DNA from: Syntrophus gentianae
GTDB lineage: Bacteria; Desulfobacterota; Syntrophia; Syntrophales; Syntrophaceae
NCBI RefSeq assembly: GCF_900109885.1
Contig: NZ_FOBS01000030.1
Span: 1 to 36,638 of the forward strand
Direction: 5' to 3'
Length of the DNA: 36,638 bases
Shown here piece after piece: positions 1-36,638 of this stretch; position 1 is the stretch's first letter; every line of letters begins with the position of its first letter. The notes below the pieces were generated by a model. It saw nothing but the letters and a program-made list of their open reading frames with translations. It ran no database searches and was not told where the DNA came from. The translations under genes and the position numbers were made by a program.

Positions 1-209
1 CCGGAGCCGGTTTCGACCGCTCTTCCAGGAATCAGTTCCAGGAAACCGCTGGGGCAAGGTTGTTGTTCCCGGAGTCTGCGTCGCCAGGCGTGGAACTGAT
101 GCCGATTGATTTGCTTTTCCCGGCAAAAGGTGGTGATGTTTAAGCCGCTTGCTGCCTGTTCCTCGATGATAGTGCGCCAATGGGCTCGTCGTTCCGCTTT
201 GGTCATCAT
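1..209 (-). CDS. tnpA: IS66-family TnpA accessory transposase protein (partial)
   Basis: The reverse strand from 209 reads MMTKAERRAHW..., a 69-residue open frame that leaves the window at its C-terminal side. The helix-turn-helix part is visible as TTFCREKQINRHQFHAWRRR, typical of the small DNA-binding TnpA of IS66 elements. A strong ribosome site GGGAGG lies at 216-221, 6 bases before the tandem ATGs (209 and 206). TnpB and the large TnpC transposase would follow outside the window. The ribosome site lies inside a long hairpin (217-248) that probably controls translation. Confidence 0.8.
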   Translation of the reverse strand, partial: MMTKAERRAHWRTIIEEQAASGLNITTFCREKQINRHQFHAWRRRLREQQPCPSGFLELIPGRAVETGS

Positions 210-216
210 GTTTTGC

Positions 217-248
217 CTCCCAATAAAGAAATCTTTCTTTGTTGGGAG
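217..248 (-). promoter_or_regulatory. Hairpin sequestering the tnpA ribosome site
   Basis: Two 15-base arms (217-231 and 234-248) are complementary except for one G-U position, with a 2-base loop. On the minus strand the 3' arm contains the tnpA Shine-Dalgarno (216-221). A transcript entering from outside the element would fold it away. The element's own promoter (-10 at 248-253) should start RNA near 241, inside the 5' arm, leaving the ribosome site free. Confidence 0.6.
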
Positions 249-276
249 CTATAACTCAGGGGATGACGGATGTGAA
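248..276 (-). promoter_or_regulatory. Probable IS66 internal promoter
   Basis: On the minus strand TTCACA (276-271) and TATAGC (253-248) are separated by 17 bases. The -35 box matches 5 of 6 and the -10 box 4 of 6 consensus positions. It lies just inside the terminal repeat and upstream of tnpA. The predicted start (about 241) falls within the hairpin arm described at 217-248. Confidence 0.45.
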
Positions 277-298
277 GATGGGTACATCGGACGCTTAC

Positions 299-558
299 GC
301 TGATATGTCCTTTTTTCGGTATAACTTACAAAAAAGGTAGAGCCGATTTGTATTAAGCTTTTCTAAGCTTTTCCCGCAGCAATTTATTCACCTTTTGTTT
401 CGAAGTAAGAGTTTTAGCATCATCGAAATCAATAATATCCCCGATTGTATGTTTCGATGTGATGCTGTATCTTTCAGTGAGAAGGGGAAAGAAAAGGTTT
501 ATATCAAAGAGAAATACGCCACGCAAAAAAATCCACCATATAAAAAAGGAGGAATAAG
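299..558. other. Gap with a minus-strand gene remnant (353 to about 530)
   Basis: The only coding-like signal is on the minus strand, an open frame without start that ends with TAA at 353-355. It reads ...FDINLFFPLLTERYS, then HTIGDIIDFDDAKTL, then KQKVNKLLREKLRKA. Composition and the basic C-terminus look like real protein, but I cannot assign a family. It is probably the 3' remnant of a gene damaged when surrounding DNA changed. An A/T-only inverted repeat (CCTTTTTT 309-316 and AAAAAAGG 330-337) lies between it and the IS66 end. Confidence 0.35.
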
Positions 559-1194
559 ATGAAAAAATATTTATCAGTTTTTTGTTTAATCATCACTATG
601 ATGGTAAGTTATGCACATGCCGGTACGGTATATACTGACCGCGCCTTATTTGAAGCGGCAGTTTCTTCATACACCATAGAAGATTTCGAGGCTTATCCTG
701 TTTCTGGCAATCCTGGTAGCGGTGCGGTGTCACAAATCAATTTTAATAACTTCTCTGTTGCATCCGTACCCGATGCAGTAAAATTATTAGATACAGAATT
801 TTTCTATTCCAGAAATACAACCTTGGGCGGAGCCAAGTATCTTTATTTAGATACCGATATCGGAAATACAGGTTCTGTGACAACCATTTCTTTCAACAGC
901 GGAATCAGCTTTTTTGGATTCGATTATACCTATAACCCAAGTTGGAATTCGCAACTTAATGTTGAAGTTGAAGGAAATTCATATACTCTGAGTGATGTTG
1001 ATAATTATGGCTATGGCTTTTGGGGTTATATCGGAAATGGTACTTATAGCACAGTCACTATTGACTCCGGAATCATCAGCGCATATGGCATTGACCAGGT
1101 TACTTTTAACGCCGTGCCTATTCCTGCTCCCATTCTGTTGCTTGGTTTTGGTTTGGCAGGATTGGCAGGGGTGAGGAAAAAATTGAAACAGTAA
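559..1194 (+). CDS. PEP-CTERM-type exoprotein (VPIPA variant)
   Basis: A 211-residue secreted protein. Residues 1-21 form a signal peptide ending AHA. The C-terminus starting at residue 186 has the three-part sorting signal of this class: VPIPAP, a hydrophobic stretch (ILLLGFGLAGLAG), and a basic tail RKKLKQ. Such proteins are recognised by an exosortase, cleaved and attached to or released at the cell surface, often with exopolysaccharide. No exosortase gene is in the window. The middle is low in Cys and rich in Tyr, Asn, Ser and Gly, with an SGISFFGFDYTY block; the function is unknown. A strong ribosome site AAGGAGG (547-553) decides the start. A terminator follows at 1222-1252. The gene is more A+T-rich than the core of the window. 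Confidence 0.8.
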   Translation: MKKYLSVFCLIITMMVSYAHAGTVYTDRALFEAAVSSYTIEDFEAYPVSGNPGSGAVSQINFNNFSVASVPDAVKLLDTEFFYSRNTTLGGAKYLYLDTDIGNTGSVTTISFNSGISFFGFDYTYNPSWNSQLNVEVEGNSYTLSDVDNYGYGFWGYIGNGTYSTVTIDSGIISAYGIDQVTFNAVPIPAPILLLGFGLAGLAGVRKKLKQ

Positions 1195-1221
1195 CTGAAC
1201 ACAGAAGCAGCATGATGACAG

Positions 1222-1252
1222 AAAGGCAGAATCAAACGGTTCTGCCTTTTTT
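1222..1252 (+). terminator. Rho-independent terminator after the exoprotein gene
   Basis: The arms AAAGGCAGAA (1222-1231) and TTCTGCCTTT (1240-1249) are perfectly complementary around an 8-base loop and are followed by T residues. Confidence 0.85.
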
Positions 1253-1266
1253 ATGGTGCGTCCAGC

Positions 1267-1431
1267 ATGGGCGCACTCATGCGGGGAGAACTGGGAATCA
1301 TCGCCCGTGAAAACTCACTGCAAACCCGGCCCATGCTCAAGGCCTACCTGGACCGGTTTTGTGAACCGCTTGTAGAAAAGACCGCGGCCAAGCTGGAAAA
1401 AGACATCCCCACATGGAAAGGGAATGCCTGA
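1267..1431 (+). CDS. Small hypothetical ORF, possible gene remnant
   Basis: A 54-residue frame starting MGALMRGELGIIAREN and ending KDIPTWKGNA. It has a helical, coding-like composition (LKAYLDRFCEPLVEKTAAK) but no clear ribosome site, and no family is recognised. It overlaps the next small frame by 19 bases, as in a coupled pair. Either both are real small genes or they are the tail of a longer gene broken at the terminator side. Confidence is low. Confidence 0.3.
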   Translation: MGALMRGELGIIARENSLQTRPMLKAYLDRFCEPLVEKTAAKLEKDIPTWKGNA

Positions 1432-1532
1432 CAACCATCGATGCCCTTCTTTCGAAAACAGGCGGCCAGAGCGAAGAGATTCGCCAGATAGTGAAGAGAC
1501 TTGAATTGGAATTGAAAAGAATGAAATCGTGA
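1413..1532 (+). CDS. Small hypothetical ORF (39 aa)
   Basis: This frame reads MERECLTTIDALLSKTGG and ends in an amphipathic helix EEIRQIVKRLELELKRMKS. It overlaps the previous small frame and sits 56 bases upstream of the Nudix gene on the same strand. No ribosome site of note and no recognised family. It could be a short coiled-coil protein or a remnant. Confidence 0.3.
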   Translation: MERECLTTIDALLSKTGGQSEEIRQIVKRLELELKRMKS

Positions 1533-1588
1533 GCGGATAAGTAAAGAAATGCCGATTCTGGTTACGGACTCATTTCAGGAGGTTATTC

Positions 1589-2035
1589 ATGAAAGTTCGC
1601 GTTTCTGCTGTTTATGAAAAGTCCGGTGAAATCCTGTGCATGAGGTACATCTATGGAGGGAAAGAGGTTTTTTCCCTGCCCGGAGGCGGAGTGGACAAGG
1701 ATCTGCCCCTTCAGGAAGTTCTTGCCAAGGAATGGAAGGAAGAGCTTGGGATAAAAGTCGACGTTGGCGACGTCATCCTGATCGGAGAAGCCCCTGCTGG
1801 GAAGCAATATCCCCGGACACTGCACATCGTTTTTGAGGTTACGGAAATCCACGGCATTCCCAAGGTGCAACCGGAAGCCACCCATTCCCTGGATGTGGTC
1901 TGGGTTCCTATCAAGAAATTATCTGACCTTCCCCTTTATCCCGATGTAGGCAAGCAGCTGTATGCCTGTTTTACCGAAGAGCCCCGTCATACCTTGACAT
2001 TCATCAGCAATTGCATGGAACGGGGCTACTGGTAG
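1589..2035 (+). CDS. Nudix hydrolase
   Basis: A 148-residue single-domain Nudix protein, a family that hydrolyses nucleoside diphosphates linked to another moiety. The Nudix box spans residues 33-55. The catalytic-helix end KEWKEELGI is present, with E51 and E52 as the metal-binding pair. The box is degenerate: the upstream Glu of the consensus is Leu and the Arg is Lys, so substrate type cannot be predicted. The ribosome site AGGAGG (1577-1582) fixes the ATG. The gene stands alone between the small ORFs and a promoter at 2104. Confidence 0.8.
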   Translation: MKVRVSAVYEKSGEILCMRYIYGGKEVFSLPGGGVDKDLPLQEVLAKEWKEELGIKVDVGDVILIGEAPAGKQYPRTLHIVFEVTEIHGIPKVQPEATHSLDVVWVPIKKLSDLPLYPDVGKQLYACFTEEPRHTLTFISNCMERGYW

Positions 2036-2103
2036 CGAATCCTTCTTCAGTCCTTTCCTCGCTTCATAGAGGACGACTCAATTGCGGATCATAAAATCTA
2101 TTC

Positions 2104-2131
2104 TTGACAAAAATGCCCGGGTTTGCATAAT
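2104..2131 (+). promoter_or_regulatory. Sigma-70-type promoter of the antiporter gene
   Basis: TTGACA (2104-2109), a 16-base spacer and CATAAT (2126-2131) make a near-consensus promoter. The predicted start near 2138 gives a leader of about 100 bases before the antiporter ATG at 2239. Confidence 0.7.
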
Positions 2132-2238
2132 GGCGCGCGTTGTTAAGATCTCGCTTCAAATGAACAGGTGATGGGGTTCGCCTTTAACCGCTTTTATTGC
2201 TGATGACTCCTGCCAAAATCTATTCAAGGAGTCATTGC

Positions 2239-3441
2239 ATGGAAGCGATTTATCTTGTCGCGGCAGGCTGGTTTTTTGCCGCCGTCTTGTCCACCGTTTT
2301 AGCCAACCGCCTGAAAATCTCTATCGCCCTGATGGAAATCATCGTCGGTTCCCTCGTCGGTTTCGCGGCTTTTCATCTTGGTTACTTCGATAAACTTGAT
2401 CTGAATGCAGACTGGATGAAATTCTGCACAGGGACCGGCGCCATGTTACTGACGTTTCTTGCCGGAGCGGAATTGAATCCTGACGTCATGAAATCCAAGA
2501 TCAAGGAAGTGTCCGTTATTGGATTGATTGGATTTTTCTCGCCTTTCATCGGCTGCTCTCTAATTTCACACTACCTGATGGGATGGGGCTTAGAAGCGAG
2601 TTTGTTGTGCGGCATCGCTTTATCGACGACATCCATGGCTGTGGTCTACGCCGTGATGCTCGAATACGGATTCAATAAAACCGATTTCGGAAAAGGAATT
2701 CTGGGAGCCTGTTTCGTCAATGACCTTGGAACCGTGATCGCCCTGGGGCTGATATTCGCGCCTTTTACCTATAAAACGATCATCTTCATTGCCGTAACGG
2801 TTCTGTTGATTTTTACCCTACGCCCGATGACGGATTTCATCGTTCGACGATTCGCATACAAAACGGCTGCCATCCGCGCGAAATGGGTCCTGTTTATCTT
2901 ATTGTCAATGGGAGTCCTGGCTTTATGGTCAGGCAGCGAACCCGTGCTGCCGGCCTATGTCTTCGGAATGATTCTGGCGAAAACCATGGAAGAAGACGGT
3001 CATTTTGTCAGAAGGCTCAGGACACTGACAATCGGCTTTCTAACCCCTCTCTATTTTCTTAGGGCCGGCGCCTTGGTGTCCATTCCGGCTCTGCTTGCGG
3101 TGCCCGGCATCTTCCTTGTACTTTTAACAGGCAAGGTTCTTACCAAGATCGTAGGCCTATACCCCGCCATTCGTCGTTTCCGGCATCGCAAAGAGGAAAA
3201 ATGGTACTATACGTTATTGATGTCCACCGGACTGACATTTGGAACCATCTCCGCTCTGTACGGTTTAACACACGACATCATCACCAAGGAACAATATTCA
3301 TTTATCGTAGGGGCAGTCATCGCGAGTGCCGTGATACCAACGTTAATCGCGAACAAATATTTTCTGCCAAGGCATCTGCTGGAAGTACCGATTCTGGATG
3401 ATCAGGCGCCAGACGAAAAGGATATTCTCAATAAACTGTAA
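2239..3441 (+). CDS. Cation/proton antiporter (Na+/H+ exchanger, CPA2-like)
   Basis: A 400-residue polytopic membrane protein with about 11-12 hydrophobic segments. It belongs to the sodium/hydrogen exchanger superfamily that swaps Na+ or K+ for protons. The family pattern is seen in the LLTFLAGAELNPDVMK region, in the conserved FVNDLGTVIALG segment in the middle, and in the VLPAYVFGMILAKTMEE turn. It lacks the C-terminal TrkA-type domains of Kef systems and ends shortly after the last helix. I start it at the ATG at 2239 because AAGGAG (2226-2231) lies 7 bases upstream; an in-frame TTG at 2197 is less likely. Its own promoter is at 2104-2131. Which cation is moved cannot be told. Confidence 0.82.
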   Translation: MEAIYLVAAGWFFAAVLSTVLANRLKISIALMEIIVGSLVGFAAFHLGYFDKLDLNADWMKFCTGTGAMLLTFLAGAELNPDVMKSKIKEVSVIGLIGFFSPFIGCSLISHYLMGWGLEASLLCGIALSTTSMAVVYAVMLEYGFNKTDFGKGILGACFVNDLGTVIALGLIFAPFTYKTIIFIAVTVLLIFTLRPMTDFIVRRFAYKTAAIRAKWVLFILLSMGVLALWSGSEPVLPAYVFGMILAKTMEEDGHFVRRLRTLTIGFLTPLYFLRAGALVSIPALLAVPGIFLVLLTGKVLTKIVGLYPAIRRFRHRKEEKWYYTLLMSTGLTFGTISALYGLTHDIITKEQYSFIVGAVIASAVIPTLIANKYFLPRHLLEVPILDDQAPDEKDILNKL

Positions 3442-3513
3442 ATCACCGCATGCTTCCCAGAGCGCCCTGAGGCGGCCTCCGTCGATTTCTACGCCCATCA
3501 CCACCTGCGAGCG

Positions 3514-3984
3514 TCATGACCGCAGGGTGGCGATCAGCCGCTGAGGGAAAAGCAGCAGGTCCAGGGCATCCTCAATGGAACGACATACCACATCGGCAGC
3601 AGCCAGGGTTGCGCCACAGGCGCCCTCGGCCAGAATCACCCCGATTCCCAAGGCGGCCACGGCAAGCATCAGGCGGTCATTGCGTCCATTGCCCATCGCC
3701 ACCGTCCATTCCGCTCCAAGGTTGCGAATGTAGTTCTCCTTGGCCCGGGCCTGATCCCCAAGGGGCAGCACATGCACCGTACAGGGCATATGGTCCAGGG
3801 CGTTTTGCACGCAACCGAAGGTATCCGCCGTGACCACATGGAGTTCCAGCTGCCCGCTCAATTGCTGCAACCGCGCACTCACCCCTTCGAGCAGGCGGCC
3901 GTCCACTGCCAGAGTGCCGTTGTAGTCCATAACCAGATACTTCAGTTGTAAAGCGCCGTATCCGGGGACGGAAATCGAAATCAT
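3514..3984 (-). CDS. HAD-superfamily phosphatase, soluble P-type ATPase-like
   Basis: A 156-residue HAD-fold protein resembling the catalytic core of P-type ATPases but without membrane segments. Motif I is DYNGT (D20 nucleophile, Asn at the usual acid/base position), motif II is TAD (52-54), the motif III lysine is K82 (ARAKEN), and motif IV is GNGRND (98-103). The Asn in motif I is shared by this soluble P-type-like group. The ribosome site AAGGAG lies 9 bases before the ATG at 3984. The upstream side abuts a broken plus-strand gene starting near 4050, so a rearrangement border lies just beyond this gene. Substrate unknown. Confidence 0.75.
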   Translation of the reverse strand: MISISVPGYGALQLKYLVMDYNGTLAVDGRLLEGVSARLQQLSGQLELHVVTADTFGCVQNALDHMPCTVHVLPLGDQARAKENYIRNLGAEWTVAMGNGRNDRLMLAVAALGIGVILAEGACGATLAAADVVCRSIEDALDLLLFPQRLIATLRS

Positions 3985-4049
3985 ATGTCACTCTCCTTCA
4001 CGGAAGGAAGGTCGGGCTGTGGGGAGGCCCCTTCGCGATCCCTCCGCGT

Positions 4050-4595
4050 GCTTTTTTCAGGAAATACGGCCTGCGCGTCCATGAGGTACCGCAGTCCTAC
4101 ACGGTAAACCTTTTTCTGCATGGCGGGATCGATGTCGCCTCCGCCATGTGGTACAACGAGTATCATACCATTCTGAATGCCGGAATTGACCCTGATGAAC
4201 TGAGCATCTTTCTGCTCAAGGATTATGGGATCGACCTGCCTGAAGATGGCCTTTACACCATTGAAAAGACATTAAAAAATGACCCGGGTCTAGCGAAGGG
4301 TTTTGCGCAGGCTTCGCTCGATGGGTGGAATTACGCTTTTGCTCATCCTGAAGAAACGCTGGATGTCGTCATCAGGTATATGCGGGAGGCAAAACTGCCA
4401 GCCGACCGGATGCACCAGAAATGGATGCTGGAGCGGTTGCGCGACCTGATCATTTCCCGGGGAAACCAGGGAGTTCTCGGCATACTTTCGCGGAGCGATT
4501 ACACAGCGGCCGGTCAGATTCTGCTCAAAAACGGAGAGATCCGGACGCTTCCCGGCTTCAAAGCATTCATGGGGCAGTTCGATGCTCAACAATAA
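4050..4595 (+). pseudogene. NMT1/THI5-like substrate-binding protein, 5'-truncated
   Basis: The open frame continues upstream of its first ATG (4146) with clear homology-like sequence: FFRKYGLRVHEVPQSYTVNL, then GGIDVASAMWYNEYHTI. These are hallmarks of the C-terminal half of periplasmic binding proteins of the THI5/NMT1 family (ABC uptake of pyrimidine or flavin-like compounds). The N-terminal half and signal peptide are missing; to the left comes the oppositely oriented HAD gene. The rest continues to GFKAFMGQFDAQQ. No permease or ATPase gene is near. It overlaps the next fragment (4582) by 14 bases, so the two were once an operon. It is non-functional as it stands. Confidence 0.75.
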
Positions 4596-4926
4596 AAGCA
4601 TCGCCTTCAAATTGATCCTGGTTATCACACTCTGCAACTGTAACATATGCATTTTTGCATCTCTTCTCGGCCACAACTACTACCGTTCCCGACTTATCCT
4701 GCGAAAAGAGCTGGTGCGCAATGCCCGCAATTTAACCATGGCGTCTGTAAACCGTGTAGAGACGGCATTGACTGCAGTAACCAAAGTTACCGAAGGTGTG
4801 GCGCGTTTCCTGGAGAATGGAAGACCGACACGCGAGGAACTTGCATCCCTGCTCAGGTCCACGCTGGCAGAAAACTCCGAGATATACGGCTGCGGTGTTG
4901 CGTTAGATACAGTCTGGAAGCTTTGA
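4582..4926 (+). pseudogene. Sensor protein N-terminus, 3'-truncated
   Basis: This 114-residue frame begins with an uncleaved membrane helix (residues 8-30, FKLILVITLCNCNICIFASL). A periplasmic helical start of Cache/sensor type follows (LRKELVRNARNLTMASVNRV, then AVTKVTEGVARFLENGRP). It stops after GCGVALDTVWKL where homology to sensor domains would be expected to continue. This looks like the head of a membrane sensor (histidine kinase, SpoIIE-like phosphatase or similar) whose signalling domains were lost. The break lies near 4905, where the convergent flavin reductase gene ends. The ATG overlaps the end of the binding-protein fragment. Confidence 0.55.
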
Positions 4927-5451
4927 CTTCATCATTTCCCTTCGATTCAACTTGCGCCCATCCACTATGAACGTTCCATCGCCAACTGCGTGAACGGTTC
5001 GCTTCTCTTTTCGTGAATTGTCAAAGTACGCAGCAACGCCTTCAAGTACCACGATATTGTGTTCTTCAATGATATCAATAATTTTACATTCGATATTCGC
5101 CAGACATTCCTTAATCAAGGGTGACCTGACATGTTTTCCTTCCACAGGAGTCAGCGCGAACCTTCCAAATTTGTCTGTGTCGGCACCGGAACATGTTCCC
5201 ACTCCAACGACTTTGTCCAGCAGGTCAACGGTGGGAATTGAAATTACACACTCCTTCGATTCTCGAAGTGCGGCATAGGAATAGTTCCATGGTCCAGTGG
5301 TTATGGCAAACCTCGGCGTAAAGTCCATCACCATGGTCCACGAGATCGTCATTATGTTGTTCTTCTTACCATCATTTGTCGTAACGAAGACAACTGGACC
5401 TGGTTCCATCAGCGTGAAAGCTTTGCTGATCGGCATTACTCTCATGAGCAC
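4903..5451 (-). CDS. Flavin reductase-like FMN-binding protein
   Basis: A 182-residue protein of the flavin reductase / FMN-binding split-barrel fold. Visible family features are the N-terminal PVVFVTTNDGKKNNIMTISW strand pair (the FMN phosphate region), an RFAITTGPWNYSY segment, and ECVISIPTVDLLDKV. It usually reduces flavin with NAD(P)H or acts as a small FMN redox protein; the partner is unknown. The start may be GTG at 5451 or ATG at 5445; GGAG at 5458-5461 favours GTG by spacing. Its C-terminus overlaps the truncated sensor fragment on the other strand, suggesting the rearrangement point touches its 3' end. Confidence 0.75.
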   Translation of the reverse strand: MLMRVMPISKAFTLMEPGPVVFVTTNDGKKNNIMTISWTMVMDFTPRFAITTGPWNYSYAALRESKECVISIPTVDLLDKVVGVGTCSGADTDKFGRFALTPVEGKHVRSPLIKECLANIECKIIDIIEEHNIVVLEGVAAYFDNSRKEKRTVHAVGDGTFIVDGRKLNRREMMKSKLPDCI

Positions 5452-6101
5452 TCGCGCTCCAATCCTGTTTGTCTAACAAGTTATTCTAAAGTTTCTGTAT
5501 ATCTCCACTTTGGTCCGTAAGCTTTAGCAAACCAGGTAATAGCCATGTGGTTATCTTATACTTCTATGATCTACCTGTTCTCCTATCTCTCTTGAATTAC
5601 AGTAAATCATTTGCAAATCTATTGACAGAAATTATGCAAAAATATTTTTCTCTGACCGGATATCATGTCAAAATTAAGATTCTTGCGAAGATGGAGATTT
5701 TCCCATGTTGTCAACACTGTCCGCACTGCACGCACTATCACTGGAAACCGTGTATGACTGTGAACAACAAAACCGATACAACATAAATGGTACCAAGCGA
5801 ATGGTCACTTTCTTGAGGATTCTACTGACGGCCTGTGATCAGTTTTTTCATGAGGAGAAAAAGCCGTCAATCCTGAGCTGCCAGGAAAGACGGCCTTTCT
5901 TCTTTGAAGAGGATTTTTTTGTTCGTTACTTGGGATTACATCTATCTATCCGCACCAAAGATTGCATCCCGAGATCGTTGATAATTTATCGAAAGACGAT
6001 TCTTTATATTTCCTCATGGTAGGGGCTCCAGTGTTGCAATTTGTACAGTTCATCCGGATGGAATCGAATAATCGCTGAAACATGGAAGAAATATTTTATC
6101 T
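5452..6101. other. A/T-rich intergenic region, 650 bp
   Basis: I see no credible gene. Plus-strand frames around 5547-5786 and 5705-6022 have no ribosome site and Cys/His/Lys-rich random composition. The one structured element is the terminator at 5855-5894. The region separates the 3' end of the MvhD/HdrA transcription unit from the flavin reductase promoter region. Confidence 0.6.
5855..5894 (-). terminator. Rho-independent terminator of the hdrA-mvhD unit
   Basis: A hairpin has outer stem GCCGTC (5863-5868) / GACGGC (5889-5894) and inner stem CCTG (5872-5875) / CAGG (5882-5885), with small AAT/AAA internal loops. On the minus strand it is followed directly by TTTTTCTC. It lies about 210 bases past the stop of the MvhD-like gene. 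A second GACGGC at 5827-5832 could pair alternatively with the same arm. Confidence 0.7.
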
Positions 6102-6944
6102 TTACGCCGTCGCTTCCTTGCCCTTTCTGACGACTGCTCTCTGGCCTTCCGGAAGAGGAGGCGGAGCAGGCTGGCCGATCAGCTTCGTCACGGCGCCGAA
6201 TTTTGGTGGACAGGCGGCAAAGCAGGTCCCGCATTTGATGCACTTTTCCTGGTCCACCACGTGAACCTGCCCCTTGGCGCTGATGATCGCCTCGACGGGG
6301 CATTTCCGGGCGCAGGTCATGCAGGCCTGGCATTTTTCCGGATCGATGTAGTACGATGGCGCTTCGCGGATTAATCTTTCCACCTCTTCTGTCGGAAACA
6401 GTCCCTCATAGAGGGTCTCGTCATGGTCGTGTACGGCCAGTTCCTTCATCTTTTCCAGCTTGAAGTAGGGAATCAGCTTGGCCATTTCCTCCAGTCGAGA
6501 CTTCAATTCAGCCTCGTCGATGCCTTCACTGCTGCCCAGAGGTCCCAACTCCTGGATCTCTCGGCTGAACTCATTCATGATCTGAGAGAAGCGGATTCCC
6601 TCACCGGCGGAGACCCATTCCAGCCTTAACCGCTTGGGGTTGATCCCGATGTGCTCCAGCAGTTTCCTGCAGAACGTCACCATGCTGTAGGCATCGTAGT
6701 TTCCCTCCGGATTGTAGTGGCAGTCGTTGATATGGCAGCCACCGACAAACACCGCGTCCTGACCGGTCAGGAAAGCCCGGAAGATGAATTTCAAGTCAAC
6801 CCTTCCGGAGCACATCACCCGGATCAATCGTATATACGTCGGATATTGGAAACGGGAAACGCCACACAGGTCCGCCCCGCCGTAACAGCACCAGTTGCAG
6901 ATAATACCCAGCATCTTCGGTTTAAAATTTGCGTCTGCACTCAT
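6102..6944 (-). CDS. MvhD/FlpD-like Fe-S subunit with C-terminal 2x[4Fe-4S] ferredoxin
   Basis: A 280-residue protein. The first ~130 residues are the MvhD (hydrogenase iron-sulfur subunit delta) domain, with a CNWCCYGGADLCGV start, VMCSGRVD, and GGCHINDCHY. In methanogens this [2Fe-2S] domain passes electrons between hydrogenase or formate dehydrogenase and HdrA. A helical linker follows, then a bacterial-type double-cluster ferredoxin: CQACMTCARKCP and CIKCGTCFAACPP. The ribosome site AAGGAGG precedes the ATG at 6944. It lies 60 bases downstream of hdrA and is certainly in the same operon. Together they probably feed electrons to or from HdrA's FAD for flavin-based bifurcation. No hydrogenase or formate dehydrogenase subunit is in the window, so the partner is elsewhere. 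Confidence 0.85.
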   Translation of the reverse strand: MSADANFKPKMLGIICNWCCYGGADLCGVSRFQYPTYIRLIRVMCSGRVDLKFIFRAFLTGQDAVFVGGCHINDCHYNPEGNYDAYSMVTFCRKLLEHIGINPKRLRLEWVSAGEGIRFSQIMNEFSREIQELGPLGSSEGIDEAELKSRLEEMAKLIPYFKLEKMKELAVHDHDETLYEGLFPTEEVERLIREAPSYYIDPEKCQACMTCARKCPVEAIISAKGQVHVVDQEKCIKCGTCFAACPPKFGAVTKLIGQPAPPPLPEGQRAVVRKGKEATA

Positions 6945-7004
6945 TCTTATCTTACCTCCTTAAATGGACCATCCCGGTTATACGGATTATGGATTGAGTT
7001 CTCT

Positions 7005-10000
7005 CTATGCCTCTGCCAGCGCCGCTTCGGCAGCCCCGAGGACCAGTTCCTTGGAACCCGCCGCGTCGATCTGGTTCATAAGCTCGACATCGGTATAATG
7101 CTTCAGTTGGATCGCCCCGGTCGGGCATTTGGAGTTACACAGGCCGCATCCCTTGCAGAGGACGGCGATGACCGAGGCCTTTTTGCCCTGCCTGGTCTCC
7201 TTGAACTCGACCGCGCCGTACGTACAAGCCGGGATGCAGGCCCCGCAGGCCATGCACATCTTTTCGTTCACCGAGCAGACGGAACCCGAGGCGACAACGG
7301 TATCATTGGCCAGCAGGGTCAAGGCCCTTCCGGCGGCCCCGTAAGCCTGGGCAATCGTTTCCGAGATATGCTTGGGATAGTGTGCGATTCCGCAGAGGTA
7401 AATCCCTTCCGCGGCGAAGTCGACGGGTCGTAATTTGACATGGGCTTCCTGGCAGAAACCATCCGGACCCAGGGCCACCTTGAATTTATTGGATATTTCC
7501 TGGCTTTCCGCCGAAGGAACCGTGGCAACGGACAGGATGAGGAAATCGGCATCGAGGGCCAGGTTCTGCTTCAGAATCGGATCGGCCGCGGTCACCCGCA
7601 GAACCGGCCTTCCCTCCTCTTCGACGGCTTCCACCTGGGGGGGATTTTCCGGCTCATAGCGGACGAATTTGACATCTTTCTCGGAAGCGTCCCGGTAATA
7701 ATTCTCGAAATACCGATAGGTCCTCATATCCCGGAAAAGAATGGAGATTTCCATCTGGGGATTGTTCTCCTTCAGCTTCAGGGCATTCTTGATGGCATGG
7801 CTGCAGCAGATCCGGGCGCAGTAATTCCGGTCCTCGTTCCGGCAGCCTACACACTGGATCATCACCATACTCTCGGCAGAAACGATCTTCTCTTCTCCCT
7901 GGGCGATCCGGCCCTCCAGCTCCAACTGGGTCATGACCCGCTCATCCTGGCCGTAGAGGTATTCCGTGGGTTTGTATTCGTCGGCGCCAATGGCGAGAAC
8001 GGTGGCCCCATGTTTGATCACCGATGTTCCCCGGCCGTTCTGTACCGTGGTCGTGAAGTTCCCCACGTAACCGGTCGTCTCCGGAATGGTCGCTCCCGTA
8101 TAGACATGGATCGTGGGATTGGAATAAACCTGCTGGATCAGATCCTGCACATAGGCCTGAACATCCAGCCCTTCCAGAGTGTAATGAAGCCGTTTCGCCA
8201 GCCCTCCCAGTTCTTTTTCCTTTTCCACCAGAAAGACCTCGTGTCTCTGCTTGGCAATAGAGAGAGCCGCGATCATGCCGGCAATTCCGCCACCGACCAC
8301 GAGCGCCCTCTTGTCAACGGGAAGGTCGAACTCCTGAAGGGGTTCCAGAAAGTGGGCGCGGGCAACGGACATCCGGATGATATCCTCCGCCTTCTCCGTG
8401 GCCGCTTCCTTCTCCTTCGAGTGGACCCAGGAGCAATGCTCGCGGATATTCGCCATGTCATAGTAATACTGGTTGATCCCCGCTTCCCGGAGGGTGTCGC
8501 GGAAGAGCGGTTCATGGGTCCGCGGAGTGCAGGCGGCAACGATCACACGGTTAAGCCCTCTTTCCTCGATGTCCTTTGCCAGCATGGCCGCGGCTTCCGT
8601 CGAGCAGATGAAGAGGCTTTCTTCAGCGTGAACCACGTGTGGCAGGGTCAGGGAATATTGAACCGTCTGGGGAACATTGACGATCCTACCGATATTGGCC
8701 CCACAGTGACAGACATAGACGCCGATCCTTGGCTCCTCCTGCGAGACGTCCTTTTCCGGGGGATAGACCCTTTCTTTGGAAAGGTTTCCGCGCCGGTAAG
8801 AGAGGATTTCGCCGCACATGGAACCGGCGCCGCTGGCGCCCAGTACCCCTTCGGGAATATCCATGGGACCGATGAAAGCGCCGCTGACGAAGATTCCCGG
8901 GCGCGTCGTCTCCAGGGGATTGGCGGGACCGGTTTTGCAGAAGCCGTGATCGTTGAGTTCAATTCCGAAGGCCTGGGCAATTTTCTCTACATTGCGGGGA
9001 GGAACCAGGCCGACGGAAAGAACCACCATGTCGAATTCTTCCTCTTTGACGCCCTCAGGGGTCGTGTACCGTACGGTGACATTCTTCGTGACCGGGTCTT
9101 CCCGGACGATGGAAGCATAACTGCGGATAAAGCGGATTCCGGGAAGGTTCTCCGTTCTCTGGTAAAACCGCTCGAAATCCTTGCCGTAGGAACGGATATC
9201 GTTATGGAAGATGGTACAATTGGCCCCGTCGTCATGATCCTTGGTCAGAATCACCTGTTTCTGGGTATAGGTGCAGCAGACCGCGGAGCAATAGCTGTTG
9301 TCGCCCGGCGTGACCCGCCGGGAACCGACACAGTGAATCCAGGCGACATTGTGGGGATGCCTCAGGTCGGAGGCGCGCAATATTTCCCCTTCATGGGGGC
9401 CTGTGGCGCAGAGGAGCCGCTCGTAGTCAAGGCCGGTGACCACATTGGCGAAATCGTCGTAATGATATTCCTCCTTCGCCCGGGGATCATAGGCCTCGAT
9501 GCCCGGAGACACGATAATCGCCCCGACCTTTATTTCCATTTTCTCCGGTTTTTGACTGAAATCGATGGCCTTGGATTGACAGACTCCCACACAGATATGG
9601 CACTTATCCTCTTTCAGATAAAGGCAGCTCTCATCGATATAGGGAACCAGGGGAATGGCCTGAGCGAAGTAGATATGGACGGCTTTGTTCTTCGAGATCT
9701 CCTGATTGAATTTATCGGGATACACGACCGGGCAGTATTCCACGCAGGTGGTGCAGCCCGTGCATTTGCTCTCGTCAATATACCTGGGCTTCTTCACGAC
9801 GGTGACGGTGAAGTCTCCCGCTTCCCCCTCCACGCTCTCCACCTCGGCATAGGTGATCATCTCGATATTGGGATGCCGCTTGCATTCAACGAATTTGGGA
9901 GATTCGATGCACATGGAGCAGTCGTTGGTGGGAAAGGTCTTGTCGAGATGGGCCATCTTTCCGCCGACGGTCGGCGATTTCTCGACAAAATAGACCTTGA

Positions 10001-10124
10001 ACCCCGCCGTGCCGAGATCGAGGGCAGCCTGGATGCCGCTGATCCCTCCACCGACAATCATGACGTCGCCAAAATTACGGTCCGTTAAACTTTTGCACAG
10101 TTGTTCAACTTGTTCTTTTTCCAT
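7005..10124 (-). CDS. hdrA: HdrA-like FAD/Fe-S protein, long duplicated form
   Basis: A 1039-residue relative of heterodisulfide reductase subunit A, the FAD protein of electron-bifurcating complexes. In order: FAD-binding GGGISG at residues 25-30; the HdrA cluster region with CSMC (69-72) and C81; a ferredoxin-type CTGCTTCVEYCP from 121; a second Cys group CHICVGVC near 180; a second dinucleotide-binding GGGIAG near 605 followed by a second HdrA-like half; then two [4Fe-4S] motifs near 958 (CMACGACIPAC) and 991 (CKGCGLCNSKCP). Typical methanogen HdrA is about 650 residues, so this is the long bacterial type with two nucleotide-binding halves. I start it at ATG 10124 (AAGGGG nine bases upstream); a TTG at 10145 is possible. 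HdrB and HdrC are absent, so the physiological oxidant is unknown. Confidence 0.85.
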   Translation of the reverse strand: MEKEQVEQLCKSLTDRNFGDVMIVGGGISGIQAALDLGTAGFKVYFVEKSPTVGGKMAHLDKTFPTNDCSMCIESPKFVECKRHPNIEMITYAEVESVEGEAGDFTVTVVKKPRYIDESKCTGCTTCVEYCPVVYPDKFNQEISKNKAVHIYFAQAIPLVPYIDESCLYLKEDKCHICVGVCQSKAIDFSQKPEKMEIKVGAIIVSPGIEAYDPRAKEEYHYDDFANVVTGLDYERLLCATGPHEGEILRASDLRHPHNVAWIHCVGSRRVTPGDNSYCSAVCCTYTQKQVILTKDHDDGANCTIFHNDIRSYGKDFERFYQRTENLPGIRFIRSYASIVREDPVTKNVTVRYTTPEGVKEEEFDMVVLSVGLVPPRNVEKIAQAFGIELNDHGFCKTGPANPLETTRPGIFVSGAFIGPMDIPEGVLGASGAGSMCGEILSYRRGNLSKERVYPPEKDVSQEEPRIGVYVCHCGANIGRIVNVPQTVQYSLTLPHVVHAEESLFICSTEAAAMLAKDIEERGLNRVIVAACTPRTHEPLFRDTLREAGINQYYYDMANIREHCSWVHSKEKEAATEKAEDIIRMSVARAHFLEPLQEFDLPVDKRALVVGGGIAGMIAALSIAKQRHEVFLVEKEKELGGLAKRLHYTLEGLDVQAYVQDLIQQVYSNPTIHVYTGATIPETTGYVGNFTTTVQNGRGTSVIKHGATVLAIGADEYKPTEYLYGQDERVMTQLELEGRIAQGEEKIVSAESMVMIQCVGCRNEDRNYCARICCSHAIKNALKLKENNPQMEISILFRDMRTYRYFENYYRDASEKDVKFVRYEPENPPQVEAVEEEGRPVLRVTAADPILKQNLALDADFLILSVATVPSAESQEISNKFKVALGPDGFCQEAHVKLRPVDFAAEGIYLCGIAHYPKHISETIAQAYGAAGRALTLLANDTVVASGSVCSVNEKMCMACGACIPACTYGAVEFKETRQGKKASVIAVLCKGCGLCNSKCPTGAIQLKHYTDVELMNQIDAAGSKELVLGAAEAALAEA

Positions 10125-10527
10125 TTCTCCATACCCCTTCTTCAAAGATGTTCGTTAAATGGCCTGGTTCCGATTTCCTTAAAACAATTCCCGTTTCTCG
10201 CCTTCTCCTTTCCAGGAACGGGAGGGTTTGCCGTTTCCGACAACGTCCATCGTCCCGTGTTTTCTGATCGAAAACGATTGTGCAAAGGGTGCTGAAGCCC
10301 ACAGAAAGAGGGGTATTCAACACGGACGGGAAGAAAAGCCGGACTCAGCAAGGCGCGAAGTGCGCGCGGAACATCCGGTGACGTCACGTTTTTTTCAAGG
10401 AATTAATTTCGGGGAAATGCGGTTTGGATTTGGATGACCAAACGTGGCTTTCTCCCCGTACTCCGCCGCTTTCACCACGGCAGGACGGGGCGGGGCCTAG
10501 TCGGTCTGCAGGAGGAAAGGAGCGGAA

Positions 10528-10569
10528 AAGCGCATTCTAGAGAACCGTCCAAGTTCTCTAGAGGCGCTT
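10528..10569 (-). terminator. Long hairpin, probable terminator or leader structure
   Basis: The arms AAGCGC + CTAGAGAAC (10528-10545) and GTTCTCTAG + GCGCTT (10553-10569) pair perfectly apart from a small ATT/AG internal loop, with a 7-base loop. On the minus strand a short T run (CTTTTCC) follows. It lies about 215 bases beyond the NifB-like gene and 400 bases upstream of hdrA, so it may end the upstream operon or form a long hdrA leader structure. Confidence 0.5.
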
Positions 10570-10699
10570 CATATCTGCTGTATGAAAATTAAAGTTAATC
10601 TATTCATCTTCCTGAATTTCTTTTCATTTCTCTGTATTGTCGAAAACCAGCTCAATCGCTGGATCGGAGTTACGGTAAGGTGGCTACTATATTATTACG

Positions 10700-10735
10700 A
10701 ATGCGTCAAATAGAAATATAGAATAGTATGACGCA
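10700..10735. promoter_or_regulatory. Dyad-containing motif also found at 26809
   Basis: AATGCGTCAAAT (10700-10711), four variable bases, ATAT, one base and GAATAGT (10721-10727) recur at 26809-26836 with the same spacing (23 of 28 positions identical). Here the motif is also part of a dyad, TGCGTCA (10702-10708) / TGACGCA (10729-10735). On the minus strand it includes TTGACG, a possible -35, though no good -10 follows. It is likely a regulator site upstream of hdrA. Confidence 0.4.
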
Positions 10736-10785
10736 AGTATTCATAAGATTAATAGCCATGAAGATTGAATTGCCCCTGCCTGCGG

Positions 10786-11637
10786 TCAGACATTCTCATG
10801 ATTTTTCGAACAGAGGAGACCGACCGCATCGGCCCGGCATCTCCGGCAGTGATACATCTGCGGGAGATGCCGGGAGGCCAGCGCCCGCATACGGACCATC
10901 TCGGCATCGGCAGGTGTTCCCAGACCTGCGAAGGGGGTATCCCGAACCGGGATCATAGGGATGCAGTTCATGACATCCGCTCCCCAGTCCGCCGCGTTCT
11001 CGGCGATCGCCGAAATATGGCCGGCATTGATTCCGGGGAGAACAACAGAATTGATCTTGACCATCATGCCTCGCCTCTTCAACATCGCAACTGCTTCCTG
11101 CTGGCGGAACAGAAGGATTTCGGCCGCGTCCAGGCCTCGATAGATCCGAGAATTCAGAGAAATCCAGGCGTAAATCCGCTGTCCGATAAGCGGATCGACG
11201 GCATTGACGGTGACGGTTATGTGGGTCACGCCGGAATCCGCCAGGTCATCGACATATTCGGCCAGATTCAGGCCATTGGTGGAAATGCAGAGGAGCAGAT
11301 CCGGGTAAGCGGCATGCACGGCGCGGATCGTTTCGAGGGTTCGTTCCGGGTCGCACAGGGGGTCTCCCGGTCCGGCGATCCCCACCACGGAGATATCCGA
11401 TCTCGTTTTCAAAAGCCGATCCAGATACATCAGGGCTTCCGCTGGTTCAAAGATGCGGCTGGTCACTCCCGGACGGCTTTCGTTGGCGCAATCGTAGAGC
11501 CGGTTGCAGAAGTTGCATTGAACGTTGCAATGAGGCGCCACGGGCAGATGGACACGTCCCCAGCGTGCACTCGCGCTCCCGTAAAAGCAGGGATGCTCCG
11601 AAAGGGCCCTTCGTTCACACAGTCCACTTTGAATCAT
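10786..11637 (-). CDS. NifB-like radical SAM protein (no NifX domain)
   Basis: A 283-residue radical SAM enzyme. HPCF at 15-18, the SAM-cluster motif CNVQCNFC (C37, C41, C44) followed by NRLYDC(A)NESRPGV, and the C-terminal CRRCRADAVGLL (C264, C267) are the diagnostic pieces of NifB. NifB builds the carbide-containing 8Fe core of nitrogenase cofactor from two [4Fe-4S] clusters and SAM. It lacks the C-terminal NifX/NafY domain, as in archaeal and other short NifB. No nitrogenase structural genes are in the window. I start it at ATG 11637, just after the upstream stop (11639); an upstream in-frame start at 11673 would overlap. It is last in an operon with a ModA-like binding protein, suggesting Mo or related metal chemistry. 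Confidence 0.75.
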   Translation of the reverse strand: MIQSGLCERRALSEHPCFYGSASARWGRVHLPVAPHCNVQCNFCNRLYDCANESRPGVTSRIFEPAEALMYLDRLLKTRSDISVVGIAGPGDPLCDPERTLETIRAVHAAYPDLLLCISTNGLNLAEYVDDLADSGVTHITVTVNAVDPLIGQRIYAWISLNSRIYRGLDAAEILLFRQQEAVAMLKRRGMMVKINSVVLPGINAGHISAIAENAADWGADVMNCIPMIPVRDTPFAGLGTPADAEMVRMRALASRHLPQMYHCRRCRADAVGLLCSKNHENV

Positions 11638-11638
11638 C

Positions 11639-12403
11639 TCATTTTCGCTTTCTGCCGAATTGAATCGCATCAACGGGGCAGGTTTTCAGACAGTCGCCAC
11701 AGTTGGTGCAGTTGACTTCATCTGGACGCGTCCCCATCTCGCAGACCCGCAAACAGGCATCGCAGTCGTTGCAGGCGCTGGTCTTGAAAACCCGGAACAG
11801 GGCAATGCGCTTGACGAGCTCCAGCAGGCCGCCGGTTGGACAGGCAAAGCGGCACCATAGATTGGCGACGATCAATCCTGCCGCGACCAGTCCAAGAACG
11901 ACAAAGGTGCGGGTCAGCCAGAAAGGAGAGGCATGTTCGAAGGAAAGGCGGATTGCGTTCCAGAATTCCCCGATCCGGATCGGGACCATCGACCGGGGGT
12001 TGTGATAACCAAGCCACAGGACCAGGGCGGCGGGCAATCCAACCCCAAGCCCCAGAGGGGCGATCTTCAGGAAGCGGTTCCGGGTGCGAAGCTTGAAAAT
12101 CGCGATCTTTCCGATCAGCTGGTTGACCAGGCCGCCGGGACAGAGCCAGCCGCAGAAGGCCCGGCCGAAGAGGATGACGGAAAGGGGAAGGAAGAGCCAG
12201 AAGCCCCAGAAGAGAGTCGTAATCCTTCCCCAGCAGGTGAGGACCGGGCAGTTCTGACAATCGACAAACGGAACAAGGAAAGGGCACCGGAAGATCCCGT
12301 AAAAGGACCATTGGCCCAGGACGGCGAGCATGCCTGCCTGGGTCGCCCTGCGAATCCACGGAAGAACTTTGCGGGCTTTTAACTTTACATCGCTCTCAGA
12401 CAT
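11639..12403 (-). CDS. NapH/NosR-like membrane Fe-S electron-transfer protein
   Basis: A 254-residue integral membrane protein with about four hydrophobic helices. It carries the duplicated membrane Cys motif of the NapH/NosR/RdxA group (CGWLCPGG near 87-94 and CRFACPTGG near 185-193). A C-terminal double [4Fe-4S] ferredoxin follows (CNDCDACLRVC and CTNCGDCLKTCP). FRCPFLVPFVDCQNCPV near 39-53 is the N-terminal periplasmic Cys loop. Such proteins move electrons between the quinone pool and periplasmic or cytoplasmic Fe-S partners. It overlaps the binding-protein gene (stop 12396) and precedes the NifB-like gene by one base, so the three are translationally coupled. Partner and direction are unknown. 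Confidence 0.8.
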   Translation of the reverse strand: MSESDVKLKARKVLPWIRRATQAGMLAVLGQWSFYGIFRCPFLVPFVDCQNCPVLTCWGRITTLFWGFWLFLPLSVILFGRAFCGWLCPGGLVNQLIGKIAIFKLRTRNRFLKIAPLGLGVGLPAALVLWLGYHNPRSMVPIRIGEFWNAIRLSFEHASPFWLTRTFVVLGLVAAGLIVANLWCRFACPTGGLLELVKRIALFRVFKTSACNDCDACLRVCEMGTRPDEVNCTNCGDCLKTCPVDAIQFGRKRK

Positions 12404-13256
12404 CTCTCACCCCCAGCTTTTCAATCAGCATCCGGCCTTTTTCAGAGGCAGCCGGAATGAAGCCCTGCCGCTCGAAGATCGCCTGCGCTTCGTCGGAGCA
12501 CATAAATTGAACATAGTCATCGGCAAGGGCACGATCTTTCGCGTATTTCATGACCCCGATGGTGAACGTCAGCGGTCCCGGCGGAAAGAAGTTCTCCTGG
12601 ATGGGGATGACTTCCACTTTTCCCTCAAATTGCGCCATGCGCGTCATTCGCCGCTCCACGATGGAGGCCTTTCCTTCCCCGGCGATGATCTCCGGCATCA
12701 TCTTGATCACGCAGCTCTCCTTCTCAACCGTGTTCTTGAGAACCGCCTGGTCGATTTTCGCCTTCTTGAGGATGCCCATCACCGCGTCGCCGCCCGGCGG
12801 AGAGGCGCCAAGGGGCAGGATCACCGGCACGCCCGGACGGGCCAGGTCCTCTACCGATTTAATGCCGGCAGGGTTCCCCAAGGGCGTGATTATTACGTAC
12901 TCGGTAAAACACAGGGGACGGAAATAAAGCATCTTCTTTGCCGCCTTCAGGCTTTTGGCAAGTTTCAGCACACGCCCGGCAAAGACCTCCGTGACGGCCC
13001 CTCCCAGCAGCGATTTGCCCAGCGCCGCCGCAAAAGCCCCGGTATATTCAATCTTTATCCCGGCTCTCTTCTCGTAGATACGGTTCGCAGGATTCATGGC
13101 TTCCGCCAGTCCCCCGCAGGACCAGACCTTCAGCGAATCGGCCTGAAACCGCCCTGCCGACAGGAGGCCCGGCGTCATCGTCGCGGCGGCGACCGTTGAG
13201 GCCATGACCGTCTTCAGAAACGTCCTTCTCTCCATTCCGCTCTCTTTCTTTTCCAC
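12396..13256 (-). CDS. Tat-exported ModA-like substrate-binding protein
   Basis: A 286-residue periplasmic solute-binding protein of the molybdate/tungstate-like type. The N-terminus carries a Tat signal (ERRTFLKT at 9-16, then a mild hydrophobic stretch to LLSAGRF). The mature part begins with the LKVWSCGGLAEAM oxyanion-binding strand, and later has PLGASPPGGDAVMGIL and IVERRMTRM. Near the C-terminus SDEAQAIFERQGFIPA is the usual closing motif of ModA proteins. No permease or ATPase follows; instead an Fe-S membrane protein and a NifB-like enzyme do. It may therefore be a binding partner of a redox system rather than of an ABC transporter. The start may be GTG 13256 or ATG 13235. Confidence 0.7.
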   Translation of the reverse strand: MEKKESGMERRTFLKTVMASTVAAATMTPGLLSAGRFQADSLKVWSCGGLAEAMNPANRIYEKRAGIKIEYTGAFAAALGKSLLGGAVTEVFAGRVLKLAKSLKAAKKMLYFRPLCFTEYVIITPLGNPAGIKSVEDLARPGVPVILPLGASPPGGDAVMGILKKAKIDQAVLKNTVEKESCVIKMMPEIIAGEGKASIVERRMTRMAQFEGKVEVIPIQENFFPPGPLTFTIGVMKYAKDRALADDYVQFMCSDEAQAIFERQGFIPAASEKGRMLIEKLGVRDV

Positions 13257-13270
13257 CTCTCTCTCCCCCT

Positions 13271-14230
13271 TTATGAAATTGGTCCCTCTCTGTTCAATTT
13301 TCTTAAAATGAGCAGCAGGCTGCCCGGCAGACTGGCCAGCATAACGATGAGCATGAAACCGAGCGATTGCGCCGTCGCCTGGGTCGCCGAGATCCCAACC
13401 GCCCCGTACAATACAATGGACGTTCCCTGATTCACCCCGATACCATTAATGGAGATCGGCAACATGGACACCGCGCTGACCAGCGGAACAAAGATCATCA
13501 GGAAAAGCATATCCGCGTTTATCCCCAAGGCTTTAAAGACGGCCAGGTGCACCGCCACAACCGCGGCCTGGAAGACCACAGACAGCAGCAGGACGCAGGC
13601 CAGTGTTTGTCTGTCGCGGACGGGCGCCTGCAGCGCCGATCTTGCCTCTTCCACGTTCAATCTTATTTTATCCGTATTGATAAAAGAAATTCGGCGGGTT
13701 AGATGACCGACCCAGCGGATATCCAGAGACGCCCAGACAAGCAAGCCGCATCCGATACAAAAAAATGCGACCATCCAGGCAAACCTGCCGGTCATGCGAA
13801 ATCCAAACAGCAAACCGGCAACGGCAGAAACGGCGAGGGTTGCCATCGCCAAAACCCGTTCGGCAATTACGGAGGCTATTGCCTTCGGTGTCTCGCCGGA
13901 AATACGGGCCACATCATAGGCTCGAAACACATCGCCGCCCATGCTGGTCGGCAGGAAATTATTCAGGAACAGGCCGATAAAGTAGGACGACGTGAGCATT
14001 GGAACCGTGACCCGGACCTTTTGGGATTCCAGAATCAGTTGCCATTTGTATGCGCTGATCATAACAGCGCCGAATGTAGTCAGCAACGCCACGGCCCACC
14101 AGGCAGGATCGGAAAAACGGAACAATTCAGCCGCTTTCGAACAGTCCAGCTTGAAAAAAATGACCGTCAATAAAGCCAGGCTTATCAGGAGTTTCAGGGC
14201 AACGCTGGCAGCGGAGGATTTTTTCTTCAC
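13271..14230 (-). CDS. Flippase-like / LPG synthase transmembrane-domain protein
   Basis: A 319-residue polytopic membrane protein of the lysylphosphatidylglycerol-synthase TM-region family (TIGR00374/UPF0104 type). Typical features are FFKLDCSKAAELFRFSDPAWW after the first helix, NNFLPTSMGGDVFRAYDVAR around residue 95, and SAVSMLPISINGIGVNQGTS near the C-terminus. Members are thought to move or help move lipids. It starts with GTG at 14230, whose first base is the last base of the upstream stop codon (TAG), so it is translationally coupled to the TVP38 gene. The stop is 14 bases before the binding-protein start. Confidence 0.8.
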   Translation of the reverse strand: MKKKSSAASVALKLLISLALLTVIFFKLDCSKAAELFRFSDPAWWAVALLTTFGAVMISAYKWQLILESQKVRVTVPMLTSSYFIGLFLNNFLPTSMGGDVFRAYDVARISGETPKAIASVIAERVLAMATLAVSAVAGLLFGFRMTGRFAWMVAFFCIGCGLLVWASLDIRWVGHLTRRISFINTDKIRLNVEEARSALQAPVRDRQTLACVLLLSVVFQAAVVAVHLAVFKALGINADMLFLMIFVPLVSAVSMLPISINGIGVNQGTSIVLYGAVGISATQATAQSLGFMLIVMLASLPGSLLLILRKLNREGPIS

Positions 14231-14928
14231 TATTTGGCTTCCATCAGGCGTCGTTCGAAACGTTTCTTCAATGCCGCGCTGATGATAACCAGCGAAGTCA
14301 CCACCGCAAAGACAAAGAAAAGAACCTTGACCGTGCCGGACGCGCTTTGGCCAAGGTAGGAATAGACGATCGTCGCCGGCAACTGGCCGATCCCCGTAGC
14401 CACAAAGAATCCTCGGAAGGACATGCCTGTCAGTCCGGCCCCGTAGCTGATCGGATCAAACGGCACGAAGGGAAGCAGGCGGGCGATGACAATCGCGTGC
14501 TTGCCGTACTTCTCAAAGAACTTGTCAGCCAACTCAAGACTGTGCGCACCTGCCAGTTTCTCCACCAACGGCCGCCCGAAGATTCGGGAAAGATAGAAAC
14601 ATAAAGCGGCTCCTGCCATGGCGCTGCTCCACGACAGGAGCGTTCCCCACCATGCGCCGAATACAAGTCCATTGGTAAAGGTAATCACAAAGGCAGGCAG
14701 CGGAGCGATCACCGATTGAAAAACCATCAGGAGGGCCGAGGTAACCGGCGCCCAGGGGCCGAAGGATAAAAAGTAAGCCTTAAGGGCTGGGACATCAGCC
14801 TTGGAAAGAATCTTGAAGGCGTTATTGACGAAGGCATTGATATCCGGGACAAAGAAATAAAGGACGGTCAGCACCGCGAAGGCCGAAACGGTTCCCACCA
14901 GCATATTTTTCTGAATTCTATCCACCAA
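14230..14928 (-). CDS. TVP38/TMEM64 (DedA-like) membrane protein
   Basis: A 232-residue membrane protein of the TVP38/TMEM64 (VTT/SNARE-associated) family, lipid-scramblase-like proteins related to DedA. The family core is visible as PLPAFVITFTNGLVFGAWWG, a GAALCFYLSRIFGRP segment, and RLLPFVPFDPISYGAGLTGM. It starts at TTG 14928 or GTG 14925, with AGGAGG eight bases before the TTG. It is the first gene of the five-gene operon running down to 10786. In E. coli, TVP38 proteins (YdjX, YdjZ) flank YdjY, a homologue of which appears to be at 24949. Confidence 0.8.
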   Translation of the reverse strand: MVDRIQKNMLVGTVSAFAVLTVLYFFVPDINAFVNNAFKILSKADVPALKAYFLSFGPWAPVTSALLMVFQSVIAPLPAFVITFTNGLVFGAWWGTLLSWSSAMAGAALCFYLSRIFGRPLVEKLAGAHSLELADKFFEKYGKHAIVIARLLPFVPFDPISYGAGLTGMSFRGFFVATGIGQLPATIVYSYLGQSASGTVKVLFFVFAVVTSLVIISAALKKRFERRLMEAK

Positions 14929-14993
14929 ATCTCATTCCTCCTGAATCCAATCTTGCTTACGATCGTTTATAAACCGTGAAGGCTGCGGCAACC

Positions 14994-15036
14994 GTAACGC
15001 CGGGATGGCAACAACACCTTTTCGTTCCCGGGTTAC
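14994..15036. repeat. Inverted repeat at the end of the CCG-domain gene
   Basis: GTAAC + CCGGGA (14994-14998, 15000-15005) pairs with TCCCGG + GTTAC (15026-15036), with one bulged base and a 20-base loop. It overlaps the stop codon at 15033-15035. There is no T-run, so it may be an intercistronic hairpin rather than a strong terminator. Confidence 0.4.
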
Positions 15037-16172
15037 AAGGCATGAATTGCCTTTTTGAAGCGCCACTTCAGGATCAGCCGGTTAAGATACGTTAAGGGGG
15101 TCTTGGAGACCTTGGCCCGCCCGGCCAGGGTTGCTTTGGGGTCACAGACAAAATCGACGATATGGCTGGTCGGAGTCAATCCGCTCAGAGAATTGGCGCA
15201 GCCGGCACAATAGGTCAGGATTCTTCTTCCCTTTGCCTCTTCCTTGATTCTTTTTCCCCAGTTGCCGGCCAATTCCGGCGACAGGCATGCGACGCTTCCC
15301 CCCTTGCCGCAGCAGTTCGTTCTCAAACCATGATGACTCAATTCCTCGATCCGCATACCCCCCTGAGTCACCAGACGCCGGACCGCCGTGTGAGCCCGTT
15401 CGTTGAAACGGAGTCCGCAGGGATCATGGATGGCAATGATTTGATCCCCTGGCAGATTCTCCGAATCCGGTTGTTCCGCCAGGAATTCATAGACGGTCAT
15501 TACGGAAAGCCCCTTTCCATATTCATCAAATATGCGGTAGCAATTGGGACAGGCTGCGATGACCTTCTTCACACCCTGGAAAACCAGGTCATTTCTCATT
15601 TTTCCGAACATGGTCTTGAAGTGCTCTTCCCGACCGAGGTCATGCGAAATCTTGTCGCAACAGTCCATAACGACACCCAACCTGGGGACTTTCAATTGCA
15701 TTTTCCTGAAGATACGAAAGGTCTGCTCCGGTCTCGTCCCCGGCAGGGCACAACCGGTGAAAAAAACCGTATCGCAACCGGCAGGCAGGGCGTAGCAAGA
15801 AAAGAGTTTCGAGTTCCCCGTTTTTTCGTAGGCCAGAAGGCCCCTTTGTTCAGGATAAGGACGGGGATCTCGCCGCATCCTTTCCCGGCGCATCTCCAGA
15901 AACATCTCCGCCGGATTGAGCTTCGCAGGACACACGGCAGCACACAGACGACACAGACTGCATTCGAAGGCCATGGCCTGGCAGAGGTTTTCCGTCAGAT
16001 TGTAGGCGTCGGCAATCTCTCCCGGTTTACCATACTTTCTCAAAAAGGCGCATTCCTTCTGGCAGGCCTGGCATCGAGTGCACCCTTTGGAAATCTCCTT
16101 TATTTTCTCCGATAGCGCAGCCCCGAGTTCTCGTGCGGCGAAAGGATCTGCTCCCGTATTGCCCGAATTCAT
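15033..16172 (-). CDS. CCG-domain Fe-S protein (HdrD/GlpC-like)
   Basis: A 379-residue soluble iron-sulfur protein. The N-terminal third has a double [4Fe-4S] ferredoxin (CTRCQACQKEC and CSLCRLCAAVCPAKL). Two cysteine-rich CCG domains follow: FFTGCALP ... GVVMDCCD ... CPNCYRIF, and IHDPCGLRF ... TNCCGKGGS ... CAGCANSL. This matches the HdrD/GlpC/LutA-type reductase subunits that bind a non-cubane cluster pair and exchange electrons with quinone, heterodisulfide or flavoprotein partners. HdrB-like function for the nearby HdrA is conceivable but unproved. I prefer ATG 16172 (GAGG six bases upstream) over ATG 16178. It lies 104 bases upstream of the TVP38 operon on the same strand. Confidence 0.8.
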   Translation of the reverse strand: MNSGNTGADPFAARELGAALSEKIKEISKGCTRCQACQKECAFLRKYGKPGEIADAYNLTENLCQAMAFECSLCRLCAAVCPAKLNPAEMFLEMRRERMRRDPRPYPEQRGLLAYEKTGNSKLFSCYALPAGCDTVFFTGCALPGTRPEQTFRIFRKMQLKVPRLGVVMDCCDKISHDLGREEHFKTMFGKMRNDLVFQGVKKVIAACPNCYRIFDEYGKGLSVMTVYEFLAEQPDSENLPGDQIIAIHDPCGLRFNERAHTAVRRLVTQGGMRIEELSHHGLRTNCCGKGGSVACLSPELAGNWGKRIKEEAKGRRILTYCAGCANSLSGLTPTSHIVDFVCDPKATLAGRAKVSKTPLTYLNRLILKWRFKKAIHAL

Positions 16173-16618
16173 CCCCATCCTCTAAGACCAACTCTCAGCC
16201 CAAATCTCGATGATCTCCATAAACCGTCATCGCAGTTTCACCTGCCATCTTTAATGGCATGTTCAAAGGTAAATGTACTGCCGTCGGAGAACTTGCCCTG
16301 CGAACCGGTCATTACATTGGCGCCAGGAATCGCGTAGTGTCCGTTGTCTTCGACCACGGTCTATTCCTTCTTTTTGTAAGGTTGCCTGCCAATATATTTT
16401 TCCCTCGAATAAGTCCAATCGATAAAAGGAATAATATAGCAGGGATTATTCTTTACAGGCAGAATGGGGGACCATCAGCCAACCGTCACGGGATGAATTC
16501 GAGAAGTTGATACAACTTGGATATCTATAACTATTATTGATTTGACATATAATCACTGGATATATAAGGAATCGGCAAAGTCAGACCGGAGCTAGGCATT
16601 AAGGAGGCGTAGAAATTC
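16173..16618. other. Divergent intergenic region with a small gene remnant
   Basis: The region lies between two divergent transcription units. On the minus strand 16238-16360 there is a coding-like frame without start, reading GANVMTGSQGKFSDGSTF then TFEHAIKDGR and a TGA; a TAG precedes it in frame. It looks like a gene tail of unknown family. A 6-base-arm hairpin TGCCAT/ATGGCA sits at 16243-16259. The right part is A+T-rich and holds the operon promoter candidate at 16542. Nothing else was found. Confidence 0.4.
16542..16568 (+). promoter_or_regulatory. Candidate promoter of the double-cubane operon
   Basis: TTGACA (16542-16547) is a perfect -35. TATAAG (16563-16568) lies 15 bases on, a short spacing. 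TATAAT directly after the -35 (16548-16553) could be an alternative -10. The ribosome site AAGGAGG follows at 16601-16607, before the ATG at 16619. Confidence 0.4.
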
Positions 16619-17302
16619 ATGATGAAAAATTCAAAATGGGCCCTTTTCATTTTAACCTTTACAGCCTTGTTCCTGGTTCATACCGCTTGGGCGGCGGAGA
16701 TTCCCAATCTGAAAGTGGGCTATATCTTCACAACCCATCACACCTCCTTCATGGTTGCGGCATCAAAGGGAGAAGCCTTCAAATCCATGGGCGTTTACCT
16801 GCGCCCCGTTGTTGCCAAGGACAAGTATGAACTGGTGAGCAACGGCAAGCCGATCGCCACGCTCCAGTTGTTCGTGGCAAAAAGCGGTGCGGAAACAGCG
16901 TCGCTCTTCGCACGGAATCAGCTCGATCTCGCCATGGCCTCGGTGACCGCCATCATGGCCGGGGTCGATAAAGGTACGCCGATAAAGATACTCTCTCCCC
17001 TCCAGACGGAAGGCATGGGCCTTGTGGTTCCCAAGGACTCCCAGCTCAAGGATTGGAATGCTTTCCTGGCCTATGTGAAAAAGACGAAGAAGCCCGTCAA
17101 GGTGGGCTACCACTCATCCACGAGTGCACCGAAGATCGTCCTGGAAGGCGCCCTGAAGTCCTCCGGAATCACGGTCACGGAAGATCCGACCAACATGTTG
17201 GCACAGGTTCTCCTCGTGGATCTGAAGGAAACCTGGAGCGGGAGGCTGCTTTTTCCCCGGCTGGAACAAAAGGATAAGGGAGGAAAGAAGAATGACGTTT
17301 AA
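16619..17302 (+). pseudogene. Periplasmic substrate-binding protein (NMT1/TauA-like), C-terminally truncated
   Basis: The 227-residue frame has a signal peptide (1-25, ending AWAA). Next comes the N-terminal lobe of a nitrate/sulfonate-type binding protein: LKVGYIFTTHHTSFMVAA, LFARNQLDLAMASVTAIMAG and VKVGYHSSTSAPKIVLEGAL. After MLAQVLLVDLKE the sequence turns into a basic tail (TWSGRLLFPRLEQKDKGGKK). About 100 residues of the second lobe are missing and do not appear in the other frames before the next gene. An internal deletion has joined it to the ribosome site of the next gene, whose ATG (17292) it overlaps. It may now serve only as operon leader. The original ligand is unknown. Confidence 0.7.
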
Positions 17303-18458
17303 TGTAGCGGATGTAAAACCTTTGATCAATGATGAGTTTTCCGGAGACGCGCCCAAACGGGCCCTCTCGTATATCGCGAACAAGCGCTCGATGGGCATGC
17401 CCGTGGCGGGAATTTACTGCGGCTATGCCCCCATGGAGGTGATCCGCGCCGTCGGGGCCGTGCCGGCCGTTCTGTGCGCCTTTGCCAACAAGACGATTCC
17501 GGCGGCGGAAGCGGTGCTGCCGGCCAATCTCTGCCCCCTGATCAAGTCGAGCTACGGGTTCATTCTTACCGATACCTGTCCCTTTTTCGCCCTTTCCGAT
17601 GCGGTCGTGGCGGAAACGACCTGTGACGGCAAGAAGAAGATGTTTGAGCTGATCTCCTCCCATCGGCCCATGTTCGTCATGGACCTGCCCCAGCTTCCCG
17701 ACGAGGCGGAGGCGAGGGCCAACTGGGCAACGATGATTTCCAAACTCAAGGGGTTCCTGGAGAACACCTTTGGCACGTCCGGAACATCGGAGGGCATCGA
17801 GGCGGAGATTCAGGCAACCAATATCAAGAACCGCCTGATGCGGCGCGTCTTTGAATATGCCGCAAAAAAACCTCCGCTCCTGAGCTGGAGCGAACTCTAC
17901 GAACTCTGCTTTCTTGCCCAGGTGGCAACGACGGAGGATCTTCTGCCCGTCTTCAAGGAAGTCTTAGAAAGGCTCGAAGAACGGGAGGCGAAGGGCATTT
18001 ATTACGGAGCCCCGTCCTCTCCCCGGGTGCTGGTCACGGGCTGTCCCGTGGGCGGAGATTCAACCAAGGTGTTCCGGATCATCGAAGAGGCGGGGGGCGT
18101 CGTCGTGGCCATGGATTCCTGCTCGGGCATGAAACCTTTTATTACCGACATCGAGGAAAAAACGGGGAATCCCATTGACGCCGTGGCCCGCCACTACCTC
18201 GAGATTCCCTGCTCCTGCATGACCCCAAATACAAGGCGGCTGACCGAGTTGGACAAGACGATCGCCCGTTTCCAGCCCGACGCGGTCGTCGAAGTGGTCC
18301 TTCATGCCTGCCACTCCTACAACATCGAAGCCATCAAAGTCATGAACCACGTGAAAGAAAAGCACAAACTGCCCTACCTGAAGATCGAGACGGATTACTC
18401 CGAAGGCGATGTCGAGCAGATCCGGACGCGGGTGGAGGCGCTCCTGGAAAGCCTATAA
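17292..18458 (+). CDS. Double-cubane-cluster anaerobic reductase, copy 1
   Basis: A 388-residue member of the 2-hydroxyacyl-CoA dehydratase superfamily, in the double-cubane branch that includes E. coli YjiM. In the characterised member, an [8Fe-9S] double cubane receives low-potential electrons from an ATP-driven activase and reduces small unreactive molecules. Conserved cysteines are C43 (YCGYAP), C62, C81 (NLCPLIKSSYGF), C96 (DTCPFF) and C111 (ETTCDGKKKM), then TGCPVGGD, DSCSGMK, IPCSCMTPN and HACHSYN. The C-terminus IETDYSEGDVEQIRTRVEA is the family signature. The ribosome site GGGAGG precedes ATG 17292. It is the first intact gene of the operon. The substrate is unknown; it differs from the single-cluster benzoyl-CoA reductase and hydroxyglutaryl-CoA dehydratase subunits by these motifs. 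Confidence 0.85.
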   Translation: MTFNVADVKPLINDEFSGDAPKRALSYIANKRSMGMPVAGIYCGYAPMEVIRAVGAVPAVLCAFANKTIPAAEAVLPANLCPLIKSSYGFILTDTCPFFALSDAVVAETTCDGKKKMFELISSHRPMFVMDLPQLPDEAEARANWATMISKLKGFLENTFGTSGTSEGIEAEIQATNIKNRLMRRVFEYAAKKPPLLSWSELYELCFLAQVATTEDLLPVFKEVLERLEEREAKGIYYGAPSSPRVLVTGCPVGGDSTKVFRIIEEAGGVVVAMDSCSGMKPFITDIEEKTGNPIDAVARHYLEIPCSCMTPNTRRLTELDKTIARFQPDAVVEVVLHACHSYNIEAIKVMNHVKEKHKLPYLKIETDYSEGDVEQIRTRVEALLESL

Positions 18459-18507
18459 TATTGGATGGAATGGAAGAGAATCTTCTCGACATAAAAGGAC
18501 TTTCAAG

Positions 18508-19689
18508 GTGACGCAAACGGCCCTGGCAGAAATTCCGCCTCTAATCGATGATGCCCAGGTTGCGGACCCCATCCGACGCTTCCTGGAGTACATTCTGAAC
18601 AAGAGGGAAGCGGGGGTCCCCGTGGTCGGCCTCTATTGCGGCTACGCACCGGCAGAGATGATCCGGGCCATTGGCGCTGTTCCCGTCTCCCTCTGCGCCG
18701 CCTCGCAACGGACGGTTCCCGCCGCGGAAGCGGTCCTGCCCGCCAACCTCTGCCCGATGATCAAATCCAGCTTCGGATTCATCCGGACCAATACCTGCTT
18801 CTTCTTTGCCGCCTCCGATGCCGTCATCGGCGAAACAACCTGCGACGGCAAGAAGAAGATGTTCGAGTTGATCGCCCATCTCAGACCGACACATATCATG
18901 GATCTCCCCCAGCTTCCCGATGAAGCGGGGGGATTGGACCGCTGGCAGGAAAGTGTCCGCAAGCTTCAGGACTTTCTGGAAAAGACCTTTCAGGCCGCCC
19001 TTTCCGCAGATCGGCTGGAGGCGGAGATCCGGGAGACCAATCGCAAGAACCGCCTCATGGACCGCTTTTTCGCCTACCTGGCCTGTCGCCCGATCCCGGT
19101 CTCCTGGCATGAGATCTACGATGTCATCAGCCTCGAACATGTGACGAACGGCGATGAATTTCAGAACCTGATCGAAAAGGTTTCCTCCCGGCTTGATCAG
19201 CGGATTGCCTCGGGTCAATTTTTCGGGACTTCTTCTTCCCCGCGGGTCCTGGTCAGCGGCTGTCCCGTCGGGGGGGATGCCTGCAAGGTCCTGCAGATGA
19301 TCGAAGAGGCCGGAGGGGTGATTGTGGCCCTGGAGGCATGCAGCGGAATGAAGAACTATTTCATCAGGATCGAGGAGGATAGCGGTGATCCCCTGAGGGC
19401 CGTGGCGGAAAGCACCCTGAGCATCCCCTGCTCCTGCATGACGCCGAATGGACGCCGCCTGGATCTGCTGGACAAGATGATTACCCGGTTTTCACCCGAT
19501 GTGGTCATCGATGTCGTCCTGCACGCCTGCCACGCCTACAACGTGGAGTCCCACAAGATTCGCAATCATATCCAGGATCGGCACGGATTGCCCTGTTTGA
19601 AGATCGAAACGGACTACTCTCACGGTGACATCGAGCAGATCCGGACCAGGGTGGAGGCCCTGTTTGAAAGCCTGGAAACCAAAAAATAA
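18508..19689 (+). CDS. Double-cubane-cluster anaerobic reductase, copy 2
   Basis: A 393-residue paralogue of the preceding gene, colinear throughout, sharing blocks such as LYCGYAP, LPANLCPMIKSSFGF, ETTCDGKKKMFELI, SGCPVGGD and IETDYSHGDIEQIRTRVEA. Cluster-region cysteines are C44, C63, C82, C97 and C112. I start it at GTG 18508, because AAGGA (18495-18499) lies eight bases before it and the upstream part of the longer frame has no family resemblance. It lies 49 bases after copy 1. As tandem copies these two could form a heterodimer or act on different substrates. Known family members are homodimers. Confidence 0.82.
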   Translation: MTQTALAEIPPLIDDAQVADPIRRFLEYILNKREAGVPVVGLYCGYAPAEMIRAIGAVPVSLCAASQRTVPAAEAVLPANLCPMIKSSFGFIRTNTCFFFAASDAVIGETTCDGKKKMFELIAHLRPTHIMDLPQLPDEAGGLDRWQESVRKLQDFLEKTFQAALSADRLEAEIRETNRKNRLMDRFFAYLACRPIPVSWHEIYDVISLEHVTNGDEFQNLIEKVSSRLDQRIASGQFFGTSSSPRVLVSGCPVGGDACKVLQMIEEAGGVIVALEACSGMKNYFIRIEEDSGDPLRAVAESTLSIPCSCMTPNGRRLDLLDKMITRFSPDVVIDVVLHACHAYNVESHKIRNHIQDRHGLPCLKIETDYSHGDIEQIRTRVEALFESLETKK

Positions 19690-19706
19690 AGAGCAGGAGG
19701 AATATC

Positions 19707-20987
19707 ATGGCGGATTATACAAAAATGTGGTCGGAACTCGGCCTTGACCTGAAAAGTCACGACGCGCTGCTGTCCATTCTGGGAAGCGCCTATGGAGACA
19801 TCTTTCTTTCCCAGAAAAACCGCCCCGGGGGGATGAAGTATTTCGACTTTGTCATGAGCGAGGTGCACGGACTGCGCATCCAGGAGTTGATGGAGGCAAA
19901 GGCCCAGGGAAGGATCGTCGTCGGTTCGTATTGCGTGTTCGTCCCGGAAGAACTGATCCTGGCCGTGAACGGGGTATCCGTGGGATTGTGCGCCGGGGCG
20001 GAATTCAATTTCGAAGGCGCCGAGGAGGTCCTGCCGAGGAACACCTGCGCGCTCATCAAGTCCGCCTTCGGGTTCAAGCTCGGCAAGGTCTGCCCCTACC
20101 TGGAAGCGTGCGATGTGGTCGTGGGAGAGAACACCTGCGATGGCAAGAAGAAGGCTTATGAGATCCTGGGACCGATGGTCAAGGATCTGTACGTTATCGA
20201 TCTTCACCAGACGAAATCCGAGATGGGCCGGGCGTTATTGAAGGAGGAATACCGCAGGTTCGCCACGAAGCTGGAGAACGTCAGCGGCAGGAAGATCACC
20301 CCGGAATCCCTTAAAAAGGGGATCGAAATCGTCAATGCGAAACGAGCGGCCGTAAAAAGGCTTGCGGCGATCCGTGCGGCCGACCCGGCGCCGATCTCCG
20401 GTCTGGATGGCCTGCTCGTCAATCAGGTCTTTTTCTATGATGATCCGATCCGCTTCACCGATTCGGTCAACAAGCTCTGCGACGAGCTGGAAGACCGCGT
20501 GAAAAAAGGGATGGGCGTCGTCGCGCCGGGGACGACGCGGGTCATGGTTTCCGGATGCCCCATGGCCGTTCCCAACTGGAAGCTGCCCATGCTGATTGAA
20601 TCGAGCAACGCGGTCATCGTGGGCGAGGAATCCTGCGTAGGAGAGCGGGGAACGCGCTGGCTGACCGAATCCAAAGGCGATACGGTGGAGGATCTCCTCG
20701 ATACGATCACGGAACGGTATTTCAGCATCGACTGTGCCGTTTTTACGCCAAATCCCTCCCGGATCGATTATGTGAAGGAAATGGCAAAAAGGCTCTCCGC
20801 CCAGGGCGTAATTCATTACGGCCTTCAGTTCTGTCAGCCTTACATCATGGAAAGTGGTCCCGTCGAGAAAGAGCTGGAGAAGTCGGGCATCCCGACGCTC
20901 CGGTTGGAAACCGATTACAGCCAGGAAGACGCGGGGCAGCTCAAGACGCGGATCGAAGCCTTTGTCGAGCGGTTGGAGAAAAAATGA
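19707..20987 (+). CDS. Double-cubane-type anaerobic reductase, divergent copy 3
   Basis: A 426-residue member of the same superfamily with a longer N-terminus (about 30 extra residues) and clear divergence. It keeps YCVFVPEEL (C76), LPRNTCALIKSAFGF (C114), CP (C129), an extra C135, ENTCDGKKKA (C144), SGCPMAVPNW and LETDYSQEDAGQLKTRIEA. It replaces the IPCSCM pair of the other copies with IDCAVF, and HACHSYN with QFCQPYIMES. So its cluster ligands or active site probably differ. A strong ribosome site AGGAGG precedes ATG 19707. Its end overlaps the activase start by four bases, so the activase is translationally tied to this copy. Confidence 0.8.
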   Translation: MADYTKMWSELGLDLKSHDALLSILGSAYGDIFLSQKNRPGGMKYFDFVMSEVHGLRIQELMEAKAQGRIVVGSYCVFVPEELILAVNGVSVGLCAGAEFNFEGAEEVLPRNTCALIKSAFGFKLGKVCPYLEACDVVVGENTCDGKKKAYEILGPMVKDLYVIDLHQTKSEMGRALLKEEYRRFATKLENVSGRKITPESLKKGIEIVNAKRAAVKRLAAIRAADPAPISGLDGLLVNQVFFYDDPIRFTDSVNKLCDELEDRVKKGMGVVAPGTTRVMVSGCPMAVPNWKLPMLIESSNAVIVGEESCVGERGTRWLTESKGDTVEDLLDTITERYFSIDCAVFTPNPSRIDYVKEMAKRLSAQGVIHYGLQFCQPYIMESGPVEKELEKSGIPTLRLETDYSQEDAGQLKTRIEAFVERLEKK

Positions 20988-21724
20988 GAGTCGCCGGAAT
21001 AGACATCGGATCACGGACCGTCAAGCTGGCCATTCTCGATGATGGAAAGCTCGTCCTCTCCCGTAAGACGCTCACGTCTTACAATCCCCTGGAAACGGCC
21101 CGGGAACTGATCGGCGACGCCGTATTCGACGCGCTCACCGCCACCGGATACGGCCGCCATTTGATCAAGGGGCATCTGGACTGCCCGGTGATCAGCGAGA
21201 TCAAGGCCTTTGCCGTAGGCTCCCGTTTCTTTTCCCACGATTGCCAGTCCATCCTGGACATCGGCGGACAGGACACGAAAGCCATTTCCCTGGACAGCGA
21301 CGGGAACATGCGGAAGTTCGAAATGAACGACAAGTGCGCCGCAGGAACGGGACGTTTCCTGGAGGTTATGGCGACGGCCCTCGGCTTTTCCCTGGAAGAA
21401 TTCTCCCAGGCGGCGCTTTCGGCCGAAAAGGCGGTCAAGATCAACAGCACCTGCACCGTTTTTGCCGAATCCGAGGTGGTGTCTCTGACCGCCAAGGGTG
21501 TGCCGCGCAATGAGGTGGCCCTGGGCATTCACAAGGCCATCGTAAGCCGTTCGGTAGGCCTCCTAAAAAAGGTCGCCGTGCCGGGGACCATATTTTTTGC
21601 CGGCGGCGTCGCACTGAACGGCTGCGTGCAGGTTCTTCTCGAACAGGAGATGGACAGCCCCGTGTTTGTTCCACCCGACCCGCAGATCGTGGGGGCCGTC
21701 GGGGCCGCGCTGAATGCATTATGA
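20984..21724 (+). CDS. ATP-dependent activase (BadF/HgdC/YjiL family)
   Basis: A 246-residue ASKHA-fold ATPase that energises electron transfer into dehydratase and double-cubane partners. It shows the phosphate-1 motif GIDIGSRTVKLAI at 4-16, the DIGGQDTKAI motif in the middle, and adenosine-region GGVALN near the C-terminus. The two cysteines that hold the single [4Fe-4S] between subunits of the homodimer are present in MNDKCAAGTGRFLE and NSTCTVFAESEV. Its start overlaps copy 3 (ATGA) and its stop overlaps the fusion gene (ATGA). It is the only activase in the operon and presumably serves all three reductases. Confidence 0.88.
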   Translation: MRVAGIDIGSRTVKLAILDDGKLVLSRKTLTSYNPLETARELIGDAVFDALTATGYGRHLIKGHLDCPVISEIKAFAVGSRFFSHDCQSILDIGGQDTKAISLDSDGNMRKFEMNDKCAAGTGRFLEVMATALGFSLEEFSQAALSAEKAVKINSTCTVFAESEVVSLTAKGVPRNEVALGIHKAIVSRSVGLLKKVAVPGTIFFAGGVALNGCVQVLLEQEMDSPVFVPPDPQIVGAVGAALNAL

Positions 21725-24690
21725 GATACGAAAACCGGTTTTCCGGATCGGCTTCCTTATGCTATGATCCGACCATGAATTTGATTAACCAGTGGCAGCG
21801 CGTCGAATTCGACTCTATCCCGATCTATATCCGTCCCGATGTTCCGGGATGGTTCGTGCCCAATGAGGCGGCGGATCACGCCTTGGTTCAGCTGCGGAAG
21901 GAAGGGAAGACCTCCCTTGACATTGCGGATCTGCTGAAGCGGATTGATGGCCCGGAAGGAGAGAGCTATTCCTCCCGCTCCGAACACCTGAACCTGGATG
22001 TCCTCAAGGAATGCTGGCTCCACATCACCAATCGCTGCAATCTGGAATGCCGGCATTGCATGTTCAAGTCCTCGCCCCGCGAGAGGGATGAACTCCAACG
22101 GGAAGAATGCTGCCGGATTCTCCGCGAGGCCTACGGACTGGGTTGCCGGCTCTTTTTTTTCACCGGCGGCGAACCCCTTCTGGCCGAAGCCTTTTTTCCA
22201 AGCGTGCAGGATATCCTGCGTCTTTCCGACACCCACGTGGTGGTCCTGACCAATCTCTCCCTGCTTCCGGTGAAAAAAGATTTTTTCCGCCTCCTTCCCC
22301 AGGACCGACTGCATTTTCAGGTAAGCGTCGACGGCCTGGAATCTAACCATGACGCCTTACGGGGACCGCAGTCTTTCCGGCAATTGAGCGAAAATCTCGC
22401 GATTCTCCGGGAACTCGGCTTTCCAGCGACCCTTTCCATGACCGTGACCCGTTCCAATGTCGGGGAAATGGCAGAGATCATCGATTTTGCCTCCAGTCAG
22501 TGCGTTTCCAATGTCCATTTCCTCTGGCTTTTCAGAAAAGGCAACGCAAACGAGGGTTTTTTTGTCGATCCGGACAAGATTTTCCTTAACCTTAAAGCCG
22601 CCTGGGAGCGGGCGGAACGGCTGGGGGTAAAGATCGACAACATCGAAAGCATCCGGTCGCAGGTCTTTTCCTGCCCCGGGACGCGGTATGACTTGAGCAA
22701 TGCGGGATGGCAATCGCTGGCCATCGGGCCGGATGGCCAGGTTTACCCGACGCCGGCGCTCGTCTACACGGAAAGGATGCGCTGCGGTCCGGTCTCTGAA
22801 GGACTGCAGGAGGTATGGGAAAACAGCCCCGTTCTAAAAGCCGTCCGCAACGCCTCCCTGGATACCAGCAAGGTCTATCGGGCCAATCCCTTCCGATATA
22901 TGATCGGCGGCGGCGACATTGATCACAGCTATCTTTCTTCCGGACAAATTGCCGGGGACGATCCCTATGGGGAGCTCTACACGACTATCGCCAAAGAGCT
23001 CATCGTGCGCGAAGCCCGGCAATACGAAACCGGCGGCTACCCCGCCTTCAAACTAAAAATGGGGGAAAAGCTGGGGGAATGCCCCGTCGAAGGCAGCGCC
23101 GTGTTCTTCACCCACTCCAATTGCGTGCTCACCCTGCCGGGGCACGACATCCACACCCAGGTCAATCGTTTCTATTCCGGAGCGGCTGAAACCCTCCAGG
23201 AAGACATCCTCAACCCGATCTGCTACGAGGAAGGCCTTATCTCTCACATTCCGGAAGAGATGCGCTATCGGAGTTACGGCTGCGGTTCACCGGTCCTGGA
23301 AGCCAATATACAGCCAGGGGAATCCATCGTCGACCTAGGAAGCGGCACGGGCATCGAATGCTTTATCGCCGGCAGATTGACCGGGACTCAGGGCCGAGTC
23401 ATCGGCATCGACATGGGCGATGCCATGCTCGACGTTGCCGAAAAGACCAGAGTTCGGGTGACGGAAAGTCTTTCCTACGATAACATCATCTTCAAAAAGG
23501 CTTTCCTGGAAAGCCTGCCTCTAGACGACCGGTCCGTGGATTTAGTGATCTCCAACTGCGTTTTGAACCTTTCTCCAGACAAACGCCGGGTATTTCAGGA
23601 GATATACAGGGTGTTGAAACCGGGAGGTCGTCTGCTCATCTCCGATATCACCTATGATCAGGACATCCCCCTGGAAATCAAATACAATGAGAAACTGCGG
23701 GGAGAATGCATCGGCGGTGCGCTGCGCTACCCGGATCTTTTCGGTCTGCTCAATGACCTCGGATTTTCGCACAGCAGGATTGTCTCGGGATATCCCTACC
23801 GGACAGTGAAAGGGTACGATTTCTATTCCATCACCTATTCGGCGGTCAAGCCCGCGGAAAACCAGCAACCGGTTCTCTATGACTTTCCCGATTTTGAATC
23901 CCTTATGGAAGAGGTTGAAACCGAACCGACCTGCGCCTGCTTTGCGGCACCGGAACAGCCCTCACAAAAGCCGGCTTTGAACGATGCCCCCCACAGGTCC
24001 GGCTGCCTGGTCTGCGGCGCTGAACTTCTCTATTTTGATGTGGACCGAAGCCTGTCTTGCTCTTACTGTGGACGCTCCCTGCCGGCCAACGCCCAATGCG
24101 CCAATGGACATTTTGTCTGCGATACCTGCCACAGCGCCGATGCCGTGGGAATTATCCGGCAGGTCTGTCTGAACAGCCGGGAAACCGATGCTGTCGTACT
24201 GATGCAGAAGATCCGGTCCCACCCTCATTTCCGGATCCATGGTCCCGAGCATCATTCACTGGTTCCCGCCGTCATTTTGACGGCCTTGCGAAACTCCGGA
24301 GACGATATTTCGGATGAACAGATTCTCACGGGAATCCAACGGGGACAAACGATTGCCGGGGGGGCCTGTGCCTTCCTCGGGGCCTGCGGCGCTGCGATCG
24401 GCGTCGGGATCGCCTTTTCCGTCCTGACTGCGGCAACCCCCTACGATGGAGAAAAGAGACAGACCGTTCAGCAGGCGACCCGGAAGGTGCTCGGGGAGAT
24501 CGCCTCCTATGAGGCGCCCCGCTGCTGCCAGAGGGATTCCTGGCTGGCCATTCAGGCGGCTTCGCGCATATTCGAAGAAAAGCTGGGGAAATTCTTGAGA
24601 GCGGATCGAGCGCTCGCCTGCGAACAGTTTCCCCAAAACAAGGAGTGCATCTTGAATCGATGCCCTCTCTGGCCGCACAGGGAGGAATAA
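21721..24690 (+). CDS. Radical SAM - ArsM-like methyltransferase - DUF5714 fusion
   Basis: A 989-residue cytosolic three-part enzyme. Residues 1-95 are an N-terminal domain of PqqD/RRE-like look. Residues 98-360 are a radical SAM domain with CNLECRHC (C106, C110, C113) and FFTGGEPLL. The SPASM-like part reads GPDGQVYPT where a Cys is usual. Residues ~495-690 are an arsenite-methyltransferase-like domain: SAM site VDLGSGTGIE at 537, with the three As(III)-ligand contexts YGCGSP (C521), SNCVLNL (C613) and ECIGGAL (C663). From about 760 there are zinc-ribbon pairs (CLVCG, CSYCG, CDTC) and a DUF5714 domain (GPEHHSLVPAVILTAL, GACAFLGACGA). It is translationally coupled to the activase; the ATG at 21721 has no ribosome site and M19 (21775) is an alternative. 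It probably modifies and methylates a metalloid or sulfur compound; this is inference. Confidence 0.8.
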   Translation: MRYENRFSGSASLCYDPTMNLINQWQRVEFDSIPIYIRPDVPGWFVPNEAADHALVQLRKEGKTSLDIADLLKRIDGPEGESYSSRSEHLNLDVLKECWLHITNRCNLECRHCMFKSSPRERDELQREECCRILREAYGLGCRLFFFTGGEPLLAEAFFPSVQDILRLSDTHVVVLTNLSLLPVKKDFFRLLPQDRLHFQVSVDGLESNHDALRGPQSFRQLSENLAILRELGFPATLSMTVTRSNVGEMAEIIDFASSQCVSNVHFLWLFRKGNANEGFFVDPDKIFLNLKAAWERAERLGVKIDNIESIRSQVFSCPGTRYDLSNAGWQSLAIGPDGQVYPTPALVYTERMRCGPVSEGLQEVWENSPVLKAVRNASLDTSKVYRANPFRYMIGGGDIDHSYLSSGQIAGDDPYGELYTTIAKELIVREARQYETGGYPAFKLKMGEKLGECPVEGSAVFFTHSNCVLTLPGHDIHTQVNRFYSGAAETLQEDILNPICYEEGLISHIPEEMRYRSYGCGSPVLEANIQPGESIVDLGSGTGIECFIAGRLTGTQGRVIGIDMGDAMLDVAEKTRVRVTESLSYDNIIFKKAFLESLPLDDRSVDLVISNCVLNLSPDKRRVFQEIYRVLKPGGRLLISDITYDQDIPLEIKYNEKLRGECIGGALRYPDLFGLLNDLGFSHSRIVSGYPYRTVKGYDFYSITYSAVKPAENQQPVLYDFPDFESLMEEVETEPTCACFAAPEQPSQKPALNDAPHRSGCLVCGAELLYFDVDRSLSCSYCGRSLPANAQCANGHFVCDTCHSADAVGIIRQVCLNSRETDAVVLMQKIRSHPHFRIHGPEHHSLVPAVILTALRNSGDDISDEQILTGIQRGQTIAGGACAFLGACGAAIGVGIAFSVLTAATPYDGEKRQTVQQATRKVLGEIASYEAPRCCQRDSWLAIQAASRIFEEKLGKFLRADRALACEQFPQNKECILNRCPLWPHREE

Positions 24691-24695
24691 CCGAA

Positions 24696-24920
24696 ATGAA
24701 TGCGCAACAGTACTGCGTTTTTCTCTTTCCTTCCGTCAGTTATGTCCTCAAGGCGGAAAAGATCCTCAAAGACCGGAAAATTGATCATAAGCTTATTCCC
24801 GTTCCCCGGCAGATCAGTGCGGATTGCGGGGTCTGCCTCCGGATTGCCGTGGACCAGCAGGAAATCGTGGTTGGAATGCTTCAGGGGACAGCAGACTGGG
24901 AAAGCATGGTATTGCTGTAG
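24696..24920 (+). CDS. Putative Se/S carrier-like protein (DUF3343 family)
   Basis: A 74-residue protein of the DUF3343 type. It has an alternating strand/helix pattern YCVFLFPSVSYVLKAEKILK, then KLIPVPRQISADCGVCLRIA. The CGVC pair (residues 44-47) is in the place where this family carries a reactive cysteine, and members are annotated as putative selenium or sulfur carriers. The ATG at 24696 is chosen because GGAGGA (24681-24686) lies nine bases upstream. It is the last gene of the operon, six bases after the fusion gene. It may deliver persulfide or selenide to the reductase/methyltransferase system; that role is inferred from family and context only. It faces the YdjY-like gene 28 bases away. 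Confidence 0.75.
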   Translation: MNAQQYCVFLFPSVSYVLKAEKILKDRKIDHKLIPVPRQISADCGVCLRIAVDQQEIVVGMLQGTADWESMVLL

Positions 24921-24948
24921 ATTTTCGTAAACTTGAATGTTGGAAAGA

Positions 24949-25674
24949 TCAGGCAGCCAACCGATAAAAGACAACGATCGGAACGGCCTCTTTGTTCGGG
25001 AGCCTCTCCGGTTTCCCGCGAAAGGAAGAATTGGGGCGCAGCATCCGCTGCAGCGTGCTGAGGTGGGGATAGACGGCATTGCTCGATATGCCGATGGGGC
25101 AGGATTCCAGGCAGGTGAGGCAACCCGTTTTCTTTTCCGCCGCAATGGCCCTGTTTCCGCCGAAACGGATATCGAACCCCTTCCCCGCCGAATCATAAAA
25201 GATCTCGTGAAGGCTGACCGGTGTCGGAAGGCCCGGCCATTGAGCGGACAGGATCAGGCGATCCCCGCCGATAAATTTGCCGTACCCATCGAGGGGAAGA
25301 TTATTGCCGGCCCTGGCTCCAATCCGGACCAGGGCGTCATGGAAGGCAACCGGTTCCGCAGAAGACACCAGGATAAACTTGTCGGCAAGCTTCCCTCCGG
25401 AATAACCGATTCCCCAGTGAGAGGTCGTCTCCGTAAGGTGGCGCAGCTGAAGCTTCGTGTACAGTTTAACGATGCGTCTTGCCGTGTCGACCATGATGGG
25501 GTTTCCGGGCATCGGCCAGCCTCCGGGCCAGTCCCTTCCGCCGGAAGAGATTGGGGCTGCCTCCAGGAGACCCTGCGGCCCGAGAAGAACAGCCCCGCTG
25601 GCGAGCAGCAGAGAACGAAGAAAGTCCCGCCGGGAGAATCCCGGCAATGGGACAGTTGAAATTCGTTCTCTCAT
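24949..25674 (-). CDS. Tat-exported YdjY-like Fe-S protein
   Basis: A 241-residue exported protein. The Tat signal is SRRDFLRS (14-21) followed by a hydrophobic segment to LLEAAP. The mature domain resembles E. coli YdjY, a ferredoxin-like periplasmic protein. Its C-terminal part has GGNRAIAAEKKTGCLTCLESCPIGISSN, with cluster cysteines C185, C188 and C192. The central SWGIGYSGGKLADKFILVSS-like region is soluble beta-rich sequence. It is the last gene of a minus-strand operon behind rhodanese and DoxX-type genes. Because folded Fe-S proteins use Tat, the cluster is probably inserted before export. Function unknown; periplasmic electron transfer linked to sulfur or selenium is inferred. Confidence 0.6.
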   Translation of the reverse strand: MRERISTVPLPGFSRRDFLRSLLLASGAVLLGPQGLLEAAPISSGGRDWPGGWPMPGNPIMVDTARRIVKLYTKLQLRHLTETTSHWGIGYSGGKLADKFILVSSAEPVAFHDALVRIGARAGNNLPLDGYGKFIGGDRLILSAQWPGLPTPVSLHEIFYDSAGKGFDIRFGGNRAIAAEKKTGCLTCLESCPIGISSNAVYPHLSTLQRMLRPNSSFRGKPERLPNKEAVPIVVFYRLAA

Positions 25675-25710
25675 ATCGTTTTAACTCCCGGGGGACTTGG
25701 GGACATTATC

Positions 25711-26223
25711 CTATTTGACACTTTCCACGGGATAGCCCGCCTGATCCCAGGCCATGATTCCACCGGGATGGCGATAAACGTTCTTGTAACCCAGCTTCAC
25801 GGCCCACATGGCGCCGTTGTGGCTCCGGGTGCATTTCACAAACCCGCAGTAGAAAACGACCAGGCGATTCTTGTCCGGACCCAGGAGCTTTTCCAGGGTG
25901 GCCTTTTTGCCGTCATCCAGGCTGGTCATCTCCGGAATGGGAAATTCCATCTGCACCGCTCCCGGAACATGCTGTTTCTTGTAACTTGCCTCATAAGGCA
26001 TGGTATCGACGATCAGCATCGGGGTCTTTTTATCCATCCAGCTTTTCAGCTCTTCCGTGGTAACGAGCTTGTAATTTCCCCGGTCCACTTCCCGGGCCAG
26101 GGTGACAGCGCTCTTTTCCGTTTCCAGTTCCTTCGTTCCCCAGGCCGCCAAGGCGTTGCCTGTAATCCCAAGCAAAAAGACAGCGAGGGTTGCCAGAATC
26201 CACAAACTTCTCTTCTTGAACAT
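25711..26223 (-). CDS. Periplasmic rhodanese-like sulfurtransferase
   Basis: A 170-residue exported single rhodanese domain. Signal peptide 1-26 ends ALAA. The domain shows LIVDTMPYEASYKKQHVPGA and an active-site loop starting at C126 (YCGFVKCTRSHN), with a second cysteine at C131. The end NVYRHPGGIMAWDQAGYPV is typical. It probably carries a persulfide and passes sulfane sulfur, or selenium, in the periplasm. It sits 36 bases upstream of the YdjY-like gene and 12 bases downstream of the DoxX-type gene, all one operon. Confidence 0.85.
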   Translation of the reverse strand: MFKKRSLWILATLAVFLLGITGNALAAWGTKELETEKSAVTLAREVDRGNYKLVTTEELKSWMDKKTPMLIVDTMPYEASYKKQHVPGAVQMEFPIPEMTSLDDGKKATLEKLLGPDKNRLVVFYCGFVKCTRSHNGAMWAVKLGYKNVYRHPGGIMAWDQAGYPVESVK

Positions 26224-26235
26224 CTTTCTTCTCCT

Positions 26236-26727
26236 TTACAATTTATTTTTATCTGTCGGCCCAATTTCCGGGGCTTTCTCTTTCTTGAGGCGCATCCAAC
26301 GGGAAAGATAGAGATAAGGGATCACGATACCTGCAATTGCCAGGTCCCGATAGAAGGCGAGCCGTAACCCTGCTTGCTTGTCCAACTCCTCGGCCCCGAA
26401 GCATCCACAGTCCACGTCCAGATTCTGGAGGATGCCATAGCCCAGGACCGCCAGAAAAAGGAAAAAGAGCCCGGCAATCGTTGCGAGACTACCCCGTAGG
26501 TCAAAGACAAGGGCGAGGCCGGCCAGGAGTTCCACAATGGGCAATCCAATGGCCACAACGGGCAATAGGGCGTCCGGAACGAGATCATAAGCGGAGAGGG
26601 TACGGGCGAAGGCATGGGGATCGAGGAGCTTGACGACGCCGCCATAGACGAACAGGACGGCGAGTGCGAGGCGAATTCCCCGGTAGATCCAAAGGGAGGA
26701 AAGCAGTTTGACGATGCTATTCCACAA
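26236..26727 (-). CDS. DoxX/MauE-type membrane protein
   Basis: A 163-residue protein with four predicted helices. It is of the MauE/DoxX family, redox-linked membrane proteins that accompany thiol and sulfane-sulfur enzymes. The first helix with FVYGGVVKLLDPHAFARTL, the PIVELLAGLALVF helix and the exposed DVDCGCFG loop (C107, C109) are characteristic. The C-terminus is charged and cytosolic. The frame starts with TTG (26727), with GGAGC about ten bases upstream. It heads the operon with rhodanese and YdjY-like genes, and a good promoter lies at 26790-26818. It probably reduces or relays electrons to its exported partners. Confidence 0.75.
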   Translation of the reverse strand: MWNSIVKLLSSLWIYRGIRLALAVLFVYGGVVKLLDPHAFARTLSAYDLVPDALLPVVAIGLPIVELLAGLALVFDLRGSLATIAGLFFLFLAVLGYGILQNLDVDCGCFGAEELDKQAGLRLAFYRDLAIAGIVIPYLYLSRWMRLKKEKAPEIGPTDKNKL

Positions 26728-26789
26728 TTTCGAACTTGCTCCTTCTTTTTCCCAGGTCTTTTTTGTTCCGGATTTCGGAAGCGTGGCAA

Positions 26790-26836
26790 CCTATACGAAA
26801 TTAGAGGAAATGCGTCAAATCACTATATTGAATAGT
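26790..26836 (-). promoter_or_regulatory. Promoter plus repeated motif upstream of the DoxX-rhodanese-YdjY operon
   Basis: On the minus strand TTGACG (26818-26813), a 17-base spacer and TATAGG (26795-26790) form a promoter with a start near 26783, giving a leader of about 55 bases. The -35 lies inside the 28-base motif (26809-26836) that is shared with 10700-10727, so a regulator recognising the motif would act at this promoter. Confidence 0.5.
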
Positions 26837-26905
26837 TCACAGCCTAGAATAACTGCAGGGCATGGATCGACGGAAATAGAACGAAAAACGATGCCGATGC
26901 AATCC

Positions 26906-27670
26906 TCAAGCTTTGAAAGGAGAAGAAGCGGAAGGAGATTCTTTTACCGGGGAGGGAAAAGGCGCAGTCCGTGAGGAGGGATAAAATTTGAGGAGTTTCT
27001 CCGAAGGGACGCCTAGGAGAAAGAGAAGGACAAGGCACCAGTTTCGCAGGGTGCAGTACAGAATCCCCTCCTGCTCCCAGCGGCGGGCGGAGGTGACGAC
27101 AGGATCGTCCAGAATGACGAGGCGGCCTTTCCGCTTGCTTATGCGGCGCATGAGATCCAGGTCCTCCATGATGGGCACATTCCGAAATCCCCCAAGGGCA
27201 TGAAAAGCCGTCTTCCGAACAAAGATCCCCTGGTCGCCATAGGGAAGACCCAAATACCTGGATCGATAGGAGACGAATTTTTCGATGACCCGGAAGGGAT
27301 GCCGCCGGGAATCGATGACCAATCGAAAGGCGCCCCCAATAATCTGCCGGTCCTTCATGGCCGCAGCGATCTTTTTGAAGGCCCCTGCAGGCAGGCGGGT
27401 GTCGACATGAAGGAAAAGCAGAATTTCGCCCTTTGCCAGGGATGCCCCCCGATTGAACTGAATCCCTCGCCCCTTTTCCGACAGGACCGTCTGAACGATA
27501 CCGTTCCGGGTGTCCCGGATTTCCCGGATCGTTGCCCCGGCAGAATCGCCGTCCACCACAATAACCTCCATAGCAGCTCCTGCCGCTATATCAAGGACGT
27601 GCCCAATCGTATTATTGATGAGGGAGGATTCGGAAAAGACGGAGATAATAACAGAGAAATCCGGATTCAT
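26906..27670 (-). CDS. TIGR04283-type family 2 glycosyltransferase
   Basis: A 254-residue GT-A glycosyltransferase. It has the N-terminal SVIISVFSESSLINNTI and VIVVDGDSAGAT nucleotide-binding region, the metal-binding region GEILLFLHVDTRLP, the GGAFRLVID and LPYGDQGIFVRKTAF segments, and a MEDLDLMRRI acceptor-side motif. This pattern is that of the TIGR04283 group, which is associated with radical SAM/selenium or arsenosugar gene clusters. That makes its presence near an ArsM-like domain notable. Start ATG 27670 has AAGGGA upstream. The C-terminus after about 235 is a Pro/Ser-rich tail. The sugar donor is unknown. Confidence 0.78.
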   Translation of the reverse strand: MNPDFSVIISVFSESSLINNTIGHVLDIAAGAAMEVIVVDGDSAGATIREIRDTRNGIVQTVLSEKGRGIQFNRGASLAKGEILLFLHVDTRLPAGAFKKIAAAMKDRQIIGGAFRLVIDSRRHPFRVIEKFVSYRSRYLGLPYGDQGIFVRKTAFHALGGFRNVPIMEDLDLMRRISKRKGRLVILDDPVVTSARRWEQEGILYCTLRNWCLVLLFLLGVPSEKLLKFYPSSRTAPFPSPVKESPSASSPFKA

Positions 27671-27701
27671 GCGATCCCTTCATAACCAAAGATTTTCCAA
27701 A

Positions 27702-27726
27702 GATGCAGAGCTTGCGGCTCTGCATC
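27702..27726 (-). terminator. Perfect 10-bp hairpin between two minus-strand genes
   Basis: GATGCAGAGC (27702-27711) and GCTCTGCATC (27717-27726) pair perfectly around 5 bases. On the minus strand CTTTGG follows. It lies 32 bases upstream of the glycosyltransferase start and 109 bases past the end of the OB-fold-like gene. It may end the latter's transcript; the T-run is short. Confidence 0.5.
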
Positions 27727-27834
27727 CTGGTTCCTTTCGGCAGCTGTCCATTTCACGGTCTGACGGTCACTTGTTCGCCGGGCATATCATAACTTTCGCG
27801 GTTATTTTCAGCTTTGGTTTAAACAGGTGTTGCC

Positions 27835-28293
27835 CTATCGCCTTCTCCAGCCGCTCCAGACAGGAAATCCATTCTCATCGCGGAGTTTTAATATTTCATC
27901 GCCCTTCTTGACCTCAGCGGCAATGATCGCCGGCTTTCCGTCAAAGGTTGCCCTCGAACCCTTCACCACGATTTTGTCCTTCGGCTTGATTTTTATATCC
28001 TGATTTTCAATAAACCAGCCGGGTCCCAGATGTACAGACAGGGTTTCCTTGTCCGTTTTCACCGTCATGTGGACACCATAGCTCATGCCCCTCACCGGCG
28101 TAATCTTATCAATGCCGATGACCTCTCCGCTGATCGTTTCAACGGTTGCGGGATTGTACATTCTGCCGTAGGATGTACCCATCCCCCAACCGCCACTGCC
28201 TTTCCACATCATGCCCCTTTGGGCGAAAGACTCGGAAACAAGGGAAAGACAAACAACAAAAATCAGCGCCGCCAAAAATCCAACTTTTTTCAT
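27835..28293 (-). CDS. Small exported OB-fold-like protein of unknown function
   Basis: A 152-residue secreted protein. Residues 1-24 are a signal peptide (ending SFAQ), followed by a Met/Gly/Trp-rich stretch RGMMWKGSGGWGMGTSYGRM that could bind metal. The rest is a beta-rich single domain with VETISGEVIGIDKITP, VHMTVKTDKETLSVHLGPGW and KIVVKGSRATFDGKPAIIAA. That layout is like small OB-fold proteins found with redox and metal genes. The ribosome site GGAGGA precedes ATG 28293. No function can be assigned. It lies between the transporter pair and the glycosyltransferase on the same strand. Confidence 0.6.
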   Translation of the reverse strand: MKKVGFLAALIFVVCLSLVSESFAQRGMMWKGSGGWGMGTSYGRMYNPATVETISGEVIGIDKITPVRGMSYGVHMTVKTDKETLSVHLGPGWFIENQDIKIKPKDKIVVKGSRATFDGKPAIIAAEVKKGDEILKLRDENGFPVWSGWRRR

Positions 28294-28380
28294 TTTACCT
28301 TCCTCCTTTCTTTTTTGTCCATTTTATCTTCGACTTATGCTCGTGTCACGAAAAATCAACACCTAGCAAGTCGATCCAAC

Positions 28381-28911
28381 CTACAGTCCTTTCTTTTCAA
28401 ACCAGAGGAACAGGGAAATCGTACCCGCCCAGAAGAGGGCAATCACGACCCAGGGTGAAAGACCGGTCACCTCCGGCAGCCCGATCTTGCCGAAGTTTTT
28501 CCAGGCGAGAACCGTGGATTTAAAAAAGGGATAGAGTTCAGCATACAGAGCGGCCCCGGCAATCATGCCCAGGACGGCAAAAATAGCATGCCAGCGCCCC
28601 TCTCCAAGGGCGCCGACGGAAGTTCCTGGACAGAACCCCATGACGGCCCATCCGGCGCCGAACAGGGCACCTCCCAGCACTACGGCGCCGACATTCATGG
28701 GTTTGTGGCCTAAGGATATGATTCCGGCATTCGACAGCAGAGTGATCCCCACCATGCCGACGAGAATGGATGAAAGCATGAACTTCAGAATGGTCATGTC
28801 CTTCAGCAACAGGGCGCCGAGTTGTTTGTCATAACGGAGAACGCGCCCCTTCTGCAGCAGAAACCCGAAAAGCACCCCTGTTATCAGCCCCAGTATCTGT
28901 TCCGTGCTCAT
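28381..28911 (-). CDS. YeeE/YedE-family transporter, half 2
   Basis: A 176-residue membrane protein, half of the YeeE/YedE (TsuA-like) sulfur-compound transporter family. It has TGVLFGFLLQKGRVLRYDKQLG at the N-terminus and the signature GGALFGAGWAVMGFCPGTSVGALGEG near residues 85-110, whose cysteine is part of the thiosulfate path in characterised members. It starts at ATG 28911 with AAGGAGG upstream. It overlaps the partner half-gene by four bases (ATGA), so the two probably assemble as a heteromer. Substrate could be thiosulfate, sulfide-derived sulfur or selenium species; family members of both kinds exist. Confidence 0.85.
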   Translation of the reverse strand: MSTEQILGLITGVLFGFLLQKGRVLRYDKQLGALLLKDMTILKFMLSSILVGMVGITLLSNAGIISLGHKPMNVGAVVLGGALFGAGWAVMGFCPGTSVGALGEGRWHAIFAVLGMIAGAALYAELYPFFKSTVLAWKNFGKIGLPEVTGLSPWVVIALFWAGTISLFLWFEKKGL

Positions 28912-29462
28912 GACGGCCTCCTTCCATAGACAATCGCGGCAACGAGAACGCCTACGCCGAAGAACATCGCCAGCGCCACAAAGGCGCTGACCGACAGCTG
29001 CATCATACCGCTGAGCCCATGGCCGCTGGGGCAGCCGTCCGCCATCCGGGCGCCCACCATGGCGACCATGCCTCCCAGAAAGGCCCCGGTGGCCCGCTTC
29101 CCGATCGACGGACCAAACCGCTTTTTCCAAATCGGTGGAACCCCCTCCAGCTTGAAACTCTTGTCCGAAAGGGAAGAAATCAGCGCCCCCAGGAAAATGC
29201 CGCAAACCAGCATGAACTGCCAATCAACGCGAACCTTTTCCTTGGTGAAGTACTCGTTCAACGACACATGCTCTCCGGCAACGGTTCGCTCAAGAAGGCC
29301 GGCCGCCCGGACAAATGTCGTCGATGCCCCCAGATAGGTTGATTTCCCGAGCAGTTCGGTTGTTGCCCACACGGAGACAATGGCCAGAATTCCCACAAGA
29401 GCCCCGGCAAGGTAAGGGCTCCACCCCCCATTCGCTGTTTTCTTTTTCATCTTCCTTTCCAT
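28908..29462 (-). CDS. YeeE/YedE-family transporter, half 1
   Basis: A 184-residue membrane protein of the same family. It has an N-terminal membrane helix after a basic start, a long loop (about 45-85), and the signature GGMVAMVGARMADGCPSGHGLSG, containing the conserved cysteine of the sulfur path. I start it at ATG 29462, because AAGGAG ends six bases before it; the ATG at 29468 directly touches the ribosome site. It is coupled to the second half. A -10-like TATAAT sits 100 bases upstream at 29566-29561. Two-gene YedE arrangements are common in anaerobes near sulfur genes. Confidence 0.85.
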   Translation of the reverse strand: MERKMKKKTANGGWSPYLAGALVGILAIVSVWATTELLGKSTYLGASTTFVRAAGLLERTVAGEHVSLNEYFTKEKVRVDWQFMLVCGIFLGALISSLSDKSFKLEGVPPIWKKRFGPSIGKRATGAFLGGMVAMVGARMADGCPSGHGLSGMMQLSVSAFVALAMFFGVGVLVAAIVYGRRPS

Positions 29463-29560
29463 CTTCATCTCCTTCCTGCTCCATGGATCTATGCCTTCTG
29501 TTTGATCATTGAAAGATCCGGTCCGAGTATTTCACCTACCACGCGGCTGACTGAACCTGG

Positions 29561-29589
29561 ATTATAGGGGCGACAACGAGATTTTTCAC
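29561..29589 (-). promoter_or_regulatory. Weak candidate promoter for the YedE pair
   Basis: On the minus strand a perfect TATAAT (29566-29561) is preceded at 17 bases by GTGAAA (29589-29584), which matches the -35 consensus poorly. It lies in the 156-base gap after the cytochrome b gene, so the YedE pair may be separately expressed or need an activator. Confidence 0.3.
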
Positions 29590-29618
29590 TATTCTTGAAA
29601 GCACTTTCCACAGGGTTT

Positions 29619-30314
29619 TTACTCCTGTGCTTTGTGAATCATTGCCCGTTCTATTTCCGCCAGCCACAGGGGATGGCGGTGCCTGGCGTAGTCGAGCCGG
29701 ACGGCGCCCGTGAAGATTCCCCGGACCAGAGGGCGGTTGGGCTTCAAAATGATCGCTGCGATATGCCCCAGAAAGGCCAGGATAAAAAGCACGAAAAAGA
29801 CATTGTGGACCCACGTGGCAGTCAGAACGATGGACAGCGGCATATCGGGGGCGTAGACATTCTTCCACGTTTTGACCAGACCGGACAGAATCAGCATGGC
29901 AATGATTCCGGCCATGCCTGCATAAGCCAGGCGTTGCTCCGGCAGATATTTAGAAAAAGGCGGCTCCTCTCCCTTGCCGAAAAAGCTCTTGATAACGGTG
30001 ACAGACGTCCGGATATCGCCCTTCCGGGGAATCATTCCCCGGTCGCCGCGGATTCCATGGTAAACCAGATGAAAGAATGCCAGGGCAATAAAGATGACCG
30101 AGGCGAGATAGTGGACCTGCAGAGAGATAAAGTAATCCCCGGACCAGGACAATCCCGGCAGAGAAGTGATGTAATAGCGCTGGGCCATGGGCAGCTGGAA
30201 GAGTCCCGTCAGCAGCAGGACCAGGCCGGAAAGGGCGATGCCCCAGTGTTCGATCAATTCAACGGCGCTGTGGCGGACAATCAGACCTTTCTCTTCTAAT
30301 CTTTTCTCACCCAT
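29619..30314 (-). CDS. Membrane cytochrome b (formate dehydrogenase gamma-like)
   Basis: A 231-residue four-helix di-haem cytochrome b. Histidines stand in the right helices: HSAVELIEHWGIALSGLVLL near residues 15-34, LQVHYLASVIFIALAFFHLVYHG around 68-90, and ATWVHNVFFVLFILAFLGHIAA around 165-185. This is the quinone-reactive anchor of formate dehydrogenase-like or related enzymes. I start it at ATG 30314 because GGGGAGG lies nine bases upstream; the first codons overlap the end of the Fe-S gene. With that Fe-S partner it would link the quinone pool to the periplasm. No catalytic subunit is present here. Confidence 0.8.
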   Translation of the reverse strand: MGEKRLEEKGLIVRHSAVELIEHWGIALSGLVLLLTGLFQLPMAQRYYITSLPGLSWSGDYFISLQVHYLASVIFIALAFFHLVYHGIRGDRGMIPRKGDIRTSVTVIKSFFGKGEEPPFSKYLPEQRLAYAGMAGIIAMLILSGLVKTWKNVYAPDMPLSIVLTATWVHNVFFVLFILAFLGHIAAIILKPNRPLVRGIFTGAVRLDYARHRHPLWLAEIERAMIHKAQE

Positions 30315-31317
30315 TGCCTTGTTCCTCCCCATGCGACTCCTTCTTCCGCCGGGACAGCCAGTTGAAGCCGGCGGCAGCGCCAACAACGATTCCCAGGACC
30401 GGCGCTCCCAACACGAATTTCCCCGCGGAGTCCGAGCTGGCCATCCGTCTTTGGACGCCGGGCTTCATATCCGGAAGGCCCGGTTCCTTCTTCATGGTGC
30501 CGTTGATTTGTTCGAAGGGGACAGGAGATACGTACAGGGTTGCCGTCCCGCCGTTTTCGGTCTTTCCGTAAATGAAGCCGTCGATCGCCTTGGCCCGTTC
30601 CTCTGCCATGGCGGCTATCTCCTGTCTCGGCCCGATGAGCATGGCCTTCCTGGGGCAGGCCTCTATGCATCCCGGCTGTTTTCCCTCTTTCAGGAGATTG
30701 CTGCAGAGGTCGCATTTGTACATCACGCCGTTTCCCATCAGGGTCGGCAGGATGTGGAGATAAATGCCTACGCCGGACTGCCGCTGGGGGATCTCCCAGG
30801 GACAGACGGCCTTGCATTTGGCGCCGCCGAAACAGAGATCCTGGTCGATCACCACCGCGCCATTCTCATGCTTGTGATTTGCGGAAAAGGGGCAGATCGT
30901 CGCGCAGGCCGGTTTGTCGCAGTGCATGCACCGGCGTGGGACGAAAATCGTTCTTGCCTGTCCTTTCCAGAGAATGTCGGCCTTGTGGACGTAGAGAAAA
31001 TTGTAGGGTGTCAGGCGGTCGCTGACCTCTCTTTTTTCCGACCAATCCTCGACGGTTTTTCGCGGCCAGGGAATGGGGATGGGATCGGCAATGGTGGGGA
31101 TGGTGTTCCTGTTGATCTCCTTGCAGGCGGCCACGCAGGCTGGCATTTTACGATCCGTACAACCGTCACAGAGGGTGAGATCAATCAGCGTCGCCACTTT
31201 TTCCTTCCCCTCTGCACGGGCCGCCTGCGGTAGACTCAAGCCCGAAATCGCCAAAGCCCCCGTCGATGCCTTCAGGAAGGAACGGCGGCTGATCTTCGGT
31301 ATCTTTTCCTCTTCCAT
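30307..31317 (-). CDS. Tat-exported four-cluster Fe-S protein with C-terminal anchor
   Basis: A 336-residue FdhB/HybA-like electron-transfer subunit. The Tat signal is SRRSFLKAS (10-18). Cys groups follow in order: CDGCTDRKMPACVAAC (C50, C53, C61, C65), CMHCDKPACATICP, CFGGAKCKAVCP, and CDLCSNLLKEGKQPGCIEACP, fitting four [4Fe-4S] clusters. A C-terminal membrane helix (about 303-321, FVLGAPVLGIVVGAAAGF) anchors it, so it lies on the periplasmic face. AGGAGAG precedes ATG 31317. It lies between the CsoR-type repressor (13 bases upstream) and cytochrome b. The catalytic partner is not in the window. Confidence 0.8.
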   Translation of the reverse strand: MEEEKIPKISRRSFLKASTGALAISGLSLPQAARAEGKEKVATLIDLTLCDGCTDRKMPACVAACKEINRNTIPTIADPIPIPWPRKTVEDWSEKREVSDRLTPYNFLYVHKADILWKGQARTIFVPRRCMHCDKPACATICPFSANHKHENGAVVIDQDLCFGGAKCKAVCPWEIPQRQSGVGIYLHILPTLMGNGVMYKCDLCSNLLKEGKQPGCIEACPRKAMLIGPRQEIAAMAEERAKAIDGFIYGKTENGGTATLYVSPVPFEQINGTMKKEPGLPDMKPGVQRRMASSDSAGKFVLGAPVLGIVVGAAAGFNWLSRRKKESHGEEQGNG

Positions 31318-31329
31318 TGTTCTCTCCTG

Positions 31330-31596
31330 CTACGCCATGCGGATATACCGGGCTAAGGCTTTCTGGAACTCTTCCATTGCGTTGTCGCTTTCCTTAGAGG
31401 AGGCTTCATGAATGCATTGCTGCAAATGGTTTTGGACCATCGCATTCCCTGTATTCTTTACGGCCGCAATCACAGCGGAAATCTGCGTGAGAATATCCAC
31501 ACAGGGCGCTTCGTTTTCCACCATCCGCTGAAGCCCCCGAATCTGCCCTTCGATCCGCCGTAGACGGTCCAGAATTTTCTTTCTTTCAGCATCCAT
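31330..31596 (-). CDS. CsoR-family metal/sulfur-responsive repressor
   Basis: An 88-residue all-helical DUF156 protein. The first helix RLRRIEGQIRGLQRMVE is the family signature. Ligand positions are C32, H57 and C61 (NHLQQC), the Cys-His-Cys set of Cu(I)-binding CsoR. CstR, the persulfide sensor, usually lacks this His. The start at ATG 31596 is preferred to an upstream ATG at 31644 because AGGGGG lies six bases upstream and the extension has no family similarity. It is first in an operon with the Fe-S and cytochrome b genes. A 9-base-arm palindrome covers its ribosome site and -10, so it very probably represses itself and the operon. Copper, or per-/polysulfide given the neighbours, is the likely signal. 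Confidence 0.85.
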   Translation of the reverse strand: MDAERKKILDRLRRIEGQIRGLQRMVENEAPCVDILTQISAVIAAVKNTGNAMVQNHLQQCIHEASSKESDNAMEEFQKALARYIRMA

Positions 31597-31619
31597 AATA
31601 TACCCCCTATGGGTATATT
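31597..31619 (-). promoter_or_regulatory. CsoR-type operator
   Basis: Perfect 9-base arms AATATACCC (31597-31605) and GGGTATATT (31611-31619) with a C/T/A-rich 5-base centre. The TACCC...GGGTA core is the G/C-tract palindrome of CsoR-family operators. It covers the -10 and the ribosome site of the repressor gene. Confidence 0.75.
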
Positions 31620-31644
31620 TAGGTTTTTCCTTCCTGGTTGTCAA
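31616..31644 (-). promoter_or_regulatory. Promoter of the csoR-like operon
   Basis: On the minus strand TTGACA (31644-31639) and TAAATA (31621-31616) are 17 bases apart. The -10 overlaps the operator palindrome (31597-31619), as expected for repression. Confidence 0.65.
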
Positions 31645-32547
31645 GAGCTACAGAGGTATTTTTAAAAAAAGAGGGTCTTAAGGCAGGAATAAACCGGCAT
31701 CATCTACCGGGGTAGATGTACCGATCTCGTAAAAAGATTTTGACCTTTTCTTTCTTATACAAAAATCGACAAAAATGTCGAAGCGGTCACAACAGGCGGC
31801 CAATCCTCAACATCTTGTAATGACAGGATACCTTCTTATTGAATCCCGCTTTTTTCGACAGATCTTGCCTGTCGCCACAAACCGACAGAGAAACAAATTA
31901 TCAAGTACATCAACAGGTTAGATTGTTTCCCGATGCTTGGCATTAATCCTGCTCGATAAAGCGCAAGAAGAACATAATTCGGGCGGCAGACACGGGCATG
32001 TCGAACCGAATAGCGACCCAAAACCAGGGGGAGCAATCCCCCTCTCCTCCTTCCCCCAAAACTCCCCCTCTTCTACAAACTCTCAAGGATACAACATCGC
32101 ATGGCAAAATATTCCGGAATATTGTCTTTTCAATACCTTATACGGTTATAGAAGAGACTGGGCGGGATTCTGCTGTTTTTTATGCTTTTTCTCGGCGTTT
32201 CATTCGCCACACGAGTCTTCCTGCTGGTCAAGGCGGCTTCGAATGTATCCTGGGACTTGAGCCTACCGGCGGCGTTCGGCTGGGGGCTTCTTTTGAGAAT
32301 AACTACAACCGGGAATTGGGCAAGAATGTTGTCTGGTCTCTCTTTGCCGCATTCAAGGACAATGAGCTGGCTTCGGCAACTATCAGAAGCTGGAGCATAT
32401 CGAAGACGGAAATTTCGTCATCCTGAAGCCTGTTCACAAGACCGTTTCCTATCATTACGATTTCGTGACCGGCTCACTGTGGCAGTCGTTAAACGCAGGA
32501 TTTGAGGAATGCCCGAAGTTCTTGCCCGTTATCTACATTCCCCACCT
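31645..32547. other. Gene-poor region with palindromes and a degraded gene
   Basis: Two perfect palindromes lie upstream of the csoR-like promoter: CATCTACC-GG-GGTAGATG (31701-31718) and TCGACA-AAAA-TGTCGA (31766-31781). A third dyad CGACAG/CTGTCG is at 31856-31874. On the plus strand from about 32200 a coding-like reading shifts frame. One frame reads FENNYNRELGKNVVWSLF, and after about 32370 another reads NYQKLEHIEDGNFVILKP then KTVSYHYDFVTGSLW up to about 32510. It seems to be a frameshifted remnant of an unknown gene, running into the convergent lipoprotein gene. Confidence 0.4.
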
Positions 32548-33096
32548 TCATGGCTTAAGAAGCCGAAAACTCTGGCTGACGGTTTCGAATGTCTGGACAT
32601 CCTTATCGAAGTAATGCCTGGCAGCAGCCCTATACCAGATTCCATAGTTCCATTCGCCGGACATGATCCCGTAGTAGATGCACTTGAAGCGCAACTGCCC
32701 TTCCTTGGTCTTGAACTCGTAAACGATTTTGAAACCCGGGATGCCGGAGAGAGTTGCCGGAGAGCTTTCCAGAAGCTTGAAGTTTGTGATCATCGGATCG
32801 GACTTGATGTTGTCAATTGCGACATCGGCCATTTCCTGAGGCAGCATGTTCCGGCTGTACTTTTTCCTCGTGTGCTTCAGTTCCTGGTCTGTTTTGAAAC
32901 GCTCGATGCGGATGGTCTGCAGGAGGACCCCATCGTGGGTTACCAGAAGGTCATTCACCGTATTGGATTTCATCCAACCTTCAGGCAGAGTCACCGAATA
33001 ATTCTGCGATTCTTCCCGGTAATCACCCCCTACTCTGGCCCATGGGGCACAGGCCGTAAGAACCAAGAGGATCAGGACAAGCCAGCATTTCTTCAT
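32548..33096 (-). CDS. Hypothetical lipoprotein
   Basis: A 182-residue lipoprotein. The signal has a lipobox LTAC (13-16) with C16 as lipid-bearing residue. The mature part is soluble, with NYSVTLPEGWMKSNTVNDLL at its start, resembling small periplasmic PsbP/MOG1-like domains (NYSVTLPEGW is typical of such folds), but I make no firm assignment. GAGGGG precedes ATG 33096. It is nine bases after the protease gene and is the last gene in a three-gene operon with two other exported proteins. Confidence 0.65.
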   Translation of the reverse strand: MKKCWLVLILLVLTACAPWARVGGDYREESQNYSVTLPEGWMKSNTVNDLLVTHDGVLLQTIRIERFKTDQELKHTRKKYSRNMLPQEMADVAIDNIKSDPMITNFKLLESSPATLSGIPGFKIVYEFKTKEGQLRFKCIYYGIMSGEWNYGIWYRAAARHYFDKDVQTFETVSQSFRLLKP

Positions 33097-33105
33097 CGTA
33101 TCCCC

Positions 33106-34278
33106 TCACTCGCATTGCTTTAGATATTCCAGGATGTAGGCTCTATCCTGCGCCTGTGGCGACAGGATCAGATATCTCTGCAGATGTTCTTTTGCCTGCG
33201 GCTTCTCTCCCTTTTTTAAATGTAGCAGTCCCAGGGCTTTATAGGAAGTTGCATACGCCGGATCTTTGCCGACGGATTTCCGGTAGAAATCCATCGCCCT
33301 GTCCACGTCGCCTTGCTCGTTCCTCTGTCTGCATACCTCGCCGAGGAGAAAGTGGACATGGGCATCATCGGGGTTCCGGGAAAGATACTTTTCCGCTTCG
33401 CGTTGAGCAATTTTATAATTTCCGGCACTAATGTTCTGGTCGGCATCAATGAGCAAAAGGGCAAAGGTTTTCTGCGAGAATATCTCCTCGTTTTTCATTC
33501 CGCCCTTCCCCGGGTGGAGGGTCTGCAGTTTTTCATAATTTTCGATTCTTTCCTGGAGCCGGGGATGGCTTCCAAAGAAGAAGGGTTCATCAATCTTGCG
33601 CTCCTCGACATCCTCTTTCAGCCGCAGAAATAGTTTTCCTGTTTCCGCCGGATCATATTGCGCCGCCACAACGAGCCCAAAGCCCTCCGTATCCGCCTCC
33701 GTTTCCAGTTCTCTGCTGTAGCCTTGAACGGCGGCGAGGGCTCCCACCTGCCCCAACAAACTGGCGATGCTCCCCCATGCCCCGGCAGCGCTGGTAATAA
33801 CATTGAAGGTGGCCATAAAGGCTGCCTTGTTTTTTAAATCCCGCATTTGCTGTAATGCATGCCGATGGGTGACATGGGTCATCTCATGAGCCAGCAACGT
33901 GGCCAGTTCCGCCTCGTTTTCCATGCGGGCGATCATCCCTGAATGGACATAAACCACACCATTCGGGTACGAAAAGGCATTGAGCAGCGGATTCTTGAGG
34001 ATGACAACCCGGAAGGCAACCTGTTGATGCACATCCGCGGGGTATAGCCTCTTTGCTATGTCATTGACATAGAGAACCAACTCCTCATCCCTGTATAACA
34101 GGTCACTCCTTTCCAATTTTTTCTGCTCTTCTTCAGAACGGTTCCAGAGACGCCGCTCATCGCTCTCAATCTGGAAGAATGAAGACGAACCGCCTCGAAT
34201 CGGCATAACGGATGTCGTTTCACATCCGACAAGGAGGAAAAGAGCGATTAAGAGGAAGAGAGACCGGGCTATCTTCAT
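33106..34278 (-). CDS. M48 family zinc metalloprotease with TPR repeats, lipoprotein
   Basis: A 390-residue envelope protease, BepA-like in plan. The lipobox cysteine is C19 (LLVGC). The peptidase domain spans about 50-250, with zinc motif HEMTH (131-135) and the third-ligand region ELETEADTEGF (190-200). The C-terminal 150 residues are helical TPR repeats (DADQNISAGNYKIAQREAEK, then HVHFLLGEVC, then DPAYATSYKALGLLHLKKGE). Such proteins act in outer-membrane protein quality control in the periplasm. Its ATG overlaps the stop of the upstream lipoprotein gene, and the next gene follows after nine bases. Confidence 0.88.
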   Translation of the reverse strand: MKIARSLFLLIALFLLVGCETTSVMPIRGGSSSFFQIESDERRLWNRSEEEQKKLERSDLLYRDEELVLYVNDIAKRLYPADVHQQVAFRVVILKNPLLNAFSYPNGVVYVHSGMIARMENEAELATLLAHEMTHVTHRHALQQMRDLKNKAAFMATFNVITSAAGAWGSIASLLGQVGALAAVQGYSRELETEADTEGFGLVVAAQYDPAETGKLFLRLKEDVEERKIDEPFFFGSHPRLQERIENYEKLQTLHPGKGGMKNEEIFSQKTFALLLIDADQNISAGNYKIAQREAEKYLSRNPDDAHVHFLLGEVCRQRNEQGDVDRAMDFYRKSVGKDPAYATSYKALGLLHLKKGEKPQAKEHLQRYLILSPQAQDRAYILEYLKQCE

Positions 34279-35006
34279 CAGCGGCCTGCGGGAAAATCAG
34301 CCAATAATGCGGTTACAAGAGTTTTGACATCCTCCGGTTTTCTCAAATCATATTGATCACCGCTTTGTACATTGAACCAGAGGATATCCCCGGAGGAATC
34401 CACGACCGCAAGGCTGATGACAGCTACGCCTCCACGTGGAACTACATAGACACCGGTCAAGGCGCCAAGCACAACACCGGTTGCCATCAAGGCCTGTCGT
34501 CCCGCCGTGGAAATTTCATCCTGGGCATAAACGAAAATCAGGGCGTCAGCGTTGACCTTGGCTAGGAGGTCATGGATGGGGCCCAGGGTATAATCAAAAG
34601 AATTCAATTTCTCCGGAAAGAGGTTCGGCTCCGTGTAAGTATGAAGGAGGATGCTTGTGCTGACGGCACGATAAAGAGCCTGGATATCTTCCAGTTCCTC
34701 TTCGATCTCTTTGGAAACAACGATCGGTTCTACTTTTCGTTGTTTCTGTCCGAGACATTCCGTGCACGAACCTTGAATATGTTTTGCGGCTTCGGCACTC
34801 CATTCATCCTGCAGTTCCTCGATTCCCCCTGCACCCAATTCATAAACTTTCGCATCCACGGGCAGAAAGCCGGGCTTCGAAACCGCCGCGATTCTCGTGT
34901 CGAATTGTGGATTTGTCCGGAATGTTTTCGTCGGCGCACAAGCCTGGCAGAGAACAAGCAAGAAAATTACGATCCATAACGATTTAGTCCAAGATTCCCC
35001 GTTCAT
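34278..35006 (-). CDS. Hypothetical exported lipoprotein
   Basis: A 242-residue protein with a hydrophobic signal (10-22) ending CQAC; C23 is the probable lipid site, although the box is not canonical. The mature part has KVYELGAGGIEELQDEWS, an exposed CTEC pair (82-85 region), VNADALIFVYAQDEISTAG, and a Gly-rich hydrophobic hairpin ALMATGVVLGALTGVYVVPR that may touch the membrane. SLAVVDSSGDILWFN is the kind of segment found in outer-membrane assembly-type lipoproteins. GGAGGA precedes ATG 35006. First gene of the lipoprotein/M48 operon. Function not recognised. Confidence 0.65.
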   Translation of the reverse strand: MNGESWTKSLWIVIFLLVLCQACAPTKTFRTNPQFDTRIAAVSKPGFLPVDAKVYELGAGGIEELQDEWSAEAAKHIQGSCTECLGQKQRKVEPIVVSKEIEEELEDIQALYRAVSTSILLHTYTEPNLFPEKLNSFDYTLGPIHDLLAKVNADALIFVYAQDEISTAGRQALMATGVVLGALTGVYVVPRGGVAVISLAVVDSSGDILWFNVQSGDQYDLRKPEDVKTLVTALLADFPAGR

Positions 35007-35180
35007 GGCGTCCTCCTCCGGTCAACTCTCTGTTTTCACTGTCTCCATCATCATACTATCTGGAAGGGGGTGGCTTATACCCGCTTTTTTAACATATTCT
35101 ATCCAATCCAAGAGATTGTCAATTCAAATAATACATAGCATTATCAAGAAGTTGGCTTACCTTTTAGCGGTTGGAAGGAG

Positions 35181-35212
35181 AAAAAAGGGCAGGGCCGTTT
35201 CCGACCCCGCCC
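35181..35212 (-). terminator. Strong Rho-independent terminator of the peroxidase gene
   Basis: An 11-base stem (35187-35197 with 35202-35212, two G-U pairs) is closed by a GAAA tetraloop on the minus strand and followed by TTTTTT (35186-35181). It lies 17 bases past the stop codon. Confidence 0.92.
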
Positions 35213-35228
35213 GGGAAAGCGGTTTATC

Positions 35229-36311
35229 CTACTTCTTTTTCTTAGATGGCGGCGGCGCATACCCATCCGAAAGTGTTTTCATGAAGGCGACAATGGCTGC
35301 CTCGTCTGCTTTTGTTAAGCCTAAGTTCCCCAATTCCCCCGTGTTCACATTCTGGGCTACTTCCGGTGCCGGCCAGCAGTTTTCTGCCAGCGCTTGTGCC
35401 TCGGTGTAAGGTCCGGGACAAACCGGCTTTACATCCCTGGTGTTGTAGAAGTGAACAATGCCCTCGAGGCTTTTGAAGTAGCCATTATGCCCGTAAGCCT
35501 TCACACCCCCAACAAAGTCCCTCAAGTCCACGTTGCGGAGAGTTGGGACCTTTTGTTTGCCCATATTCGCGGCCGCATAGCCTTGATATTCCGGTCTTGT
35601 GGCAAGGAACCCGCCTAAGCCCGGATCCGCCCAGTTGGGGTCCGCAATGGTGGCGGGGTTCTCCGGATTCTTTGGCATGCCGAGGTTGTCATAGGTAAAA
35701 TCGGTGAAGAGCGGGGCACGGCCATCGATCACATGGCACTTGGAGCATTTCCCCTTCCCCTGGAAAAGGGCAAGCCCCCTGCGCTCCTGCTTACTCAATT
35801 GTGCCTTTCCGGGCAGCGAGTAGTCATATTTCGAGGAAAAGGCGTTAACCTCCGTCGAGGCCTCGTAGGCGGCGATGGAATATCCGATTCTATCATACGC
35901 TAAAGCCTCATTAGCGGGGTTGCAGACTTCGGGACCCCAGACTTCCTCGAAAAGCCACGCGTATTCAGAGGCGCAGACTTTTGTTACCACATCACCCGGA
36001 CTGTTAAGAGCCTGTTCCTTCGGGTTCAGGAAAGGGCCGAGGGCCTGTTCTGCAGCGGCACTGCCCAACCTTTCACCGGTGGCCCTGCCGTCCCAGAAGT
36101 TCCCGCCCGTGAAAAGCCCTTTCTTGTCGACGTGGAGGACCGGGCTCTGTGTCGCATAGGCGGAGCTGGGCGGTTTCCGGTCCCCGAAAGCACCCGGAAT
36201 AGACCCTTCGTAGACAGTCCCATGTAAATTAATTTCCGAATCTGGTCCTGTCCAACCGGCATTCGGGGCATGACAGGTCGCACAAGACTGATTATTGTTT
36301 AGGCTTTTCTT
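35229..36311 (-). pseudogene. Di-haem cytochrome c peroxidase (MauG/CcpA family), 5' end missing
   Basis: The open frame runs from a TAA at 36314-36312 to the stop at 35229, 360 residues without a proper start. Near its beginning is the first haem motif NNQSCATCHAPNAGWTGPDS; then FWDGRATGERLGSAAAEQAL, the second haem motif GKGKCSKCHVIDGRAPLF, and near the end VPTLRNVDLRDFVGGVKAYG and HNGYF. These are hallmarks of bacterial di-haem peroxidases that reduce H2O2 in the periplasm. The signal peptide and the segment before the first haem are gone exactly where the IS1634-type element begins. The first in-frame start codon is TTG 36068, beyond the first haem, so the product would be inactive. The terminator at 35181 is intact. 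Confidence 0.8.
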
Positions 36312-36432
36312 TTACAGTTAATTGGGCTTTTGTGCCCATTGGGATCTCTAACCTTCTGAATTCACTGTATCGCTCTTTGAAAAAATCGGGGCCATCTCAA
36401 AAATGTGGTGCCAAATGATAGGTTGAATATTC

Positions 36433-36461
36433 TTGACATAGCAGAGCATATTTCATATTCA
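36433..36461 (+). promoter_or_regulatory. Promoter of the IS1634-type transposase
   Basis: TTGACA (36433-36438), a 17-base spacer and TATTCA (36456-36461). The predicted start is near 36468, just after the 5' arm of the hairpin at 36460-36490. Confidence 0.6.
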
Positions 36462-36490
36462 TGGGGTGTCAAGAAAGGTGTCTCCCCATG
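36460..36490 (+). promoter_or_regulatory. Hairpin covering the transposase start codon
   Basis: CATGGGG (36460-36466) and CCCCATG (36484-36490) are complementary. The 3' arm contains the ATG and the loop holds the ribosome site AAAGG. RNA from the internal promoter should begin after the 5' arm, so only read-through RNA could form the hairpin. Confidence 0.5.
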
Positions 36491-36638
36491 TTTGCCAGAG
36501 TCAAGAAAACCGGTCCATACGAATACCTCCAGATAGTCGAAAACCGACGTGAGGGCAAAAAAACCATCCAGCGGGTTATCGCCACAGTCGGCCGCATGGA
36601 ACAACTACAGGCCAAGGGCGATATTGAGAACCTGGTGC
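36488..36638 (+). CDS. IS1634-family transposase (partial)
   Basis: The first 50 residues read MFARVKKTGPYEYLQIVENR, then REGKKTIQRVIATVGRMEQL. This is the very conserved N-terminus of IS1634-type (IS4 superfamily) DDE transposases, with the YLQIVEN and QRVIATVGR motifs. The catalytic DDE part lies beyond the window. AAAGG nine bases upstream supports ATG 36488. The element stands next to the broken cytochrome c peroxidase gene and probably caused that break. Confidence 0.85.
   Translation, partial: MFARVKKTGPYEYLQIVENRREGKKTIQRVIATVGRMEQLQAKGDIENLV

Follow-up and report, generated by a model that had tools for sequence, protein, structure and literature searches.

The window, a stretch of 36,638 nucleotides of contig NZ_FOBS01000030.1 of Syntrophus gentianae (genome G000), contains an operon of six genes on the + strand between positions 17292 and 24920. 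They encode three double-cubane reductases (H1, H2 and H3), an activase, a fusion of radical SAM, ArsM-like and DUF5714 parts, and a DUF3343 protein (Table 1). All six lie in one direction where a preliminary description, made from the sequence alone, had placed them, and this part of it stands. Match scores and the identical gene order in the complete genome of G073, which belongs to the same genus, exclude the operon as a chance arrangement. A third genome of the genus, G074, has the reductases, the activase and DUF3343, and the fusion is absent. In G075, a ferredoxin-like gene and not DUF3343 directly follows the fusion, the 5' side of which is cut by the contig end.

Table 1. Genes and gene remnants of the operon and its flanks, with window coordinates and the matches on which each assignment is based.
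Feature	Position	Strand	Basis
Flippase-like protein (LPG_synthase_TM)	13271..14230	-	PF03706
VTT (DedA-like) membrane protein	14230..14928	-	PF09335
Dicluster/CCG Fe-S protein related to NF045663	15033..16178	-	NF045663, below cutoff
NMT1-like ABC binding-protein gene remnant, about 205 of 368 residues	16619..17302	+	Pfam NMT1_2; blastn/tblastn against G073 and G074
H1, double-cubane-cluster reductase copy 1	17292..18458	+	NF040772, 451 bits; tree
H2, double-cubane-cluster reductase copy 2, sister type of H1	18409..19689	+	NF040772, 445 bits; tree
H3, double-cubane-cluster reductase copy 3, type of the solved DCCP 6eno	19707..20987	+	NF040772, 456 bits; 6eno, 462 bits; tree
Activase, BadF/HgdC type	20984..21724	+	TIGR00241, 229 bits (cutoff 125); 1hux, 165 bits
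Fusion: radical SAM, ArsM-like methyltransferase and Cys-rich DUF5714	21721..24690	+	Domain profile matches; conserved Cys in alignment of 31 fusions
DUF3343, putative Se/S carrier	24696..24920	+	PF11823, 70.7 bits (cutoff 25)
YdjY-domain protein, weak Tat-signal match	24949..25674	-	NF040466; PF10518, below cutoff
Rhodanese-like protein related to TsoB	25711..26223	-	TsoB match, below cutoff
MauE/DoxX membrane protein	26236..26727	-	PF07291
TIGR04283 family arsenosugar biosynthesis glycosyltransferase	26906..27670	-	227.8 bits (cutoff 182)

Two details of the described region did not stand. Ahead of the first reductase, G073 has a binding protein, a permease (PF00528) and an ATPase ORF, all intact. 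Relative to G073, the window carries a deletion of about 2.08 kb that truncates the binding protein, eliminates the permease and leaves very little of the ATPase. Judged from this comparison, the 16619-17302 ORF no longer functions as part of the operon and the ABC importer of the window is destroyed. The other detail is the ATGA overlap of activase and fusion at 21721, previously read as coupling. Since the two genes do not overlap in G073, where the match to the window fusion begins at window residue 19, ATG 21775 is the likelier start of the fusion and the overlap is probably accidental. The probable start of H2 is GTG 18508, the point from which it resembles H1. A scan of positions 16100-25000 gave 2 promoter-like sites (3.7 expected), none of them upstream of the operon, and 18 terminator-like sites (10.1 expected). 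The position of the fusion gene between the activase and DUF3343 genes in both G000 and G073 suggests that the fusion and the reductase module are probably expressed together in these two genomes of the genus.

Double-cubane reductases and their neighbours in relatives

As proposed in the preliminary description, the reductases are of the double-cubane type, all three exceeding the NF040772 cutoff of 350 bits. They are not ordinary hydroxyacyl-CoA dehydratases or benzoyl-CoA reductases: the best listed model of these enzymes reached about 118 bits (117.6 versus a cutoff of 700), far below the cutoffs of 421-750. The phylogeny of the three copies, a check named in that description, placed the H1 and H2 types in a common clade of 38 rows (support 100/100), with H3 outside and grouped with the 6eno type. 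The 6eno chain has 11 cysteines, eight of which (C76, C95, C114, C129, C144, C309, C341 and C374) recur in H1, H2 and H3; C343 is missing in H3 only, and C91 and C257 show poor conservation among the 67 aligned sequences. From its family, the activase is expected to be the ATP-dependent electron donor of the reductases. The set resembles the DCCP/DCCPR system (PDB 6eno, 7yyl) in that H3 aligns to 6eno over nearly its whole length and that the adjoining activase is related to the 7yyl activase chain. It differs from this system by the presence of three reductase copies with one activase, by H1 and H2, which form their own clade and are without the first part of DCCP, and by the additional fusion and DUF3343 genes.

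The surroundings of H1-type reductases in relatives point to selenium. At 33 H1-type loci, counted with score thresholds set by hand and after leaving out 10 of 40 loci (eight scoring less than 450 bits against H1/H2, and two retrieved as surroundings of TIGR04282), DUF3343 was found 21 times, YedF 19 times, a selenocysteine-lyase-like (SclA-like) protein 11 times and the activase 10 times, the count leaving out the broken H1/H2 contigs of G075 and covering part of all H1 matches. DUF3343 is missing from the other 12 loci. An ArsS locus lies within about 6 kb of six of the 33, in three genera, and the fusion is absent there. YedF and the SclA-like protein were not found within about 6 kb of the operon in the window, G073 or G074. 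All 17 genomes tested, G000 included, have selD with an in-frame TGA. Passages of Lin et al. (2015; PMC5322559) link DUF3343, YedF and Sec lyase to selenium, together with an HGD-type protein and an activase. Compared with the set in these passages, the window has DUF3343, an HGD-type reductase and the activase, to which order-level relatives add YedF and the SclA-like protein; it differs in that the genus of the window is without these two near the operon and has three reductases.

The fusion enzyme and ArsS across the phylum

All 31 aligned fusions retain the cysteines C521 (YGCGSP) and C663 (GECxGGA) of the ArsM-like part. These cysteines align to ArsM structures, and the best-scoring solved relatives of this domain are arsenite methyltransferases. 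We take the ArsM cysteines in the YGCGxP and GECxxGA motifs to have a catalytic role. The ArsM-like part remains below the cutoff of PRK11873 (ArsM), with 210.9 versus 263 bits. The N-terminal CC and C-terminal CC of the ArsMs found beside ArsS are missing from the window fusion and the two other fusions compared. In one of three such ArsMs, only one Cys occupies the N-terminal CC position, and C501 of the fusion is present in 9 of 31 fusions. The radical SAM cysteines are kept in 30 of the 31, the remaining sequence being cut. This part of the fusion has SkfB and PqqE as its best-scoring solved relatives, and its SPASM match is below the Pfam cutoff (20.1 versus 21.5). No TIGR04167 (ArsS) match at E 1e-40 was found among the five best candidates scored in G000.

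The DUF5714 part is matched with 137 bits by the model of MbdU, a metal-binding double selenoprotein (NF045648), far below the cutoff of 600. Its fusion to radical SAM and ArsM-like domains also distinguishes it from MbdU, as does the absence of a selenocysteine codon, since the window fusion has no in-frame stop. Profile comparison of DUF5714 with C_GCAxxG_C_C gave a probability of 39.6% in one direction and 5.8% in the reverse, over 35 columns, and a structure model from one sequence was discarded at a mean pLDDT of 40.6. A contig scan with the fusion gave one weak locus, in a Cloacimonadota MAG, which matched the methyltransferase part. In the literature searched, we found no description of this fusion, nor the terms "radical SAM" and "DUF5714" together.

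Distribution was studied in an even draw of 395 genomes of the phylum, among which 33 fusion genomes, from 18 families, were chosen by hand from match rows. TIGR04282 is present in all 33 versus 155 of the 362 genomes without fusion (Fisher p 4.6e-12; rows not phylogenetically independent). Within the resulting 188 TIGR04282 genomes, ArsS was found in 1 of the 33 fusion carriers versus 113 of the 155 others (p 1.6e-14; the same non-independence of rows applies). Fusion and ArsS thus nearly exclude each other. Both are present in G493 and G075, and neither in 42 TIGR04282 genomes. Two candidates per genome were scored in the fusion search, five in the ArsS search and up to eight in the third, so that weak copies may be missed.

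Fusion and ArsS loci also share neighbours. With score thresholds set by hand, at least one of five families (Pyr_redox enzyme, VTT, TIGR04283-like, TIGR04282-like and DUF3047) was found at 18 of 32 fusion loci, four of which are contigs of only 5-11 kb, and at 11 of 20 ArsS loci; the other 14 fusion loci have none. The corresponding numbers are 1 of 14 for reductase-activase loci, which are shorter stretches, and 0 of 20 for stretches of 18-20 kb taken arbitrarily from contigs that carry a fusion. In the window, the TIGR04283 gene lies near the operon, and TIGR04282 is encoded on another contig (C1) of the G000 genome. It is worth noting that "arsenosugar" is the NCBI name of these transferase families, arsenic chemistry in this lineage being a prediction from sequence. 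The fusion resembles ArsM plus ArsS (TIGR04167) of arsenosugar biosynthesis, in that it likewise pairs a methyltransferase with a radical SAM enzyme and has the same neighbour families. It differs by being one chain with an added DUF5714, by a radical SAM part outside the ArsS family, and by an ArsM part without the two CC motifs. A separate ArsM gene lies beside ArsS at 3 of the 20 ArsS loci.

A proposed joining of two modules and alternative readings

The preliminary description had placed the operon in a metalloid or chalcogen context. This agrees well with the selenium genes that accompany the reductase module in relatives and with the arsenosugar-type genes that accompany the fusion. We propose, with about an even chance of being right, that two modules are joined here, the fusion standing in for ArsM and ArsS of an arsenosugar-type pathway and the reductases belonging to a Se/S-linked set. 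In the arsenosugar-type organoarsenical pathway, where the fusion would replace the usual ArsM and ArsS pair, the ArsM-like domain would methylate As(III) held on the two conserved cysteines, and the Cys-rich DUF5714 and linker cysteines may hold or pass the arsenical. A carbon group derived from SAM would then be attached to the methylated arsenic by the radical SAM domain, and the TIGR04282/TIGR04283 transferases and membrane proteins would elaborate and move the product. The other module would be an ATP-driven low-potential reductase set consisting of the importer, H1, H2, H3, the activase and DUF3343. In relatives it would be part of selenium/sulfur mobilisation with YedF, the selenocysteine-lyase-like protein and DUF3343, in several genomes beside an ArsS locus, and the reductases may serve linked Se/S or As reduction.

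The preliminary description had favoured a single pathway, in which reductases, activase, fusion and DUF3343 would share a single substrate, a metalloid or chalcogen, and the intermediate of the fusion would come from the reductases or go to them. The gene order common to G000 and G073 speaks for it. So does the finding that, of the 32 fusion genomes beyond this genus, 20 encode a double-cubane protein over the cutoff somewhere, a count without a base rate. However, at score thresholds set by hand, none of the 32 fusion loci outside the genus has H1/H2/H3, the activase or DUF3343, and the arrangements in G074 and G075 also argue against it. The general co-occurrence that had been anticipated did not hold, the full set being seen only in G000 and G073, and a widely conserved reductase-fusion operon is ruled out by G074 and by the loci outside the genus. 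The single-pathway reading now appears unlikely; these comparisons have weakened it, and it is not dead because H1-type reductases also adjoin ArsS loci. It is likewise doubtful that the ATP-driven double-cubane system operates within organoarsenical or organoselenium biosynthesis, with H1, H2 and H3 reducing, at very low potential, an As or Se intermediate made or used by the fusion enzyme and DUF3343 as carrier between them.

The selenium genes at H1-type loci and the presence of selD would also fit a role in selenium throughout, the fusion methylating or adenosylating a Se species, the reductases making selenide for selD, and TIGR04282/TIGR04283 belonging to an organoselenium pathway. TIGR04282 and TIGR04283 were presumably first named for an association with a radical SAM/selenodomain protein, which would favour this reading. 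The invariant ArsM-type cysteine motifs and the arsenite methyltransferases as best-scoring solved relatives oppose it and make it quite improbable. Passages of PMC12159101 that describe adenosylation of arsenic by a radical SAM enzyme in arsenosugar biosynthesis argue in the same direction. Another function, in which the radical SAM part would be a RiPP-type maturase and the methyltransferase and DUF5714 would tailor a peptide, is suggested by its relatedness to SkfB and PqqE (PQQ synthesis protein E) and by a related 828-aa radical SAM-methyltransferase in G170 that has an N-terminal PqqD match. No PqqD match was found in the N-terminal parts of the six fusions tested, window included, and the ArsM-type cysteines are invariant; peptide modification is thus very unlikely.

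If the fusion is indeed a stand-in for ArsM and ArsS, it would open a second route to complex organoarsenicals that evolved independently, a proposal that a single enzyme would suffice to test directly. Double-cubane reductases beside arsenosugar-type loci would give these nitrogenase-like reductases a candidate biological context. Finally, relatives of the dicluster/CCG Fe-S protein encoded upstream of the operon also adjoin some fusion loci and some ArsS loci.

Operon organization in Syntrophus

The operon set out in the preliminary description, with three double-cubane reductases (H1, H2 and H3), a BadF/HgdC-type activase, a fusion of radical SAM, ArsM-like and DUF5714 domains, and a DUF3343 protein (putative Se/S carrier) on the same strand, was right apart from small corrections.

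Genes of the reductase-fusion operon in the window
Feature	Position	Strand	Basis
Broken binding-protein gene	16619-17302	+	sequence and profile matches
H1 reductase	start 17292	+	NF040772 over cutoff
H2 reductase	start 18409	+	NF040772 over cutoff
H3 reductase	start 19707	+	NF040772 over cutoff
Activase	start 20984	+	sequence and profile matches
Fusion, 989 codons	21721-24690	+	sequence and profile matches
DUF3343	24696-24920	+	sequence and profile matches

The ABC importer ahead of the reductases has been destroyed by a deletion, and is about 2.08 kb shorter than that of G073, a genome of the same genus in one contig of 3,179,300 bases. The order in G073 is binding protein, permease, ATPase (called from a Walker motif read in the sequence), H1, H2, H3, activase, fusion and DUF3343. 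G074, of the same genus, has binding protein, permease, H1, H2, H3, activase and DUF3343; the stop codon of its activase overlaps the start of DUF3343, and the fusion is absent. In the third congener, G075, a contig starts within the fusion, followed by a small gene that reads as ferredoxin-like, and pieces of H1/H2 are on other contigs. The fusion was thus either inserted into a pre-existing operon or lost from it. The fusion query matched 3 of the 155 genomes of the order (E 1e-60), all from this genus.

The proposal that all these genes serve a single pathway, in which reduction of a metalloid or chalcogen species is coupled to methylation or radical chemistry, is only partly supported. The window's genome and G073 share the gene order, but the G074 operon lacks the fusion, and H1/H2/H3, activase and DUF3343 were not found near any of 32 fusion loci outside the genus. 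Better supported is a selenium-type reductase operon holding an organoarsenical-type fusion that elsewhere replaces ArsS, a radical SAM enzyme (TIGR04167).

The reductases and their selenium-type neighbors

The double-cubane identity assigned earlier to H1, H2 and H3 stands, each exceeding the NF040772 cutoff. They were also considered as benzoyl-CoA reductases or hydroxyacyl-CoA dehydratases, and this was rejected with scores far under those cutoffs. The solved double-cubane cluster protein (DCCP, 6eno) matches H3 over nearly its full length with 462 bits, versus 243 bits for H1 and 244 for H2; 8 of the 11 cysteines of its chain are kept in all three alike. The 67-sequence tree places H1 and H2 as sister types inside a 38-row clade (100/100); H3 belongs, together with DCCP, to a 20-member group (90/98) whose fork is not starred and carries a long-branch warning. 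An H3-like reductase with an activase is elsewhere a common two-gene unit (14/14 fetched loci), among which DUF3343, YedF and SclA occur once each. Five HGD-D proteins are encoded in the window's genome; the two outside the operon form a further pair on contig C7 (G000:C7:442-4749), flanked by two activase-like genes.

H1 matched 39/155 genomes of the order (E 1e-60) and 37/395 of the phylum sample (E 1e-75). Neighbors were counted at 33 H1-type loci whose matches reach at least 450 bits, including those of the window, G073 and G074. Nearby are DUF3343 (21/33), YedF (19/33), an activase (10/33) and an ArsS locus (6/33), the neighbor families having been assigned from two loci. A selenocysteine lyase/cysteine desulfurase-like protein, over the TIGR01977 cutoff and under that of SclA, is near 11 of the 33. 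This is the gene set linked to selenium by Lin et al. 2015 (PMC5322559), and a figure legend on selenium genes near mlp clusters names DCCP/DCCPR (PMC10418091). A selD with one in-frame TGA is present in 17/17 genomes tested. The activase would feed electrons into the reductases, whose putative substrate would be a selenium or sulfur species, favored by this gene set, or possibly an arsenical.

The fusion as a possible counterpart of ArsS

The radical SAM domain of the fusion carries CxxxCxxC and is followed by the methyltransferase part, whose top-scoring solved relatives are arsenite methyltransferases, and by DUF5714. In an alignment of 31 fusions, C521 and C663 of the ArsM-like part and C454 and C468 of the linker are invariant, DUF5714 cysteines are mostly invariant wherever the row is uncut, and 30 rows retain the radical SAM cysteines, the other one being cut short in that region. 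C521/C663 are most likely where the fusion methylates arsenite. Its radical SAM domain would then, most likely, attach a SAM-derived group, by analogy with arsenosugar biosynthesis, for which adenosylation by a radical SAM enzyme has been reported (PMC12159101). DUF5714 probably holds a metal or metalloid. In G307 (L075) and G366 (L058), DUF5714 is a separate reading frame adjoining the rSAM-ArsM chain.

At E 1e-50 the fusion query matched 47/395 phylum genomes; 33 of them, picked from the match rows and spread over 18 families, have an rSAM-ArsM chain. Five neighbor families recur at fusion loci.

Loci with each recurrent family nearby
Family	Fusion loci	ArsS loci	Reductase-activase loci
GT2/TIGR04283	9/32	5/20	0/14
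DUF2064/TIGR04282	8/32	4/20	0/14
DUF3047	3/32	2/20	0/14
VTT	7/32	6/20	1/14
Pyr_redox enzyme	10/32	7/20	0/14
At least one of five	18/32	11/20	1/14

The control, 20 arbitrary stretches of 18-20 kb elsewhere on fusion-bearing contigs, gave 0/20 with any of the five. ArsS was not found near any of the 32 fusion loci outside the genus; a double-cubane protein over cutoff is encoded somewhere in 20 of these 32 genomes. In the phylum sample TIGR04282 is present in 188/395 genomes and ArsS in 120/395; all 33 fusion genomes have TIGR04282, and only G493 among them has ArsS. Three families (f54, f62, f109) have the fusion in some members and ArsS in others. Within the genus, the window's genome and G073 have the fusion and no ArsS, G074 lacks both and TIGR04282 too, and G075 has both. 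This is the pattern expected if the fusion performs the task of ArsM plus ArsS; a separate ArsM gene adjoins ArsS in 3/20 ArsS loci. Since the radical SAM part of the fusion lies outside the ArsS family, the fusion would be a convergent replacement. Both ArsS and the fusion are missing from 42 of the 188 genomes with TIGR04282, so a further alternative enzyme may exist. G170, with TIGR04282 and no ArsS match, encodes a second rSAM-methyltransferase fusion (L086:8455-10941, 828 aa) with a PqqD match, the ArsM motifs YGCG, GEC and N-terminal CC, and no DUF5714 match. ArsS itself has one in-frame TGA read through in many genomes (selenoprotein form) and none in others.

Loci where both gene sets meet

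The test for ArsS covered 23 genomes of other genera in which an H1-type match scores 450 bits or more; nine have it, that of G029 being a partial match below cutoff, and in six of the nine it adjoins H1. In these six (G036, G029, G054, G055, G056 and G350), H1-YedF-DUF3343 genes adjoin ArsS, TIGR04283-like and TIGR04282-like genes, with DUF3047 genes also there in five. By our estimate, two unrelated loci in a genome of about 3 Mb would lie this close by chance in about 1 case in 100. The window operon is surrounded by genes for TIGR04283, MauE, rhodanese, YdjY, VTT, a flippase and a dicluster Fe-S protein; the same genes, plus TIGR04282, surround the G073 operon. A sulfur transport (YeeE/TsuA-like) protein is encoded at 28381-29223 in the minus-strand flank, near the rhodanese and MauE genes.
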